Assembly (NCBI RefSeq): GCF_015693305.1
Contig: NZ_CP065140.1
Coordinates: 1-64,000, forward strand
Source: Sphingobium sp. Cam5-1
GTDB taxonomy: Bacteria; Pseudomonadota; Alphaproteobacteria; Sphingomonadales; Sphingomonadaceae
Length of the DNA stretch: 64,000 bases
Reading direction: 5' to 3'
The notes under the pieces are model-generated. The model did not search any database, had not been told where the DNA came from, and saw only the letters and a program-made list of their open reading frames with translations. Of this stretch, positions 1 through 64,000 are shown piece by piece (the first letter of the stretch is position 1; each line of letters opens with the position of its first letter). A program made the translations under genes and the position numbers.

Positions 1-201
1 ATGAAGCCGTCAAGTCCAAGCCCCACTTTGCCCTGGCGGGGCATAGTCTGGACCATCATCATGGCGGCCGCGGCTTATGTCATCTTCTTCCTGCACAGAC
101 GCCGGATCATGACGGAAGAACAGTTGATGCTGTCCATTTTCGTCCTTGTCCCGATATCGACCTTTCTGTTGACGGGGCATGGCCAGGATCGATCGGGGTA
201 A
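1..201 (+). CDS. Small membrane protein, possibly 5'-truncated
   Basis: The 66-residue reading frame begins with ATG exactly at the window edge, so the true start may lie upstream. Two hydrophobic stretches (about residues 14-30 and 43-58) separated by a basic HRRR segment suggest a two-helix inner-membrane protein with a short cytoplasmic loop. No family is recognised. It points toward the efflux operon that begins 200 bases downstream, but the 200-base spacer argues against co-transcription being required. Confidence 0.4.
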   Translation: MKPSSPSPTLPWRGIVWTIIMAAAAYVIFFLHRRRIMTEEQLMLSIFVLVPISTFLLTGHGQDRSG

Positions 202-400
202 TCAAAACAACGCAAGTGCCTCGGCGGAAACAGGCCTCATCGACCGCATCATGGGAGTGAAGCGACCCTGCACAAATTCGCCGCAAAACTATTGCAGGCA
301 ACCATCAATATTTTGATCTATGGAACGCCAAGGAAGATCATTAGTCAGCCCGGCATGAAGGGGGCAGGTGCACGGTCATTTTCGAACGTGACAATCCCTC

Positions 401-2482
401 ATGTCACGGTTGCCAGAGATGACGGTTACGCTCGCAGAGCCGAATAGACGCCTGCAACTTCCCTCGTTTAAACTCGATCCACAGAAGCTGCTTTTTTCCC
501 TGAGCAGCCTGCTCGCGGCAGCCATCACGCTGGCGATCGCGTTTTCGGCAAGCCTGCCTCGGCCCTGGTGGGCCCTTCTCACGGTCTATGTGACCGCGCA
601 GCCCATGGCGGGCGCATTTCGTCCGAAGGTCTTTTATCGCTTGGGTGGGATCGCAACAGGCGCACTGGCGACCATCCTGCTTGTTCCCAATCTGCAGAAT
701 TCTCCCGAATTGCTGGTCTTGTGCCTCGCCGCCTGGACGGGCTTTTGCATTTATCTTGCTGTTCTGGATCGAACACCTCGAGCCTTTCTGTTCCAGATGG
801 CAGCCTTCAGTTCGGCTGTGATCAGCTTTCCCTATCTGGACGATCCCGCCAATATCTTTGAGACAACCATCGCGCGCGTCGAGGAAATGACGGTCGCGAT
901 CCTTTGCGTGACTACCGTCCACGCCCTGTTCCAGCCGTGGAGCGCAACGCCGGTCATCCGGGCAAGGGCGCAGTCCTTTCTGGGGCACGCGCGCCGGTGG
1001 GCGGCCGAAGCGCTTTCAAGCCAGCACACCAGGCTCGAATATGAGCATCGCCGAATGCTGGCGGCGGACGTCACCGAACTTGGCATGATCGCGATACACC
1101 TGCCGTTCGACCAGCGGTGGGCTCCCGCGACCCGGCGCCGGGTGACAGCGCTTCAGCAACAATTGGCCAATATCCTGCCACTGGCATCGGCATCGGCGAA
1201 CCGTCTCGATCTGTTGCGGGCAGATCAGGCGCTTGGTCCTGATCTGGCGCGGCTGCTCGATGATATATCCGCCTGGCTGACGGACAAGGAGAGCAGGCCG
1301 GGCGAGGCCGCATCGCTGATCCGGGAATGCCAGCGCATGGCTACAGATGCGGAATCAGAACGAAGCTGGACCTCCCTGCTGACCGCGAGTGCTTGCGCGC
1401 GGATGGCCGAATTTCTCACAGCCATGGCTGCGAGCAGAAGACTTGCTAACAGGATCGGCAAGCCGGGACGGGGCGGCGACAAGGCTTTGGCCCAGACGTC
1501 TTTTGCTCTTGCACGCGACCATGGCGTGGCAGCTCTGGCGGGTCTTGCAACCGCGACCGCAATCATGATCTACTGCGCGGTCTGGATCCTGCTTGCCTGG
1601 CCGAATGGGTCTGCAACTGCAGCCTTTGCCGCACTCATCACATGTTCATTCGCGGCTCAGGACGATCCGGCACCAGTCATCGGCCGCTATCTGCTGGCAA
1701 CGCTCAAGACTTTCCCGCTGGCGGCCCTCTACCTGTTTGTCATCTTGCCGCGGGTGGATGGCTATGAAATGCTGATCATCACGCTGGCGCCTGCCCTGCT
1801 GTGGATGGGATATGTGCAGGCGGATCCCAAGCGGTCGCCGCAGGCGCTGCCGATGTTTTCCTGCTTCATTGTCGCCATGGGCTTCCTTGCGCGTTTCCAG
1901 GCGGACTTCGCCCTGTTCATCAACACCGGACTGGCGCAGCTTGGCGGCATCGTGACGACACTCGCGGTCACGAAGATGTTCCGTTCGGCCAATGTGCTCT
2001 GGACGGCACGCCGCATCTTGCGCGCCAATTGGGCCGACATGGCGCAGCTGGCGGACATTCGCAGGCCATTCACGCCACAACGCTGGACGGCGATGGCGGT
2101 CGATCGGCTGGGGCAGGTTGCAGCCCGGATGGCGATCGTCGCGCCGGGCGATGATCTGCATGCTGCCGACGGCCTTGCCGACCTGCGCATCGGGCGCAAC
2201 ATCATCCCCCTGCGCAGGGCGCTGTCCCATGTGCCCCACGATGCCCGGCACAGTCTCGGGGCCGTGCTGGCGGGCCTGACGCGCTTCTATTCCGTGCGCT
2301 GGCGAGGAGGCAGGGCAGACGCGCCACCCCCGACACTCCTGTCAGCGATCGACCGCGCCTTGCATGCCTTATTAGGTCTGCCGATGGACGAATTTCGACG
2401 GTCGGCGCTTCGCGCACTCGTCGGCATGCGGTGCAATCTGTTCCCGGGCGCCATGCCGCCGGCCATCGCAGCAACGGCATGA
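401..2482 (+). CDS. FUSC-family efflux pump, inner-membrane subunit
   Basis: This 693-residue protein has the layout of the FUSC/AaeB family (aromatic-acid or fusaric-acid type efflux). There are N-terminal membrane helices (about residues 30-180, including the LPRPWWALLTVYV segment typical of the family), a soluble middle domain, and a second helix cluster around residues 370-530. Its length matches AaeB/MdtO-type proteins. The stop overlaps the next start (ATGA), and the DUF1656, HlyD adaptor and outer-membrane factor genes follow without gaps, so it is the energised pump of a tripartite exporter. The substrate cannot be read from sequence; small aromatic acids or xenobiotics are the family precedent. 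An upstream in-frame alternative start is possible because residues 1-7 have no strong ribosome-binding site. Confidence 0.88.
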   Translation: MSRLPEMTVTLAEPNRRLQLPSFKLDPQKLLFSLSSLLAAAITLAIAFSASLPRPWWALLTVYVTAQPMAGAFRPKVFYRLGGIATGALATILLVPNLQNSPELLVLCLAAWTGFCIYLAVLDRTPRAFLFQMAAFSSAVISFPYLDDPANIFETTIARVEEMTVAILCVTTVHALFQPWSATPVIRARAQSFLGHARRWAAEALSSQHTRLEYEHRRMLAADVTELGMIAIHLPFDQRWAPATRRRVTALQQQLANILPLASASANRLDLLRADQALGPDLARLLDDISAWLTDKESRPGEAASLIRECQRMATDAESERSWTSLLTASACARMAEFLTAMAASRRLANRIGKPGRGGDKALAQTSFALARDHGVAALAGLATATAIMIYCAVWILLAWPNGSATAAFAALITCSFAAQDDPAPVIGRYLLATLKTFPLAALYLFVILPRVDGYEMLIITLAPALLWMGYVQADPKRSPQALPMFSCFIVAMGFLARFQADFALFINTGLAQLGGIVTTLAVTKMFRSANVLWTARRILRANWADMAQLADIRRPFTPQRWTAMAVDRLGQVAARMAIVAPGDDLHAADGLADLRIGRNIIPLRRALSHVPHDARHSLGAVLAGLTRFYSVRWRGGRADAPPPTLLSAIDRALHALLGLPMDEFRRSALRALVGMRCNLFPGAMPPAIAATA

Positions 2483-2703
2483 TCGAGGAAATCCATCTGC
2501 TCGGCGTGTATATGCCCGCCGCATTGCTTTGGGGCGTGCTGGCGATCGTACTGGTCTATCTGCTCCGCGCACCGTTGCAGCGATTTCCCCTCTATCGCCT
2601 GCTCTGGCATCCCAGTCTGCTGGAGCTGGCCCTGTTCATTCTGTTCTGGTGGGGGTTGTCCGCCCTTGCCGATGCCTTCCTCTATCGATGGTTCGCTTCC
2701 TGA
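2479..2703 (+). CDS. DUF1656 small membrane protein (AaeX-like)
   Basis: A 74-residue protein starting MIEEIHLLGVYMPAAL, the usual DUF1656/AaeX opening, with two hydrophobic helices (about residues 12-30 and 47-66). Proteins of this family sit between FUSC pumps and HlyD adaptors in aromatic-acid efflux operons, and their exact role is unclear. Its ATG overlaps the FUSC stop by four bases and its stop lies one base before the adaptor start, which implies translational coupling. Confidence 0.85.
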   Translation: MIEEIHLLGVYMPAALLWGVLAIVLVYLLRAPLQRFPLYRLLWHPSLLELALFILFWWGLSALADAFLYRWFAS

Positions 2704-2704
2704 T

Positions 2705-3604
2705 ATGCTGCATCGCCAAAATCTTTTGCGCTCGATTGTGACGCTGCTCGTCATCCTCGTCATCCTCGGCGGGATCTACGCCCTCTGGTTGCGCTATCAG
2801 GTTGAACCTGTCACGCGGGATGGCAAGGTCCGCGCGGACATGGTTCCGGTAGCTGCCGACGTGGGTGGCCTCGTGACGGAAGTGCGCGTCAGCGATAATC
2901 AGCTCGTCAAAAAGGGTGATATCCTCCTCGTGATCGATCGCCCGCGCTATCAGCTGGCGCTTGAGCAGGCGAGCGCGAATGTGGCCAGCCAGCAGGCCGC
3001 GCTGGCGCAGGCGATCCGGGAAGACCGGCGCAACCATGCGATGACCGAAGTAATCGCAACCGAAACCGTTGAGCAGGGACGGGCGAGGGTAGACCAGCTG
3101 CGCGCCAGTGTCGGTCAGGCGATCGCCGCCCGCAATCTGGCCCGTTTCAACCTCGATCGCACCTTTGTTCGCGCGCCGGTTGAAGGCACGGTTGCGAACA
3201 TGTCCTTGCAACCGGGCGTCTATCTTGCGGCAGGCAAGCCGGCGCTGGCACTTGTTTACGACAAGTCGATGCGGGTGGAGGGATATTTTGAAGAAACCAA
3301 GCTGCCTGCCATTCGCGTTGGCGATCCCGCCAGCATTTATCTGATGGGCGTTGCGGACGAAATCCAGGGACATGTGCAGAGCATCGCTGGCGGCGTCGAG
3401 GACCGCGAACGGGCGGGTACGGACGGACAACTCGCCAATGTGAACCCTTCCTTCACGTGGGTTCGACTGGCGCAACGCATTCCGGTGCGGATCACCATCG
3501 ACAAAATTCCCCCGCAGGTACGGATGATCCCCGGTCAGACTGCAACCGTCGTCGTCCATCCCCGCAAGGACGGACGCAGCGCACACCGGAGTCTGCCATG
3601 GTAA
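2705..3604 (+). CDS. HlyD/EmrA-type membrane fusion adaptor
   Basis: The 299-residue product is a periplasmic adaptor. It has one N-terminal anchor (about residues 8-28), then a split biotinyl-lipoyl domain (GLVTEVRVSDNQLVKKGD), a short alpha-hairpin around residues 85-140, and a beta-barrel domain with FVRAPVEGTVANM. It should link the FUSC pump to the outer-membrane factor. I chose the ATG at 2705 because it follows the DUF1656 stop directly and places the transmembrane helix at the N terminus; a longer frame from 2666 would overlap DUF1656. Confidence 0.88.
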   Translation: MLHRQNLLRSIVTLLVILVILGGIYALWLRYQVEPVTRDGKVRADMVPVAADVGGLVTEVRVSDNQLVKKGDILLVIDRPRYQLALEQASANVASQQAALAQAIREDRRNHAMTEVIATETVEQGRARVDQLRASVGQAIAARNLARFNLDRTFVRAPVEGTVANMSLQPGVYLAAGKPALALVYDKSMRVEGYFEETKLPAIRVGDPASIYLMGVADEIQGHVQSIAGGVEDRERAGTDGQLANVNPSFTWVRLAQRIPVRITIDKIPPQVRMIPGQTATVVVHPRKDGRSAHRSLPW

Positions 3605-5022
3605 GGGGTGCGCACTATCTTGGTCTCGTCGTCATGCTGGGCGGTTGTGCAAGTGTTGGGCCCGATTACCATGTGCCCGGCGCTGCGATGATCAACGCCC
3701 CTGGCGCGGCCCAACCTTTCCTTTCAGGCACACTTGCGACGAAGGCGGAACCTCTCCCTGACCATTGGTGGAAACTTTATGACAATCCAGCGCTCGACGC
3801 GCTGATCGAAAAGGCGCTGGAAACGAACACGGACCTGCGCGTGGCCGAAGCCAATCTGCAGCGCGCTCTTGCCCTGCTGGACGCGCGCGCCTCGACCCGG
3901 GAAATTCAGGGCAGTCTCAACGCGGAGACAAGCTATGCCCAAAGATCGGGCGAGGCAGAACTGCAGCACGTTCAGCCCCCCGTTCGCCAGATCTACAACG
4001 CGGGTGTCAGCGTCAGCTATGACCTTGATCTATTTGGACGCCTCAAGCGCGGGATTGAGGCTGCCAGTGCTGATATGGAAGCCGCTGTTGCGGCGCGGGA
4101 TCTGGCGCGGGTCAATGTGGCAGCGGAGACCGCTCGCGCTTATGCCGACGTTTGCAACGGTGGCTATCAGATTGACATGCTGATGCGGTCAATCGCACTT
4201 CAGGAGAAAGGCATGCAGATCACCAGGGTGCTGATCAGTAATGGTCGTGCCGCGCCTTATGAGTTGGATCGCCGACGCGCGGCGCTCGCAGGCAGCAGGG
4301 CGCGCCTGCCCCGGCTCGCAGCCGGTCGGCGCAACGCCGTCTTTCGCATAGCGGCGCTGCAGGGAAGAGTGCCAAGCCAAGCGGACATGGAACTCCTCGA
4401 TTGCCGTCGACCGCTGGAACTGGCGCAGGTGATGCCGGTTGGTGATGGACAGGCACTGCTAAAGCGCCGGCCTGACATCCGCATGGCGGAACGGCGCCTC
4501 GCGGCATCGACTGCGCGCATCGGCGTCGAGACGGCGGCGCTATATCCCGATATCCGCCTGGGTGCCTCGGCCGGATCGACTGGCGCCGTAGCCGATATTC
4601 TGTCGCCACTCACCAATCGTTTCGGATTTGGCCCTCTCATCGGCTGGACGCTCAACCGCCACGCAGCGCGTGCACGGATCGCCGCCGCCCAGGCGCAAGG
4701 CAGCGCCGATCTCGCCGCATTCGACGGCGCGGTGGTCAAGGCTCTGCGCGAAGTCGAGGCAGCGCTCAACAGCTATGATGCGGGCTTGCAACAGCAACAG
4801 GAACTGGATGAGGCGCGCGAGGAGGCCGAACGCGTGGCACGACGCATCACGCAACTGCGCCGCGGAGGCAAGATAGCCGAACTACCCGCAGTCGAGGCGG
4901 AACGTGATCTTGTGATTGCAGAGCAAGCTGCCGCCGAGGGCAGGGCAGCCGTGAATAACGACCAGATCACCCTTTTCCTGGCTCTAGGCGGAGGCTGGAA
5001 AGCGTCAACCATCGGGGAATGA
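3598..5022 (+). CDS. Outer-membrane efflux lipoprotein, NodT/OprM family
   Basis: A 474-residue TolC-superfamily outer-membrane factor. The start at 3598 overlaps the adaptor stop and gives a lipoprotein signal with lipobox LGGC (Cys near residue 17). The typical repeats follow: WWKLYDNPALDALIEKAL, long coiled-coil helices, a middle LKRRPDIRMAERRLAAS motif, and a second helical half. It completes the efflux operon as the exit duct. A longer frame from 3457 lacks a signal sequence and is rejected. No clear terminator follows. Confidence 0.9.
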   Translation: MVRGAHYLGLVVMLGGCASVGPDYHVPGAAMINAPGAAQPFLSGTLATKAEPLPDHWWKLYDNPALDALIEKALETNTDLRVAEANLQRALALLDARASTREIQGSLNAETSYAQRSGEAELQHVQPPVRQIYNAGVSVSYDLDLFGRLKRGIEAASADMEAAVAARDLARVNVAAETARAYADVCNGGYQIDMLMRSIALQEKGMQITRVLISNGRAAPYELDRRRAALAGSRARLPRLAAGRRNAVFRIAALQGRVPSQADMELLDCRRPLELAQVMPVGDGQALLKRRPDIRMAERRLAASTARIGVETAALYPDIRLGASAGSTGAVADILSPLTNRFGFGPLIGWTLNRHAARARIAAAQAQGSADLAAFDGAVVKALREVEAALNSYDAGLQQQQELDEAREEAERVARRITQLRRGGKIAELPAVEAERDLVIAEQAAAEGRAAVNNDQITLFLALGGGWKASTIGE

Positions 5023-5049
5023 AGTCATCGTTCTGTCTCAGAGACCTTC

Positions 5050-5436
5050 TCATCTTTCGTCGACATCCCGCGTGACGGTAATATTGTCCGCCTTTCCATC
5101 CTCCAGATGCAACGCCACCGTCCAGATAGCATCGGCGGGATAATAGTCGTTGATGGTGATCCTTTGAGCGTTGCTACATCTGGCCGATCGAGGGTCGCCT
5201 GCCACTCCGGAACATCGTGCCCCGGCTTTTTCGAGCATCTCGAGAGCACCCCAAAAAGACGTTCCGATGGGCACGGCCTGCAGCAGGGACGCTTTGGCGT
5301 GCTGCATATCGCCGTACCATTGATAGTCGCTTTCCAACCCCTCGAAAGTGAAGGATCGCGTCGCGGAGGCTTCCGCATGCGCCGCCGGTACTGCGGACAA
5401 CATCAGGATGGCGGAAATGAATTTGCATGATCTCAT
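5050..5436 (-). CDS. Periplasmic hypothetical protein
   Basis: A 128-residue protein with a clear signal peptide (MRSCKFISAILMLSAVPAAHA, cleavage after about residue 21). The mature part contains two cysteines that could form a disulfide (GARCSGV and SARCSNAQ). No known family is recognised. The start at 5436 was chosen because it creates the signal peptide; the frame continues upstream to 5661 without one. It is convergent with the efflux operon. Confidence 0.6.
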   Translation of the reverse strand: MRSCKFISAILMLSAVPAAHAEASATRSFTFEGLESDYQWYGDMQHAKASLLQAVPIGTSFWGALEMLEKAGARCSGVAGDPRSARCSNAQRITINDYYPADAIWTVALHLEDGKADNITVTRDVDER

Positions 5437-5657
5437 CGTCGGGACGTCTGCTCGCGGTGAATGTCTCATTGTTCTAACGGAATAGGCTTGATTAGCGTAA
5501 TGCATAATCTTGCGATCGGGGATGAGCAAATCTGTCGGGTGATCGGCGGCAGCGAGGGCGGCCGTTCCTTGTTTCGCCGTTGGCCATGTCCCCTTCATCC
5601 GCGTTTCATGCCATGAAGACAAGGATCCGCGCAATTTCATCCGATTGTGCGGGACAA

Positions 5658-6047
5658 TCATGACAGTCGATGCAGCCCGCTTTCCTCATGCAGCCGTGCC
5701 TTAAGAGCGGCGATGCAGATGGCGATGGCTTGTATCCCATGGATCCCGACCCACGCTCCGCTTTCTCCATGGACATGTATTTCACGGCCATGTGTTTCGA
5801 TCCAGCATCCGGGGGGCACAAGCGTCGCAGCTGCGGATTGCAAGGCCGAATATCGAAGGGCGCGAGCATGGGTTCCATCAATCTGGCGCCACACGCCCGG
5901 ACCAACTCTCGGGAGGTCGCCCAAGCCTGGGAAAACCGCTAACGAAATCCGGGCATCCAGCCCCCGATTGGGAACGGTGGCGCCTACACAGGCCGCGATG
6001 GCCGCCTTGAGTTCCAAATTGTCCGCGATCATGTCCGCCCAGGGCAT
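5658..6047 (-). CDS. Hypothetical protein downstream of carbonic anhydrase
   Basis: About 129 residues starting MPWADMIADNLELKAAIAAC. The frame runs downstream of the carbonic anhydrase gene with a 19-base gap, so it may be the last gene of that operon. Composition is ordinary and there is no signal peptide. I do not recognise the family, no clear ribosome-binding site precedes the start, and it could be spurious. Confidence 0.4.
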   Translation of the reverse strand: MPWADMIADNLELKAAIAACVGATVPNRGLDARISLAVFPGLGDLPRVGPGVWRQIDGTHARALRYSALQSAAATLVPPGCWIETHGREIHVHGESGAWVGIHGIQAIAICIAALKARLHEESGLHRLS

Positions 6048-6066
6048 GTAAAATGATCGCCGGCCA

Positions 6067-6714
6067 TCATCTCTGCTCGGTAATGAAGGGATTGATGACG
6101 GGTGGGCAGACCCTTCGCAGACGGCCATCGCCGATGGCATACACCCATCCATGAAGAGTCAGTTCTCCTGATTGTTCCCAGGCGCGTCGCACGAACGGGT
6201 TGGCAGCCAGGGCCTCGACCTGCATCCTGACATTGAGTTCGCAGAGCTCATTTGGACTGACCGGAATGGTTTCAGCTTTGCGCGACTGGCTTTGATGCAG
6301 ATCTCGTATCGGAGCCAGCCAGTGGCCGATCGCGTCCTCAGTCTCTGTCGCCATCGCCGCCTGGATGCCGCCACATCCATAGTGACCCACCACGATGACA
6401 TGATGAACTTCGAGGATTTCGATGGCAAATTGCAGCGCCGCAGCCAGGCTGGGATCGTCCCTTTGGGCGAGATTGGCTACATTGCGATGCACGAACATTT
6501 CACCTGGATCCAGGTCGACTATTTCGGTTGCCGGCACGCGGCTATCGGAGCAGCCGATCCAGAAGTATCGCGGACGCTGCTGGTCCACGAGACGGGTGGA
6601 GAAGGTGGGATCACCATGAGTCTTGGCTTCCGCCCAGGCCCGATTGCTCTCAAACAGAGATTGCAGGGCCCCGTCCCCCGGAACTGGCCTTGCGTCTCCA
6701 TCCTCTTGGAGCAT
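6067..6714 (-). CDS. Beta-class carbonic anhydrase
   Basis: A 215-residue beta-carbonic anhydrase that interconverts CO2 and bicarbonate in the cytoplasm. The zinc-binding motifs are visible: CSDSRVP (Cys, Asp-Arg dyad) and HYGCGGI (His and Cys ligands). Length is typical. The ATG at 6714 is preferred over the TTG at 6744 because it has an AGGA site and lies just after the upstream peroxiredoxin stop at 6725. The two genes form an operon. Confidence 0.9.
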   Translation of the reverse strand: MLQEDGDARPVPGDGALQSLFESNRAWAEAKTHGDPTFSTRLVDQQRPRYFWIGCSDSRVPATEIVDLDPGEMFVHRNVANLAQRDDPSLAAALQFAIEILEVHHVIVVGHYGCGGIQAAMATETEDAIGHWLAPIRDLHQSQSRKAETIPVSPNELCELNVRMQVEALAANPFVRRAWEQSGELTLHGWVYAIGDGRLRRVCPPVINPFITEQR

Positions 6715-6724
6715 AGCATCCTGC

Positions 6725-7357
6725 CTATTGATGGAGATCGACAATCCGCAGATAGGGCTTGAGCGTTTTGTATCCTTGCGGGAACTGCCGGTTAGCCTCC
6801 TCTTGGGAAAGCTTTGGCGAAATCACGACGGGTTCGCCCGGGAGCCAGTTCACCGGGGTCGCAATGCTCCGGGTATCTGTGAGCTGGAGGCTATCGATCG
6901 CGCGCAGAATTTCTGGGAAATTCCGACCCGTGCTCGGTGGATAGGTGAGGATCAGCCGAACCTTTTTGGAGGGGTCGATCACGAATACGGAGCGGACCGT
7001 CACGGCTGGATCGCTTTCCGGATGGATCATGTCATACAGCCTCGAGACGCGAGCGTCAGGGTCGGCAATCATCGGGAAGTCCAGTGCGACGCCCTGGGTG
7101 TCGTGAATGTCTTCTTCCCACTTGCGATGGGCTTCGACCGGATCAACGGAGAGGCCGATGGGCTTGACGTTGCGTTTGTCCCATTCCGGACGAAGCCTGG
7201 CGACCTCGCCGAGCTCTGTCGTACAGACCGGCGTGAAGTTCTTGGGATGGCTAAATAGTACGGCCCAATGCGATCCCAGCCAGTCATGGAACCGGATGCG
7301 GCCGTGCGTGCTGTCCTGCTCGAAGTCGGGGGCGATCTGCCCGAGATGGATCGTCAT
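6725..7357 (-). CDS. 1-Cys peroxiredoxin (Prx6/AhpC-TSA family)
   Basis: A 210-residue peroxiredoxin that reduces peroxides. The peroxidatic motif is FTPVCTTELGEVARL, preceded by HPKNFTPVC. The long C-terminal extension (VNWLPGEPVVISPKLSQEEA) is the Prx6-type dimerisation domain, and no second resolving cysteine is evident. The start at 7357 has a strong AAGGAGG site six bases upstream. It leads the carbonic anhydrase operon, and a Fur-like box lies 50 bases upstream at 7406-7422. Confidence 0.92.
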   Translation of the reverse strand: MTIHLGQIAPDFEQDSTHGRIRFHDWLGSHWAVLFSHPKNFTPVCTTELGEVARLRPEWDKRNVKPIGLSVDPVEAHRKWEEDIHDTQGVALDFPMIADPDARVSRLYDMIHPESDPAVTVRSVFVIDPSKKVRLILTYPPSTGRNFPEILRAIDSLQLTDTRSIATPVNWLPGEPVVISPKLSQEEANRQFPQGYKTLKPYLRIVDLHQ

Positions 7358-7405
7358 GAATCCTCCTTTTTCCGCCCCCAATGTGCGCCAGCAAATGCGA
7401 TCAAA

Positions 7406-7422
7406 CAAATGAATGTTATTTC
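7406..7422 (+). promoter_or_regulatory. Fur-like box A, peroxiredoxin promoter
   Basis: CAAATGAATGTTATTTC lies about 50 bases upstream of the peroxiredoxin start. It matches site D (10797-10813, reverse orientation) at 16 of 17 positions and resembles the other three boxes in the 7-15 kb region. The binding protein is unknown; the AT-rich AATGAWTATTAT core resembles Fur/Mur boxes. Confidence 0.5.
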
Positions 7423-7575
7423 TTGTTGAATACAATCATTTTACGGACACAAGGGCGATGGTGGCCATCGGGTCGTGACCGTCATGGCCGCCGACAAGAA
7501 GAGGTGGGCGGAGAGCAGCGCACGCCGAACCCCAGTCGTCCAGGAGCAAAAATGGGCTTGGGCTATGGCTTCCGC

Positions 7576-7998
7576 TCATGCCTGCTCCCCGTTGCCCGCT
7601 TCCGGTTTCGAGCGGCCCGGATCGGCTCCGAACGTCAAGGGCCATACGTTGTACAATTCTGGTGGAGGAGCGACCTCCTCACAATCTCCATAGGGGCAGC
7701 GCGGTCTTTGCTTCCCGATATCAGAGGCCGCAAATGCACCTATGGCCGCCGCCACGATGAAGCAGATCATGGATGGCAGGAGCCCATCGTCAATGAAGTT
7801 CCGATGATGGAGATAATATACGCCTGCAACGAGGCCAATGGTCAGTAACGTCAGTGCGAAGGCCAGCCAGCGACCCATTCTGCCTGGGGGAGCCGGCTCA
7901 TGCCAGAAGGGTCCGGGGTGTTTCATGGTCTGGTGCTGACCTTGGCCGGCGCGATGGGGGACGTGGCTGCGGCCACGGCGATCTCTCCTTGTCGCCAT
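7576..7998 (-). CDS. Two-helix membrane protein, unknown function
   Basis: A 140-residue protein with a basic N terminus, then two hydrophobic helices (about residues 42-60 and 75-92) and a soluble C-terminal tail containing RPRCPYGDCEE. The start at 7998 has a GGGAGAAGG ribosome-binding site; a shorter start at 7926 is possible. It is divergent from the LysR gene and shares its AT-rich intergenic region. No family is recognised. Confidence 0.55.
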   Translation of the reverse strand: MATRRDRRGRSHVPHRAGQGQHQTMKHPGPFWHEPAPPGRMGRWLAFALTLLTIGLVAGVYYLHHRNFIDDGLLPSMICFIVAAAIGAFAASDIGKQRPRCPYGDCEEVAPPPELYNVWPLTFGADPGRSKPEAGNGEQA

Positions 7999-8025
7999 AC
8001 CTTCTCCCTGCTAGGCACATATCAA

Positions 8026-8043
8026 GCAAATGATTATTATTGC
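8026..8043 (+). promoter_or_regulatory. Fur-like box B, divergent LysR promoter region
   Basis: GCAAATGATTATTATTGC is an imperfect palindrome with GCAA/TTGC ends, 26 bases before the LysR start and 28 bases before the divergent membrane-protein start. It matches box E at 14738-14754 in nearly every position. Confidence 0.55.
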
Positions 8044-8068
8044 GCATTAACCGCAAGGATCGGCATAG

Positions 8069-8917
8069 ATGGACATCGGCATCGCCCGCACTTTTCTCGA
8101 GGTGGTGAAGACCGGTAGCTTCGTAGGCGCGGCGAACAATCTGCATCTTACGCAGACCGCCGTGAGCGCCCGCATTCGCGTTCTGGAAGAGCAGCTCGAT
8201 CGGCCTGTATTCATCCGAAACAAGGCAGGCGCAAAGCTGACCCAGGCAGGTGAACAGTTCCTTCGTTTCGCCACGACCCTCGTTCAAGTGTGGGCGCGCG
8301 CACAACGGGCAGTCGCACTCCCGCCGGGTCGTGAAACAGTGGTCACGGTGGGGGCCGAGCTTAGCTTGTGGAGCCCGTTGCTGCGACACTGGCTGTTATG
8401 GATGCGGCGCGAATGCGCCGAAATCGCCGTGAGCACGCATATAGAGGCGTCCGAGCGCCTGATGGAGCAAGTTCAGGACGGAACACTCGATGTCGCCGTG
8501 CTTTACGCGGCACCCAGCCGGCCCGGAATCATCGCCGAACTTCTTTTCGAAGAGAAATTGGTGCTTGTGCGAACCACGCCGACCAACGCGCGGCTTGAAC
8601 CCGAGGACCATGTCCAGATCGACTGGGGTGAAGAATTTGCGGCGAGCTATCAGGCGGCCTTTCCTGATCAGCCCAACGCGGTCGTGTCGATCAGCTATGG
8701 CCCTCTGGCGTTGGATTATATCCTCGCAACGGGTGGCAGCGGTTATTTCCGGAAAGGTTTCATTCGCCCCTATCTTGAGGAAGGGCGCCTCGCGGTTGTG
8801 CCAGGTAGTCCTGAATTTTCCTATTCGGCCTATATGGTTCATTCCACCAAGGCGGATCCCGGCGTGATGGACCGTGTCCGGGCCGGACTCCATGCCGCAG
8901 CAGCGATCGCGATATGA
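8069..8917 (+). CDS. LysR-family transcriptional regulator
   Basis: A 282-residue LysR-type regulator. The N-terminal winged helix is clear (ARTFLEVVKTGSFVGAANNL, then LTQTAVSARIRVLEEQL), followed by the periplasmic-binding-like effector domain. It is probably autoregulated from the short divergent promoter. The stop overlaps the start of the ferritin-like DUF6306 gene (ATGA), so the two are translationally coupled. The effector cannot be inferred. Confidence 0.88.
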   Translation: MDIGIARTFLEVVKTGSFVGAANNLHLTQTAVSARIRVLEEQLDRPVFIRNKAGAKLTQAGEQFLRFATTLVQVWARAQRAVALPPGRETVVTVGAELSLWSPLLRHWLLWMRRECAEIAVSTHIEASERLMEQVQDGTLDVAVLYAAPSRPGIIAELLFEEKLVLVRTTPTNARLEPEDHVQIDWGEEFAASYQAAFPDQPNAVVSISYGPLALDYILATGGSGYFRKGFIRPYLEEGRLAVVPGSPEFSYSAYMVHSTKADPGVMDRVRAGLHAAAAIAI

Positions 8918-9396
8918 TGAACGAGCCTTCCTCCCCGGTGTGTTACGGCGCCGGCGCCGATGACCAATATATGGGCTTTGCTTCACGCGACGAAATTGTC
9001 GCCGCTCTCAACGAACTGCTTGAAGCGGAGCGGGCTGGCGCTCGCATTGCCCTGGCCAGCGGACGTGGATCGGAGAACGTGCGTTTCTCAGAATTGATGC
9101 GGATCATACGGGCGGATGAGGCATATTGGTGCGCCATGCTGTCGCGGCAGATTCGAGGGCTGGGCGCTGTTCCTTCCCGTCGCACGGGAGCATTTTATGG
9201 TCGCGCGATGGACATCGTGGACCCCCATGAGCGCACGCTGTTCCTTAATCGGGGCCAGTCCTGGGTTGTACGCAAGCTTCAGGCTCTGATGCCGCGGGTC
9301 AGGGATGAAGTTCTGCACATGGATTTGCAGAGAATGGCTGAAAGGCATGGGACGAATATCAAGCTGGCAGAAGCGTTTCTCCAAGACGCCGGCTGA
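8914..9396 (+). CDS. DUF6306 ferritin-like protein
   Basis: A 160-residue all-helical protein with the pattern LNELLEAERAGARIAL, then ELMRIIRADEAYWCAML and RDEVLHMDLQRMAERH. The spaced Glu and His residues (E-x-x-R-A, D-E-A, E-x-L-H) resemble ferritin-like di-iron helices, and the family I associate with it is DUF6306. It is coupled to the LysR gene. A role in metal or redox stress is inferred from fold and neighbours only. Confidence 0.65.
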   Translation: MMNEPSSPVCYGAGADDQYMGFASRDEIVAALNELLEAERAGARIALASGRGSENVRFSELMRIIRADEAYWCAMLSRQIRGLGAVPSRRTGAFYGRAMDIVDPHERTLFLNRGQSWVVRKLQALMPRVRDEVLHMDLQRMAERHGTNIKLAEAFLQDAG

Positions 9397-9499
9397 TCGA
9401 TTCCAGTCATGCCGTGACCCGCCCATCGGCGTGACTGCCCGCTCAGTCGGACAAAAACTGGGCGCCGAAATAACCACAATAATATCTCTTCAATCACCT

Positions 9500-9515
9500 A
9501 ATTATATTCATTTGA
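9500..9515 (-). promoter_or_regulatory. Fur-like box C
   Basis: On the minus strand this reads TCAAATGAATATAATT, sharing the CAAATGAATATWAT core with boxes A, B and E. It lies about 65 bases upstream of the retropepsin-PDZ gene. Confidence 0.45.
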
Positions 9516-9577
9516 TTCAGGCAATACGGTAGACAATAGGACCTCGAAAAAGATTGAATGGCGCGGGGGAAATCAGC

Positions 9578-10726
9578 GTGTTGAAATGGCTCTTGGACAA
9601 ATCGCCGATCCATAAGGCGAGAGCAGCAACATGTCCGAGCGGCGCCATCGACGGGATGTGGGCGGCGCTCGATCTTGCCGAGCGTCGAATGATCTTCGCG
9701 CCTGTGAAACTGGAAAACACCATCATATCCGCGCTGGTGGACAGTGGCACCTCCCGGACCATCATCAATAGCGGCCTGGCCAGAGAATTGGGATTGGTGC
9801 CGCTGGGAGAGACGTCTGTCACGTCCTTTACACGTCGTGTCGCCGGTGTGAGTTATCGGGCAGCAACAATGGAATTGGCTGGCACGATCTTGAAGGATTT
9901 CGTGTTCGATAGCTACGAGACGGCAGACATAGAGGCGTTGGCACGCCGCCAACTGCCCCTGATAGTGGGACGCGATGTCCTGAAGAAGATCGATGTGGAG
10001 ATCGATTTTATCGGGGATCGCATTCGCTGGATGTCCCCCGGACCACGGCGGAATGTCAGGCCCGGCCTCAGATTGCCGCTATGCGGCGAACGTGCGGCCT
10101 TTCCGTCGATCGATCTGGCCATTGAAGGCATGACACAGGAAAGATGCCTGCTTGACCTGGGCAGCGATACGCCGGTCACGATGTCCGCCGCGTTTGCCAA
10201 AGAGCGCGGCTTGTTTGAAGGACGCCGCCAGTCGACCGCGGTATCAATTGGCCTTGAAGGCGTTCTGACAAATATCGCGTTTACACTCCGCAACGTGAGC
10301 ATCGGTGACTTTGCTTGGCATGATGTGCCGGTGCAAGCTGTGGAGAACTGGAAGCTTGCGCAACCCATATCCGTCGGGTGGCCATTGTTCCAAGCCTTTC
10401 ACATCGTTCTGAGCCTGGGCGCCAGGACGATGGACATGACGGCAAACAGGCAAGTCCTCGCTTCGCCAATTCCGAGAGACAGGCTGGGAATTTCCGGCCG
10501 ACGGGAAGAACAGAGACTTGTCATCTCCCATGTCGCCCCGGGCAGTCCTGCCTGGCATGCCGGATTGCGCGGCAACGATGTCCTGGTAAACGTCGATGGC
10601 CGCGCGATCAGCCGTTGTTACCCCGCGCCTGGAGATCGCGTCGGCTTTCGGGCGCCAGGCAGCGTCGTCAGGCTGGGCCTCGCCGATGGCCGCACCCTCG
10701 AGATCATGCTGATAGACTATTATTGA
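9578..10726 (+). CDS. Retropepsin-like protease with C-terminal PDZ domain
   Basis: About 382 residues. The first half has a retropepsin-like motif ISALVDSGTSRTIINSGL, with the catalytic Asp in DSGTS. A second copy, CLLDLGSDTPVTMSAAFA, is degenerate in the same position. The C terminus carries a PDZ-like segment (VISHVAPGSPAWHAGLRGND). The GTG at 9578 is chosen because of the GGGGGA site upstream; a TTG at 9554 gives eight more residues. No signal peptide is visible, so it may be cytoplasmic. Bacterial retropepsin-PDZ proteins are poorly characterised; peptidase activity is inferred from the first DSG motif. Confidence 0.75.
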   Translation: MLKWLLDKSPIHKARAATCPSGAIDGMWAALDLAERRMIFAPVKLENTIISALVDSGTSRTIINSGLARELGLVPLGETSVTSFTRRVAGVSYRAATMELAGTILKDFVFDSYETADIEALARRQLPLIVGRDVLKKIDVEIDFIGDRIRWMSPGPRRNVRPGLRLPLCGERAAFPSIDLAIEGMTQERCLLDLGSDTPVTMSAAFAKERGLFEGRRQSTAVSIGLEGVLTNIAFTLRNVSIGDFAWHDVPVQAVENWKLAQPISVGWPLFQAFHIVLSLGARTMDMTANRQVLASPIPRDRLGISGRREEQRLVISHVAPGSPAWHAGLRGNDVLVNVDGRAISRCYPAPGDRVGFRAPGSVVRLGLADGRTLEIMLIDYY

Positions 10727-10796
10727 AAACCTCAGGTCAATCGAGGGCCGAGAGCCACTATCCGCCGATATAGCACAATATATTTCATGTGAACGA

Positions 10797-10813
10797 GAAA
10801 TAACATTCGTTTG
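10797..10813 (-). promoter_or_regulatory. Fur-like box D with larger inverted repeat
   Basis: The minus strand reads CAAACGAATGTTATTTC, nearly identical to box A. The box is nested in an inverted repeat: GAACGAGAAATAACAT at 10791-10806 faces ATGTTATCGTTC at 10818-10829. It lies about 130 bases upstream of the CysJ/CysI chimera. Confidence 0.5.
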
Positions 10814-10941
10814 TGTTATGTTATCGTTCCGCGCAAAAAGCCTGGGCGTGAAGCGGCTTCGTAACAAGCCCAATGCGACAGCGATATCCGTGAGGATGGA
10901 TTTGCCGTCGGGAAGGAGCTGGGCGCCGAGGAACGAGGACG

Positions 10942-11916
10942 ATGTCTGTATCGGAACCGCCAGGGCACTCCCTTTCCCTGGAACAGAGGCGACAAGTGGA
11001 GGCACTGGCCCAGTCGCTCACACCGATGCAGGCGGTCTGGCTTGGCGGCTATTTCACCGGGTTAGACGTCGGCTTGCGGCAACCCCTGACGCAGCCGGCG
11101 TCTACCAAAACAGCCGATCTGCGCTCTTTGACCATAATATATGGAACGGAGACAGGAAATGCCGCCGAGCTCGCAAGGACGCTCAAGGCCGCAGTGAATG
11201 CCAGGAGCATGGACTGCATCGCGGTCGACATGGCCGATTACAAGACACGGCAGCTGGCGCAAGAGCAGGACCTGCTCATTATCGTCAGCACCTATGGGGA
11301 GGGGGATCCTCCTCAGCCGGCGACCGGCTTTTTTGAATTCCTCGAGGGCCGCAAGGCGCCGCGGCTCGAGGGAATCCGGTTCGCAGTCCTTGCCTTGGGC
11401 GACCCAACCTATGAATATTTCTGCCAGGCTGGGAAGAGGCTGGACCGGCGGCTGGAGGAACTTGGAGCGGCGCGGCTTGCGCCGCGCGTCGAGTGTGACG
11501 TGGACTATGAGGAACGGGCAGAACAGTGGATCGCGTCGGCGTCTCCTGCGCGACAACAGGCAGAGCCAGCGCGAGGGCAAGCGTCCCCAGCGCCCATTTT
11601 GCATTCACCCGGCGATGCTATCATCATTCGGATGAGCGGCTATCCCAACGGCTGCTCGCGTCCCTATCTCGCCGAGATCGGTCTTACCGGCAGGGCGCCG
11701 GGCAAGTACAATCTGTATCTGGGCGGCGGCTTTCACGGCGAACGCCTCAACCGCATGGTCCGCGAAAATGTCGGGGAGCCGATCATTCTGCAAGTGCTCC
11801 GGGATGCAATCGGGCGTTTCGCCCGCGAACGTGAAGCTGGTGAGCATTTCGGCGATTTTGCCGTTCGCGCCGGCATCGTCCGGGCGGTTAGCGAAGGGCG
11901 CATGTTCAATGAATGA
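10942..11916 (+). CDS. CysJ flavodoxin domain fused to CysI C-terminal fragment
   Basis: A 324-residue chimera. Residues 1-200 are the N-terminal part of the sulfite reductase flavoprotein CysJ, including the flavodoxin FMN motif [14 protein letters not shown] and STYGEGDPP. From about residue 228 it switches to the C-terminal end of the hemoprotein Cys[20 protein letters not shown], then [12 protein letters not shown] and [17 protein letters not shown]. The FAD/NADPH domain of CysJ and most of CysI are missing, and the first Cys of the 4Fe-4S/siroheme motif CPNGC is Tyr. Sulfite reduction by this protein alone is therefore unlikely. It may be an internal-deletion remnant or a reused FMN carrier. 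The MetB-like gene follows immediately. Confidence 0.8.
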
Positions 11917-11923
11917 GGAGGAT

Positions 11924-13081
11924 ATGGCGGCCATGCATCCTGAAACGATCGCGGCAGCTTTCGGTGTTGCGACCGATACGGCCTATGGCGCGGTCACGCC
12001 ACCGCTTTATCTCTCGAGCACATATGAATTTGAGGCGTTCGGGAAGCCGCGACTATATGATTATGGACGCGCGGCCAATCCGACACGAGATCTCCTTGCG
12101 GATGCGATCGCCGCGCTCGAAGGCGGGGCAGGGACTGTCATCACTTCGAGTGGAATGTCTGCTCTTGATCTTCTTGTCGGCGGTCTGCGCCGCGACGAAC
12201 TCGTGCTGGCCCCACATGATTGCTATGGCGGTACGATGCGCCTGCTCAAGGCACGCGCGAAACTTGGTCATTGTTCGGTCCGCTTTGTCGATCAGACGGA
12301 TGATGCAAGCCTCTTGAGCGCTTTGAGCGACGCCCCCGCCCTGGTGCTGATCGAAACCCCCAGCAACCCGCTCATGCGTGTGGTGGATATCGCGGCGCTC
12401 GCGTCACAGGCAAAAAAGGCGGGCGCAGCGGTTGCTGTCGACAACACGTTTCTTACCCCGGCAATCCAGCGCCCCCTCAGCCTGGGCGCGGATTATGTCA
12501 TCCACTCCACCACGAAATATCTCAATGGACATTCCGACGTGATCGGCGGCGCGATTGTCTCAGCGCGGGCAGACGAGGCGGATCGATTGCTTTCCTGGGC
12601 TAATGTCATCGGTACGGCGGGCTCCCCGTTTGATTCCTGGGCGACGCTCCGGGGATTGCGGACGCTATTTGCCCGCATGGCGTTCCAGCAGAGCAACGCT
12701 ATGGCGATAGCGCGCCATCTGGAGACCCATCCGGCCGTCTCTCGCGTCCATTATCCGGGACTTGTGAGACATCCCGATCACTCCATTGCATTGCGGCAGC
12801 AGCGAGGGTTCGGCGCCATGCTGAGCTTCGAGCTGGCTGGAGGGGTCGAGGCAGTTCGCCAATTCATGACGAACGTCAAATTCTTCACGGTCGCTGAATC
12901 GCTGGGGGGCGTGGAGAGTTTGGTCTCCCATCCAGCCACCATGACCCACGCGGACATGGGCGAGGAGACGCGGGCTCTGGCAGGCATCAACGACAGCTTG
13001 CTACGGCTATCGGTCGGCCTTGAGGCGGAAGGAGATCTGATAGCGGGTCTTGAGGTGGGTCTTGCGGCATGCCGGGGCTAG
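11924..13081 (+). CDS. Cystathionine gamma-synthase/lyase (MetB-like PLP enzyme)
   Basis: A 385-residue trans-sulfuration PLP enzyme of the Cys/Met metabolism family. Visible features are the substrate-loop YGRAANPTRDLLADAIAALE, VLIETPSNP, the PLP-Asp region AVDNTF, and the Schiff-base lysine in HSTTKYLNGHSDV. It would make cystathionine from an activated homoserine, or cleave it; the two activities cannot be separated by eye. A GAGGAGG site lies between the overlapping upstream gene and the ATGs at 11924 and 11933. The overlap suggests co-transcription with the CysJ/CysI chimera, linking both to sulfur metabolism. Confidence 0.88.
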   Translation: MAAMHPETIAAAFGVATDTAYGAVTPPLYLSSTYEFEAFGKPRLYDYGRAANPTRDLLADAIAALEGGAGTVITSSGMSALDLLVGGLRRDELVLAPHDCYGGTMRLLKARAKLGHCSVRFVDQTDDASLLSALSDAPALVLIETPSNPLMRVVDIAALASQAKKAGAAVAVDNTFLTPAIQRPLSLGADYVIHSTTKYLNGHSDVIGGAIVSARADEADRLLSWANVIGTAGSPFDSWATLRGLRTLFARMAFQQSNAMAIARHLETHPAVSRVHYPGLVRHPDHSIALRQQRGFGAMLSFELAGGVEAVRQFMTNVKFFTVAESLGGVESLVSHPATMTHADMGEETRALAGINDSLLRLSVGLEAEGDLIAGLEVGLAACRG

Positions 13082-13112
13082 TCGATCAGGGCATCGCTGA
13101 AGCGAGAGGAGA

Positions 13113-13364
13113 ATGGAATTGCCTGGCTATGTGATTGCGGTCGATGTCTTCGGCCTTGTTCTTGTTTTCGTCGGCTTCAACATGGCGTTCCGTCAACCGT
13201 TTGTCCGCCGTTTGCTCGGCCGTGCGTCCGAGCCGCCTCGGTCACGCGTCCCAACCGGTCAGGAGGAAGATCCGCTGACCTATATTTTGAGGATCGCCGG
13301 AGTCATGATCATGGTCTTCGGCATTGCTATCGGAGGAATGCTGACGCTATTCAATCTGGATTAG
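13113..13364 (+). CDS. Small two-helix membrane protein
   Basis: An 83-residue protein with hydrophobic helices at about residues 6-24 and 59-79 joined by a basic, Pro-rich loop. An AGAGGAGA site precedes the ATG. It follows the MetB-like gene by 31 bases and may be the last gene of that operon. No family is recognised. Confidence 0.6.
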   Translation: MELPGYVIAVDVFGLVLVFVGFNMAFRQPFVRRLLGRASEPPRSRVPTGQEEDPLTYILRIAGVMIMVFGIAIGGMLTLFNLD

Positions 13365-13723
13365 ATCACCTCGGCTGTGGCCGGGTGATTGGCATCATCC
13401 CGATATTATCTCGTCCAAAAGAATGGGAAGGATTCGATGATAGCGACAGCAAATCATGGGTGCGCTGCTCATTTGCCCGGCCGCCTCCCCGTTCATAGCC
13501 CGACGGCCTGGCCCTGGACGATCGATGGCCGCGAACCTTGTAGATTTTCTCTCCCATATCGAAGCGATGCTCAACGGCGCAACGATACTCGGATAGTGAA
13601 GAGGTTCCCGGCGTCCTGCTTTGGAGGTGTCAGTCAAGACCGAGATGATTTCGACGTCCTTCTCGAGGGGAGAGCCCAGACATCGCGTTCTGCGGCCGAC
13701 CCGCGGCTGGTCTGGATACGCTC
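13365..13723. other. 359-base gap, no confident gene
   Basis: Only short unconvincing frames are present. One plus-strand frame near 13455-13596 could encode about 46 residues but has no recognisable domain. The region otherwise holds the promoter of the DUF488 gene. Confidence 0.4.
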
Positions 13724-14110
13724 ATGAGCGGCACGATCGATATCAAACGGATTTACGAAACCGCCAGCAGCAGTGATGGAAAACGTGTCCTGGTCGATCG
13801 CCTCTGGCCAAGAGGTGTCTCGCTTCACTCTGCGGCACTCGATCTATGGCTGAAGGAAATCGCCCCCAGCGCGGACTTGCGCAAATGGTTCAATCATGAT
13901 GCCACGCGTTTTGCGGCCTTCCGCGACAGGTATCGCCTGGAACTTGATGCGAACCCGGACATATTGGCCCAAATCTACAAATTGGCCGATCAAGGGGACG
14001 TGACATTGCTCTATGCCGCGCATGACCGACGTGTGAATCACGCGGTGGTCCTGGCCGAATATCTGAAGGAGCACGGATGCAGGCTCCGGCATGCGAGCAA
14101 TGTCGCGTGA
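13724..14110 (+). CDS. DUF488 family protein (YeaO-like)
   Basis: A 128-residue protein with the DUF488 signature: RVLVDRLWPRGVSLHSAALD, then LWLKEIAPSADLRKWFNHD and FRDRYRLEL. Length is typical. The biochemical role of DUF488 is unknown; the conserved Arg, Trp and His suggest a small-molecule or nucleic-acid binding site. It stands alone, convergent with the next gene. Confidence 0.85.
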   Translation: MSGTIDIKRIYETASSSDGKRVLVDRLWPRGVSLHSAALDLWLKEIAPSADLRKWFNHDATRFAAFRDRYRLELDANPDILAQIYKLADQGDVTLLYAAHDRRVNHAVVLAEYLKEHGCRLRHASNVA

Positions 14111-14220
14111 TTATACATCCACGGAGCGGAACGAAAACGAGTGCCCGGTCGCAGCCGCGCCCTAAATAAGATCTGCCGAGATCCCGGCCGTCGTTCGGCA
14201 GTCGGTTGCACGGCAAAATG

Positions 14221-14260
14221 GATGCCGATCCGTGGGGGCAGGCTGCTTCGGATCGGCATC
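14221..14260. terminator. Hairpin between convergent genes
   Basis: GATGCCGATCCG at 14221-14232 pairs perfectly with 14249-14260 (12-base stem, 16-base loop). A second hairpin with a 7-base stem, CCAGCGG/CCGCTGG, follows at 14263-14281. They lie between the DUF488 gene and the convergent gene ending at 14317, so a two-way terminator is likely, although no clear T-run follows. Confidence 0.55.
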
Positions 14261-14316
14261 CGCCAGCGGGGCGGCCGCTGGATCGACTTATGTGAATGGG
14301 GCAATGACAGGGGTGA

Positions 14317-14589
14317 TCAGTTACTCCGGTGTCCGGCGAATTGTTTTGCCGCCTCTTGATCATCCCGCCTTGGCTCCGTTGCGGAATTAATGTGATAACC
14401 ATCTGCAAGAACAGCATATTTTGGACCAGCAAAGAGCGTATCCGGCGTGTGCCACGCCTTGCTGACGGTCATCTGCTTGCCGCCGAGCATCACCTTTTCA
14501 CCAGGCTGAGGCAGCTGGGAGAAATAAAGTGCTCCATGCAATTTTGCGCTCGGAATATCCTGGCCCAGATAAATGGAAACAAGCATCAT
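14317..14589 (-). CDS. Small hypothetical protein
   Basis: About 90 residues starting MMLVSIYLGQDIPSAKLHG. A GAGAGGA site precedes the double ATG at 14589/14586. The pattern LPQPGEKVMLGGKQMTVSKAWHTPD suggests a small beta-rich fold. No family is recognised. Fur-like box E lies 150 bases upstream. Confidence 0.55.
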   Translation of the reverse strand: MMLVSIYLGQDIPSAKLHGALYFSQLPQPGEKVMLGGKQMTVSKAWHTPDTLFAGPKYAVLADGYHINSATEPRRDDQEAAKQFAGHRSN

Positions 14590-15036
14590 TTTCCTCTCTA
14601 TGAGATGTTCACGGGTATCTGTCCCACTCACTAAGGTGAGGGCAGTCTTTCCCTTGCTATGGTTCCACCAGCATGAGGACATGCGCGGGGATCAGGACGG
14701 GGTTCGCGCGACGTTTGTCGCCGTTCATGATGTCATGCAAATGAATATTATTGCATCTTAACTTGAAACTATTTCATCGATGAGCGTCTCTGAGACATTA
14801 TCGGTTAACATGAAAATATTTTCACTCATTATAATTTAAAATTATCTTTTTGAACTTTTATCCGGATGTTACAGGCCGCGAACGGTCTTTTCCTTCTCCA
14901 TCGTGACTGCTCCAACCAGCGTCCAATAGAATTCCAGATCGTTCAACCGGTCGTTGTTCTGATCCATGAACATGCTTTTGCGATACATCCCATCCAATGA
15001 AGTTGAACGATTATAATTTTATTATTCATCAGGACT
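14590..15036. other. AT-rich divergent promoter region
   Basis: This 447-base gap separates the minus-strand gene at 14589 and the cyclopropane fatty acid synthase gene. It is much more AT-rich than its neighbours (for example around 14800-14860). It contains Fur-like box E and probably promoters in both directions. No gene is seen. Confidence 0.5.
14736..14755 (+). promoter_or_regulatory. Fur-like box E, perfect TGCAA/TTGCA palindrome ends
   Basis: TGCAAATGAATATTATTGCA has perfect 5-base inverted ends around a 10-base AT core. It closely matches box B, including the CTTAAC-like flank. It sits between divergent genes. Confidence 0.6.
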
Positions 15037-16233
15037 ATGGATATGTCTTTCGCTCTTTCTAAAACCCCAATGCCAGATCAAGAGGCCCGAGTGAATCAAG
15101 GACCAGGCCTTTCTCCTGCATCTATCCGCGGGTTTCGACTGGCAGAGAACATGCTCAACGAGGCAGGACTTCGGTTGAATGGGAATGACCCTTGGGACAT
15201 TCGTATCTACGACAGCAATGTCCCAGGGCGCGTTCTTGCACAGGGGAATCTGGGATTAGGCGAAACCTATATGGCCGGCCACTGGGATTGCCCTGCGCTG
15301 GATGAATTCTTCTCCCGATTACTGCGATCGGGCATAACAGACATGGTCAATCCTGCTTCGCTCCTGCTGCATGCCTTGCGCACCCGACTGACGAACCGTC
15401 AAAATCGCAAGCAGGCCTGGAAGGTGGGGGAGCGGCATTATGATCTTGGGAATGCATTTTATGAGCGCATGCTGGATCCGCTCATGACCTATACCTGTGG
15501 CTATTGGAAGGAGGCGACCAGCCTGGCTGAGGCACAGATCGCAAAGCTGGATCTCATTTGCCGAAAGCTTCAACTGGAACCGGGAATGAGAGTCCTCGAC
15601 ATCGGCTGCGGATGGGGCAGCTTCATGGCTTATGCTGCTGAAAATTATGGCGTCCAGTGCGTCGGCGTCACAATCTCCAGGGAGCAATGCGACTGGGCCA
15701 AGAGGCATCATTCCAGCCCGCATCTCGATTTCAGGCTCCAGGACTATCGGGATATGCGCGAGACATTCGACCGCATCGTGAGCATCGGCATGTTCGAGCA
15801 TGTAGGTCGCAAGAATCATCGAACCTATATGGAAGTAGCGGCGCGCTGCCTTGAAGATGACGGCCTGTTTCTCCTCCACACGATCGGCAAGAACCGTAGA
15901 AGAAACATACCCGATCCCTGGATTGACCGTTATATCTTCCCGAACGGAGACCTTCCATCGATAGGGCAGATCGGGGATGCCGTAGACGGCCTTTTCATCG
16001 TTGAAGATATGCACAATTTCGGCGCGGATTATGACAAGACATTGATGGCGTGGCATCGCAACTTTGAGAATGCCTGGCCGGAATTCGAAGAACAGCTGGG
16101 TGAGCGCTTCCGTCGCATGTGGCGATATTATCTGCTTTCCTGCGCGGGAGCGTTCAGATCCCGGGATGTTCAGTTATGGCAATGGGTCTTGGCGAAGAAG
16201 GGCATTCCTGGCGGATATCAGCGTCCCAACTAA
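15037..16233 (+). CDS. cfa: Cyclopropane-fatty-acyl-phospholipid synthase
   Basis: A 398-residue SAM-dependent enzyme that adds a methylene group to unsaturated phospholipid acyl chains. The N-terminal domain has LGLGETYMAGHWDCPALDEF. The methyltransferase core contains the SAM motif VLDIGCGWGSFMAYAAENYG and the family motifs SIGMFEHVGRKNH, YIFPNGDLPS and RNFENAWPEF. Length is close to the well-studied enzyme. Cyclopropane lipids protect membranes in acid, redox and stationary-phase stress, which fits the neighbours. The promoter is AT-rich. Confidence 0.93.
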   Translation: MDMSFALSKTPMPDQEARVNQGPGLSPASIRGFRLAENMLNEAGLRLNGNDPWDIRIYDSNVPGRVLAQGNLGLGETYMAGHWDCPALDEFFSRLLRSGITDMVNPASLLLHALRTRLTNRQNRKQAWKVGERHYDLGNAFYERMLDPLMTYTCGYWKEATSLAEAQIAKLDLICRKLQLEPGMRVLDIGCGWGSFMAYAAENYGVQCVGVTISREQCDWAKRHHSSPHLDFRLQDYRDMRETFDRIVSIGMFEHVGRKNHRTYMEVAARCLEDDGLFLLHTIGKNRRRNIPDPWIDRYIFPNGDLPSIGQIGDAVDGLFIVEDMHNFGADYDKTLMAWHRNFENAWPEFEEQLGERFRRMWRYYLLSCAGAFRSRDVQLWQWVLAKKGIPGGYQRPN

Positions 16234-16576
16234 AAGTCGGTTTATGAGCCGGTCGACCTGATTGCGCCTCTGCCCCGCGGGAATTGCCCTGCTCGTGCAT
16301 CTCATAGCGACGCCCCGGCGTCCCGGAAGCACTCCCACGCAAGTCGCAGAATTCCTTGCCTTCACAAGGGAGCATGTTTGACTCGTCCGGTGCGCGCGTG
16401 CAATGAAGTGGCTATGCATTCACGCAGCGATCATGTGCGCTTCCGCTACCAAGGGGGACAGCTTCTCGCGGGCATCTAGCCCCGGGTTTCGGCGCGTCTT
16501 GCTCCGGACTCGGGGCAAATCGACAGACTGCCGCTCGCCGGAAGGCGTGTGACAAATCCTCTCGAAAGACAATGCC
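16234..16576. other. 343-base intergenic region, no gene seen
   Basis: This stretch follows the cfa stop and precedes rnk. Only shadow frames are present. It probably holds the cfa terminator and rnk promoter, but no clear motif stands out. Confidence 0.35.
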
Positions 16577-16987
16577 ATGGCTAGAATGCCCAACCGGGGA
16601 AGTCCCTCCGTCAATCTCATAGACAGCGAAGCCGAGAGCCTCACCAATCTTGCTCTGGGTGCTGCGAACAGCATGCCGCAGGTCAGCGAACTGCTGCTGG
16701 GCGAAATTGCTCGCGCGCAGACCCATCGCGTCGAGCAGATCCCTCCAGACGTGGTTACCATGCACTCCTCGGTCGAATTTATCGACGAGGCGAGCGGTAT
16801 CGAACGGACTGTCCAGATCGTCTACCCGGCTCAAGCTGACATCGGCGCGGGGCAAATCTCTATCTTGACCCCTATCGCTGCGGGCTTGATCGGACTTCGC
16901 GAGGGCCAGTCCATCAGCTGGCCCGACCGGGAGGGCCGCAAGCGAAGGCTGACCATCGTCAAGGTTACGCAGCCGACCCGCATTTGA
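16577..16987 (+). CDS. rnk: Rnk-like transcription elongation factor
   Basis: A 136-residue protein with a C-terminal GreA/GreB-type domain: VVTMHSSVEFIDEASGIERT, then YPAQADIGAGQISILTPIAAGLIGLREGQSI. It lacks the long N-terminal coiled coil of GreA, as in Rnk (regulator of nucleoside diphosphate kinase), which binds RNA polymerase. It lies 30 bases upstream of gdhA, possibly in one transcript. Confidence 0.85.
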   Translation: MARMPNRGSPSVNLIDSEAESLTNLALGAANSMPQVSELLLGEIARAQTHRVEQIPPDVVTMHSSVEFIDEASGIERTVQIVYPAQADIGAGQISILTPIAAGLIGLREGQSISWPDREGRKRRLTIVKVTQPTRI

Positions 16988-18382
<1,395 letters not shown>

Positions 18383-18517
18383 GGACGCCTGATGCGGCGT
18401 AGTGATGGTCACTTTCCAGGCGCGGAGTGACCACCTGCGGCTCTCCTGGCCGGCAAGAAGGCATATCAAGGGCAACAGCTGCCTTCCTGGAGCTGGCAGC
18501 GTCACGGCCTGTTCTTG

Positions 18518-18964
18518 TCAATATCGCAGAACGGCTTCCCCGGAACGCGGGTCTGTCAATGCGACATTCTCAAGCGCCTGGATTCGCCACATCATGTCCT
18601 GCCTGGCAAGCACGGCGAGTATCAACGTATCCACAACATGGGGTCCGGCCGGATGCGCCGTGCCGGCGGCAAGGCGGCTCCAGAAATGGACGACAGTTGC
18701 GTCTTCCCCGATGGGAGTGAGGTCGATCAGTTCATTTTCCAGCGTCGAATCCCGGTAGATTGTCGCATGAACGGTGCGGTGAAGTTCGATGATGTCGCCC
18801 ACGCCGCGCACATAGCGGCCAAATCGGTTCACAAAGGTCGCATCTGCATGAAAGAGCGCACCAAGGGCCTCGACATCGTGGTTGTTCCAGGCCGTCTCGA
18901 ATGCCTTCGGCATGTCCTGAGGTTGTATGGGATCACCTTTTTCACCCATGAGTCCATCAATCAT
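18518..18964 (-). CDS. SgcJ/EcaC-type SnoaL-like protein
   Basis: A 148-residue NTF2-fold protein of the DUF4440/SgcJ type: AFETAWNNHDVEALGALFHADATFVNRFG, a hallmark pattern, followed by HRTVHATIYRDSTL. Such proteins often bind small molecules; a specific substrate cannot be assigned. It is convergent with gdhA and lies downstream of the ClC gene with a 117-base gap to it. Confidence 0.75.
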   Translation of the reverse strand: MIDGLMGEKGDPIQPQDMPKAFETAWNNHDVEALGALFHADATFVNRFGRYVRGVGDIIELHRTVHATIYRDSTLENELIDLTPIGEDATVVHFWSRLAAGTAHPAGPHVVDTLILAVLARQDMMWRIQALENVALTDPRSGEAVLRY

Positions 18965-19081
18965 GCTGCGCTGGAACAGTCCGTCTGCGCAGACGTGTCG
19001 CAGTCCACATCCCGAGAGGGAAAGCTTGGATCATACAGTGTGATGTCCTGCGATTCTTCGTAACGATGCGCCTTTGGCATA

Positions 19082-20860
19082 TCATTTTGCGCCCCCCTTC
19101 GCTCCGACAAAACGGGCACGCCCCATCTCTGCAGCGCGATTTGCGCTGCGTGCCTTCAGGAGATCCTGGCGCGACAGGATGCCAAGAACCCGCCTTGTCC
19201 CAGCTTCTATGATCGGAATACGCCCCACGCCGGACTCGACAATAAGGTCAGCGACAACCCCGCTTGGTGTGTCGGGATAAGCGACCGGCTGCGCCGCGTC
19301 CGAGGTGGCGTCGACCAATGGCGTTTGATCCTTTTCCCTGTCGATTTGCCAGCGCAGTGCATCCGAACGCGACACAAGGCCGAGCAGGCGCCCCTGTGCA
19401 TCTGTGACGGGATAGCTACGATGGACAGCATCGTTCGAGAAAAACGAAACCGCAGCCTCCACGGTCATGTTGCCGGGCAATGTGGCCGGGTCGGGGGTCA
19501 TGATCTGGCTCGCCTGGAGCAGATCAAGGGGATCGACGGTATACTCCTGCAGAATATGGCGCCCGCGTCGTGCGATCTTCTCCGTGAGGATCGAACGGCG
19601 CATCAGCAAAACGCTGATGGCATAGGCAGTTCCTGCCGCAGCGATGGTATAGGGTATCGCATCAAAATGGCCTGTGAGCTCAACAGCGAAGATTGCGCCC
19701 GTCATCGGCGCGCGCATGGCGCCACTCATGATCCCGCCCATGCCGATCATGGCCCAGAAACCCGGATCGCCCGGAAGAAATTGCCCCAGCAAGAATCCGG
19801 CGGCGCCGCCAAGGATGAGGAGAGGCGCAAGTACGCCGCCCGACGTTCCCGATCCGAGGGCAACCAGCCAGACGATCGCCTTGACAACGAGAAGTGCCGC
19901 GACAACTTTCAGGGGCAAGGACGCATTGAGGAGAGCCTCGATACTGGCATATCCCGCGCCAAGAACATGCGCGTCGATCAGTCCGCCCAGGCCCACGAAG
20001 ATCGCGCCTATGGCGGGCCACCACATCCAGTGGAATGGCAGGCGATGAAAAAGATCCTCGATGCGGTAGAGCGACGTCGACAATATGGCGGCTTCAAGAC
20101 CGACAACAAGGCCCACTCCGACCGACCCGAGCAACGCCCAGCTATCGCCCGGCAGTAGCGTTTCCATCGGGAACATCGGGCCTGACCCGATGAGCAATGG
20201 GCGCCATGCGTACGAAACAAGCGCACCGACCACCACAGGCACGAAGCTGCGCGGCTTCCATTCGAAAAGCAAGACTTCAACCGCAAGGAGGATCGCCGCG
20301 AGGGGCGTTCCGAAAATGGCGGTCATGCCCGCTGCCGCCCCTGCTACGAGCAAAGTTTTGCGCTCAGCGGCGCTGAGATGGAAGCATTGCGCGAACAGGG
20401 AGCCGATCGCGCCGCCGGTCATGATAATCGGCCCTTCCGCGCCGAACGGTCCACCGCTACCGATCGAAATGGCCGATGACAGCGGCTTGAGAATGGCCAC
20501 TTTCAGGGAGAGGCGGCTTTCACCAAAGAGGATCGTTTCGATGGCTTCAGGAATACCATGTCCACGGATCTTCTCGGATCCAAAGCGCGCCATCAGGCCG
20601 ACGATGAGGCTGCCCACCACCGGTATGATGATCACCATGGCTCCAACTGACGCGTCGGTGATAGCCGCGTGATCGGCAGACAGCCGACCAAACCAGAACA
20701 GGTTGGTAGCAATGGCGATCAGCTTCACGAGCACCCAGGCGCCGATTGCGCCTCCCGATCCAACGACAGTCGCCATGCTGGCGAGCATGATCATGCGGCG
20801 ATCGGCACTATGATCGGCGAGTTGGTGAGTCTCGGCAGCGCGTGGAGGTGTAAAGGACAT
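19082..20860 (-). CDS. ClC-type chloride channel/antiporter with CBS domains
   Basis: A 592-residue ClC protein. Ion-pathway motifs are GHGIPEAIETI, GSGGPFGAEGPI (with the gating Glu) and GTSGGVLAPLLILGG. About ten or more membrane helices fill residues 25-430. Two CBS domains follow (about 460-580), recognisable by IMTPDPATLPGNMTVEAAV and GRIPIIEAGTRRVLGILSR. The gating Glu suggests a Cl-/H+ antiporter. It is divergent from the MarR gene across an 80-base spacer that is likely their shared promoter. Confidence 0.9.
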   Translation of the reverse strand: MSFTPPRAAETHQLADHSADRRMIMLASMATVVGSGGAIGAWVLVKLIAIATNLFWFGRLSADHAAITDASVGAMVIIIPVVGSLIVGLMARFGSEKIRGHGIPEAIETILFGESRLSLKVAILKPLSSAISIGSGGPFGAEGPIIMTGGAIGSLFAQCFHLSAAERKTLLVAGAAAGMTAIFGTPLAAILLAVEVLLFEWKPRSFVPVVVGALVSYAWRPLLIGSGPMFPMETLLPGDSWALLGSVGVGLVVGLEAAILSTSLYRIEDLFHRLPFHWMWWPAIGAIFVGLGGLIDAHVLGAGYASIEALLNASLPLKVVAALLVVKAIVWLVALGSGTSGGVLAPLLILGGAAGFLLGQFLPGDPGFWAMIGMGGIMSGAMRAPMTGAIFAVELTGHFDAIPYTIAAAGTAYAISVLLMRRSILTEKIARRGRHILQEYTVDPLDLLQASQIMTPDPATLPGNMTVEAAVSFFSNDAVHRSYPVTDAQGRLLGLVSRSDALRWQIDREKDQTPLVDATSDAAQPVAYPDTPSGVVADLIVESGVGRIPIIEAGTRRVLGILSRQDLLKARSANRAAEMGRARFVGAKGGAK

Positions 20861-20939
20861 GAATTAGGTTTATCCTGGGAAGACGACGCACCACCCGTTA
20901 TATCGTGTCACGATACACTTCAACCGATGAGGCAAAGGA

Positions 20940-21350
20940 TTGAAAAAGAATCAAGCCCTGGCAGACGCCGACTATGTCGCGCTGGCCTCCTTTCGACACG
21001 TCATCCGTCGCTTCCAGGCATTCAGCCAGCAAAAGGCGGTGGAGGTGGGATTAACCCCTCAGCAGCATCAGGCGCTCCTGGCGATCCGGGGCTGCACCGC
21101 GGCTGAAGCGACGGTGGGCCATGTGGCTGAATGCCTGGTCCTCAAACCACACAGCGCCACCGGGCTGGTTAATCGGCTCGAGGCGCTGCAGCTGATCACA
21201 CGCGAGGCGTCGGACCAGGACCGCAGACGTGCGCTCCTACGTTTGACGCCCAAGGCGTTTGCGATGCTCGATGCGCTCTCCGCAGCACATCGCGAGGAGA
21301 TTCGACGTATTCGGCCTTTGTTCGCCGACGTATTCTCTCAACTCAGTTGA
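20940..21350 (+). CDS. MarR-family transcriptional regulator
   Basis: A 136-residue MarR protein with the winged helix HVAECLVLKPHSATGLVNRLEAL and the wing ASDQDRRRALLRLT. The start is TTG at 20940, preceded by AAAGGA. It is divergent from the ClC gene, so it may regulate it. The ligand is unknown. Confidence 0.82.
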   Translation: MKKNQALADADYVALASFRHVIRRFQAFSQQKAVEVGLTPQQHQALLAIRGCTAAEATVGHVAECLVLKPHSATGLVNRLEALQLITREASDQDRRRALLRLTPKAFAMLDALSAAHREEIRRIRPLFADVFSQLS

Positions 21351-21373
21351 GCAGTGAGGCAGAGTTATGCCCG

Positions 21374-22270
21374 TCAATCGAGAATGGTTCGTTCGAGCCA
21401 GGCGATCAACCCTCCACTTGTCCAATTCCGGTGCGTCACACAGAAATCAGCATCCTCAGAAGAAGCATTTGCGGTTCCGTACGGATTGATGGCGAGCACC
21501 GCATCCCGCCGCCTGAAAGCTCGGCTCCTGATGGTCAGGGAGAGATGGGTGACGTCCGTATGTGCGAACGGTCGAATACGCGTGATTGTGCATTCCGCGC
21601 CGTGAACATCGAGCGCGCATTGGAGATGCTCAAGGGCTTTGAGCACATCCCGATCGAGTTCTGAGCGAACTGGCAGAAGACGCCCTACCTTGTATATCGG
21701 CACGGCGTCGACTGCGGCAACCTCAGCGCGACCGTCCGGCGTAAGTTCGCAGGCGAGCAAAACGAGATAGGGGCCGCCAATATTCGCCGGCAGCGATATC
21801 TCTTGGCCAACACGAATAGGCATCGTCCGCGGACTGTAAAGTACGCCCGAACGGATCTCATCTGCATGAAGAGCAACGAAGCCTTGTACCGCGCAGCCTT
21901 TGCGCGCGCTTTCAAGGAGCCTTCGGGCAACGTCTCCATTCCTTAATGCCGAGCCGAAAGTCCAGAAATGATGGGAAAGAGGGACGTCTGCGGCCACATG
22001 ATAGGCAGAGGTTGCGTTCCGTAACGCGGCGAAGGCATCAGCAACACTGGGGCTATCGGGCGCGACCCCGGGCGGAGGGAGGATGTTGAAACTCGCGGCC
22101 TCGACCAGTTCCTCCATCAAGAAACGGAGCTGTCCATCGCCGGTGAGTGTAGCCTCGCCGTCGATCGGCGGCAGGTTTTCGACGGGTAGAACCTTGAATA
22201 ACGGAACTGAGCGCAACCGGATGACACGAGCTCCTTGCAAGGAAGGCGCTTGGACCCATGGGACCCCCAA
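21374..22270 (-). CDS. Hypothetical protein downstream of HU
   Basis: About 298 residues of unknown family, with a TTG at 22270 as the most upstream start in frame. It seems soluble and mixed alpha/beta. It lies 15 bases after the HU stop, so the two are probably one operon. The C-terminal part (DVTHLSLTIRSRAFRRRDAVL) has no recognised motif. The start is uncertain. Confidence 0.6.
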   Translation of the reverse strand: MGVPWVQAPSLQGARVIRLRSVPLFKVLPVENLPPIDGEATLTGDGQLRFLMEELVEAASFNILPPPGVAPDSPSVADAFAALRNATSAYHVAADVPLSHHFWTFGSALRNGDVARRLLESARKGCAVQGFVALHADEIRSGVLYSPRTMPIRVGQEISLPANIGGPYLVLLACELTPDGRAEVAAVDAVPIYKVGRLLPVRSELDRDVLKALEHLQCALDVHGAECTITRIRPFAHTDVTHLSLTIRSRAFRRRDAVLAINPYGTANASSEDADFCVTHRNWTSGGLIAWLERTILD

Positions 22271-22285
22271 AGCGCCGGGTGTCGC

Positions 22286-22561
22286 CTAGCCGTTGAGTTT
22301 GTCTTTGACCGCCTTCGCGGGGGAGAAGGTAAGTTTCTTCGAGGCGGCGATTTTTATGGTCTCGCCGGTCGCTGGATTTCGGCCTTCACGGGCGGATAGC
22401 TCCTTCACCTTGAATTTTCCAAAGCCGCCAAGGCTCACTTCCTCGCCTCTGACAGAGGCTGCGACAATCGCGGCGAACACGATATCCACCGTCTTGCGGG
22501 CATCGGCTTTTGTGGAACCGGTTTCGCTGGCGAGAAGGTCTGCAAGATCACCGTTCGTCAT
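22286..22561 (-). CDS. HU-family DNA-binding protein
   Basis: A 91-residue nucleoid protein with the HU signature GEEVSLGGFGKFKVKELSAREGRNPATGE. It bends DNA non-specifically and often sits on mobile elements that need recombination cofactors; here a tyrosine recombinase gene is about 1 kb away. The N-terminal LADLLASETGSTKADARKTVD is the dimerisation helix pair. Confidence 0.92.
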   Translation of the reverse strand: MTNGDLADLLASETGSTKADARKTVDIVFAAIVAASVRGEEVSLGGFGKFKVKELSAREGRNPATGETIKIAASKKLTFSPAKAVKDKLNG

Positions 22562-22636
22562 ACTGTACCTCTTCTGATGTTCAGGGGCGATCTTGCATAA
22601 CCTGTCCCGGTCGCAAGCGCCATGGCGATGGTTCTG

Positions 22637-22691
22637 TTGCCGCCTGTGTCACTTTACCAGAATACCAATGGTAAAGTGACACAGGCGGCAA
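22637..22691. repeat. Perfect 23-base inverted repeat
   Basis: Arms at 22637-22659 and 22669-22691 are perfect reverse complements with a 9-base spacer. The inner part contains ACTTTACCA and TGGTAAAGT. It lies 75-125 bases upstream of the winged-helix gene and could be an operator, a recombination site or a strong hairpin. Confidence 0.8.
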
Positions 22692-22762
22692 AATCGTTCT
22701 CCGGTGGGGTGAAGAGCATTTACCGGATTCCCAAGAGTCTCGCTTTGTGCTTGATTCGTTCT

Positions 22763-23350
22763 ATGATGCAGCAGGATCTCTTTTCATCCGAACCCGTCTC
22801 TCCCGTGGGGAGGGCCGGCCTGCCCGATCTGGTCCGTACCATTGCGGAACATTCCACACGACCGCGCTATACCTTCATGGTGCTCGACCTCATTGCGCGG
22901 GTTGCCCGCGCGAACGGGCAGGCGGGTCCGCTGATTTGCGAAGGCACCGCCCTGATACCGATCCGGGAATGGCTCGCGGCCACCATTGCTCCCAGTGCAG
23001 CGCGTCATCACCAGCGGCGAACTACCAGGGAAAAAGTCCGCGCTGCCCTTGCGGCCAGCGGCCAGCTGCCAACCGACCCTATTGAGGCTGACCAAATGAT
23101 TGACGCTCACGTCAGCGAACGGATCAGGGAAACGAGTTTAACGGCGATCAGCCGTGCCGTCTCCGAACTGGTACGCGCCGGTCTCATCAAGCGCCATTAT
23201 CAGGGATACCGGGTCGATCATGAAAACCGCGGCGCGCAGCGTCACGCGGTTTACACCGTGACAGACGACGTTCGAACGGCTCTCCATCCCGGCATCATCG
23301 GCAGCGTATCATCGAATGTCATTCCGCGGTCCCGGACGGCAGCTTCATGA
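22763..23350 (+). CDS. Winged-helix-like protein between inverted repeats
   Basis: A 195-residue protein starting MMQQDLFSSEP. The C-terminal half looks like a winged helix (TSLTAISRAVSELVRAGLIKRHYQG, then QRHAVYTV). The ATG at 22763 is chosen because the upstream frame crosses the inverted repeat. Its place between two inverted repeats and before a tyrosine recombinase suggests a replication or recombination accessory role, or autoregulation. No exact family is assigned. Confidence 0.6.
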   Translation: MMQQDLFSSEPVSPVGRAGLPDLVRTIAEHSTRPRYTFMVLDLIARVARANGQAGPLICEGTALIPIREWLAATIAPSAARHHQRRTTREKVRAALAASGQLPTDPIEADQMIDAHVSERIRETSLTAISRAVSELVRAGLIKRHYQGYRVDHENRGAQRHAVYTVTDDVRTALHPGIIGSVSSNVIPRSRTAAS

Positions 23351-23668
23351 CCGCCCGCGAACAAATCATAGGCGCGTTGCTGCGGGAATGCCGCTCCATC
23401 ACTGGAGCGAACGCTGAACTATGGTCGACGGGTAAGTGCAGGCCTGTCTGCGCCTGGGCCAACTCATCCGACCCGCGCTGGGGCCGCGGGGACAACATAA
23501 AGTGATCGCATTCTTGTTGAGACGAGGTGCTGTCTCTGCGCAGGCACGCCCCCTCCCCGCGCGATTTTTGTACTTACCATAATGGGAGATTATGGTAAGT
23601 ATAGGACGCCAAAACGGCGGGGGAGGGCAAAAATCGTTTACCTCCCCTGAGTAACACACAGGAAGGTG
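23351..23668. other. 318-base gap with second inverted repeat
   Basis: No gene is seen. The region contains the 13-base inverted repeat at 23571-23601, flanked by outer complementary runs (CCCCCTCCCC near 23550 and GGGGGAGGG near 23619; GATTTTTG and CAAAAATC), giving an extended palindrome upstream of the recombinase gene. Confidence 0.6.
23571..23601. repeat. 13-base inverted repeat before recombinase
   Basis: TACTTACCATAAT at 23571-23583 and its exact reverse complement at 23589-23601 with a 5-base spacer. The ACTTACCA core resembles the ACTTTACCA core of the 22637 repeat. Confidence 0.75.
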
Positions 23669-24865
23669 ATGACCGAGCGCTCCACAACTCCTTATAAGGA
23701 AATCATCCTTGTCCAACCGCAGCGCGCGGGTCTTCCGGCCCGCTCGCACGTCATGGGCGCCGAAGCGGTTGACGCACGTCTGCTTCGTACCATGGGAATG
23801 CTCGTTCCCGAAGGGCTGCCGCCGGTCAGCCGTCTTGCCGTCGAAACCGCTCTTGCCGCCATGGCGGAAGCCACGAAGGCGGCGATCGCCGCCGATATCG
23901 AATGCTGGCATGCCTGGTGCGTCAAAGAAGGCCGGTCGCCCATGCCCGCTGATCCCGAAGATCTTGTACATTATGTGAACGACCTCGATGTCAGGGGGAA
24001 AAAGCCTTCGACGCTCGCTCGACGGGTTGCAAGCCTTGGTGCGTTGCATCGAGTGCTGGGGCTGGCCCAAAATGCGGCTCCCACCGAGGCAGCAATCGTA
24101 CGCGCGGCGCTCAAGGCCATCCGCAGGCGCAGGGGATCGCTGCAGCGGCAGGCGGCACCGTTGCGGCTTGGCAAGGCATTGGATTCCAATGCTCCGGAGG
24201 GATTTACCCTTTCAGCCTTGCTCGACGCCTGTGGCGATGACCTTCAAGGACTGCGGGACGCTGCTCTGCTATCCCTTGGGTACGACGCTGGCCTGCGCGT
24301 AAGCGAACTGACCCGGGTGGAAGCGAACCATATTGAATCGCAGGAGGACGGTTCAGCGACGTTGTTCATCCCCTTTTCCAAAACAGATCAGGAGCAGGAA
24401 GGCGCCTGGGCTTGGTTGTCAGCCGAGACGGTGCGGCGCGTCCACGCATGGACGAACGCGGGCATGATTGAGGAAGGTCCGATTTTCCGAAGGGTCGGAG
24501 TCGACCGCCGACGCACGGGAAGAACGGAACGACAGCTCGCATCGGCGGAAAAGACCTATTCGATTGGGCTGACAGCGCTCACTCGACAGGGGGTCAACGC
24601 CATTTATCGCCGCATCGCCATCAGAGCCTATGAGCAAGGTCTGGTGACCCTGCCTTCCGGCAAGCTTGTGGCGGCTGTCCAGGCGCTGTCCACCCATTCG
24701 TTACGTGTCGGTCTGACCCAGGATCTTTTTGCCGCGGGCGAGGACGGGTTGGGAATTGCTCAGGCGCTTCGCTGGAGTTCGCCGACCACCGCTTTGCGCT
24801 ATGGTAGAAAGCTTGCTGTACGCAGCAATGTCGCAGCGCGAGTGCTTTCACGCGTTCGACGTTGA
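23669..24865 (+). CDS. Tyrosine recombinase/integrase
   Basis: A 398-residue tyrosine recombinase. It has a SAM-like core-binding domain (about residues 65-150, IAADIECWHAWC...PSTLARRVASLGALHRV) and a catalytic domain with Arg in YDAGLRVSELTRV (about 209), STHSLRVG (about 344) and the nucleophile Tyr in TTALRYGRKL (about 377). The start at 23669 has GGAAGG close upstream. It probably resolves or integrates the replicon or island at nearby sites. Confidence 0.88.
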   Translation: MTERSTTPYKEIILVQPQRAGLPARSHVMGAEAVDARLLRTMGMLVPEGLPPVSRLAVETALAAMAEATKAAIAADIECWHAWCVKEGRSPMPADPEDLVHYVNDLDVRGKKPSTLARRVASLGALHRVLGLAQNAAPTEAAIVRAALKAIRRRRGSLQRQAAPLRLGKALDSNAPEGFTLSALLDACGDDLQGLRDAALLSLGYDAGLRVSELTRVEANHIESQEDGSATLFIPFSKTDQEQEGAWAWLSAETVRRVHAWTNAGMIEEGPIFRRVGVDRRRTGRTERQLASAEKTYSIGLTALTRQGVNAIYRRIAIRAYEQGLVTLPSGKLVAAVQALSTHSLRVGLTQDLFAAGEDGLGIAQALRWSSPTTALRYGRKLAVRSNVAARVLSRVRR

Positions 24866-25398
24866 CTGGCTAGATCTGAACAGCCTGTCGCAAGATCGGG
24901 CCGGGGTTCAAGCGCCCTCCAATCCCACTTCGCTCGATGTCCACTACGCCGTTGGGATGTTCTCATTGCAACCTACTTCCCATCTGCAAGGAACATGGTC
25001 AGTATCGAGGGCCATATGCTGGTCACGGACAACATGAACTACAACCCCAGTCAGATCATTAGGCTATATTCGGCCAAGATCGCTTATGAGTGTGGCGTTG
25101 AGGTGCCGGAGAAATCCTGTCATTGCGGCAGGGCAGACATGCGGTCTTGAACGGACTGGCCCGGTATAGCCACCGTCCATCACATGGCAGGGCTTTGGCG
25201 GGAACGTCGCCTCGCCGGCCCCGTTGCGATCGGTGATCGCGTCCCGCTCACTTTGCGGGTACGTCAAGGAAGGCGACACACGGGTAGGCAACCTTGAGGC
25301 GGAGGTGGCCGGATGCGGCATTTCCCGGTCCCTTCGGGTGCACCCGAAGCGTCAGGCGGCGCGATTGAAAGCACCAAATCAAGGCAGAAGAGGACACC
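24866..25398. other. 533-base gap, no confident gene
   Basis: Short frames on both strands lack domain motifs and ribosome-binding sites. The stretch could contain the recombination site of the adjacent recombinase, but no clear inverted repeat was found. Confidence 0.35.
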
Positions 25399-25617
25399 AT
25401 GGCCTCCCAGTCACTTACCCGTTATCGGTCCTGCCCACTCGAGCCGTTTCGCATCGCCAGCCCGTTCCTGTCCATTTACCGGCAAGCAGAATGGGCCTCC
25501 AAGAATGTCTATCGCGAATTCGACAATGCGCGAGAAGCGTTGGGCAGCGTTATCGCGCCGAGCATCGGTGTCACCCAGAGCGGACGCCCCGGAAATAAGC
25601 CGGAGTTCCGGCACTGA
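25399..25617 (+). CDS. Small hypothetical protein
   Basis: A 72-residue frame starting MASQSLTRYRSCPLEPFRIA with GAAGAGGA upstream. It is rich in Arg, Ser and Pro and has no recognised motif. It precedes the CBS gene by 48 bases in the same direction. Confidence 0.4.
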   Translation: MASQSLTRYRSCPLEPFRIASPFLSIYRQAEWASKNVYREFDNAREALGSVIAPSIGVTQSGRPGNKPEFRH

Positions 25618-25665
25618 GCAATGGGAGCCTCCTCCAAGTGCGGCTCCCCTAACGGAGGAAATATC

Positions 25666-26100
25666 ATGAAAGTCAGCGAATGTATGACACAAGATGTCCG
25701 GATCGTGGATCCGGGGGAGACACTGCAGGACGCAGCCCGCACGATGGCGGAGATCGATGCTGGATTCCTGCCAGTCGGCAAGAACGACCGGCTCGTCGGC
25801 ATCATCACTGATCGCGACATCGCGATCCGCGCCGTCGCCACCGGGCGATCTTCAAATGCGAAAATCGGCGACGTGATGAGCCAGGAAGTCAGATATTGCT
25901 ATGCCGACGACACGGTTGAAGACATTCTTGACAATATGGCACAGCAGCAGCTTCGGCGGCTACCGGTGGTCGACCGCGACAAGCGTCTGGTTGGCATCGT
26001 GTCGATCACCGATCTCGCCACCAATGGTGAGGCGGCGCACAGCGGCGAAGCGCTGTGCGAGATCGCCCGGCCTAGCGGTCTCCATTCCCAGGCGATCTGA
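25666..26100 (+). CDS. Tandem CBS-domain protein
   Basis: A 144-residue protein made almost only of two CBS domains: MTQDVRIVDPGETLQDAARTM...GIITDRDIAIRAVATG, then MSQEVRYCYADDTVEDILDNM...RRLPVVDRDKRLVGIVSITDLA. Such stand-alone proteins bind adenosine nucleotides and regulate partners. A GGAGGAAA site precedes the ATG. It resembles CBS stress proteins found with DUF2267 genes, and a DUF2267 fragment follows here. Confidence 0.88.
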   Translation: MKVSECMTQDVRIVDPGETLQDAARTMAEIDAGFLPVGKNDRLVGIITDRDIAIRAVATGRSSNAKIGDVMSQEVRYCYADDTVEDILDNMAQQQLRRLPVVDRDKRLVGIVSITDLATNGEAAHSGEALCEIARPSGLHSQAI

Positions 26101-26246
26101 TCGGCGGGAACGTGCGATGAGCGCCACGGGTCTCAAGGTCTTCGACAAACCCATCCAAACGACGAACATCTGGCTCGGCGAGAACGAGCGGAGGCTGCCG
26201 TTCAAGGGATTCTCGATTCTTGGTGCCGCTCGCGCAAGTCTGGCCA

Positions 26247-26273
26247 AATGGCGGCCCGGAAAAGGCCGCCATT
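26247..26273. terminator. 10-base-stem hairpin after CBS/DUF2267
   Basis: AATGGCGGCC at 26247-26256 pairs with GGCCGCCATT at 26264-26273 over a 7-base loop. No T-run follows, so termination is uncertain. Confidence 0.5.
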
Positions 26274-26281
26274 CACCACCA

Positions 26282-26312
<31 letters not shown>

Positions 26313-26416
26313 CCCGGCCGTCTTCCACGGCCTGATAGCCGGAATGCAATATTAGAGGCGAATTGAAGCTTTCGCGCTTTTTCCGACTGGCTCTGGTATT
26401 TGCGGCATCCTAGAGA

Positions 26417-27376
26417 TCATGCTTCCTGGATGGCCGATAAACGCCATGCGCCGTGTCCGCTCCTGACAAAAGTCCACAGTTCGGTCGTTAAAGTGGGACG
26501 ATCGGGATCACCTGTCAGAACTGCGCCGCTATTGCGATCGCGCATGACGTCGATGCTCTGGTATCGCATGGCGATCGTGGCATAGTCCGTCCCATCTTCC
26601 GTCCAGGCTTCCGCAACTTCCGCTTCAAGAAGCTCGGTTCCCGATACCTCGTTACGCTGGCCTCGCGTCGCGTTCTGGCTCATTTCCTCGGCCAGATAAG
26701 ACATGATTTCAGGCGTCGTGCAGACGCGCAACCGGGCATAATCTTCATGCCCAAAAGCGTCCTGCACCTCTACGAGCAGACGCTCGAAACTTTGCTGGTC
26801 GCTCGTCGTGATGGCAATCTCCCGCGACAGGGGAGCAGAAGAAGCGACCGAGGACACAAAGGCGTCAAACCCGCCCTGTGACGCTCCCGTCAACGGGCGG
26901 GTGGCGAATGAGGAAGAGGCGACGCCACCTACCGGAGCCAAGGCAGGCCGGCGACGAAACATCCTGAACGCGAGCCAGGCAAGCCCACCCAAAAGCGCCA
27001 TCTGCAGCAAAGCCATCAGCATGCCGCTGCCGTTCAATGCGCCAAACCCATTGCCAAGCAGCATGCCAAGCAGGCCGCCGGCAACGAGACCCCCGATCAG
27101 GCCCTTTGCGAGCCCGCCAAACCGATTGGGCGTGTTCGTCGCCGGGCGCGGCGTTGAGGCGGTGTTCTGCGCCGGAGCCTGGGTCGGCGTTGCGGTCCGC
27201 TGCACCGCCGGCGCCTGATTGGGCGCGGTTTTCGTGGCAGGCGGAGCAACAGCTGTTCGCGAGCCTCGGCTACCTAAGCTGCCGCCGCGCCGGGCGTCCG
27301 CCGGGCTGACGGCCATAACGGCGATCGCGAGACTCATGGCAATCGCAGAGGCATTGCGAAACGTAGTTCCAATCAT
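26417..27376 (-). CDS. Tim44-like domain membrane protein
   Basis: A 319-residue protein with a signal peptide (cleavage near PADARR), a Pro/Ala/Thr-rich linker, a Gly-rich hydrophobic region (about residues 85-140, FGGLAKGLIGGLVAGGLLGM) and a C-terminal Tim44-like domain (EDYARLRVCTTPEIMSYLAEEM, then WTFVRSG). Bacterial Tim44-like proteins are membrane-linked, and one role suggested is in protein export or assembly. The whole gene stands alone. Confidence 0.8.
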   Translation of the reverse strand: MIGTTFRNASAIAMSLAIAVMAVSPADARRGGSLGSRGSRTAVAPPATKTAPNQAPAVQRTATPTQAPAQNTASTPRPATNTPNRFGGLAKGLIGGLVAGGLLGMLLGNGFGALNGSGMLMALLQMALLGGLAWLAFRMFRRRPALAPVGGVASSSFATRPLTGASQGGFDAFVSSVASSAPLSREIAITTSDQQSFERLLVEVQDAFGHEDYARLRVCTTPEIMSYLAEEMSQNATRGQRNEVSGTELLEAEVAEAWTEDGTDYATIAMRYQSIDVMRDRNSGAVLTGDPDRPTLTTELWTFVRSGHGAWRLSAIQEA

Positions 27377-27779
27377 CGAAAATCCTTCTGGCTATCAGCC
27401 AAGTTCCTCAAGTGTTGGACCCACAAAGACGGGCAAAGTTCGCTCCCGACAGCAAGCCTCACATTCGCAATCGCGAACTACAGGACGGTGCTTCTGGAGC
27501 GGTATGGTCGCCTCCTCGTTTCTGGTCCAGTTGAACGAGCAGCGCAGATGATGGGACACTAGATTAACGACCAGCATCGAGCGCACTCGATGCGGTCCGA
27601 CATCACGATCGCCTTTCAGGCGATCGCCAGAGGGGCCCGGCCCGCATGGTTGCTGGATAGCATGCCGTCCTTTAAATGCAACAGCGGCTCATATCAGCTA
27701 ATGGGACTGCGGGCCGGTCTACGGTGTGCGATGCGAACCGCCAGCCTTCCTCTTCGATGACGAAGGCCGAGCAGCCCGA
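27377..27779. other. 403-base gap with first repeat copy
   Basis: No convincing gene is seen. It contains copy 1 of the 70-base repeat at 27588-27657 and probably the promoter of the Tim44-like gene. Confidence 0.5.
27588..27657. repeat. 70-base direct repeat, copy 1
   Basis: About 80-85% identical by eye to 28312-28383 and in the same orientation. It contains a 9-base-stem hairpin CGATCGCCT-TTC-AGGCGATCG. It lies about 210 bases upstream of the minus-strand Tim44-like gene. Confidence 0.75.
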
Positions 27780-28043
27780 TCAGTCAAACAGCTCTTTCAG
27801 AAAGGATTTTTTCTTCCGGGAACGATAACGGCTATCGTGCGCGTCAGGGGGACGCAAGCGCGTCCATGCATCAGGGAGATCCCGCTCTTGCAGTCGAACT
27901 GGTGGGGTGGCTGAGCGCTCGATGATCTTGTCCAGTTCGCCGCGATCAGACCATATACCCCCCGCGCAATAGTCGATTTCGATGCCTTGGCGTTCGGACA
28001 TTATCAGTCCCGTGCAGCAGCCTGGGCAAGGCATAGCCTCCAT
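27780..28043 (-). CDS. zf-TFIIB-like zinc-ribbon protein, degenerate
   Basis: About 87 residues. The opening MPCPGCCTGLIMSERQGIEIDYC and WSDRGELDKIIERS match zf-TFIIB proteins, and the end KKSFLKELFD is typical of the family. The second zinc knuckle, usually CPxCxGVW, reads CAGGIW, so one Cys is lost and one or two residues appear deleted. The zinc site may be broken. Confidence 0.65.
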   Translation of the reverse strand: MEAMPCPGCCTGLIMSERQGIEIDYCAGGIWSDRGELDKIIERSATPPVRLQERDLPDAWTRLRPPDAHDSRYRSRKKKSFLKELFD

Positions 28044-28269
28044 GGATTGTCGCTGTATGGTACACCCTCCGCGCCTGGAACACATGGCCGTACAGGCGGT
28101 CCTTGACGTGCAGTCGCACCTTATTGAGCCGCAGCAGCCGCAAATTGTCGGGAGTGCGCCGTTTAAGTTCCCTCCAGATCTCCTCCTCAAGCTGTCCGTG
28201 CAGTCTCGTCATTTTATATGGAAACGACTTCAATGCCTCTCTCCAATCAAAATGGATCGATCGGATCAA
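27946..28269 (-). CDS. DUF465 (YdcH-like) small protein with extended tail
   Basis: Residues 20-66, from MTRLHGQLEEEIWRELK to RLNKVRLHVKDRLYGHVF, match the DUF465 helical hairpin. A normal DUF465 protein ends about there, but this frame runs 40 residues further and overlaps the zinc-ribbon gene by about 98 bases. A lost stop codon or frameshift is likely. The start may be 28212. Confidence 0.55.
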   Translation of the reverse strand: MIRSIHFDWREALKSFPYKMTRLHGQLEEEIWRELKRRTPDNLRLLRLNKVRLHVKDRLYGHVFQARRVYHTATIHGGYALPRLLHGTDNVRTPRHRNRLLRGGYMV

Positions 28270-28311
28270 TTGCGAGGAAGGAGAAATTCACTGACCTGCA
28301 CCGAGCCAACC

Positions 28312-28383
28312 CGATGCGGTCCGACATTACGATCATCTTTCAGACGACCGCCAGAGGGGGCCGGCCCGCAGACTTGCTATGGA
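28312..28383. repeat. 70-base direct repeat, copy 2
   Basis: Copy of 27588-27657. It lies 43 bases upstream of the DUF465 start on the minus strand. The central hairpin is partly changed (CGATCATCT and AGACGACCG), while flanks such as GATGCGGTCCGACAT and CGCCAGAGGGG are kept. Confidence 0.75.
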
Positions 28384-28579
28384 ATGGCTGCTGGCTCTTT
28401 CCATATGTATTGTGGCGTTGTGGTCGCCATACGCTGTCTCGGGTGTCCAGATCGGAAAATGGCTCAACGGAGTCATTCAACGCAATCTGCGAACGCGGGG
28501 CAGCTTAGCCAGAAACGCTCGATCCTTCATTCTGCGCTTCTGCTGATCGATGGCGTGTCGAACGGCGAACGCTCGATGC

Positions 28580-29578
28580 TCAGCCCTGAAGCATATGATG
28601 AAGGCCCTGAGCCACGCAGAGCGAGGGGTGTTGAGCGACAACCACCGGCACGGAGGTTTCACGCTCTATCATTCGCGGCAACTGCGGCACGAGCGCGCTG
28701 CCGCCGGTGAGGAGGATCCCATTTACGTGTACGTCGTGGCTGAGTTCCGGCGGCGTTTCGTTGAGAACGTCGCGTATGACGGCAACGATCTGGGTAGCGT
28801 GCTTTTCTACCACGCGCCCGACTTCAGCAGAGGAAATATGCAGCGATTGAGGCGCCATCGACACGAGGCTTCGTCCTCGGACCTCGATCAGCCCATCGCC
28901 GGACGGGGCCTCGGCATGAAGAGCGGCATAATCCTTTTTGATGCGTTCGGCGCTTTGACGGCCGATCAAAATCTTGTGTCGAAAATGCAGGTGATCAGTG
29001 ATCGCCTGGTCGAGGGCCGCGCCACCCGCGCGCACTGAACGCGTAAGGCACATTCCTCCAAGTGAAATGACGGCCACTTCGGTGGTGCCGGCACCGCATT
29101 CCACGATGAGTGCGCCACGCGGCTCATCCACTCGAGCACCAGCGCCAAGAGCCGCCGCGAACGGCTCCAGAACCAACTGAGGGCTTAGCCCGGCATCGAT
29201 AGCAGCGGTGAACAGCGCGCGCCTCTCGGCTTGCGTCGCGCCCGCGGGGACTCCCATGAGAGCGCGCGCCTTGCGCCATGGCTTTCGCTTCAGTTCCTTT
29301 GGAATGGCATACCGAAGTAATTCGGTAGCAGTGTGAATGTCCTGTAGCACACCCCTGCGCAGCGGGCGCCGTACTGCCAACTTGGGCGGGGTTCGGTCCA
29401 CCATGGCCTGAGCAGCAGCTCCAGCCGCAACCAGGCGCGGAGCGGTGCCAAGATCTGTAAAACAGCACAGCGACGGCTCATCGAAAACAACACCCGCATC
29501 GCGATCGATGACCCGTAGGTTCGCAGTCCCGAAATCAATCGCTAGTTCCGGCCGCGTCCATGATGAAAATGAAACCAT
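28580..29578 (-). CDS. MreB-like actin-fold protein
   Basis: A 332-residue actin/Hsp70-fold ATPase of the MreB type. Nucleotide-binding motifs are LAIDFGTANLRVID (phosphate 1), VECGAGTTEVAVISLGG (phosphate 2) and ILLTGGSALVPQLPRM (adenosine). It is divergent from housekeeping MreB: the RP-KDGVI segment reads RRPLRRGVLQDI. The start MVSFSSWTRPEL at 29578 removes an unlikely 39-residue extension. No mreC or mreD is adjacent, so this is an orphan paralogue, perhaps a cell-shape modifier or a segregation filament. Confidence 0.8.
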   Translation of the reverse strand: MVSFSSWTRPELAIDFGTANLRVIDRDAGVVFDEPSLCCFTDLGTAPRLVAAGAAAQAMVDRTPPKLAVRRPLRRGVLQDIHTATELLRYAIPKELKRKPWRKARALMGVPAGATQAERRALFTAAIDAGLSPQLVLEPFAAALGAGARVDEPRGALIVECGAGTTEVAVISLGGMCLTRSVRAGGAALDQAITDHLHFRHKILIGRQSAERIKKDYAALHAEAPSGDGLIEVRGRSLVSMAPQSLHISSAEVGRVVEKHATQIVAVIRDVLNETPPELSHDVHVNGILLTGGSALVPQLPRMIERETSVPVVVAQHPSLCVAQGLHHMLQG

Positions 29579-29865
29579 GGGATCGATATAATGTGCTGGT
29601 CCCGCTTTGTCCCCTTTCGTTTTTGCAGCAGCTGGGAACCGGATAAAATTGGCTCCGAGCATGGCGAGGTGCGGCCAAGAGAAAATATCGCCCAAAACTT
29701 CTACTATATGTTCTTCTCTATCGGTGTTCAGCCAAGAAATATTGCGGACAAAATCGCTACGTCGCCAAGCCAGAGCAACGCAAATTCATTGTGCAAGCGT
29801 CTGCATGCTCGGCGCGATAAGGGTAGGAAGGCTGGATATGGCGCCCGAGCTCGTTCAAAATGAGG

Positions 29866-30315
29866 TCAGCGCACCACGAGCACCGGGATCACGCTGTGGG
29901 TCAGCACTTCGAATGCCTTGCTGCCGAGCATCAGCCGACCCAATCCTCTGCGTCCATGCGACGCCATCACGATAAGTCCGCAATTGCGCTCCTTGGCCAC
30001 AGCGATTATTGCCTCGGCAACCTCCGCGTCAGGCACATGGAGGATTTCTGTGGTTACTCCGAGCCGCTCGGCCGAGTCCTTCGCGCTAGCGAGGATGCCC
30101 TCGGCTGCGCTTTTCTGTCCCTCAGCATATTCGGTCAGTGCAGCCTCGCTCCAAGCGAGATCGTAACCCACTCCACTTGAATATACGGGAAAGCGTTCGG
30201 TAACGGTCATGATGGTGACATTGACACCCAGGGCCTTGGCCAAGGCAAGACCATGATCCACGCCCTTCTGGGCAGTTTCCGATCCGTCAGTTGAAATGAG
30301 TATATGATTATACAT
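29866..30315 (-). CDS. Universal stress protein (UspA family)
   Basis: A 149-residue UspA-fold protein with MYNHILISTDGSETAQKGVDHGLALAK at the N terminus and the ATP-binding motif GxxGxGx9GS (HGRRGLGRLMLGSKAFEVL). The ATG at 30315 is seven bases after GGGAGG; the ATG at 30321 is too close. It stands alone among other stress genes. Confidence 0.9.
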   Translation of the reverse strand: MYNHILISTDGSETAQKGVDHGLALAKALGVNVTIMTVTERFPVYSSGVGYDLAWSEAALTEYAEGQKSAAEGILASAKDSAERLGVTTEILHVPDAEVAEAIIAVAKERNCGLIVMASHGRRGLGRLMLGSKAFEVLTHSVIPVLVVR

Positions 30316-30467
30316 GAGCATGCCTCCCAGCGGGTTGTCACTCAGTTTGAAGTGCATCAATATCCCGCCGCTTCGTCAAGCCTCTACCTTCTTGCGCGAG
30401 GCGTGTGACCAGAGCCAACGCTTGATGTGGGGCCAGGCCCGAGGCAGTCATCTATCCTTATGGTAAA

Positions 30468-31019
30468 TTAGTCCTGGCGCCGCCTCTGCACCAAGTCTTC
30501 ACGAAGTGGGTGGACGATTCTGAGTACTGCCGGAATGGTCGGACGAACGGACGCCGGTATCCGGAAGGGCCGGTAACCGGCGGCGCCTGTCATCGTATCG
30601 CGGATCCGGTCGCGCGCTGCATTGTGGGAGCCGTCATCAACCTCGATCAGGGCGACGACACGACCGGTCGTGGGATCCTGCACCACGAAATCGACGATCT
30701 TCTGCGAGAAGGCGTTGCGATCCGCAGATGTCGCCCGGCGCCCGATTGATGCGGGAGCCTTGAGAAGAGCGCCCATCGCGACCTGTGCATGGAAGCGGTA
30801 CATCGGGAATATCTCCTCCAACACGATCAGCATGGCCTCTTCCCGGCCGGTCATGAACGGCTTGGCGACCGGGGCGAGCCGGATGGAACCACCCCCTCCC
30901 AACAGCAGCGCGAGAAGGATTCACAGCGCGCCCGCAAGGATAACAACCGGCAGGATCGCACGCTCCATAGGGCCGACGATGTTCAAAGTTTCCATGGTTC
31001 GCGTTCTCAATTCATCCAT
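30468..31019 (-). pseudogene. DUF2726 protein gene interrupted by TGA
   Basis: From 31019, MDELRTRTMETLNIV leads into a membrane helix, ERAILPVVILAGAL, then a TGA at 30921-30923, and the same frame resumes ILLALLLGGGGSIRLAP and a good DUF2726 domain (KPFMTGREEAMLIVLEEIFP, VVALIEVDDGSHN). The two pieces rejoin a normal helix if the stop is a changed Trp codon. DUF2726 is a nuclease-like domain of unknown use. It could be a true nonsense mutation or a sequencing error. Confidence 0.7.
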
Positions 31020-31087
31020 TTCAGCGCCCCTCGGCGCGGCTGCGCGTGCCGCGCTCGAGCAGTGATCGGTAAATGCTGAGTTCCACC

Positions 31088-31201
31088 TCATCCGCCTTGC
31101 GTTATCGGCAGGTCGCGCCGGTCGGCGCCGGGGCACTCGACGCACGTCTCGGTCGTGCGCTCGCTGCCCAACTTGCCGGCTCGTTCAAATTCCCGACCCA
31201 T
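31088..31201 (-). CDS. Small ORF after the relaxase gene
   Basis: A 37-residue frame starting MGREFERAGKLGSERTTETC, with AAGGAGG five bases upstream of the second of two ATGs. It contains CVECP, a possible single zinc knuckle, and ends TQGG. It lies 45 bases downstream of the relaxase stop. The strong ribosome-binding site is the main support. Confidence 0.45.
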   Translation of the reverse strand: MGREFERAGKLGSERTTETCVECPGADRRDLPITQGG

Positions 31202-31246
31202 CATGTCCTCCTTCATCTCACCCGGCGCCGTGCCGGCCGCTTCGCA

Positions 31247-34200
31247 TCACAAGTCGAGGCCAAGGCTGCGTTCGGGCAGCGGCGGCAATTGGTCACGCCG
31301 ATCGGGTTTGAGATCGGGCGGCGGCGCCTTCGCCTCCTCGGCCGAGTGTGCCGGGCCAGGCGACAGAGGCGGCAGATCGCTTGGGAGCGGCGGCAGATCG
31401 GGCAGATCCATCCCATCGATGGGGCCGGGATCGAACGGCACCGACGGCTGGGACGAGGGTCCCTTCTTCCCGTCGATATCGAGCCGACCCAGGGTTTCGA
31501 GGGCGGATGTCTTGTTGCCGGGGTTGCGGTCGAGCTGCCGTTCGAGCTTCTCCCTGTCGTCGACCACCAAGGTCAGTTCGTCGCGCACGCGCGTGACGCC
31601 GACGTTGAACAGGCGCTGGTTCGAAAGGTGCCGCTCGTGCGACGACATGACAGTGATCGCCTTGTCGGTGGTGATGCCCTGCGCCATGTGCATGTTGAGG
31701 CTGTAGGCAAGGTCGAGCCGCGAGAGCATGGGGTCGCCGAGGCCGAGTGTGAGGGTTTGCTTGTCCGCGGTCTCGACGCGAACGCCGTCCTCATCGATCC
31801 CGACAACCCGCGCCATCGCTGCATTGAGGAGCCCCCGATCCTTGTCGTTGGCGGTCCAGCGGATGCGGTCACCCTCGCGCAGTTCGATGCTCTTCTTCCC
31901 GGCCAGTTGGAGCCGGTCGCGCTGCTCGGTCGGGGAGAGCTTCTGGGGATCGAACCGGATCTTGCGGCGCCCATCGGCCAGATCGACCTTGCCGTTAGCG
32001 TGGACTTTGAGCACGTCGTAGCGGCCGCCCTTGAGGCCGACATCCTGCGCGCCGCCGCGCCCCACCTCGAGCGTCTGCCCGGCCCGGTAGGTCGAGGCGT
32101 AGCGCAGCTCCTCACGGGTCGTGTTGACCCGCTCGTAGACGGTGAGGTGAACCGAAGGCCCCTTCACCGACCCTTCCGCGACCAGGCCGTCCTGGATCCG
32201 CTGGTTGATGGTCGCGCGCGCGTCGCGCCCTGAGGCGAAGACCGCCGTTACCTCGCGATCGGCAGCGCCAAGCGCGAGCCACATGTCGGCCGCCTGCTCC
32301 GCCGGGGCGCCGGACTCGACGACCCGGTCGCCCAGCACCTTCATCGCGGCGCTGGCTTTGCCGACATTGGCGAGCGCGGCAACGGTGCGCAGCAGATCGG
32401 TACGCTGGCGGATATTCTGATCCATGCGCGCCATGGTGCCGCCGCCTGCCTGGATCATCGCGAAGGCCTTGCCGGCATCGATCGAGGAGAGCTGCTGCCG
32501 ATCGCCGACCAGGACGAGCTTGTCGACGCCCAGCGCCTCACTGATCTGGTGGAGTTTCAGCATATCGGCCGACGAGACCATCGAAGTTTCGTCGGCGACC
32601 AGCATCGTGCCGGCGAACTTCTCGCGCGCGGCCTCGAAGCGCGGGGTATCGCGCTCGGCGATGAACCGCTCGTTGGCAAGCACGAACGACGCGATGGTCT
32701 GCGCCTTGATGCCGGCGCCTTCCGAGAGGTCCGCGACCATCTTGTTCTGGAAGGCAAGACCGGTGATGACGCGCCCTTCGGCCTCCGCCACGCGCGCGAC
32801 CGCGCCGAGCATCGTCGACTTGCCGGCGCCGGCGACGCCCTGCACCGAGACCGTGCGGTCGGCCGAGGTGAGGATCAGGGTCGCGGCCGCAAGCTGGCCG
32901 GGATTGAGGGGGCGGTCCGCGGCGGACTGCAGCCGGGTGACGGCGTCGGCCGCCGGCACGATCGGGGCGGCCAGGCCCCTGCCCTGCTCGACGGCGGCCA
33001 GGATTCGCTCTTCCGTTCGGAGAGCCTCCGGCGTGGTCACCATCCGGCCCGTCCGGTCGACGGCCGTGGCGACGCCGGGGATGAGCCGGCGACCCTGGAT
33101 GAGCCGCTCGATCCTTTGCTCGACGGACGCCATCGTCACGCCCTTCAATCCCAGATCGAGCGCTGTCGCGCCGAGCTTGTTGAGAGGCCAGGCTGCCTCG
33201 CGTTCGGACAGGATGCGCACCGCCGAGGCGACCGCGAGTTGCGTGCGGGCTTCGTCTGGCGATCGGACGGCGCGGGCAAGACCGTGATCCACGAGGGGAT
33301 CGCGCGGGCGCAGGAATTCACCGACCCTGCCCCGTGCGACCGCGATGGCGTCGGTGATCGCGCGGTAGCCGCGCTCGATCGCGCTGTCGCGCGAGCTCAT
33401 CCCGGCGCGGGCTTCCGCGGCCGCGCGCAGGTCCCTGCCGTCGAAGCCATGCGCGGCGGCACGGTCCGCCCACTCCTGCTTGAGGGCTTCGCGATCCTCG
33501 ACCTGGAGCTTGGGGTCGCGCGAGCGCTGGGTGATTTCGCGCAGGCCCTCGGGTGACTTGATGCCGAGCTTCGTCGCCCGGTCGAGGATCTCCTCGCGGC
33601 GCTGGCTATATTCGGCGAGCACCGCCTTGGGGACACCGGCAATCTCGAAGGTGCCGTGCTTGCCCTTCATGTCGAGCTGATAGCCTGCCCGCTCTAGTTC
33701 GACCCTGAGATAGGCATGATAGATCGAGCCGATGATGCTGTTGTGGCTCCAGAGCTTGTCGGCATGGAGCGCCTGCCATTTTCCGTCGGGCATGCGGGTG
33801 AGGTTCGCGATGACGGCGTGGATATGGGCCTGGGGGTCGCGCGCGCGGCTCGTGTCATGCTGGAAGAGCGCATAGACGAGGTTGCCGGTCTGGACGGGCA
33901 CCTTTCGCCCCTCGACGTCCTTGCGCCCCTCAACGAGGTTCTTCTCGACCCAGGCCATGGTCTGCCTGACTGCCGTCATGTTGGCGGCAAGCACGCGCTT
34001 GTCGCCGGCGACATAGGCCATGACGCTCGCCGATTTCGGCATAGAGAAAGTGAGATCGAGACCCGCCCGCCGGTTCTCCACTTGCGCCACACCCTCCCCG
34101 CTCGGAAGCACGCCGTTGAGGACAGCCTCGAAGGGATCTTTCGAGACTTCGCCCGACAGGCCGATCGCCTGGGCGCCCTCCCCGCCCCAGGCGCTGATCT

Positions 34201-34288
34201 CGGACGAGCCTTCGACCGTGTAATAGTCGTCCTTAGCGAAATAGCTCGCGGCGCCGGAGGCGGAGCGGATGGCGGCGACCGAGAGCAT
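31247..34288 (-). CDS. MobF-family conjugative relaxase/helicase
   Basis: A 1013-residue TrwC/TraI-type relaxase that nicks oriT and unwinds the transferred strand. The N-terminal domain has the catalytic Tyr pair in KDDYYTVEG (about residue 22) and the His triad HDTSRARDPQAHIHAV (about 142-157). The helicase part has Walker A GVAGAGKST (about 483), Walker B LVADETSM (about 562) and GDRQQLSSI. A Pro-rich C-terminal tail follows. It overlaps the coupling protein stop by one base, forming an operon. Confidence 0.93.
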   Translation of the reverse strand: MLSVAAIRSASGAASYFAKDDYYTVEGSSEISAWGGEGAQAIGLSGEVSKDPFEAVLNGVLPSGEGVAQVENRRAGLDLTFSMPKSASVMAYVAGDKRVLAANMTAVRQTMAWVEKNLVEGRKDVEGRKVPVQTGNLVYALFQHDTSRARDPQAHIHAVIANLTRMPDGKWQALHADKLWSHNSIIGSIYHAYLRVELERAGYQLDMKGKHGTFEIAGVPKAVLAEYSQRREEILDRATKLGIKSPEGLREITQRSRDPKLQVEDREALKQEWADRAAAHGFDGRDLRAAAEARAGMSSRDSAIERGYRAITDAIAVARGRVGEFLRPRDPLVDHGLARAVRSPDEARTQLAVASAVRILSEREAAWPLNKLGATALDLGLKGVTMASVEQRIERLIQGRRLIPGVATAVDRTGRMVTTPEALRTEERILAAVEQGRGLAAPIVPAADAVTRLQSAADRPLNPGQLAAATLILTSADRTVSVQGVAGAGKSTMLGAVARVAEAEGRVITGLAFQNKMVADLSEGAGIKAQTIASFVLANERFIAERDTPRFEAAREKFAGTMLVADETSMVSSADMLKLHQISEALGVDKLVLVGDRQQLSSIDAGKAFAMIQAGGGTMARMDQNIRQRTDLLRTVAALANVGKASAAMKVLGDRVVESGAPAEQAADMWLALGAADREVTAVFASGRDARATINQRIQDGLVAEGSVKGPSVHLTVYERVNTTREELRYASTYRAGQTLEVGRGGAQDVGLKGGRYDVLKVHANGKVDLADGRRKIRFDPQKLSPTEQRDRLQLAGKKSIELREGDRIRWTANDKDRGLLNAAMARVVGIDEDGVRVETADKQTLTLGLGDPMLSRLDLAYSLNMHMAQGITTDKAITVMSSHERHLSNQRLFNVGVTRVRDELTLVVDDREKLERQLDRNPGNKTSALETLGRLDIDGKKGPSSQPSVPFDPGPIDGMDLPDLPPLPSDLPPLSPGPAHSAEEAKAPPPDLKPDRRDQLPPLPERSLGLDL

Positions 34289-36588
34289 CAGATGCCCATG
34301 TCCATGCCGTCATGATCCGGGCCTGCCGAGAAGTCCTGGCGCAGTTCGGCAAGGGTCTGATCCTCGACCTGGGGCGCGGGACCATGCCGATCTCCACGCC
34401 GATCGTCCCGATCGCGGCTGGCGACAGGCTGTTCCTCCCCGCCGGCCCGCGCGGTCTGCGCCCGCTCGGCGGCGGCGGGCGCTACCGTCTGATCGCCCTG
34501 GTCATCCCCGCGCTGCGCGGCTCGATCGGCGGCTGCCTCGGGCTCTTCCTTGACCTCGGCGGACAGGATGCGCACGGCAAGATCCCGCGCGAGATTGGCG
34601 GTATCGGAGACCTCTTCCACGACCAGGCCGGCGCCATCGCGCCCACCGGCCTCCCCGGCCCCCTTTTCTTCGAACACCTCCTCTCCGCGCCTTGACCGCA
34701 CGGGCTGAATATCGGGGCGGGCGATGAAGCCCTGTGCGACCTGGGGATAGTCCTTCCACTCGAGCAGGATGCGCGCGGCCGGAAAGCCGTCGGGGAACTT
34801 CACGAAGCCGTGCATGGAGGGCAAGTTGGTTATGTCGTCGGCGATGACGAGCGGTTCGACCTGCTTGCGCGGAGTGAGCGTCGAGGCGTCACGGGTGTTG
34901 TTATAGCCATAGCTATAGGCCTCATCCATCTGCCGCACTTCGCGGTTCCCGATATACCGTGCGCACTGCTCGGCCGTGTCGAGATCGGCGGTGGCGAGAA
35001 TGAGCTTGGAGCGCGCGAGCGAGGCAAGATTGCGCGCGCCCTGCTCGCCATAGACCTCGACCAGTTTCTCGAAACTATGGATGCCCAGGATCATCGCGCC
35101 ACCGAAGGCGCGCGCGGTCTGAAGGCCGTTCTCGATCGCGGGCAAGCGGTGCAGTGCTCCCAGCTCATCGAACATTAACCACATGCGCAGCGACCGGGTG
35201 CGCGGCAGCGTCATGAGCCGATTGATGGCAATGTCCATCCACAGCGTCAGCAGGGCCCGGTTCATCGGCAGATCGACATAGTTGGAGGTGACGAACAGGA
35301 TCGATCCGGACTGCCTGTCCTGGGTGATCCAGTCCCGGATCGAGAATTGCTCGCCGGCATCGGGCAGGAAGCGCAGGACCTGGGCGTTAGTGTTGAAGAC
35401 GGCCCGGATCGACTCCGCCATGCGTGCCGCTTCGGGCGCGGTCAGCGGGTCGGCGATGGTGTTGGCAAGGGTGCGATGAACGCGCTTCAGATCGGCGGTC
35501 ATCAGATTCTCGGCGAGCGCGAGATTGGTGGTCTGGCCGCGCTCCATCAGACGCACGCACATTTCGATGAAGAGGGTGCGCGCGGCGAGCGCCCAGAAGG
35601 GTTCCGATGATCCGCCGTCGGACGGGATGAGCGCCGCGGCGGCGGCTGTGAACTCGCTGTGCGTGCGGCAGTCGTTGAAGATCGACCAGGCCGGGCATCG
35701 CGCGTCCATCGGATTGAGGATCGTGTCGCGCAGCGGATCGTAGAAGGCTTCGACATAAGCGCCGGTAAGGTCGAAGATAACGACGGTGTCCTGGCGCTCG
35801 CGTATCTGCGACACGAGGCTCCTGAGCTCGGTGGTCTTGCCCGAGCCGGTGGTGCCGATGAGCATCGAGTGCGATTGCTCCATGCGGTGGGGATAGGGGA
35901 TGCCGGCAAGCGTGTAGGGATGGTGGATGCCGGCGTCCTTGCGGGCGCGAAATGGCAGCGCGATCACCTGCGCCGGGGTAAGCCGCGGAAAGAGATCGGC
36001 GGCGTCTTCTTCGAACTTCGCCCGGTTATGGGCATTGATCTCGGCGAGAAGGACGGGGCGATCGACGAGCATGGCGCCGCGCTCATGGCGTTCCTGAAGG
36101 ATCGAACGACCACGACGATGCGAGATATCGACGAACCAGATCGTCAGCGGGATAGTGAGGAAGGTCGAGACGAGGATGGCGCCGACCAGACCCCGCATCG
36201 CGACGGCCCAGGCCTTGATGACCTCCGGGATATAGGGGACCGCTTTCATGACGGTTCGCATGATTTCGCCATTGGGCAGCGTGACGTTGACGCGCTTGTT
36301 CGGATCGAGGTCGACCCAATTCCACAGCGCCGAATAGATCTTCATGCAGACGAGCTGGAAGCCATGCTCGTCGAGCTTGATCGACACGATGATCGACCAG
36401 GCGATGAGGAAGGCGAAGAACCAAAGCAGCAAGGGCAACTTCGCGCCCGAGAACCACATCAGCATCTCGTGGGTGAGAAGCTGCGAGCCCCGCGTGAAAT
36501 TCCCCGAGTTGCGCTGCACGCGACCGCGCGCGCTGTGGTGGGTGAGCGGGATCGGTCGGCCGTCGTTCCGGATGTCCTTATGCGCCAT
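34288..36588 (-). CDS. VirD4/TraD-type coupling protein
   Basis: A 766-residue type IV coupling protein that links the relaxosome to the secretion channel. Two N-terminal membrane helices are visible (LLLWFFAFLIAWSIIVSI and AILVSTFLTIPLTIWFVDI). The ATPase has Walker A GTTGSGKTTEL and Walker B LMFDELGALHRL. A Glu/Arg/Ala-rich tail follows. The start MAHKDIRNDG at 36588 gives the usual helix position; a longer frame from 36819 overlaps the ribbon-helix-helix gene. Confidence 0.92.
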   Translation of the reverse strand: MAHKDIRNDGRPIPLTHHSARGRVQRNSGNFTRGSQLLTHEMLMWFSGAKLPLLLWFFAFLIAWSIIVSIKLDEHGFQLVCMKIYSALWNWVDLDPNKRVNVTLPNGEIMRTVMKAVPYIPEVIKAWAVAMRGLVGAILVSTFLTIPLTIWFVDISHRRGRSILQERHERGAMLVDRPVLLAEINAHNRAKFEEDAADLFPRLTPAQVIALPFRARKDAGIHHPYTLAGIPYPHRMEQSHSMLIGTTGSGKTTELRSLVSQIRERQDTVVIFDLTGAYVEAFYDPLRDTILNPMDARCPAWSIFNDCRTHSEFTAAAAALIPSDGGSSEPFWALAARTLFIEMCVRLMERGQTTNLALAENLMTADLKRVHRTLANTIADPLTAPEAARMAESIRAVFNTNAQVLRFLPDAGEQFSIRDWITQDRQSGSILFVTSNYVDLPMNRALLTLWMDIAINRLMTLPRTRSLRMWLMFDELGALHRLPAIENGLQTARAFGGAMILGIHSFEKLVEVYGEQGARNLASLARSKLILATADLDTAEQCARYIGNREVRQMDEAYSYGYNNTRDASTLTPRKQVEPLVIADDITNLPSMHGFVKFPDGFPAARILLEWKDYPQVAQGFIARPDIQPVRSRRGEEVFEEKGAGEAGGRDGAGLVVEEVSDTANLARDLAVRILSAEVKEEPEAAADRAAQRGDDQGDQTVAPAAAERAQTARAGGEEQPVASRDRDDRRGDRHGPAPQVEDQTLAELRQDFSAGPDHDGMDMGI

Positions 36589-36868
36589 GATATTGCTCAA
36601 GACGCTTGTCAGTTTCGACGATGATCCGGTCGCGATATTCGGGAAATTGCTCGCGGATGATGATGTCGAGTGCGAGATGCTGGAACTCGCTGATCCGTGC
36701 GATCCGACGATTGCTCGTGTTGAGCACATCGACAGAGCCAAGAAAGCCGTCGACAGCTGCGCGCAAGAGATCGGATGGAGTGCAGCCACGCTCCGAGGCG
36801 AGCGCGACCAGGCGGTCATATTTGCCCCGGTCGAGGCGGACCGTGCAGTGTTTGTAGGGAGTGGTCAA
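36578..36868 (-). CDS. Ribbon-helix-helix relaxosome accessory protein
   Basis: A 96-residue protein with an N-terminal beta-strand HCTVRLDRGKYDRL and helices ASERGCTPSDLLRAAVDGFL, typical of RHH/CopG DNA-binding proteins. It is the first gene of the transfer operon, overlapping the coupling protein start by 11 bases. Such proteins bind oriT and recruit the relaxase, or repress the operon. Confidence 0.75.
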   Translation of the reverse strand: MTTPYKHCTVRLDRGKYDRLVALASERGCTPSDLLRAAVDGFLGSVDVLNTSNRRIARISEFQHLALDIIIREQFPEYRDRIIVETDKRLEQYHGA

Positions 36869-37546
36869 ACCAAACCTCCTAGCAGGGAGGCTGGTGGGGT
36901 CTCAGAAAGCGTTGCTGCTTATATCGGATCGACGCTGCGCCGGCAAGGAATTCGCGTAGGGCCATTCGACCGTGTTCGTCCGTATCACGCTGAAAGGGCA
37001 TATTTGTTGGAAATTTTGCCCAACCCAAACGCTGTCCCACGACGCCCCACAGATTGATTTCCGACTAAGTAGCTGGATTTACATCAGAGCTCTTGCACCA
37101 TCGGTGCGTTCGGTGTGCTTCTCTGCACCAGGGCTGGTCCTTATCCCCGGGGCGTCCTGGGCGCGTGCTGTCATGGAAAGGATTACGCCTCCGGCGGGGC
37201 GTCGGGCCGTCCGGCGGACGGAATGGAACCGGGCTGGATCAGGCGAATCTACGCAGGCTCCCGCATGGGACTGGTGATGGATATCGGATCGTCCAAGGCA
37301 TCGATCCGGGCATCAGGAACGGCAGGGTTCGTAACCCGAATGGGCGGAGACAAGGCATAGCCTTGGCTCCGTGAGCTTGGCCGGCGGCCGCTTACTTCAA
37401 GCGGGCGGCGACCTAGCGAATAGAGCCCGGCGGCGGGGCCACTTTGCCCCGCCGAGCCGCGGCCGCAATCCCCCCTTCCAGCATCAACTCCCTCTCGATA
37501 GGATGCCCCTGTTCATAGCCCGATCAGCGTGAACCAAGAGGCCCTT
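36869..37546. other. 678-base region, possible oriT and RNA element
   Basis: No gene is seen. It sits between the divergent transfer operon and a plus-strand gene, the usual place for oriT. A small hairpin GCACC-ATC-GGTGC lies at about 37096-37108. No nic site could be assigned by eye. The structured RNA copy A is at 37325-37454. Confidence 0.45.
37325..37454 (+). ncRNA. Candidate structured RNA, copy A
   Basis: Matches 40981-41134 in fixed segments (GGGCGGAGAC, GGCTCCGTGAG, and CCTAGCGAATAGAGCC) while paired segments change together. Hairpin 1 is CGGAG-AC-AAGGC-ATA-GCCTT-GG-CTCCG (37345-37371). Hairpin 2 is CCGCTT/AAGCGG (37388-37404). Hairpin 3 is CGGCGGGGC/GCCCCGCCG (37431-37454). It lies about 90 bases before the small gene at 37547. 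It may be a leader/attenuator or a small RNA. Confidence 0.6.
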
Positions 37547-37765
37547 ATGGCACGGACATTGGAACAGGAGCGCGCTGCGCTCGCAGAGGACGAACGCAAG
37601 CTGGAAGAGCGCAGGCTAAGGCTTGCGGAGAAGGAACGTGAGGCGGCGATCCAGGCGGTCGACAAGGCCGGCCTGCTGAAGCTCGAAGGCAAGCGGCTGA
37701 TGGGCCTGATGACCCGCATCCGCTCGCTCGGCATCGACGAGGTCGAGAAGCGGCTCGCTGCCTGA
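37547..37765 (+). CDS. Small coiled-coil protein, MobC-like
   Basis: A 72-residue, strongly charged helical protein (LEQERAALAEDERKLEERRLRLAEKEREA). The ATG at 37547 has AGAGG upstream; a GTG at 37529 is in frame. Its place next to the probable oriT and divergent from the transfer operon suggests a mobilisation accessory role. This is context only. Confidence 0.65.
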   Translation: MARTLEQERAALAEDERKLEERRLRLAEKEREAAIQAVDKAGLLKLEGKRLMGLMTRIRSLGIDEVEKRLAA

Positions 37766-37842
37766 GCCATCCCGCCGCGACGACCGTCGCGGCTCGGACA
37801 TGGGGGGCTCGATGCCCCTCATGTCCGACCATCCCTCGCAAC

Positions 37843-37876
37843 AAAAAAGGGAGAGAGGCGACACGCGCCCCTCCCC
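37843..37876 (-). terminator. Terminator-like hairpin
   Basis: On the minus strand an imperfect GC-rich stem (GGGGAGGGGCG with CGCCTCTCTCCC) is followed by TTTTTT. It lies just after the stop of the gene ending at 37887. Confidence 0.55.
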
Positions 37877-37886
37877 GTTCCCGGTC

Positions 37887-38105
37887 TCAATATTCGTCGG
37901 TCAGCCCGCCCGGCGCGGTGTAGACGATCCGGTCGATCATCGCCTGGCTCAGCGCGCCGTAGTCGCCCTCGTCGATGGCGAGGTAGCCAAGCTCCGTATC
38001 CTCGATGACATGCTGGTCGAAGTAGCTGCGATGCGCGCGGCGCGTGGCGTTCGTGACGGCGGCGAAGTAGGCGGCGTTGTCGGCGGCGGTGGTGATCATC
38101 TGCAT
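37887..38105 (-). CDS. Small plasmid hypothetical protein
   Basis: A 72-residue acidic protein starting MQMITTAADNAAYFAAVTNA, preceded by a good AGGAG site. No known motif is recognised. It has a long structured leader with an inverted repeat at 38210-38271. Confidence 0.6.
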   Translation of the reverse strand: MQMITTAADNAAYFAAVTNATRRAHRSYFDQHVIEDTELGYLAIDEGDYGALSQAMIDRIVYTAPGGLTDEY

Positions 38106-38819
38106 GTTCGGCTCCTGTCTGTCTTGAATGACAGGGGCAGTCGCGTCGGGTGGGCGGAGCCGGGTCAAGGACCCGCGCAGCGGGCCGCGTAGCGGCGGTG
38201 GGGGTCACGATTTTCTTCGGCGGCCACTGCCGCCGAGAGGATGCACCTGCGCCCGACCCGCCGAAGAAAATGGTGGGGCCCCGCCGTCCTTGAGGCGGCT
38301 TCGTCCGCCCGACATCATGGGAAGACTGTGAGAGATTTTTCCTCTCGTGAACCGTCCGGCAATGCGTAGCGGCGGGCGGACCGACGGGTCCGCACGGCAC
38401 GCGAGCGAGCCGGATAATGATACCGTGTCCGACCTATTTTCACGCGCCTTTAAGTTTTCGAACTGAGGGGAGCGCCGCGCGCGCTGCGCCGGCTCAGGCA
38501 GGCTGATCGTTGTCGCATCGGGCGAAGTTCGGCGGTCGCCGCTTGGTGCGGTTTTCAGTCTGTGTTAGGGCCGGGGCGCGCTGCGAAAACGGCGGCGCCG
38601 GGGCCTGAGAACCCTGTCGAGAACGGCAACTCGGTCGAGATTTCGGCCGGGGTGCCTGCGCATATGTCCAGGTCGCGTGCGGCTAAAAGCGTAGGCGCAT
38701 GCTCGACATGTTCTCAGCCCCGGCTCCCGCGCCCAGTGCGCGGGAGTTGTTACGGGGCGTTCTTCTCCTTCCGGCCACGTCCTTCTGACGAACGCCCCGC
38801 CTATTACCGGGGAGGGATC
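38106..38819. other. 714-base region with leader hairpins on both strands
   Basis: No gene is seen. It holds the minus-strand leader with the 14-base inverted repeat (38210-38271). It also holds plus-strand leader hairpins before 38820: CTCCCGCGC/GCGCGGGAG at 38724-38746, and GGGGCGTTC/GAACGCCCC at 38754-38798. Confidence 0.55.
38210..38271 (-). repeat. 14-base inverted repeat in minus-strand leader
   Basis: ATTTTCTTCGGCGG at 38210-38223 and its exact reverse complement at 38258-38271. The leader context AGAAAATCGTGACCCCCAC resembles that upstream of the SLOG gene at about 40835-40854. Confidence 0.7.
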
Positions 38820-38987
38820 ATGGCTCAGGCGCATGCGCAGGATAGCAAGGTTGCCCGTGCGCTCGCGCTGGTGCTGATGCGCGAGGTTCTTGAGATGCTC
38901 GATGCGCTCGACGAACCTGTCGCCGGCGCGCACCTGCAGTCCGCGATCGACGCGCTCCTTCGCAAGAGCAACCCTACGCCCAACTGA
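38820..38987 (+). CDS. Small helical hypothetical protein
   Basis: A 55-residue protein starting MAQAHAQDSKVARALALVLM, preceded by GGGGAGGGA. It is predicted all-helical. It follows two leader hairpins and ends within the 3' part of the convergent gene at 38974. Confidence 0.55.
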   Translation: MAQAHAQDSKVARALALVLMREVLEMLDALDEPVAGAHLQSAIDALLRKSNPTPN

Positions 38988-39540
38988 GGCGGGCCTCCGC
39001 CGGGTCGGTTGCAGTCATCAGAAGGGTTTCCAGACGAGGGAGATAGTGATCGACACGGGCCGCTCTCGCGCGGGCGCGGGTCGCCGGATCTTCGAGCTTG
39101 GCACGCGCCGTGTCGATGGGGATGTCGCCCACGCTGTCGGCGCCAATATCGAGGGCCTCGAGCAGAGCGTAGGCATTGCCATAGGCGAGATCGAGTTCGA
39201 CGCCGCGGTCCGAGGTCAGCGCCACCCGCATGGTGGTTTCGGCGGCGGTCCGGTCCCGGTGCACGGCCACGCGTCGGGTGCGGAACTGGGCTTCTTCGAC
39301 AACGGCGATGACGTGCGGATCGTGATCGAACCGCGCGGTCACCGCCGCGAGCGCGAGCGGACAGACGCGGGCCTCGAAACTGTCGCCGAGATATTCGTCG
39401 GGCTCCAGGAGCTGCTGCCCGAGCCGGTCGCCTTCCGCGCGAAGATAGCCGCGGAACGCGGCGAGTTGCCGGGCGCTGATCCGCGCCACGGGATCGTTCA
39501 GTTCGTCGGTGGGAACGGCGATACGGAAGAGGATGGACAT
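38974..39540 (-). CDS. Plasmid hypothetical protein
   Basis: A 188-residue acidic protein starting MSILFRIAVPTDELND, with AAGGAG upstream. It contains no recognised catalytic motif. A frame extends upstream to 39723 but has poor composition and crosses a hairpin. Confidence 0.65.
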   Translation of the reverse strand: MSILFRIAVPTDELNDPVARISARQLAAFRGYLRAEGDRLGQQLLEPDEYLGDSFEARVCPLALAAVTARFDHDPHVIAVVEEAQFRTRRVAVHRDRTAAETTMRVALTSDRGVELDLAYGNAYALLEALDIGADSVGDIPIDTARAKLEDPATRARARAARVDHYLPRLETLLMTATDPAEARLSWA

Positions 39541-39629
39541 GGCCTTGGGCTCCTTGGCAGTTGCCCCTCCCCCAGCCCTCCTTTCCTTTTGCATTCGGCC
39601 GCTCATAGGAGCCCTGGGTCGTCCTTGGT

Positions 39630-39662
39630 GCGGCGCGCCGGGTTCGATGCCCGGCGCGCCGC
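39630..39662. other. Perfect 13-base-stem hairpin
   Basis: GCGGCGCGCCGGG at 39630-39642 pairs with 39650-39662 over loop TTCGATG. The loop resembles a tRNA T-loop, but no tRNA body is present around it. It lies in the spacer between two minus-strand genes. Confidence 0.7.
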
Positions 39663-39686
39663 AAGGGCAGCAAGAAGGAAGAGGAA

Positions 39687-39716
39687 GAGAGGCCCCGGCG
39701 GATGCCGGAGCCTCTC
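39687..39716 (-). terminator. Rho-independent-like terminator after SLOG gene
   Basis: On the minus strand a 13-base stem (GAGAGGCTCCGGC with GCCGGGGCCTCTC, one G-T pair) is followed by the pyrimidine run TTCCTCTTCCTTCTT. It lies 14 bases after the stop at 39730. Confidence 0.65.
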
Positions 39717-39729
39717 GATGCACGGACCG

Positions 39730-40719
39730 TCAGGCCCGGCGCATGGACCGCTCGGCCGGACGCTGGTGCGCGAGCTTGACGACGTGGAGTGGGACGCCTG
39801 CCTGACGCAGCTTCTGCGCGAGGTTCATCTGGATGCCGGAGCCTTCGCAGACCACCGCTTCGACCGGCTTCAGGGCGAGCAGGCGATCGTTGCGCACGAA
39901 CGCGGCCTTGGCGCCCAATCTGCGATCCAGGCGGAACATGATGACCTTCACGCCGCGCGCTGCCGCCCAGGCCTGGGCGATCGCATCGCAGCCTTTGGCC
40001 TGTGCCGTGGTGGCGAGGACCATCTCCGGGACGCGGGCCAGAATCGAGTCCAGACCCTTCCAGAGCATCTCATGATCTTCCCAGACCTGACCGCCCGAGA
40101 AGGCGACGACGGGACCCTCCGGGTTGAACTGCTCGCGGCGTTCGCGGCCCCTCGCGGCGAGGAAATCGCGGGCGTCGATCATCGATGCGGTGACGCCGTG
40201 CGAGACCCGGCTGCCACGGGTCGGCGCATAGGGGCGTCCCGTCTCGACCCGGTAGACCTCGGCGGCGTGGTCGCGCATGCATTCCATGGCGTCGCGGCAC
40301 CCTTGCAGCGTCTGGCAGAGGAGCTGGGCTTCCTCGATTTGCGTCGCGTAGATTTCGCTGGGATCGAAGCTGCGCGCGAGTTCTCCAAGCTCCTTGGCGG
40401 CATCATCCTCGCGGTCGCTGATCCGCTTCGCCACGACATGGAAGCTGTTGACGAAGCCCCAGGCGAGGTCGCCCGCGAAGGCTTCCAGGCGCGTGTCGCG
40501 GAACACGTCGAACAGGGTGGCCATCACCATCTCCACCGCCGCGCGGGCCTGGTCGGGATCGGGCATTTCAAGTTGCTCGCTCTCGTCGACCGGCGACAGT
40601 TTGGCGCGCTCGTCATGTTCGAGAAAGGCGTCGGAATAGAGCGAGCTGCGTTCGTCAGCTCCGGTCTCGGTGGCGATGAAGCTGGCGAGATCGGCGAAGT
40701 TCGAGAAAGTGTTGGTCAT
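39730..40719 (-). CDS. DUF2493 (YspA/SLOG-like) protein
   Basis: A 329-residue protein whose C-terminal part matches the DUF2493/SLOG nucleotide-binding fold: VVAFSGGQVWEDHEMLWKGLD, then AKGCDAIAQAWAAARGVKVI and FVRNDRLLALKP. SLOG domains bind nucleotide-derived ligands. The N-terminal 200 residues are helical. The ATG at 40719 follows a structured leader. It is common on plasmids of this group. Confidence 0.8.
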   Translation of the reverse strand: MTNTFSNFADLASFIATETGADERSSLYSDAFLEHDERAKLSPVDESEQLEMPDPDQARAAVEMVMATLFDVFRDTRLEAFAGDLAWGFVNSFHVVAKRISDREDDAAKELGELARSFDPSEIYATQIEEAQLLCQTLQGCRDAMECMRDHAAEVYRVETGRPYAPTRGSRVSHGVTASMIDARDFLAARGRERREQFNPEGPVVAFSGGQVWEDHEMLWKGLDSILARVPEMVLATTAQAKGCDAIAQAWAAARGVKVIMFRLDRRLGAKAAFVRNDRLLALKPVEAVVCEGSGIQMNLAQKLRQAGVPLHVVKLAHQRPAERSMRRA

Positions 40720-41210
40720 TTGAGCCTCCAAGGTCTGGATGTCTCATCCTCATGATGAGGCTTGCCTCGGGGCATGCGGCGGTCAGGGAGGTCAGGCACG
40801 GCGGCCGGTCTCCGGCCGCCGCCGCTGTGCGGGGAGTGGGGGAACCGATTTTCTGAACGGGGCCGCGGCACGCGGGCACGGGCTGAAAATTGGGGGTACC
40901 GCTCATGCTTGACGGACCGCCAACCCCGCATGCCACACTAGGCAGACACAAGAGAGGAATAGGGGTGTTAAACCTCACCTGGGGTCCCGCCCCCGCAAGG
41001 GGATCGTGACCCGGATGGGCGGAGACGCGCGGCGCGCGGCTCCGTGAGGTTGGTCGGGGCCGCGCGCGATACGCGCGGGGCGGCGGCCTAGCGAATAGAG
41101 CCACGGTCCCGTCCCCGCCGCAGCGGGGACGGGATGCGCCGACCATGTCCCGATCGGACCCACAGCGGAACATCGTTGGAACTTCCTCGCACCCGCCATA
41201 GACTGGCTCC
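40720..41210. other. 491-base region with leader and RNA copy B
   Basis: No gene is seen. The minus-strand leader of the SLOG gene has hairpin GCGGCCGG/CCGGCCGC near 40801-40819 and ATTTTC/GAAAAT facing each other at about 40848-40890. The structured RNA copy B occupies 40981-41134. Confidence 0.55.
40981..41134 (+). ncRNA. Candidate structured RNA, copy B
   Basis: Second copy of the 37325 element. Hairpin 1 is CGGAG-AC-GCGCGGCGCGC-GG-CTCCG (41020-41044), hairpin 2 is CCGCGCG/CGCGCGG with a short loop, then CCTAGCGAATAGAGCC, then hairpin 3 TCCCGTCCCCGC/GCGGGGACGGGA (41107-41134, perfect 12-base stem). It is 77 bases before the gene at 41211. Confidence 0.6.
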
Positions 41211-41741
41211 ATGCAGGGGGATTCGAAGGCCTATCCGGGCGAAGTCGCGAGCGCTTTGGAGATCAGACAGCTCGCCGATGAATATCGCGGCGCGGCGCAC
41301 GATCTGATGGGGCGAGGCAGACGCGGCCGACCATCGAGCTGGGCGCCGGCCCGCATGACCGCGATCCAGGCGATCGAGCTCTACTTGAACGCGCTGCTGC
41401 TCGATGCGGGCGTGAAGCCGGCCGAGATTCGGGGCTATCAGCATGACCTGCGCAAGCGTACCGCGCAGCCCGCGGTCCAGGCGCTGAGGCTGCGCCAGCG
41501 CACGCTCGACCACCTCGGCCAATTAAGCGAGGGCCGCGAATATCTCTCGATCCGCTACGGGCCTGAACTGGGCGGCAGCCTGTCCCAGCTCAACCGCCTG
41601 ATGGCGACGCTGGACGAAGTCGCCGTCAAGGCTGGCACCGCCATCGGGAAGCGGGCCGCATCGAAAGCCTCGACAGCCAAGCCGGAGGCCGCGGCGAAGC
41701 CGGCCGGAGCCGGCTCCGTCGCGATCCCTACAGAGGCCTGA
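41211..41741 (+). CDS. Hypothetical protein, HEPN-like helices
   Basis: A 176-residue protein. The helices MTAIQAIELYLNALLLDAGV and EIRGYQHDLRKRT resemble HEPN-type four-helix proteins, without the RNase R-x4-6-H motif clearly placed. An Ala/Lys/Pro-rich tail follows. It is convergent with the next gene and overlaps its 3' end by 14 bases. Confidence 0.55.
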   Translation: MQGDSKAYPGEVASALEIRQLADEYRGAAHDLMGRGRRGRPSSWAPARMTAIQAIELYLNALLLDAGVKPAEIRGYQHDLRKRTAQPAVQALRLRQRTLDHLGQLSEGREYLSIRYGPELGGSLSQLNRLMATLDEVAVKAGTAIGKRAASKASTAKPEAAAKPAGAGSVAIPTEA

Positions 41742-42330
41742 TCCAGTCGGTAGCCGCGCACCAGCCGATGATGTCACTGCCGCTGTCGCCGACGGCATCG
41801 CCCGAGATATCGCGCCAGGGCGACCGCGGCCGATAGGTCGGCATGTAGCGGGCGGTGAGAAGCTCGAAGGTCGAACAGGTATAGCCGCTCAATCGGATGG
41901 CCAGCACGGGCTGATTCTCCGGCGGCAGCCCGGACAGCGCCGACACGAATCCCGACGGAACCGGGTGCAGGGTTGCATCGATCAGCGTCCGTGCAAGGCG
42001 CACTTCGAGCTCGCCGGCTTCCGCGCCCCAGGGGTGCGCGTCGAGGTCGAAACGGTCCGCATCGGCCGCGCTTGGGGCGCAGGCGAACACTCCGGCCCAG
42101 CAATCGCTGCCCGGGCGCAAGGATGCGATGTCGGCGGCAAGTCCGGGCTGGCCGGTCTCCGCCCGCAGCCAGTCGGCGAGGGCCGGCGTAAGCCGGCCCG
42201 TCAGCTTGCGCGCGCGGGTCGGTGTCCCGTCGATGTCAGGGAAGTCGACGAGCCACCAGGCGAGGCGGTGATTGAGGACGATGCCGTAACCGTTGGAGGT
42301 GCGGCGGCGGATAGCGAGATTTGGCAACAT
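41728..42330 (-). CDS. Plasmid hypothetical protein
   Basis: A 200-residue protein starting MLPNLAIRRRTSNGYGIVLN. No domain is recognised; Trp and Asp residues are frequent near the C terminus (SDIIGWCAATDWIRPL). It belongs to the minus-strand accessory cluster. Confidence 0.6.
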   Translation of the reverse strand: MLPNLAIRRRTSNGYGIVLNHRLAWWLVDFPDIDGTPTRARKLTGRLTPALADWLRAETGQPGLAADIASLRPGSDCWAGVFACAPSAADADRFDLDAHPWGAEAGELEVRLARTLIDATLHPVPSGFVSALSGLPPENQPVLAIRLSGYTCSTFELLTARYMPTYRPRSPWRDISGDAVGDSGSDIIGWCAATDWIRPL

Positions 42331-42362
42331 GGTGCGAAATCCTTCGGTGCAGCAAGGACGGG

Positions 42363-42692
42363 TCAGTGGACCGACCCGTCGAGGGAGTAGAGCAGGTCGG
42401 GGCTGACGAGCTGGTGCTCGGCGGCCACGAGCGACCAGGCTGCGGCCAGTTCCTCGTGATACTCGCAGTCCACGATGGCGTCGGCGCTGGCGTCGCCGAA
42501 CTGGGCCTCCTCGAAGGCGCGGATATGCGCCGCATCGGCGGCTTCGGTGATCGCGTCGGCGAGGCGGGCCGCGATCTCGTGACGGCCCATGCCATCGGCG
42601 GCACGGCGAATGCGGGTAACAAGGGCGGGGTTGAGGACTTCGATCCCGTGGGCGACCCCGGCGATCTCTTCGAAGCTGTTGAGATGGAACAT
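42363..42692 (-). CDS. Plasmid hypothetical protein
   Basis: A 109-residue acidic, helical protein starting MFHLNSFEEIAGVAHGIEVL. No family is recognised. It lies downstream of ssb by 51 bases, separated by a terminator hairpin. Confidence 0.6.
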   Translation of the reverse strand: MFHLNSFEEIAGVAHGIEVLNPALVTRIRRAADGMGRHEIAARLADAITEAADAAHIRAFEEAQFGDASADAIVDCEYHEELAAAWSLVAAEHQLVSPDLLYSLDGSVH

Positions 42693-42705
42693 CTGTCGTC
42701 TCCGT

Positions 42706-42735
42706 GAAAAAGAAGGGGCGGCCCGAAGGCCGCCC
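42706..42735 (-). terminator. Rho-independent terminator after ssb
   Basis: On the minus strand GGGCGGCC-TTCG-GGCCGCCC is followed by CTTCTTTTT. The stem is perfect over 8 bases. Confidence 0.75.
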
Positions 42736-42743
42736 GTCTGGGG

Positions 42744-43073
42744 TCAGAGGAATTCGATTTCCTCGGCGACGATGTCGGTGTTGTAGTAGGTGCGGCCGTC
42801 CCGCTCGTTGCGGCTGTAGCGGACCTCGCCGACGACCATGAGCTTGTCGCCCTTCTTCTTGTGATTGGCGACCGACTTGCCGAGGCCGCCAAACGCCTTG
42901 ACCGTGTGGAACTCGTCGTAGGTCTCGGTGTAGCCTTGCCCGTCCTTCTGGACCTGGCCGTCCTTGATGACGGGCTTGGAGGTGACGAGGGAGAAGCTGA
43001 CGCCGCCCTTGCTGTCGGTGCCGAAGCGGGTGATCTCGGAGGTGATCCGGCCCGAGAGAAAAATCTTGTTCAT
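42744..43073 (-). CDS. ssb: Single-stranded DNA-binding protein
   Basis: A 109-residue OB-fold protein: MNKIFLSGRITSEITRFGTD, then FHTVKAFGGLGKSVANHKKKGDKLMVVGEV and RTYYNTDIVAEEIEFL. It is shorter than chromosomal SSB and lacks the acidic C-terminal tip (DDDIPF type), so it may not recruit the usual partners. Plasmid SSBs protect the incoming strand during transfer. The start at 43073 gives the normal N terminus. Confidence 0.85.
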   Translation of the reverse strand: MNKIFLSGRITSEITRFGTDSKGGVSFSLVTSKPVIKDGQVQKDGQGYTETYDEFHTVKAFGGLGKSVANHKKKGDKLMVVGEVRYSRNERDGRTYYNTDIVAEEIEFL

Positions 43074-43616
43074 GACGCTCTTACCTTTTCGCGATGCGCC
43101 AGCGGGCCGATCCCGCTGGGATGGACAATCGCGAAGGCCCGGGTCCGAGGGGCTGGCGCACCGGAGCGAAGCGCAGGGAAACCCGGGATTTTCCGGGTGG
43201 TGCGGGCAGAGGCCGAAGGCCTCAACACGGCCGGACAATCCGGGGTTGCGGCGGACCCGCCCGGGCGTAGCGTTCATCCCCTCAAGCGGGAGGCGCGCCT
43301 GGCGCCCGCCGAGAGGTCATTGCGCTGACAGGGTGGGGTTTCGGGCCAGCATCACCGGGCAGTCGCCGTCGGCGCGATGCCGCGGCACAGTGCTCCCTGC
43401 CGCCGCACCGGCCTTGCCTGGACGGGCGGAAGGACTGCGGCGGCGCAGCGCTCTATGTCCACTCGGGTCGGCCAGTGCGATTGGCTTGGCCGGCGTTGAT
43501 CACAGGAAGGTGGAAGGAGTGCACCCGGCGCGCGCGATCCGCCGTCGTCACGGGGAGCGGCCGGATCTGGTAGAGCCCGTCAGTTGGTGCTGCGGAGCGG
43601 AGAAGGCGCCGGGCCG
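43074..43616. other. 543-base gap, no confident gene
   Basis: The stretch between ssb and the toxin gene is GC-rich and contains several GC-rich inverted segments, for example CCGGGATTTTCCGGG near 43191. It probably carries the ssb promoter. No supported coding frame was seen. Confidence 0.4.
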
Positions 43617-44006
43617 CTAGTCCCGGTTGATGGCCGCTGCATTGGCAAGGAGCGCCGAGAGGATCGCGTTCGTGAAGCCCGGGGGCATGCGGCCAGCAAC
43701 GTAGGAGGGCTCACTGGTGACCGGGCGTATGTCGTAGCCGAGCCAAGTGAAGTGATTGTACTGGTCGATTACGACGCCGGTTCCTCGAGTAAGACCGGCC
43801 GCATCGGCGACGGCATCGGGAATGGGCAGCGTTGACGCGGATGCTTCACCCTTCGTCGTGATCGCGAGCGTGAAAACGCGGCCGTCCCTGACCGCGGCCA
43901 CCATCACCGGACGCGTCTTGATACCTTCATCGCGGCCTGCGGCTTTGTCATGGGTGAAGAGGAAGACGTAGTGGAGGATGTCGCCGACGTTAGGCAGCGG
44001 CGTCAT
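43617..44006 (-). CDS. PemK/MazF-like toxin
   Basis: A 129-residue protein starting MTPLPNVGDILHYVFLFTHD. The pattern GDILHYVF...GIKTRPVMVAAVRDG is that of the PemK/MazF beta-barrel RNase family. It overlaps the antitoxin gene by 17 bases. It would cleave RNA when free and help plasmid maintenance. The conserved catalytic residues cannot be confirmed by eye. Confidence 0.72.
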   Translation of the reverse strand: MTPLPNVGDILHYVFLFTHDKAAGRDEGIKTRPVMVAAVRDGRVFTLAITTKGEASASTLPIPDAVADAAGLTRGTGVVIDQYNHFTWLGYDIRPVTSEPSYVAGRMPPGFTNAILSALLANAAAINRD

Positions 44007-44316
44007 TGTTCCACCGATCCGAGGCGAGTTCCTGGGCCGTTGGGCGGGCTGCCTCGAAGATCGCGGCATGCTCGGCGCTCATCTCGGCCGCCGGGACAGC
44101 TTGCAGATCGAGAACGGCCAGGATTTGTCCGGCCGCGATCCGCTCGATGCGCTCGAAGTAAGCGGCATCGGCAATGGTAAGATCGGGCCTGCCATGCTTC
44201 GTGATGGTTACAGGCGACCGGCGCCCACGATCGAGATATTGTCCGGTGTGATTGTGAAAGTCAGTCAGCGGAACCTTTTCCTTCCGCGTCGGGACAAGAG
44301 TGGCATCAGCGGCCAT
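43990..44316 (-). CDS. Phd/YefM-type antitoxin
   Basis: A 108-residue protein starting MAADATLVPTRKEKVPLTDF. The segment FHNHTGQYLDRGRRSPVTITKHGRPDLTIADAAYFERI matches the Phd/YefM fold, and the C-terminal helices would wrap the toxin. It is upstream of the toxin and probably represses the pair. AT-rich promoter DNA lies upstream at 44330-44365. Confidence 0.78.
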   Translation of the reverse strand: MAADATLVPTRKEKVPLTDFHNHTGQYLDRGRRSPVTITKHGRPDLTIADAAYFERIERIAAGQILAVLDLQAVPAAEMSAEHAAIFEAARPTAQELASDRWNNDAAA

Positions 44317-44455
44317 GGTAGACTCCTCAATCAATATTGCCAATATAGAGAAAATGGCAAGTTTTGCAAGTTTTGAGCGCGGTGGGCGCGCAGATCTAAC
44401 CACGCGCTCTAGGGAGGGCGGTGCGGTGCAAAAAATGCCTGGGCATCAGAACAAG

Positions 44456-44497
44456 GACAGGGCCCGCTTCGCCAGGGGGTGCGAAGCGAGCCCTGTC
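44456..44497 (-). terminator. 17-base-stem hairpin after DUF736 copy 1
   Basis: GACAGGGCCCGCTTCGC at 44456-44472 pairs with 44481-44497 (one G-T pair on the minus strand), 8-base loop. No long T-run follows. It lies 50 bases after the DUF736 stop. Confidence 0.6.
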
Positions 44498-44545
44498 ACC
44501 CCGCGCCGGGGGCTCATGGCGCGGAGTTAGCGGGTGCCGTCGGCG

Positions 44546-45073
44546 TTAATCGACGGTCTCGGGGGTGCGCTGGCGGCGCTGGCGGCGAGCGGGCTCCTGC
44601 GGGGCATCCCCAAAGCCGTGCTCGCTCGACGACTGGCCGAGCCCGGCCTCGGAGCCCTCACCGCCCGCGCCCGCGCCGGCAGTTTCGTCAGCGCCGGGCA
44701 GCGGCGGCAGACCATCGTCGGCCTTGGGTGCCATTTCGGAAGCGAGATCACGGCGGCGCGTCGGGCGCGACCAGACCACGTTGTAGCTGCCATCCTCCTG
44801 GCGGAACGCCGAGATGTAGAGCGGCGCCGTCAGGCTCGGATCCTCGATCTTGCCGTTGAGGAACGCCTCGCCGGTGCCGTTCGAGAACAGTTCGAAGAGG
44901 GCGCCGACCTGCACCCATGCCCGCGATTGCGAGAGCGCCAGCACTTCGAACTTGGGCGCCTTGGGATTGGCCGAGTGGACCTCGCGCAGCGCGATGGTCA
45001 TGGCGATGGTGAGCGTCGCGATCTTGCCGACGTGGATGCCAGCTTCGTTCTGCTTGATCGAGCCGATGTTCAT
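44546..45073 (-). CDS. DUF736 family protein, copy 1
   Basis: A 175-residue protein. The first 110 residues form the DUF736 domain (MNIGSIKQNEAGIHVGKIAT, then KFEVLALSQSRAWVQVGALF and YNVVWSRPTRRRDLASEMA). The function is unknown; it is frequent on alphaproteobacterial plasmids. The C-terminal tail is low-complexity (Gly/Ala/Glu, then Arg-rich). It is a paralogue of 49528-49998. Confidence 0.85.
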   Translation of the reverse strand: MNIGSIKQNEAGIHVGKIATLTIAMTIALREVHSANPKAPKFEVLALSQSRAWVQVGALFELFSNGTGEAFLNGKIEDPSLTAPLYISAFRQEDGSYNVVWSRPTRRRDLASEMAPKADDGLPPLPGADETAGAGAGGEGSEAGLGQSSSEHGFGDAPQEPARRQRRQRTPETVD

Positions 45074-45206
45074 GGGACTTCTCCTGGACGATGGTCTCGA
45101 ACACCGTGTCCGGACCACCTTCCTCCATCCCGCTCCTCTCCTCGGCCGTTCGGCCGAGCCGGCGCGTCAGCGCCCCTTTCCGAGGTCCGCTCTTCGCGGC
45201 CTCGGG
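44617..45206 (-). repeat. DUF736 duplication unit 1
   Basis: This stretch, including the DUF736 gene and about 130 bases of its upstream region, is highly similar to 49531-50130 in the same orientation. The similarity stops sharply near the GCGGCCTCGGG motif. Confidence 0.8.
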
Positions 45207-45289
45207 ATCGCCTTCACTTCCGGCCAAACCACGTTCGCCAGGCGCGGTGTTAGTGCGAACCCTCGAGCCAGTTCTCGACCTTGGCGACA

Positions 45290-46228
45290 TCAGACGTCGA
45301 GATAGCAGTCATGCGTCAACACGAATGCATCGGCGATCGACTCTCCGTCCTGAAGCTGGCGCGGGGCCCGCGACCCAGCCCAGATCGGCCTCGGCAGATG
45401 GTCCCCCATAGCAAAGCGCCAGCGGGAGAGGCCGTTCGCGGCCTCGAGGACGAAGCCCGATTCGGCCGCCTCGAAGCGTGAGATGGTGAGCCGCTCGCGC
45501 CCGAAATCGGGTAAGTCCTCGATCGTGGGATGTCCGCAATAGCGGTGCTCCCAGGGTCGGAAATCGCCGAGCTGGTCGGGGTGAACACCGAGGATGCGCT
45601 GGTCGATCGTAATCGCGAGCGACCGGAAATCGGCTGCGGGCGCGATTTCCTCGTGCGTGAGCCAGATCCAGCAATCGGAATGCTTGAGCGGGAGCACGAT
45701 CCACGAACCGCCGTTGCACTGCCATCCCGAGAGTCCAACGCCGCCCTGGCCGTAGCTGCCCAGATGCGAGGAATAAGCTGTGAGCATCCGGTCAATCGGC
45801 CAGTCGGGCGCGAGCGGCCCAATGACCGAATGCCCCCGGATGCGACTGAACGATCCGAGGTCGAATGTACCCCTTGCCGCGCAGGCGCGGGTCGCGCTCA
45901 CCGGACTTCCCGGAAGATCCAGCAGGCGGCGCGCCTTGTCACCGGGGTCCACGGCCTCGGGGCAGGAGACCCGGAGCGCGAAACGCAGCGAGGCGGAAAC
46001 CGGCCGCGCACCGTCGGCACCTTCGAGGGAGAGTGAGACCGCGTGCTGCGTTGAACCGTCATCGTCTGGTGCGATGATCGTCGCAGAGACCTCCCAGTCG
46101 ATGCGTCGGCGCTCGTACCAGGCCTGGGAGAGGATCCAGCTGCGAGCGTGGGAGGGGTGTTCGGCCTCGGATTTGTCGAGAATCCAGGCGGGCACGGCTG
46201 CGGTCAGCACGACATCATGGGTCGGCAT
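45290..46228 (-). CDS. Plasmid hypothetical protein
   Basis: A 312-residue protein starting MPTHDVVLTAAVPAWILDKS. It appears soluble with mixed alpha/beta composition (for example SDCWIWLTHEEIAPAADF). No family is recognised. The start is chosen because the upstream frame is Arg/Pro-rich and unlikely. Confidence 0.62.
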   Translation of the reverse strand: MPTHDVVLTAAVPAWILDKSEAEHPSHARSWILSQAWYERRRIDWEVSATIIAPDDDGSTQHAVSLSLEGADGARPVSASLRFALRVSCPEAVDPGDKARRLLDLPGSPVSATRACAARGTFDLGSFSRIRGHSVIGPLAPDWPIDRMLTAYSSHLGSYGQGGVGLSGWQCNGGSWIVLPLKHSDCWIWLTHEEIAPAADFRSLAITIDQRILGVHPDQLGDFRPWEHRYCGHPTIEDLPDFGRERLTISRFEAAESGFVLEAANGLSRWRFAMGDHLPRPIWAGSRAPRQLQDGESIADAFVLTHDCYLDV

Positions 46229-46299
46229 GGGGAGATCTCCGTTGCTAGGCAAAGGGGCTCGCAGGTAGCGAGGTGGGTTCGGTGCTTGCCCGCGCCCGG

Positions 46300-46584
46300 T
46301 CAGGCGTAGTGGGGAGGCACTTCCGGAAACGCGGCGGGCGCGGTTCCCTCGAAGACGATCGCGCGATGGCGACCACCCGAATAGAGAAGCGAGTCCACGC
46401 ACCGTTTGTCCGTCTGGAGGCGGTCGAGCAGTCGGTTGGTCCGGGCGGCGAGGCGAACGGCACGGGCTTCGGTGGGCGCCAGCGCGAGGAGACGGCAAAG
46501 CGTACCGGTATCGAACCACCACCCGCCCTCTTCCGGTCCTCCGTAGGCGCGATCGATTTCGTAAAGCGCGACGATATAGCGCAT
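46300..46584 (-). CDS. Plasmid hypothetical protein
   Basis: A 94-residue protein starting MRYIVALYEIDRAYGGPEEG. It has a helical Arg-rich middle (APTEARAVRLAARTNRLLDR). No family is recognised. It follows the next gene upstream by 11 bases in one operon. Confidence 0.6.
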   Translation of the reverse strand: MRYIVALYEIDRAYGGPEEGGWWFDTGTLCRLLALAPTEARAVRLAARTNRLLDRLQTDKRCVDSLLYSGGRHRAIVFEGTAPAAFPEVPPHYA

Positions 46585-46595
46585 TGCCGCCTCCC

Positions 46596-47282
46596 TCAGC
46601 GGCGAGCCGGCAATACGAGCCATTCGGGCTCGTCGTCGGCGATCACCGCGCCGGCTTGTGCCGCCTCGGCCTCGGAATAGACGGTGGCCCGCTCGAGGCT
46701 GCCGAACCCGTCTGCTGCGTTCCAGAACAGGAGCCCCTCTTCGGCGTCGCGGGTGGCGAGGATGAGCGAGCGATCCGGTGTGGCATTGCGCGTGAGCGCG
46801 CGCTCGAGGCCCTGGGCCGAACCGCCAAACTCGATGTCGTCCCTGGTGATGACGACATAGCCTCCGCCGAATTCGCCGGGCCGCATGCGGTCGCAGTCGA
46901 GTGCATATTCAAAGCCATAGGGTAGCGCCGATTTCGCGACGCACTGGATCAGCGCCGCCGCGGCCTCGATGTCGACCTGATCGCCGTGCATCCAGACGCT
47001 CGCCTCGCCCGTTCCGCCCGGAGGGTCGATCTGCACGGTGAAGCCGAGGCGCGGATAGTCGGGGTCGGAAAAGAGTTCGAGGAACCCGTTGAAGGGATCG
47101 TCGGGTGACGGGGGAAAGCAGGCGGCGAACGCGGGACCAAGAGCGGCGAAGCGGTCGGAACGAGATGCATCGAGCGATGGATTGCCGACGGCGTCGATCG
47201 CATCGTCGATCAGACGGAAGATCTCGGCCTCGGCGCGGGTGACAGCGAGCATGAAGCTCGCCTTGACGAAGTGGTTGGCCAT
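46596..47282 (-). CDS. Plasmid hypothetical protein
   Basis: A 228-residue acidic protein starting MANHFVKASFMLAVTRAEAE. No domain is recognised. The end PEWLVLPARR precedes the next gene closely. It sits in the minus-strand accessory operon. Confidence 0.62.
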   Translation of the reverse strand: MANHFVKASFMLAVTRAEAEIFRLIDDAIDAVGNPSLDASRSDRFAALGPAFAACFPPSPDDPFNGFLELFSDPDYPRLGFTVQIDPPGGTGEASVWMHGDQVDIEAAAALIQCVAKSALPYGFEYALDCDRMRPGEFGGGYVVITRDDIEFGGSAQGLERALTRNATPDRSLILATRDAEEGLLFWNAADGFGSLERATVYSEAEAAQAGAVIADDEPEWLVLPARR

Positions 47283-47445
47283 GGTGCCTCGCGGAAGTGT
47301 AGGGGCGCCGGAGCCCAGCGCCGGGACGGCCTCGGGATCAGCCCGGACCAGCCTTCCCTTCCCCCTCGACTCTTCGCCCGCAACGTGGGGCCGCTGTCCA
47401 ACCGTCACGATCGGGTGCGAATGCGGCCTGTTGGTTCCGGGGCGG

Positions 47446-47640
47446 TCAGGCTTTGCGGCGACTGCTCGGCGGGCCGACGTGGTCGGCCGAGACTTCGAGG
47501 TCGATGGCGAGCTGGGTCAGCGTGCGGTGCGCGCCAAGCCTTTGAAGCCCGTCCATGCGCGGGTCGAGCTTGATCGTGGCGAGGCGGCCGCGCACCAGGG
47601 AGGCGGCAACGCGCAAGGTATGAGGGTCGAGGTCCGCCAT
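47446..47640 (-). CDS. Small helical hypothetical protein
   Basis: A 64-residue basic protein starting MADLDPHTLRVAASLVRGRL. It may have a helix-turn-helix-like pattern (RTLTQLAIDLEVSADHVG), but this is weak. Confidence 0.5.
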   Translation of the reverse strand: MADLDPHTLRVAASLVRGRLATIKLDPRMDGLQRLGAHRTLTQLAIDLEVSADHVGPPSSRRKA

Positions 47641-47697
47641 GGCGCGATGATACCCCAATTCGGACCGCCGCGCGAGCGGAGAGGTTCGCGGGCGCGC

Positions 47698-48012
47698 CTA
47701 GTCGGTCTCGAAATTCCGCCAGCGGTGCACGAGTTCGATCATCTCTGCCTTGCGGCCGAATGCATCGGGATAGATTGCGCCCTCGTGCTGGCCGAGAAAC
47801 CCGATGATCGTCGTCATATGAGTCGCAAGGGTCGCATCGACACCGAACAGGTCCGCGATCGGAAAATGGCCGCAGTCGTCACCGTTCCACCAGGCGAGCA
47901 GGAAATTGGCAACCCGGCGGCCCTGGCCGGTATCGGAGCGGGCGACGTCGATGAGGCGATCGAGCGCGCTTGCTGCTGCGGTTTTGCCGAATGGGCCTTG
48001 GTCGATGGACAT
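47698..48012 (-). CDS. DUF7673-like protein
   Basis: A 104-residue protein. The motif ALDRLIDVARSDTGQGRRVANFLLAWWNG is one I associate with DUF7673; the function is unknown. It lies 17 bases downstream of the DUF6915 gene. Confidence 0.65.
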   Translation of the reverse strand: MSIDQGPFGKTAAASALDRLIDVARSDTGQGRRVANFLLAWWNGDDCGHFPIADLFGVDATLATHMTTIIGFLGQHEGAIYPDAFGRKAEMIELVHRWRNFETD

Positions 48013-48029
48013 AAGCTTTCCTGTTCCGA

Positions 48030-48413
48030 TCAGGATGATCGCTGACCGCCGCCGATATGCAAGGTCGAATCAAGGCCGGGCGACCCGGCAGGATTGCCCC
48101 GCAGGATCCACGGCATCGGCTGGATGAGCCTGGCCCAGTCGGCGAACGAGGGTACGCGCCCCAGATCTTCCGTTACATGCTGCTCACCGATCAAGCGCAC
48201 GGGCACGTCGCGGTCGTCGCTGTTGCGGATCGTAACCCCGAACACCGTTTCGAGCATGAAAATGCCCTCGGCATGATGGCGCAGCGCACGGTGGCGCGGG
48301 TCGGCGAGGATCTTCTTGGATTCGTCGAACCACTGGTGAAGCGCGATATAGTCGTCCGCCACGCCGCCCCAGCGGCGCACCGAACTCAGCGCATGATAAT
48401 GGCAGTGCGACAT
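48030..48413 (-). CDS. DUF6915 family protein
   Basis: A 127-residue protein starting MSHCHYHALSSVRRWGGVADD, with LHQWFDESKKILADPRHRALRHHAEGIF. Several conserved His residues suggest a metal site. The family I recall is DUF6915, of unknown function, found on plasmids. The gene follows the DUF6878 gene by two bases. Confidence 0.72.
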   Translation of the reverse strand: MSHCHYHALSSVRRWGGVADDYIALHQWFDESKKILADPRHRALRHHAEGIFMLETVFGVTIRNSDDRDVPVRLIGEQHVTEDLGRVPSFADWARLIQPMPWILRGNPAGSPGLDSTLHIGGGQRSS

Positions 48414-48415
48414 CG

Positions 48416-48889
48416 CTAGAGCTCCGTCTCGCTGGTTTCGTAGTCGATGAAGCGGCTGTTGTGGGTCAGCGTTACCGCGCCGCTCGCAACGTCGATCTCG
48501 ATGGTGCCCCAGGCGCCTTCGCCATTTTCCCAGCCGCTGTGATGATCGCTCGCGGCATTCTCGGCGAAGGCGCTCAAGGCGTCGCCAAGCTGGATTGCAC
48601 GGCTCGTGATACCCCCGCCCCACTCGACCGCGAAATGATCGCAGAGGATGGTGGGAAGATCCTGCACCGCATCGCCGGCATAGGCGGTGACGTCACCGAC
48701 GGAGCCTTCGTCGCCGCCGCCATCATAACCGATTTCGACGCGGGTGATCCCATGTTCGGCGAGCAGCGGCAGGAAGGCCGCCTTGCAGCGGCTCTCGGCC
48801 TCGCGCACCCGGGCGAGCTGTTCGTCGATGTCGGCGACGATGCGCGCAGCCGCGGCGGCATGTTCGGGGGTGAGCTGGATGTCGGTCAT
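48416..48889 (-). CDS. DUF6878 family protein
   Basis: A 157-residue protein starting MTDIQLTPEHAAAAARIVAD. The central GITRVEIGYDGGGDEGSVGDVTAY and C-terminal THNSRFIDYETSETEL match DUF6878 as I recall it. The function is unknown. It overlaps the upstream gene by four bases. Confidence 0.72.
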   Translation of the reverse strand: MTDIQLTPEHAAAAARIVADIDEQLARVREAESRCKAAFLPLLAEHGITRVEIGYDGGGDEGSVGDVTAYAGDAVQDLPTILCDHFAVEWGGGITSRAIQLGDALSAFAENAASDHHSGWENGEGAWGTIEIDVASGAVTLTHNSRFIDYETSETEL

Positions 48890-49404
48890 GCGGAGATCTC
48901 CTGAAGTATGGCGTTCGCGGCCTCGGCGCTGGCCGGATAGGCGGCTGCGAGATTGCGGTGCAGGGTTTCGAAATCGGGGATGGCGAAACGGCCGTCGGGG
49001 CCGGGCCGCGTCGCGAGGATCGCGCCGGTGACGATCTCGGCGACCGAGGTGCGCTCGACGATCGGCGCTGCGCCATCGACATAGCGAACCGGCGGGGCGA
49101 TGCAGGCCTCGGTCCAATGCGCGAGCCCATCCTGGGCGGCCTCGGCATAAGTCGCGACGCGGGGATCGCGGCGGGCCGCGCTGGCGTCGACGTACAGACC
49201 GAGCGTGTAATAGACACCAAAGTCATGGGAATTGGTCAGCGTCCGAAAGGAGCATCCCTCGGGCGGCAGACCGTGACGGGCGATCAGGGCGGCGCGGTAG
49301 GCCCCGACCTCGAGGCGATTGAGCCGCTCGAAATCGGGCGTGTGGCCAAGCTGCGCGCAGTCCTCATTGGCGGGCGCGCCGCCCAGGTCGATGATGTCGG
49401 ACAT
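48886..49404 (-). CDS. Plasmid hypothetical protein
   Basis: A 172-residue protein starting MSDIIDLGGAPANEDCAQLG; an ATG at 49416 adds four residues. No family is recognised. It is the first gene of the DUF6878-DUF6915 operon, preceded by a terminator of the upstream unit. Confidence 0.6.
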   Translation of the reverse strand: MSDIIDLGGAPANEDCAQLGHTPDFERLNRLEVGAYRAALIARHGLPPEGCSFRTLTNSHDFGVYYTLGLYVDASAARRDPRVATYAEAAQDGLAHWTEACIAPPVRYVDGAAPIVERTSVAEIVTGAILATRPGPDGRFAIPDFETLHRNLAAAYPASAEAANAILQEISA

Positions 49405-49473
49405 CGCATTCTCCATGGTTAGGAACGCCCCGCCAAGCCCCCCTCCCCTTGCCGGCGGCGCAGCCGGGAAAAG

Positions 49474-49504
49474 GAAAAAGGCCCCCGCGACGCGCGCGGG
49501 AGCC
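49474..49504 (-). terminator. Rho-independent terminator after DUF736 copy 2
   Basis: On the minus strand GGCTCCCGCG pairs with CGCGGGGGCC (10 bases, one G-T pair) and is followed by TTTTTCCTTTT. Confidence 0.8.
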
Positions 49505-49527
49505 TTCGGTTTGCCAGGGCGGCGGTG

Positions 49528-49998
49528 TCAGCCGGCGAACGCGTGCTCGGCCGAGGACTGGCCAAGGCCTGGCTCGGCGCCTTCCCCGCCCGTACCCGCG
49601 CCGGCGGTTTCGTCAGCGCCGGGGAGCGGCGGCAGACCATCGTCGGCCTTGGGCGCCATTTCCGAGGCGAGGTCGCGGCGCCGCGTCGGGCGCGACCAGA
49701 CCACGTTGTAGCTGCCGTCGTCCTGGCGGAAGGCTGAGACGTAGAGCGGCGTGACCAGACTCGGATCCTCGATCTTGCCGTTGAGGAAGGCCTCGCCGGT
49801 GCTGTTCGAGGCGAGTTCGAAGAGCGCGCCGACCTGCACCCACGCCCGCGATTGCGAGAGCGCCAGCACCTCGAACTTGGGCGCCTTGGGATTGGCCGAG
49901 TGGACCTCGCGCAGCGCAATGGTCATCGCGATGGTGAGCGTCGCAATCTTGCCGACGTAGATGCCACCGTCATTCTGCTTGATCGTACCGATGTTCAT
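49528..49998 (-). CDS. DUF736 family protein, copy 2
   Basis: A 156-residue DUF736 protein, MNIGTIKQNDGGIYVGKIAT, nearly identical to copy 1 over the domain but ending earlier (SSAEHAFAG). The function is unknown. Confidence 0.85.
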   Translation of the reverse strand: MNIGTIKQNDGGIYVGKIATLTIAMTIALREVHSANPKAPKFEVLALSQSRAWVQVGALFELASNSTGEAFLNGKIEDPSLVTPLYVSAFRQDDGSYNVVWSRPTRRRDLASEMAPKADDGLPPLPGADETAGAGTGGEGAEPGLGQSSAEHAFAG

Positions 49999-50130
49999 GG
50001 GAGTTCTCCTGGATGATGGCTCGAACTTCCGTGTCCGAGACACCTTCCTCCCTCCCCCTCCTCTCCTCGGCCGTTCGGCCGAGCCGGCGCGCCAGCGCCT
50101 GATCCGAGGTCCGCCCTTCGCGGCCTCGGG
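49531..50130 (-). repeat. DUF736 duplication unit 2
   Basis: Direct repeat of 44617-45206, including the upstream segment with the GGCCGTTCGGCC palindrome. The 4.3 kb between the copies could be lost or amplified by recombination. Confidence 0.8.
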
Positions 50131-50144
50131 GGCGTTGCATCCAG

Positions 50145-50471
50145 TCAGTGCAGCGAGCCGAAGAGACCGCGCTTGGCTTCGGCCTGGTGTGCGCCGTCCT
50201 TGACCCCGATGCTGGCGCCCATGTCGGCATCGAGGTCGGCCGCGAGCGCTTCGGGGATTTCCGCATAGGGCGCGACGACAGCGATCGCGGCTTCGGGTGT
50301 CGGCAATTCTCCGGGCTCGGTCCCAAGCCAGATCGTCGCCTCGCCCTCCTCCGGTTCCTCTTCTGTGGGCGTGAACACCTGGGCGAAGAAGGTCTGGAGC
50401 GGCCGGTCCCAGCCGACGACAACCGAGATCACGTCGGTGCCGGCCTTGGGCTTGAGAAGGTAACGGCTCAT
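50145..50471 (-). CDS. Plasmid hypothetical protein
   Basis: A 108-residue acidic protein starting MSRYLLKPKAGTDVISVVVG. It has a beta-rich N terminus. Its start overlaps the stop of the next upstream gene (ATGA). No family is recognised. Confidence 0.62.
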   Translation of the reverse strand: MSRYLLKPKAGTDVISVVVGWDRPLQTFFAQVFTPTEEEPEEGEATIWLGTEPGELPTPEAAIAVVAPYAEIPEALAADLDADMGASIGVKDGAHQAEAKRGLFGSLH

Positions 50472-50662
50472 GACTGGCTCCTGCGCAAACGGTGATCGAC
50501 ATGGCGCGACGCGCCCTCGGCGCTGCGGAGCGCCCTAAGCGCAGCCGCGGCGGCACGCGGGGCTCGCGCCTGGGCGAGGAGGGACCGCGCGAGGCGAAGG
50601 TGCGTGATCGCTGTGTGAATCGCGTCCCGATCGGCGGGGCTCGCTGCTTGGATGTCAGGCAT
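50468..50662 (-). CDS. Small basic helical protein
   Basis: A 64-residue protein starting MPDIQAASPADRDAIHTAIT, rich in Ala and Arg. It overlaps both neighbours by four to eight bases, indicating translational coupling in the GHKL operon. Confidence 0.55.
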   Translation of the reverse strand: MPDIQAASPADRDAIHTAITHLRLARSLLAQARAPRAAAAALRALRSAEGASRHVDHRLRRSQS

Positions 50663-52334
50663 CGGCACGACCCTCCACTGTCTGCGTGGCCTCTTGCGCA
50701 GGCTCCAGGCCGATCTCGATCGTATTGCGGGCAAGGACGACGGTGAAGCGGCGCCCCTCGGGCACGAACCACTGTGCGCGATGAGCAAGGACGGCGCGCA
50801 GGCGTTCGACGAGCGCCGCGTCGTCACCGAGCAGCAGGCGGGTCGCTACCTCCTGCGCATCGAGCACGAACCGGCTGTGCTGGGTATCCCAGCTGTCGGC
50901 GTTGCGATCGTCGCTGGGCGAGAAGCAGGCGCCTTCGAGCAGGTCGACGAGTTCGGCGGGGGTGACCGCATCGTGCGAGGCGAGGAGGATGTTCGCCTCC
51001 TCGAAGCCCCAATGGGTGCCCTCGTCATATTCGATCGCGACCGGCGCAGGGATCTGCAGTGCTTCCGCGCCCTCACCGCCGAACTCGAGCACGAGCGTCA
51101 GGCGATCGACGGGACCGCTCTCCAGCCCGGGGAACTCGTGCGCGTCCAGCCTGGCGGTCTCGCCGTCCCGTTCGATGTCGAAGCGAAGCGCGGTGATCTG
51201 GGGCAGCCGGTCGTACCAGCTATAGCCGGCCATCGTGTCGTCAGGTTCGGCGAGACGGCCATCATAACCCCCGGCCTTGCTGAGAGCGAAGGCGGCGCAT
51301 TGCTCGAAGGCGGGTTCGAAGCGGTCGACGAGGATATGGTCGCCGGCCGGCAAAAGCTCGAACCGGGCGGAGCGATTGTTGTAATCGGCCGTCGCGGGGC
51401 TCCATAGTTGCACCACGGCCTCGGCCTCGGGCAGATCGATGCCGAGCGCGGCGGCTTCGCCCCACTGCGCGTGCGCGAGGCGGTGGGAACCGAGCTGCTG
51501 GATATGGCGATAGATGGCGCGGAGGACCGCCGCGCGCAGCGCCCCGAGCGCCGCGTTTTCGACCATCTCCTTGCGCGCGGGCAGTACGAGCTGAAGGTCG
51601 GGCGCATCGACGATGTCGACCCTCGCCCACCAGTTGCGCCGCTTCTCCGCGATCGACGGCAATGCGGCGGCGACGATCACGCCATGGAAGTTGATGCAAG
51701 GACTGAGGCGGGCGGCGCGCAGGTCGTTGAAGAGGCCGATGCGAACCCCTCCTGTCTCGATCACGGCCTCGGCGCCCGCGAGCCAGTCCTGGCTGGGGAG
51801 CAGTGTCCCTCCGAGCCGGACCGGCAACGGAAAATGGAGCGCGGCCGCCCTCGCCGAGCCATCGAGGGTGTCCTTCCATCGGTCGCCGAGCCGGATGCGA
51901 ATCCGCGTACCGTGAGGGGCCTCGACGATGCCGACCGGGATCGGCGTGCCCGCTTCCCAGACGGCGGCGGCAACGTGGACCTCCCAGCCCTGTCCGACAG
52001 TGGTTCGCGAGCGCACTTCGATGTCATGGCCGGCGAGGCTGAAGACGCCCATGCCGGCCGGGTCCTCGCGGCGGGCGATGCTCTCGTCCCATCCCGATCG
52101 GCCGAGCGCGAGGATGACCGATGGATCGGCGATGCCCTCGCCGTCATCGGTGATGGCGAGCCAGGCCTCGTCGCCGTCCATCTGCAGATCGAGGTCGACC
52201 CCGGTGGCGCCGGCGCGGCGGGCGTTCTGGAAGAGTTCGCCAAGGACGTCGCCGAGCGTGTTGTTGAACAGGCGCGTGACCTTGGTGACCGCGGCCGGGT
52301 CGACCTGGCTGCGGATGACGGCGGGAAGGGACAT
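50655..52334 (-). CDS. Orphan GHKL/HSP90-like ATPase
   Basis: A 559-residue protein with an N-terminal GHKL ATP-binding fold: N-box LGDVLGELFQNARRAGATGV and G1 box ITDDGEGIADPSVI, followed by GMGVFSLAGHDIEV. It lacks histidine-kinase or MutL-specific regions. The start at 52334 has GAGGAG upstream. GHKL ATPases outside kinases often act in defence, chaperone or repair systems. The rest of the protein is unassigned, so its role on the plasmid is open. Confidence 0.78.
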   Translation of the reverse strand: MSLPAVIRSQVDPAAVTKVTRLFNNTLGDVLGELFQNARRAGATGVDLDLQMDGDEAWLAITDDGEGIADPSVILALGRSGWDESIARREDPAGMGVFSLAGHDIEVRSRTTVGQGWEVHVAAAVWEAGTPIPVGIVEAPHGTRIRIRLGDRWKDTLDGSARAAALHFPLPVRLGGTLLPSQDWLAGAEAVIETGGVRIGLFNDLRAARLSPCINFHGVIVAAALPSIAEKRRNWWARVDIVDAPDLQLVLPARKEMVENAALGALRAAVLRAIYRHIQQLGSHRLAHAQWGEAAALGIDLPEAEAVVQLWSPATADYNNRSARFELLPAGDHILVDRFEPAFEQCAAFALSKAGGYDGRLAEPDDTMAGYSWYDRLPQITALRFDIERDGETARLDAHEFPGLESGPVDRLTLVLEFGGEGAEALQIPAPVAIEYDEGTHWGFEEANILLASHDAVTPAELVDLLEGACFSPSDDRNADSWDTQHSRFVLDAQEVATRLLLGDDAALVERLRAVLAHRAQWFVPEGRRFTVVLARNTIEIGLEPAQEATQTVEGRADA

Positions 52335-52392
52335 GGCGAACTCCTCGAAAGCGGATTTGCTCGCCCGGTCCCCTCCCTCTTCCCTTTTGGCC

Positions 52393-52818
52393 TCAGTCGA
52401 TCGCGCCGAAGATCTCCGCGGCCTCGGGATGGTCGAGGGCATGGTCGCGCAGCCGGTGGAAGGCTTCGGCGACATGGTCGTCCTCCACTTCGAAGGAGAG
52501 ATGCGAGAAGGTGAAGAGAGTCGCGATGATCCCGGCAGCGTCGGCCGAGACCTCGCCTTCGTAGCCGTTGGCCGCGCAGCAGATGCGCAAGCGCTCGCGG
52601 CCGGTCGGGGCGAGGTAGAGGGGCTGGCCGCCGGCCTTGTAGAACTGCCAGTACCCGCCGCTATAGTCGGGCGAAAGCCTGTCCATGAACCCGTAGAGCA
52701 GCGTCTCGCCCTTGAAGAAGTTGCGGCGGCCGAAAAGCGTCGGGATGAAACCCGATCGCCGATCGTCGGGGACGAGGGTGGCGGGACGGAAGACGGCAGA
52801 TGCAGCAATATCGGACAT
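52393..52818 (-). CDS. ArdB/KlcA-type antirestriction protein
   Basis: A 141-residue protein with the ArdB/KlcA patterns FIPTLFGRRNFFKGETLLYGFM and GGYWQFYKAGGQPLYLAP. These proteins inhibit type I restriction and protect incoming plasmid DNA. It follows the split PAPS-reductase-like gene and precedes the GHKL gene. Confidence 0.82.
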   Translation of the reverse strand: MSDIAASAVFRPATLVPDDRRSGFIPTLFGRRNFFKGETLLYGFMDRLSPDYSGGYWQFYKAGGQPLYLAPTGRERLRICCAANGYEGEVSADAAGIIATLFTFSHLSFEVEDDHVAEAFHRLRDHALDHPEAAEIFGAID

Positions 52819-52914
52819 GAAGGGTCTCCTGAGCTGAGGCGCGGCCGGCGAGACGCTTTGTGCCCCCCGGGCCGCATTCCCTTCGCTCCCCCTCCCCTTT
52901 TGCGGCGCGTTCGA

Positions 52915-53508
52915 TCAGGGAGCGAGGCGGCCGGCGTTGAAGGTCTCGAGCCACTCGCTCATCGCCGGTCGTTCGGAGAGCGGCACCAACGCCGCCACAT
53001 CCTGGAAGCGTACGAGGTCGGCGGGGGCATCGCGGATGATGGCCGCGATCTCGGCCTCGGGCAGCAATCCTTCCGCGCGGATGAAATCGGTCATCCGGCC
53101 CGGTCGGGTCTTGGTCGAGCGCCGCCAGAGCCCTTCGACCGTGCGCAGGCGGGGCGCGGCGCGCGCTTCGACGAGGACGATGAGCCGCAGGCACCAGGCC
53201 GGCAGTGCCCGGACCTCGTCGGGTTTCATCGCGCCGCAGATGAAGCAGCTCGACTTGGGCGGGACCGGCAGGCCTGCGGCTTCGATGCGGGCGGTGCATG
53301 CGGCGCGGTCCCAGCGCCATTCGCGCAAGGGATAGCGGGTTTCGAAGAGGTCGTCCGTGATCGAGGCCGCGTGGTTGTAGCGGCGCGTGTCCTGCGGCGA
53401 GGCATCGAACCCGATCAGGCGGACCACCTTCTGCCCGCGTGCCCATGCGGCCTGCGCGGGTGCCCAGCTCTTGAGGTACTTCTCCTGGGGCGCAGCTTTC
53501 CATTTCAG
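52915..53508 (-). pseudogene. PAPS-reductase-like gene, 3' half (split by transposon)
   Basis: On the minus strand the frame begins at the junction with CSLKWKAAPQEKYLKSW and continues KVVRLIGFDASPQDTRRYNHAAS, then CFICGAMKPDEV. This is the C-terminal half of a PAPS-reductase/adenine-nucleotide-hydrolase-like protein. The missing N-terminal half, ending GGKSCSL, lies at 61409-61786 on the same strand. The two halves rejoin exactly at Cys-Ser-Leu. Confidence 0.85.
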
Positions 53509-53615
53509 GGAACATTAGGTCTGGATGGGTCTGTCTCCTTTGCCCTGCAAAGCCCCATTTCCGCCAGTCCTTCTCCCCCTCCCCTTCCGAGACGCCCGAT
53601 TAGGGCGTGACCGCA

Positions 53616-54074
53616 TCAAGTGGCCGGGGGATCGTCCGCTTCGGCGCTGGCGCGGATCGGAACGGGCCGGCGTATCCGATCGAGTTCTTGCACGATTTGC
53701 GCATTGCGGCGCTCAAGCCGCTCAGCCCGCTGTTCCGCTTCGATGGCGCGTTTGAGAAGTCCCGCGTTCTGCGTCGCCAATGCAAGGATTCGCGCGTCGG
53801 CATCGCGAAGCGCCGAGCGAGCGCAATGATCGTCGCCGACGGTCGTCTCTGCTGCGCTGGCGCGCTGCGACTGGAGTTCGCGCAGCGCAGCGAGAACACC
53901 CGCATGATGGGTATAGATGATATTACGGCCGACCCCGGCTGCCCGCGCGAGCGCGGCGACCGTAGGAGTGGTGGATGGATCGTCCGCGAGGCCGGCAAGG
54001 GCCTGGTGCAGGCGTGCATCGGTATTCGCGCGGCGACGTGCTTGTGGCGTGGACAGGTCAGTCTCGGATGCCAT
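53616..54074 (-). CDS. DUF6262/TnpC-like transposition accessory protein
   Basis: A 152-residue protein starting MASETDLSTPQARRRANTDA, with a helix-turn-helix (TVAALARAAGVGRNIIYTHH) and a long coiled coil (AIEAEQRAERLERRNAQIVQELDRI). This matches the small last gene of Tn554-like modules. It overlaps the upstream recombinase by 17 bases. Confidence 0.78.
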   Translation of the reverse strand: MASETDLSTPQARRRANTDARLHQALAGLADDPSTTPTVAALARAAGVGRNIIYTHHAGVLAALRELQSQRASAAETTVGDDHCARSALRDADARILALATQNAGLLKRAIEAEQRAERLERRNAQIVQELDRIRRPVPIRASAEADDPPAT

Positions 54075-55866
54075 CGGCATTCCCCTCGTCGAGCTGATCA
54101 AGGATGCGGCGGGATTCCTGGATGCGGGCCTCCGCAAGCGCACGGCTCTCGGGGTCGAGGTCATCACGTCGGATCAATGCGGTGTTGCGTCGAAGGCGCG
54201 CTTCCCAGACCGGCCTATGCTTGTCGGTCACCGCAAAGTTCGCGCAAGTCGAGCAGGTGCCTTGCGTGCGGAGCGCCGGGTTCGGTTCGCGCTCCCCGCC
54301 AAGACAGGCGGAGGTTTCCCGGCGGTAGAGGCAGTATCCCCAGTCACAGACACCGAGGCGCATATCCGTTTCGGCGAGGATCTGCGTGATGTAGGCATCG
54401 ACGTCACCCGAACGGGTACGGCCACGGAACGGTGATCGTTCGGAGAGCATGGTGCCAGCCTTCCCCGCAACGTGCGGCGCCAGCAGAAGGTCTTCCAGCG
54501 CCTTGCGGGTTTCCCCGGCGGCCTGGTCATCGATCAGTTCGGCGAGTTCGAAGTCGGTGCCGACATAGGCCCGGTCGGTCATCGCCCTGTGGATGTGACC
54601 CAGATGGCGCTGGAGCGCGGTAAGGCCGGTGCGGTCGCGACGTCCGATAAACCGCGAGAACGTCTTGCGCCCTTGATAGGTGGTGAGCCGCCAAGGGCTG
54701 TTCTGATGATTCGGAAGGGACAGGAACGGCGCGAACCGCTCGTTGAGCCGGACATTGACCATGGACGAGTGCAGTCGCGCCACCGGCATGGTCGTCGGAA
54801 GCGGCGAGCGACCGCGGCCGAGTTGATGCAGCCATAGACCCCGGTTGCCGCTGAGTTCGCGAAGCGGCGCAGAGAGGCGTTCGAGGATATGAACCGCGCG
54901 CTGGACCGGCTCGGGCGCGAGCCAGCGGTGGATGTCGCCATGCTCCGTCAGCGACGTCTTCGTGATCGTGCCGACCAGATAGACGTGGTCCTCCCCGCCA
55001 CCGCCCGCCGCGTGGCGCTCGAGACAGCCCTCTTCGAGCCTGAGTATCTCGGAAGCTCTCGCGCCAACAAGATAGGCGATGACGACGAAGCAGGCATCGC
55101 TGAGCCGGTCGAGCATGAACGCCAGACGGCGCAGCGGCCAGTCCGGATTCGGATACCGATCCCCATAGGGACAGGGCTCATCCAGCATAGCGCGTCTGAC
55201 GTGCCAATGGAGCATGCGCCCCTGATGCCGCAGCCGGAACTGGTCATAGAGATCTTCAAGATGGTCGCGCAGCGCGAGTATCTGATCCGCTGGATTGCCG
55301 AGAAGATCAATCGCGCCGCTAACCAACGGCACGGCGATTTCGTCAGGTGTATAAGGGTGGCGGCCATAAGGCTTCCAGTGTCGCTTCCCGATCGATGCAA
55401 CGCGAGGCGGTGGTGCCGGGGGCGCGTCATCCAGCTTGTCGCGCTGCATATGGAAGGTGCGGATCGTGCCGAGATGGCCTTCGGCAGTGCTGAGCGAGAG
55501 TAAGGCGCCATTTCTGCCCGGACGGGCGCGCAACATCGTCACGAACCGATCGACGGCATCTCGGTCGAGATCCTTGAAGCATCGGACGTTTTCCGCCGCC
55601 ATCCATCGAACAAGGAAGCGGACGTGGCTGAAGTGACCGCGGATGGTTTCCTTTCGGAGCGGCATCCGCCCTTCGGGTGGATCGTGCCGTAGCGAGAGCA
55701 GGAACAGTTCCGCCGCATGCCGGAGCGGCGTCCAGTGGTCGTCGTCGAACCGGCTTCCGTCCGGCATTTCGAAGCCCCAGTTGAACGTCATCGCGGGGAG
55801 CTCGCCCCTATCGGGAGGCGCTGCCACCGAGGCTTGGAAGAGAGTGGGTGCTGGCGCGGATACCAT
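54058..55866 (-). CDS. Tyrosine recombinase (Tn554-like, third gene)
   Basis: A 602-residue integrase-type protein. The catalytic region has Arg in VGARASEILRLEEG (about 270), then YQGRKTFSRFIGRR in place of the usual H-x-x-R, and TDRAYVGTD with the likely Tyr (about 434). The C-terminal part is Cys-containing (TCSTCANFA), possibly a zinc knuckle. It is third in the trio. Confidence 0.82.
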   Translation of the reverse strand: MVSAPAPTLFQASVAAPPDRGELPAMTFNWGFEMPDGSRFDDDHWTPLRHAAELFLLSLRHDPPEGRMPLRKETIRGHFSHVRFLVRWMAAENVRCFKDLDRDAVDRFVTMLRARPGRNGALLSLSTAEGHLGTIRTFHMQRDKLDDAPPAPPPRVASIGKRHWKPYGRHPYTPDEIAVPLVSGAIDLLGNPADQILALRDHLEDLYDQFRLRHQGRMLHWHVRRAMLDEPCPYGDRYPNPDWPLRRLAFMLDRLSDACFVVIAYLVGARASEILRLEEGCLERHAAGGGGEDHVYLVGTITKTSLTEHGDIHRWLAPEPVQRAVHILERLSAPLRELSGNRGLWLHQLGRGRSPLPTTMPVARLHSSMVNVRLNERFAPFLSLPNHQNSPWRLTTYQGRKTFSRFIGRRDRTGLTALQRHLGHIHRAMTDRAYVGTDFELAELIDDQAAGETRKALEDLLLAPHVAGKAGTMLSERSPFRGRTRSGDVDAYITQILAETDMRLGVCDWGYCLYRRETSACLGGEREPNPALRTQGTCSTCANFAVTDKHRPVWEARLRRNTALIRRDDLDPESRALAEARIQESRRILDQLDEGNADGIRD

Positions 55867-55870
55867 GACG

Positions 55871-57691
55871 CTATTCCAGATCCGGCAGCGGCGGCAGGGC
55901 AGACATGATCCGCTCTGCCGCTGGCATCATTTCGGGCGGGAATGCCGGGAGCAGGTCTTGTGTGAGCACCTGAAGGCTGGGCGTGTAGAACAGGCCGAAC
56001 CGGATCGGGTCGATCCGCTCCCGCGCCATTTCAAGATGCCGCATGGCCTGGACGATCCGCGCCAGGTGACCCAGGTCGATCGGAACAACCAGTCCCGGAC
56101 AGGCAAGGCAGCCGCCGAGTTTCGGGCACATCCGGCCAGGACGTGCGTGGGCGCTGTCGGTCGGGTTCAGGCAGTCATGGCCGAACAGGACCGTCACTCG
56201 AGTATCGGCACCTGCTTTTCGGGATCGTCCGCGGTGTGTGGGCGTCTCTCCGCCAACCCATCTGATCATCAGCGACTGGAGCCGCGCGATCGTGTCGCGC
56301 TCGAGGCGGCGAACAGCCTCGCCATCGACATAGATGTCGGTGGTGACGATGCTCGCATGATTGAGGACGGCCTTGGCCGCCATGATATCGCCCTGCGACG
56401 CGGTATAATGGGCACTGGCCATGCTGCTGCGGAACAGCTTGGGCGAGAAGTCGGGAAGCAGTGGACGGGCTTTGCCGGAGTGCGCTTCGTTCCATGAGGC
56501 GATTGCAGCGTTCTGACGTTCGTAGAAGCGGAGCATTGCTGATCGCAGCGTGGCCTGCACAATATGACCAGCCTGGTACTCACGCTCGAGGCGGCCTGTC
56601 GTCATAAGGAAGCGGTGCAGGAACAGCCGGTTGCGCTCAGATGCTTCCACATGCGGAAGCAACGGCTCCGTCATCGCGAGCATCTTCTCGATCAGCCGCG
56701 GTGCCGCATAGGGGCGGCGGTTATCGAAGGACCGCCGCTGCAGGCGCTTCACCTTGCCGCCGGCACGGGGTTTCACCCACTCGACCATGATGCGATTCCG
56801 GTCGAGGGGATGGGGCACGAGACAGTCGCGCTTGATTTGGCGTAGCGGCCCCGCGTTGGCCGCTGTCTGGATCAACAGCGCGATGTAGAACGCCGTCAGG
56901 GTGTCCGTCGTGATATGCAGATAGCCTTCGACCGAAGCGATCTTGTGCGCCTTCGGCAGGGACTTCTGACGGAAGCCTAGCCGTCGCAAGCCTTTGCCTC
57001 CAGGAGACAGACCATCATTGGCCCGGTGGAGCCGCCATATCCATCGGTCCAGTCCTTCCCCGCGCCACGAAGGCCGTGGCGGCAACTCCGGTAGCGCTAT
57101 GACGGCCTGGCCATATTGGAACTTTTCCCAGGCCGCATCGATCTCGGCATAGCAGGCTGCCAGCACCGACCTCATCTGGGCCGGCGTTAACCGCTCTTGC
57201 GGCAACCGCTGGGTGCCCGCGAGCGGGATCGCATTATTGGGCACGGCGAAGTCGGGGGCGAACAGGCCTGGATTGTCCGCGATCGCGCGATTGAGGACTG
57301 GCCGGACCATACTGAGCTGACCGGATTGTGATACAACACCACGCCTGCGCCCGTTGGTGGGCTTCGCCAGCCAGGTGATGAACCGGCGGATCGTCGCCAT
57401 ATCGAGATCAGCCGCGCGGCCGATGCGCCCGTCTTCGCGCAGGAACCTGCCGAACACGCGCAGCGCGAACCAGCGAGCGGTGCGGGTCGCGGCGCTGGAC
57501 GCCACATCATGATCGCGGAAGGCCCTGGCCAGAGCCGTGGTGATATCGCTTGGCATCCCGAACAACGCCGGGTCGAAGCGTTGAGCAACCTTCCCCCATT
57601 CATTGTGGAACCGGATTTCGGCGATCTCCGCCGGATGGTTCACCGGTGTCGGATCGAGCCGTAGCGTTCGGTCGAGGCGCCTCCTAGCCAT
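55871..57691 (-). CDS. Tyrosine recombinase (Tn554-like, second gene)
   Basis: A 606-residue protein. The Arg region reads TAANAGPLRQIKRDCL, the second box LFRSSMASAHYTASQGD without the usual HxxRH, and then LNHASIVTTDIYVDGEA with the likely Tyr near 453. A Cys cluster (CPKLGGCLACPG) lies near the end. It overlaps the first recombinase gene by eight bases. Confidence 0.82.
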   Translation of the reverse strand: MARRRLDRTLRLDPTPVNHPAEIAEIRFHNEWGKVAQRFDPALFGMPSDITTALARAFRDHDVASSAATRTARWFALRVFGRFLREDGRIGRAADLDMATIRRFITWLAKPTNGRRRGVVSQSGQLSMVRPVLNRAIADNPGLFAPDFAVPNNAIPLAGTQRLPQERLTPAQMRSVLAACYAEIDAAWEKFQYGQAVIALPELPPRPSWRGEGLDRWIWRLHRANDGLSPGGKGLRRLGFRQKSLPKAHKIASVEGYLHITTDTLTAFYIALLIQTAANAGPLRQIKRDCLVPHPLDRNRIMVEWVKPRAGGKVKRLQRRSFDNRRPYAAPRLIEKMLAMTEPLLPHVEASERNRLFLHRFLMTTGRLEREYQAGHIVQATLRSAMLRFYERQNAAIASWNEAHSGKARPLLPDFSPKLFRSSMASAHYTASQGDIMAAKAVLNHASIVTTDIYVDGEAVRRLERDTIARLQSLMIRWVGGETPTHRGRSRKAGADTRVTVLFGHDCLNPTDSAHARPGRMCPKLGGCLACPGLVVPIDLGHLARIVQAMRHLEMARERIDPIRFGLFYTPSLQVLTQDLLPAFPPEMMPAAERIMSALPPLPDLE

Positions 57692-58826
57692 CGGCGGGGA
57701 TCAACTCGCCGTAAAGATAGGCGAGACTTTCGCTCAGGTCGCGCTCGTGCAGCTCGACGCAGCGTAAATAAATCGCGGTGGTCGTGATCGAAGCGTGACC
57801 GAGCAGCACCTGCACGACCTTGAGCGGGTTGAGATCCGGGTTGGTGCGGGCCTGGAGCTGGAGACGGGCAAGCATCGCCATCGCGAAGGTATGGCGGAGC
57901 CAGTGCAGCGTGCCCTGGAGATTTGCGGCCGCGAACGCCTCCGCGATCTGCGTGGTCAGGAGCTTGCGTGTGAGGGCACGGCCATGCTCGTTCAACAGGA
58001 GATTGGGTGGCGCACGATATCGCCGGTCGGAACGGCGGGCACGGCGGACGATCCGGGCGCGGTCCTCGCCGACATACCAATGCGTCTGATCGAGCAGCCG
58101 GAGCGGCGGATAGACCGTCCTCGGGCGGTCGCCCTTGGTGATGTGGAGCGCTACGCCGACCAGCGGGTCGCTGTCGAGATCAAGGGGCCAGCTATCCGGG
58201 ATCTGGTCGATGGCGAGCGCGCAAAGCTCCTTGCGGCGTAGCCCCGCACCAAGCGCCCATTGCGCGGCAAGTCGCGCGGTGGGCCTGAGATGCGCGAACA
58301 GCCGCGCCAGCTCGTCGGCGCGCAATGGCCGCGGCAGCTTTTCGGGGCGCGAGACGATCAGTTCGTTGACCTGTCGGCGTTGCAGACCGGGCCGGTAGGC
58401 TCCGTCGAGCACCAGCGTCATCTTCTCGGTCAGCCGGAATGGACAATGGTCGATCAGCCCCCGGTCGAGCGCCCAGCCATAGAAGCGGCAGACAGTGGAG
58501 ACGCGCGCGTTGATCGTGGTTCGGGCATAGGGCCGCCCGGTATGCGCGCTGGGGTTTTCCAGCATCCGGTTGCGATAGGCGGCGATGACACGCTCGTCGG
58601 CCTCGCGCCACTCGATCCCCGATCGATCGAGCGTGTCGAACCAGTCGTGGAGATGCTCGCCATAGGTCCGCACGGTTTCCGACGCATGCGCACCACCGCT
58701 GCGCTCGGCATGCTCCAGCAGCCAGACGAACGCCGGTTCGATGATCGCCATGTCGGCGTCGAACAGGATCGGAAAGCCGGCGGGGATACCCAGCTCACCC
58801 GCGACAGCCCGGATGATCGATACCAT
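57684..58826 (-). CDS. Tyrosine recombinase (Tn554-like, first gene)
   Basis: A 380-residue recombinase with a complete catalytic set: Arg in LGAGLRRKELCAL (about 195), HWLRHTFAMAML (about 308), LGHASITTTAIYLRC with Tyr near 351. It is the most conventional of the three and resembles TnpA of Tn554. It is divergent from the ars operon. Confidence 0.88.
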   Translation of the reverse strand: MVSIIRAVAGELGIPAGFPILFDADMAIIEPAFVWLLEHAERSGGAHASETVRTYGEHLHDWFDTLDRSGIEWREADERVIAAYRNRMLENPSAHTGRPYARTTINARVSTVCRFYGWALDRGLIDHCPFRLTEKMTLVLDGAYRPGLQRRQVNELIVSRPEKLPRPLRADELARLFAHLRPTARLAAQWALGAGLRRKELCALAIDQIPDSWPLDLDSDPLVGVALHITKGDRPRTVYPPLRLLDQTHWYVGEDRARIVRRARRSDRRYRAPPNLLLNEHGRALTRKLLTTQIAEAFAAANLQGTLHWLRHTFAMAMLARLQLQARTNPDLNPLKVVQVLLGHASITTTAIYLRCVELHERDLSESLAYLYGELIPADG

Positions 58827-58943
58827 GATGTCGGATTCCCCCGCGCAAGGGTTCCGGCGGACGATACATGCGTTGGGCGGTTAACGGGTCGCGGCTTCGG
58901 CGGAGCGACGGGTTTTCGGGATGCAGCGCCGATCGGCTCGTGA

Positions 58944-58978
58944 TTGACTCCACCATATTACGGATATACCCGTAATAT
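58944..58978 (+). promoter_or_regulatory. ars promoter with ArsR-type operator
   Basis: A TTGACT -35-like box at 58944-58949 is followed by the palindrome ATATTACGG-N6-CCGTAATAT at 58955-58978. This is a plausible ArsR operator overlapping the -10 region of the ars operon. Confidence 0.7.
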
Positions 58979-59004
58979 CATTGAGTCGTCAGGAGGCCCG
59001 TTCT

Positions 59005-59452
59005 ATGAAGCGCATGCATCTGCACGTCAGCGTGGCCGACCTCGCCCGGTCGATCCAGTTCTACGAGACCCTGTTCGGTGCCGCGCCGGTCGTCGTGAAG
59101 GACGATTACGCCAAGTGGATGCTCGACGATCCCAAGGTCAACTTCGCGATCTCGGAGCGCGCGCGCGACGGGCATCGACCATATCGGCCTTCAGGTCGAC
59201 AGCGCCGAGGAACTGGCCGAGTTGTCCGGTCGGCTGAAGGCGGCAGGCACCGAGACGTTCGACCAGGAAGCAACCACCTGCTGCTACGCGAAGTCGGACA
59301 AGAGCTGGGTGTATGATCCTGCCGGCGTCCGCTGGGAGACCTTCTTCACCTTTGGCGAAGCGACCAGCTATGGCGAAGACGAAGTCCTGCCCGAGCCGAC
59401 AGGGGCGGCGTGCTGCGGTCCGGCCTCGGCGCCCAAGCAGGCGTGCTGCTGA
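59005..59452 (+). pseudogene. ArsI/CadI-like gene with frameshift
   Basis: The first frame reads MKRMHLHVSVADLARSIQFY to NFAISERARD; the second reads GIDHIGLQVDSAEELAELSG to the end, including TTCCYAKSDKSWVYDP. They join as one ArsI/CadI-like vicinal-oxygen-chelate protein if two bases are restored in a GC repeat near 59157-59167. A Cys-rich tail ends GAACCGPASAPKQACC. It is a pseudogene, a slippage variant or a sequencing error. Confidence 0.8.
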
Positions 59453-59808
59453 TGGACGGGAGCACCGCCGTTTCAGCGCTCTCCGCGCTCGCGCATCAGG
59501 GGCGTCTGGAAGTATTCCGCCTACTAGTGCGCGCCGGCAAGGACGGTATGGCGTCCGGCGAGATCGCGCGCGCGACCGGCCACGTCCCACAGACGCTTTC
59601 GGGCAACCTCAACATCCTCGGACATGCCGGGCTGGTGTCATCGCGGCGCGAAGGCCGCTCGATCATCTACACCGCCGATTATGGGTGCATGACCGATCTG
59701 CTCGGGTTCCTCATGGAGGATTGCTGCGCGGGCAAGCCGGAGATCTGCGCGCCGCTCGCCGAGGTCGTCGCCAAAGCCGCCTGCTGTCAGCCCGGAGCCG
59801 TCCAGTGA
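59452..59808 (+). CDS. arsR: ArsR-family arsenic-responsive repressor
   Basis: A 118-residue ArsR/SmtB winged-helix repressor: LAHQGRLEVFRLLVRAGKDG, then GHVPQTLSGNLNILGHAGLV. The metalloid-binding Cys are C-terminal (EDCCAGKPEICAP), like the A. ferrooxidans type, not in the alpha-3 helix. It overlaps the ArsI-like stop and should bind the palindrome at 58955. Confidence 0.88.
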   Translation: MDGSTAVSALSALAHQGRLEVFRLLVRAGKDGMASGEIARATGHVPQTLSGNLNILGHAGLVSSRREGRSIIYTADYGCMTDLLGFLMEDCCAGKPEICAPLAEVVAKAACCQPGAVQ

Positions 59809-60233
59809 CCGACATCATCATCTATCACAACCCGGACTGCGGCACCTCGCGTAACACGCTCGCGATGATCCGCAATGCCGGGATCGAGCCGCATGTCGTC
59901 GAGTATCTGAAGACACCGCCGAGCCGGGCGATGCTGGTCTGGTTGATCGGGCGCATGAACATCGCGCCGCGCACCCTTCTGCGCGAGAAGGGAACGCCTT
60001 TCGCTGATCTGGGCTTGGGCGACCCTTCCCTGTCGGATGACCAGCTCATCGACGCGATGATGGCGCATCCGATCCTGATCAACCGCCCGATCGTGGTGTC
60101 ACCGGTGGGCGTGAAGCTCTGCCGCCCGTCCGAAGCCATACTCGATCTGTTGCCCGCTCCCCAGCTCGGAGCCTTCGCGAAGGAGGACGGCGAGAAGGTG
60201 ATCGACGACGCCGGCAACAGGATCGGCGCATGA
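59805..60233 (+). CDS. arsC: Glutaredoxin-type arsenate reductase
   Basis: A 142-residue ArsC that reduces arsenate to arsenite. The catalytic motif is HNPDCGTSRNTLAMI with Cys12. The GTG start at 59805 overlaps the arsR stop; PSRAMLVWLIGRM and NRPIVVSPVGVKLCRPSE are family-typical. It is upstream of the efflux permease. Confidence 0.92.
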   Translation: MTDIIIYHNPDCGTSRNTLAMIRNAGIEPHVVEYLKTPPSRAMLVWLIGRMNIAPRTLLREKGTPFADLGLGDPSLSDDQLIDAMMAHPILINRPIVVSPVGVKLCRPSEAILDLLPAPQLGAFAKEDGEKVIDDAGNRIGA

Positions 60234-61285
60234 CCGATGCCGCGCTTGACGACGCTCGACCCGCGATTGGCTTCTTCGAACGCTATCTGAGCGTCTGGGT
60301 CGCGGCCTGCATCGCACTCGGCTACGCGCTGCCCGGCCTGTTCGCCGCGATCGCCGCGGCCGAGGTCGCTCGCGTCAACCTCGTGGTGGCGGTGCTGATC
60401 TGGCTGATGATCGTGCCGATGCTGCTCAAGATCGATCTCGGCGCGCTGGGGGCGGTGCGCCAGCATTGGAAGGGTGTCGGCGTCACCCTGTTCATCAACT
60501 GGGCGGTCAAACCCTTCTCGATGGCCCTGCTCGGCACGCTATTCCTGGGATGGCTGTTCCGCCCGCTGCTACCCCAAGCCGAGATCAGCTCCTACATCGC
60601 CGGGCTGATCCTGCTCGCGGCCGCGCCCTGCACCGCTATGGTGTTCGTCTGGTCGAACCTCTGCGACGGCGAGCCCAACTATACGCTGAGCCAGGTGGCG
60701 CTGAACGACATCATCATGGTGTTCGCCTTCGCGCCGATCGTCGCGCTACTGCTGGGCGTCGCGTCGGTGACGGTGCCGTGGGACACGCTGCTGATTTCGG
60801 TCGCCCTCTATATCGTGATCCCGGTGATTGCCGCACAGCTCATCCGCCGGGCGGTGCTTACCGCGGGCGGACAATCGGCCCTCGATCGCCTGCTTGGGCT
60901 GCTCGGGCCGGTATCGCTGGTCGCGCTGTTGACGACGCTGGTGCTGCTGTTCGGGTTTCAGGGCAAGGCGATCATCGCCAACCCGCTGGTGATTGCGCTG
61001 ATCGCGGTGCCGATCCTCATCCAGGTCTATTTCAATGCCGGGCTGGCCTATTGGCTGAGCCGCCGGTTCGGCGTGGCCTGGTGCGTCGCGGCGCCGGCCG
61101 CGCTCATCGGCGCGTCCAACTTTTTCGAGCTGGCGGTCGCCGCCGCGATCAGCCTGTTCGGCCTGGGCTCCGGCGCGGCACTCGCTACCGTCGTCGGCGT
61201 ATTGGTCGAAGTGCCGGTGATGCTCTCGGTGGTCGGCATCGTTAAGCGCACCCGGCCTTGGTATGAACGCCGGGCGCTCGCCTGA
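60230..61285 (+). CDS. ACR3-family arsenite efflux permease
   Basis: A 351-residue membrane protein with about ten helices. The ACR3 signature [20 protein letters not shown] holds the conserved Cys. It exports arsenite made by ArsC. The start overlaps the arsC stop. Confidence 0.92.
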
Positions 61286-61315
61286 CGCGCGGACGATCCA
61301 AATCGTGACGCTGAA

Positions 61316-61386
61316 GTGAAGAAGGATCAGACCGGCCGCCGCCAGCTTTTTGGGTTAGCGCGTCGTCCGGCCTGACCCTTCTTCAC
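61316..61386. repeat. 20-base imperfect inverted repeat near transposon end
   Basis: GTGAAGAAGGATCAGACCGG at 61316-61335 matches the reverse complement of 61367-61386 at 18 of 20 positions. It lies 40-110 bases inside the right end, so it may be a recombinase site or the ars terminator. Confidence 0.7.
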
Positions 61387-61408
61387 GACGAGGTAACAAG
61401 ACACTCAC

Positions 61409-61786
61409 TCAGGCTGGACCTAAACTGCAGGATTTGCCGCCAAGCGAAATACTCGGCAGGGTCGCGTTGGTGAGGACATTGGCGAGGATGTCGTAATAAG
61501 GAGGCCAATGCTTGAAGCGTCGGGGCACATAGCGGACCACCTCATAGGGAATGCCGCGCGCCGCCATCCAGGCGGCTATCATGACCTGGTAGTCGTAAGT
61601 TTCGGGCTTCTCGGCACCCGTGTCGGCGCTGAGCACGAGGTCAGGCGGAGTGCCGCGGCTTTCAAGTTCGACAAGCAGGGCAGTGCTGTCCACGCCCATG
61701 CCATATGCAAGGACGACCGGTGCCGGCGGGTGAATCTGGATGGTACCGGGAATCCGCAGGAGCGAAGGAAAAGCGGTTGCGTTCAT
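61409..61786 (-). pseudogene. PAPS-reductase-like gene, 5' half
   Basis: The frame starts MNATAFPSLLRIPGTIQIHP, contains the nucleotide-binding VVLAYGMGVDSTALLVEL (SGGxDS-like P-loop variant) and ends GGKSCSL followed by a stop inside the transposon end (GPA, then TGA). It continues at 53508 in the ancestral gene. Confidence 0.85.
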
Positions 61787-61927
61787 GGGAAGACTCCGAT
61801 CTCGCGCAGCCAATCTGCGCACCGAGCGCCGCCCATGCAGACGACGCGCACGACCGGGCTCCAGGATGAAAGATTGAGGTCGTGATGCGGCGGCTGCGGG
61901 CAGCGAACTTCGCGGCGTGGGTGTGTA

Positions 61928-62572
61928 TCACGCGACCAGGCGCGGCGCGTCTGGGGCGGATGCGGGAAGCCTCAATTCCTGACGAATGCGCGTTGCGAAC
62001 TGCTCAGGTTCAAGGAGGTCCCGGACCGACGCCCAATAGTTGCGCTGACCAATATGGTCGTGCCGATCCTGCACTTTGCGAAAGCAGACCTCGCGGCCAG
62101 GTCCGAACGGACCAAGCGACAGCTGGACCCAGATGCTCTCCCCGTGGAGCGTAACATCGCCCGAGACGGCGGGACCGGCCTTGTTTGAGCGAATGTCGAA
62201 ACTGCCGTCCTCAAGGGCAAGAGCTGCTGCAAGATGGCGCATGGCCGTCCGGCCTTGGGCATGGAAGAGGCGCTTGGCCGGTGCATCATAGGCGACCCCA
62301 CGGACCGCCAGGATCTTGAGCATCGGCCTGCCGCGAAGTTCTTCGACCTGCGCGACACAGGCGCGGCGAAGATCCGCGTCGTCGGTCCGCTGTGCGCCGA
62401 TCTGCGACAGGTGGCGCACAAGCAGAATGACGGCGGGGTCGGTTTCGACAGGAAGCCCGGCATTGCGGCAATCGGTGATGGCGGCCTGGATCGCGTGGAG
62501 CGAGGTCTCAATCGTGGCCAGTGCGCTCGGGTCTAAGGCCTGGCTGTAGCGGAAGGTGACATCGTAGCTCAT
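61928..62572 (-). CDS. Plasmid hypothetical protein
   Basis: A 214-residue protein starting MSYDVTFRYSQALDPSALAT, with CCGGAGGA upstream. The region WVQLSLGPFGPGREVCFRKV is beta-rich. No family is recognised. It is the gene upstream of the split PAPS-reductase-like gene. Confidence 0.65.
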   Translation of the reverse strand: MSYDVTFRYSQALDPSALATIETSLHAIQAAITDCRNAGLPVETDPAVILLVRHLSQIGAQRTDDADLRRACVAQVEELRGRPMLKILAVRGVAYDAPAKRLFHAQGRTAMRHLAAALALEDGSFDIRSNKAGPAVSGDVTLHGESIWVQLSLGPFGPGREVCFRKVQDRHDHIGQRNYWASVRDLLEPEQFATRIRQELRLPASAPDAPRLVA

Positions 62573-62886
62573 GGCGTCCTCCGGAAATTTGAGCGGTGCA
62601 TTCGCTCGCGCACTCCTTCCCCCTCCCCTTTTCCCCGGGTACCGCCTGAATGGCGACATCACCTGCTGAAGACTTGATAGCCACCGTTCCGATGCCGTCG
62701 GCGACATGCCGAGGCGCAAACACGGAGAACCGACAGGTGGCGAGCGCCCTCTCCGAGCCAGTTTGTGGCGGGTGGTTCGACCAGGTGGGCGCCAATCAGG
62801 GCAACGTCCGTGAAGCTTATGCCGCGCGTCGGCGTCCGCCACGTCCATGGGCGCGCCCAAAACAGCCGTCCCTTGCGACTGACTGA
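62573..62886. other. 314-base gap, no confident gene
   Basis: It includes the pyrimidine-rich spacer element at 62613-62636 (minus: GGGGAAAAGGGGAGGGGGAA). No supported coding frame is seen. Confidence 0.45.
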
Positions 62887-63129
62887 TTAATCCTCGGGAT
62901 GCGAAACGGCCTCGTCGAACGACAGGATGAAGATCGTTTGGCCGTGCTCATCTGCGATCTGAATCGAACCGCCAAGATCCAGTACACCACGGCTGATCTC
63001 TTCGCAGATCAACGAACGCGCGCCGGCGATCGCATAATCGCGCGCGGCCGCGAAATCTGGCAACAACACCCCTTCTGGATCAAGGGAAATGCCCGAACGA
63101 TCACGCACGTGGAAATAATAGCGCGCCAT
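62887..63129 (-). CDS. DUF6894 family protein
   Basis: An 80-residue protein starting MARYYFHVRDRSGISLDPEG, then LPDFAAARDYAIAGARSLIC. The family is DUF6894 as I recall it, of unknown function and common in alphaproteobacteria. It is divergent from the Crp/Fnr gene across 57 bases. Confidence 0.75.
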   Translation of the reverse strand: MARYYFHVRDRSGISLDPEGVLLPDFAAARDYAIAGARSLICEEISRGVLDLGGSIQIADEHGQTIFILSFDEAVSHPED

Positions 63130-63186
63130 CGTGAGGTATATACTGCATATGGAATATTGGCTCAGTAACTCAGGCTGGATTATCCG

Positions 63187-63933
63187 TTGAAAAGTCCGCT
63201 CATTCTCAAACTGGGGTCTGTGGAGCATCTCACGGAGCAGGAAGAGGAGCGTGCCAACTCCCTTTGCCGGTCGACCATGACGACGCCGAAGGCGCACGAC
63301 ATTATCTCGGAAGGGACCGATCCGCAGCATGTTCACCTCATTATCGACGGGTGGGCAGCCCGTTATTCGATCACCGCCAACGGCGGTCGTCGAATAACCG
63401 CATTTCTCATCCCGGGTGATTTCTGTGACATACATGTAACGACACTGGCCGCCATGGACCATAGCATCGTTGCTATCACGGATTGCATGGTGGGCTATGT
63501 CGACAAGACAGCGATCGATTCTATCACCCGATCCACGCCACTGCTCACCCGAGCTTTTTGGCGTGCTACCTTGGTTGACGAGGCGATCCTGCGCCGTTGG
63601 CTGGTCAACAGCGGGCGAAAGGATGCTTATGCAAGCACGGCGCACCTGTTATGTGAACTGCACCTGCGACTGAGGATCGTGGGTCGCGCGGAGGAGGATC
63701 GCTTCGATCTGCCGCTCACGCAGCAGGACCTGGCGGATGCCGTCGGCCTGACGAGCGTGCACGTCAATCGCGTGATGAAGCGCCTCAGGGAAGATGGGTT
63801 GATCGAAAGGGAGCAAAACACCATGCGCATATTGGACTTGGCCCGCCTGTGCGAGGTTGCCGAGTTTAATCCGAATTACCTGCATCTACACCATCTCGGC
63901 AAAGGCTGCGGACCCGCAATTTCGGGAAACTGA
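63187..63933 (+). CDS. Crp/Fnr-family transcriptional regulator
   Basis: A 248-residue regulator with a cyclic-nucleotide-binding-like domain (HVHLIIDGWAARYSITANGGRRITAFLIPGDF) and a helix-turn-helix (LPLTQQDLADAVGLTSVHVNRVMKRLREDGL). The four-cysteine FNR iron-sulfur signature is absent. The start is TTG at 63187, with no strong ribosome-binding site, so it is uncertain. It probably acts on the divergent DUF6894 promoter. Confidence 0.82.
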   Translation: MKSPLILKLGSVEHLTEQEEERANSLCRSTMTTPKAHDIISEGTDPQHVHLIIDGWAARYSITANGGRRITAFLIPGDFCDIHVTTLAAMDHSIVAITDCMVGYVDKTAIDSITRSTPLLTRAFWRATLVDEAILRRWLVNSGRKDAYASTAHLLCELHLRLRIVGRAEEDRFDLPLTQQDLADAVGLTSVHVNRVMKRLREDGLIEREQNTMRILDLARLCEVAEFNPNYLHLHHLGKGCGPAISGN

Positions 63934-64000
63934 GAGGCTCGCGATCAAGCTTGTTGACGCAGTGTATGTTCATGATATGTTCTTTACACGGAGAATTCAG

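Follow-up and report, generated by a model that had tools for sequence, protein, structure and literature searches.

A sphingomonad leading-region element, probably of the Frpo/ssi class of single-stranded DNA elements

The window examined here, a whole stretch of 64,000 nucleotides at the start of contig NZ_CP065140.1 of Sphingobium sp. Cam5-1, carries two copies of a structured element, and the question that they raise is in which form, RNA or DNA, the structure acts. In a first-pass annotation, the copies had been described as a three-hairpin element bearing the mark of selected RNA structure and lying ahead of plus-strand genes. Both copies were found where that annotation had placed them, and both are real and strongly structured on the plus strand, at 37320-37459 (element 1) and 40994-41138 (element 2). 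The window holds exactly two matches to the pattern ATGGGCGGAGAC-N4-24-GGCTCCGTGAG, where 100 shuffles give an expectation of 0.00, and CCTAGCGAATAGAGCC has two mismatch-free occurrences.

Element 1 is delimited by the covariance models R1 and R2, by pair counts over the family and by its folding as DNA (z = -5.50 for the plus strand). It is enclosed by an outer helix P0 (CGGC 37320-37323 with GCCG 37456-37459) and a closing P1 pair (37326-37427), followed by the strand J5 (GTTCGTAA), P2 (CCC 37335-37337 with GGG 37342-37344), P3 (37345-37371), P4 (37375-37417), the strand J3 (AATAGAGC, 37419-37426) and P5 (37431-37439 with 37446-37454). Element 2, which R2 matches with 64.9 bits (E 1.9e-14), repeats this order on the same strand, with P0 at CGCA 40994-40997 and TGCG 41135-41138, P1 at 41001-41102, P2 at 41010-41012 and 41017-41019, P3 at 41020-41044, P4 until about 41092, J3 (AATAGAGC) at 41094-41101 and P5 at 41108-41118 and 41123-41133. 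Its folding energy, z = -3.89, does not separate it from the other strand (z = -3.76). There are more helices than the three of the first-pass description. The blocks GGCGGAG and CTCCG(TGAG), which had been taken as single-stranded, in fact contain the two sides of the base of the first hairpin, and these change together among the relatives (CGGAG/CTCCG, CGAAG/CTTCG, CCGAG/CTCGG, CCGGG/CCCGG and CCAAG/CTTGG).

Across the relatives, helices P0 to P5 surround the near-invariant joining strands GATCGTnA and nAnTAGAGC. The aligned copies were chosen by hand from the family match list and from plasmid hits, and therefore are not a random sample; their number fell from 117 to 104 after removal of two weak minus-strand hits and of duplicates. 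Among 79 distinct related sequences, 98.0% of the paired cells form pairs (77.6% when shuffled) and the covariation score is 0.393 as against 0.102, with none of 500 shuffles as high, in an alignment that was itself fitted to a model holding P2 and P3. Both sides change in 14 of the 16 tested pairs, and 213 double-change cells were observed where shuffles gave 68.1. Among 96 copies the P1 pair, absent from the model behind that alignment, is Watson-Crick 85 times and T-G 9 times, with a shuffle mean of 32.5 Watson-Crick pairs; since 8 of the 104 copies are without the terminal TAGAGC, the P1 counts use 96 copies and the P3 counts 94. A closing helix TCGT/GCGA proposed by RNAalifold was dropped, as P1 just outside it fits far better and, judged by eye, GCGAA can pair inside P4 in short forms. 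For P0, counted in 85 copies, at least five base pairs can form in 13 copies (about 2.9 with shuffled partners) and at least four in 38 (about 19.6), which lends moderate support to the outer helix as a real part of the fold. The selection and covariation claimed by the first-pass annotation are borne out, while its reading of them as an RNA element ahead of plus-strand genes is not supported.

The wobble pairs bear on the strand. In alignment A6, 23 GT pairs stand against 7 AC pairs, favouring a plus-strand fold, and in alignment A7, made of matches outside the family together with the element's own genome and omitting two of its 34 copies (L148 and L159) in which the fold was missing by eye, the ratio is 13 to 5; both alignments were fitted to models, and their pair counts thus lean towards structure. 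In a best-stem search the wobble counts were near background, with GT 4 and AC 4 for P4 (shuffled, GT 4 and AC 5) and GT 7 and AC 3 for P5 (shuffled, GT 2 and AC 3). The plus-strand wobble fits T-strand DNA and, equally, plus-strand RNA, as a G-T wobble cannot tell DNA from RNA. A leader RNA of the opposite-strand genes was rejected because the wobble pairs fall on the other strand (GT 23 : AC 7 in A6).

The first-pass annotation had suggested a covariance-model search for further homologues, and many were found. The family of elements is spread over Alphaproteobacteria and some other Pseudomonadota: of 397 genomes of Sphingomonadaceae, to which the window belongs, 95 contain relatives and 302 gave no match, 24 of 385 genomes of its class contain them, and the model also finds them on large, probably chromosomal contigs. 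BLAST at E 1e-5 gave matches in sphingomonad records only and none in enterobacterial ones. The specificity of R2 can be read from eight whole sphingomonad plasmids, where 16 matches exceed 50 bits and the one ranking after them scores 21.6; of the 16, 13 fall within the annotated regions described below and three at other places on pSWIT01. The first-pass annotation had not recognised a known RNA family in the element, and no Rfam family matched it when the window (E up to 1) and 35 loci of relatives (E up to 10) were scanned. The radC motif was considered because of its similar gene company, and its only hit was a weak one elsewhere in locus L045, off the element; a phage origin was likewise set aside, as no phage match was obtained for element 1 with its flanks.

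On the minus strand, to the left of element 1, are a MOBF relaxase of the TrwC type with a helicase-like domain (31247..34288; PF08751, E 2.3e-81), a coupling protein TrwB/TraD (34288..36819; PF10412, E 4.2e-164) and a small gene adjoining oriT (36578..36868; no Pfam match), whose product is perhaps an RHH/TrwA-like relaxosome protein, judging from its position and the look of its sequence. This order, small gene-TrwB/TraD-TrwC, stands beside a putative nic site of oriT on the plus strand at 37095..37119, a hairpin GCACC-ATC-GGTGC followed by GGTGTGCT. In eight annotated sphingomonad plasmid regions, chosen from BLAST records, a gene of similar size always occupies the small-gene position, and the whole order (MobF, TraD and small gene, oriT gap, element, leading genes) is the same in the window and in 8/8 of them. 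In the five loci compared for this feature (L005, L006, L007, L009 and L010), a similar hairpin with GGTGTGCT can be made out in the gap that precedes the leading region. About 200 nt separate element 1 from the nic-like site, and between this element and oriT there is no opposite-strand gene.

Element 2 is followed leftwards by a conserved A/T hairpin (GGGGGAACCGATTTTC..GAAAATTGGGGG, 40838..40896, plus strand) and then by a minus-strand DUF2493/YAcAr (SLOG) gene (39730..40731; Pfam PF10686, E 2.8e-24), which we propose as the first gene served by this element. The hairpin was present 101-177 nt to the left of the core in 7/7 DUF2493-linked copies examined and is possibly a second part of the regulatory unit of element 2. 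The SSB gene of the leading region is also on the minus strand (42744..43277; Pfam PF00436, E 2.9e-14). The leading genes opposite the element in the relatives include DUF2493, SSB, ArdC-like, ParB-like and DUF3768 genes. With genes called by a rough method and clustered by BLAST, the DUF2493 cluster is opposite to the element in every one of its 34 loci, SSB in 31/31, MobF and TraD in 13/13 each, ArdC-like genes in 15/15 and DUF3768 in 18/18. In all 13 multi-copy loci the copies share one strand. The nearest left gene predicted by the rough caller, however, is opposite to the element in only 73 of 104 copies; in 30 it is on the same strand and in one it is missing.

Frpo-type and ssi-type repeats of enterobacterial plasmids have been described as single-stranded DNA promoters (PMC9849209, PMC3817090). 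The model R2, although trained on the window's family alone, matches a 558-nt repeat of the F-like IncFIA/FIB/FIC plasmid L187 in each of its two copies, which are 90% identical (32.6 and 32.3 bits, E about 3e-6), and P0, P2, P3 and P5 are readable in the module inside each repeat. One repeat lies upstream of ssb-DUF905-parB-psiB and the other, 5.4 kb away, upstream of small leading genes; Frpo2 and Frpo1 have been reported in this same arrangement (PMC9849209). The sphingomonad elements resemble Frpo1 and Frpo2 (ssiD) of F-type plasmids in lying in the leading region with its genes, there ssb-parB-psi, on the opposite strand, and in the presence of two copies, there about 5 kb apart; they differ from them in a J3 of nAnTAGAGC rather than CACGACAGC, in the lack of BLAST similarity and in their neighbour genes.

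Further R2 matches were obtained in L174, L180 and Rahnella L188. In R64, two of three repeats, whose identification as ssi is ours and relies on their position and on PMC3817090, were matched weakly (27.9 and 26.5 bits; E 4.8e-5 and 1.1e-4), with the genes lying on the other strand; these two are near-copies and therefore count as one, and a search of the whole R64 record with a stricter filter gave no R2 match. The R2 match starts 10 nt after a 68-nt block common to R64 and L187 in the former, and 9 nt after it in the latter, so that the modules, which give no BLAST alignment with each other, yet occupy a homologous place within 1 nt. The repeats ssi1-3 of IncI1 ColIb-P9/R64 resemble our elements as leading-region repeats opposite to ssb/psi/ard genes, and differ in the MOBP relaxase of their plasmids and in a larger P4. 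Most likely, to judge from sequence and structure models, the elements are distantly related to the single-strand promoters of the F plasmid.

We therefore consider it probable that the two elements are alphaproteobacterial members of the Frpo/ssi class of leading-region elements, which would fold as incoming single-stranded DNA to start the transcription of establishment genes. In conjugation, the plus strand (T-strand) would enter the recipient led by its 5' end, from a point some 200 nt ahead of element 1, and before a complementary strand exists the element would fold into P0 to P5 with their near-invariant joining strands. The folded element would then be recognised by a host factor, for which RNA polymerase is the likeliest candidate, as with Frpo of the F plasmid, and leftward transcription would begin with the T-strand as template. 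This would give early expression of the establishment genes on the opposite strand: in the window DUF2493 with the genes beside it, and in the relatives SSB, ArdC-like, ParB-like and DUF3768 genes. The folded element may also yield primers for second-strand synthesis, which would be the likelier role of element 1, as only oriT lies on its transcribed side. A scan for strict-consensus -35/-10 pairs found none around either element, nor in the F-type comparison repeat. Several observations speak against this reading. In five loci with ArdC-like genes the called start codon lies only 11-36 nt from the core, which leaves little room for a leader; the nearest left gene is often on the element's own strand, element 1 has no opposite-strand gene on the side of oriT, most family genomes gave no match, and neither the folding energy of element 2 nor the wobble of P4 and P5 singles out the plus strand. 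In PMC9849209, deletion of Frpo2 is reported not to have lowered F transfer.

The alternative that survives best, although we regard it as unlikely, is a plus-strand RNA, either a leader of the plus-strand genes or a small RNA made from the double-stranded plasmid. The structure, the covariation and the plus-strand wobble fit RNA equally well. Plus-strand genes begin, as the first-pass annotation stated, 93 nt (at 37547) and 77 nt (at 41211) past the ends of the copies as first drawn. The gene after element 1 (37547..37765; 72 aa, no Pfam match) follows that element in 7/8 annotated plasmid regions, and a TTGACG box was noticed by eye at 40909-40914, on the plus strand to the left of element 2. 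Against such an RNA, the 72-aa gene is retained on pSWIT01, where no element precedes it, and the plus-strand genes to the right of the DUF2493-linked copies fall into several unrelated clusters, the gene families common to the loci being mostly on the opposite strand. A strict promoter and terminator scan gave no hit near either copy, and the same structure occurs inside Frpo-type repeats.

Slightly less probable is a site mainly for single-strand initiation, with priming by DnaG or RNA polymerase, and not a gene promoter. Element 1, with the nic-like site close by and no gene on its transcribed side, would suit such a function, and several stem-loops on the transferred strand resemble ICEBs1 sso1 (PMC4595007). 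The hexamer TAGCGA is one form of CS-6 of some single-strand origins (PMC10378824); in both window copies it forms the 3' base of P4 and is not in a hairpin loop, where CS-6 is placed, and the similarity to CS-6 goes no further than this hexamer. The CS-6 origins and sso1 moreover come from rolling-circle plasmids and a Gram-positive ICE, with a different gene context. Repeated copies upstream of separate leading operons would be unneeded for priming; since Frpo of F is reported as both promoter and priming site (PMC7736820), this alternative overlaps with the promoter reading that we prefer. A double-stranded DNA landing site in donor or recipient (a cruciform, protein-binding repeat or recombination site) is very improbable: imperfect direct repeats near oriT can recombine, as proposed for Frpo repeats (PMC3817090), but strand-specific wobble and one fixed orientation within loci speak against such a site, and near-invariant unpaired joining strands would not be expected of a plain inverted repeat. 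Another known structure, the STAXI motif (Weinberg 2010), is likewise repeated near SSB, antirestriction and integrase genes, and its authors considered single-stranded DNA (PMC2864571); it differs in consisting of tandem pseudoknots, and no Rfam family matched our element.

Single-stranded DNA promoters are known from enterobacterial plasmids and have been sought by BLAST (PMC11541004, PMC12826799). In the literature covered, which excluded most subscription journals and all preprints, we found no Frpo or ssi in sphingomonads and no covariance model of Frpo or ssi. BLAST failed to connect these relatives, and the covariance model does connect them. More tentatively, leading-region single-stranded DNA elements might share one ancient core (the P1-P4 junction with GATCGTnA and nAnTAGAGC, P5 and P0) in both Alpha- and Gammaproteobacteria, whether they are carried by plasmids or, as is probable, also by mobile islands in chromosomes. 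In that core the junction, and not a -35/-10 duplex, would be recognised as a common trigger of zygotic gene expression across these bacteria; if so, it would be a widespread DNA counterpart of structured RNAs. The model gives a structure with invariant residues that can be tested, it marks the genes that may be expressed first on entry, and it could help to locate early-expressed anti-defence genes in bacteria in which such genes had escaped notice.

The first-pass annotation had proposed two covarying, three-hairpin RNA-like copies lying before + strand genes and matching no RNA family that it recognised. Both copies were confirmed at the proposed positions on the + strand (element 1, 37320-37459; element 2, 40994-41138) and are not due to chance. 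As blastn queries they found 31 and 26 plasmid records, every one from sphingomonad genera. The covariance model R1, built from 10 sequences, matched in 95 of the 397 genomes of the window's family (E <= 0.01), and R2, built from 81 sequences, in 24 of 385 genomes of the class (own genome counted in) and in 7 of 200 of the phylum, two of the seven being from other classes; these counts are lower bounds, because the genome searches used stricter filters. Seven matches with E < 0.001 were found in the own genome: two in the window, two on contig C4 and three on the largest contig. The plasmid pSWIT01 (CP000700.1) carries three more strong matches beyond its first region, at 3675-3734, 119592-119696 and 123011-123078, the latter two lying in a second transfer region, seen as locus L121. 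We also observed two terC RNA motifs (RF03067) on the - strand of the window (27588-27648 and 28312-28372), each over the gathering score.

The element is enclosed by an outer helix, P0, of about 4-5 bp, followed inwards by P1, which contains P2 (CCC/GGG with a short loop), P3 (5 bp, then a 2x2 AC/GG step and an inner stem) and P4, which can be long, short or almost missing; the P5 hairpin is placed after P1-P4 and ahead of the 3' side of P0. The joining strands are near-invariant, with GATCGT present in 89/104 copies and AATAGAGC (35/104), GATAGAGC (25/104) and AGTAGAGC (15/104) as the commonest 3' joining strands. Among 79 distinct rows, 98.0% of 1083 cells were paired, in comparison to 77.6% after shuffling, double changes occurred in 14 of 16 pairs, and pairing fell to 45-57% when the partner was shifted by one column; these counts lean towards structure because the alignment was fitted to a model holding P2 and P3. 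A P1 pair absent from the fitting model was GC in 36 rows, CG in 29, TA in 20, TG in 9 and mismatched in 2 (n=96). A later R2 search added 32 rows from the own genome and from other families; these were fitted to R2, and Watson-Crick or GT pairs filled 438 of their 452 cells. The weakest counted helix was P4, with 89.6% of cells paired. All pair-count statistics ignore kinship among the sequences.

GT pairs outnumbered AC pairs by 23 to 7 in alignment A6 and by 13 to 5 in A7 (matches outside the window's family plus the own genome); therefore the folding strand is the + strand. The same excess argues against an mRNA leader of the opposite-strand genes, with two options remaining, T-strand DNA (the strand that would enter the recipient first) or + strand RNA. 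Folding energy by itself is less clear on the strand than the wobble pairs, with z of -5.50 (+) and -3.21 (-) for copy 1 and of -3.89 (+) and -3.76 (-) for copy 2.

In the window, a MOBF module on the - strand comprises the relaxase TrwC, the coupling protein TrwB/TraD and a small gene. A nic-like hairpin (37095-37107) is followed by GGTGTGCT, together the putative nic site; element 1 starts about 200 nt beyond this hairpin, and element 2 lies between the SSB and DUF2493 genes. Eight fetched annotated sphingomonad plasmid regions showed the identical order; element 1 was missing at its usual place in L005 (pSWIT01), and for L010 and L011 the stretches fetched yielded no second copy. Genes around 104 copies were predicted with a rough caller and clustered by BLAST. 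Most of the families shared between loci were encoded on the strand opposite the element: DUF2493 (34 loci), SSB (31), ParB-like (19, with two stray + ORFs), DUF3768 (18), ArdC-like (15), and TraD (TrwB), MobF (TrwC) and DUF736 (13 each). Pfam names for DUF2493, TrwC, TrwB, SSB, DUF736 and DUF3768 rest on window or locus members, those for ArdC and ParB_N on similar L178 proteins and not on the clustered members themselves. The + strand exceptions were a 72-aa gene (13 loci) and one further family (9 loci). The nearest predicted left gene was on the opposite strand in 73/104 copies, on the same strand in 30/104 and without assignment in 1/104, from a caller that errs, e.g. by predicting, next to element 2, an ORF antisense to DUF2493. 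Where a locus held several copies, all were on one strand (13/13). Two DUF736-like genes were observed in one region of the window (44546-45118 and 49528-50772, - strand), of which Pfam supports the first only. Many short copies, of 57-59 nt, occur across most of the loci L048-L065; they precede a DUF3768-like gene with its unnamed partner, and the large genes to their right vary and by eye look defence-like.

Several R2 matches link the element to the single-stranded DNA promoters of F-type (Frpo) and IncI1 (ssi) plasmids. In a genome of another class, L174 has two matches in a region coding SSB, ParB-like, PsiB and PsiA proteins (Pfam), one of them upstream of SSB; by BLAST its sequence found 4104 plasmid records, 2427 from Escherichia and 1203 from Klebsiella. 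The leading region of the F-like IncFIA/FIB/FIC plasmid L187 contains a 558-nt repeat in two copies (90% identical, 5.4 kb apart), one preceding ssb-DUF905-parB-psiB and the other small genes closer to oriT, and R2 matches once within each. The published account places Frpo2 upstream of ssbF-yfjA-yfjB-psiB-psiA and Frpo1 upstream of ygeA-ygeB, gives their identity as 92% and their distance as about 5 kb, and reports that early expression from the entering strand depends on them (PMC9849209). Here the comparison with Frpo runs through the L187 repeats and this layout. The Frpo-containing repeats of R64 and ColIb-P9 have been aligned (PMC3817090), and ssi3-1 has been assigned to three leading operons in ESBL plasmids (PMC10104558). 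R2 matches two of the three imperfect R64 repeats. A 68-nt block is common to L187 and R64 (94% identity), and the match starts 9 nt past it in L187 and 10 nt past it in R64, with no BLAST alignment of the module itself between the two; this shared position speaks for the weak R64 match being genuine, although a stricter search over the whole R64 record gave no match, which counts against it. An AS-pc01 antisense RNA match (54.1 bits; gathering 79) was seen in L154 at 2684-2781 (-), about 1.1 kb from a Frpo-type module.

A strict promoter scan found no -35/-10 signals at the elements, and none in the F-like repeat, so this negative weighs neither for nor against promoter activity. All 7 DUF2493-linked copies examined have an A/T hairpin on the gene side, at a distance of 101-177 nt, and similar ones were seen by eye in L180, L174, L187, L188 and R64; this hairpin may carry the actual promoter, next to the junction module. 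A large hairpin, CACGATTTTCTTCGGCGG..CCGCCGAAGAAAATGGTG, at 38209-38283, upstream of an opposite-strand leading gene (37887-38108), resembles the A/T hairpin beside element 2, and no junction module was detected there. On the + strand at 40909-40939, TTGACG and, 19 nt beyond it, CACACT may form a double-strand promoter that reads into element 2; boxes resembling them were recognised by eye in L007-L012, and the strict scan did not report the pair.

As MOBF order and the nic-like site suggest, the + strand would enter 5' end first; the element, its structure evident from the pairing, would then fold, presumably as DNA, and by analogy with Frpo could be recognised by RNA polymerase. Establishment genes would be transcribed leftward until, following the F model, the element is inactivated once the strand turns double. 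For element 1, priming fits better than gene expression, because it faces oriT only. Frpo/ssi promoters are already known, hence so is the kind of element; as far as literature searches show, what is new is that the family occurs in Alphaproteobacteria and on contigs that are probably chromosomal, together with its covariation-supported structure and the structural link to Frpo/ssi where BLAST fails.
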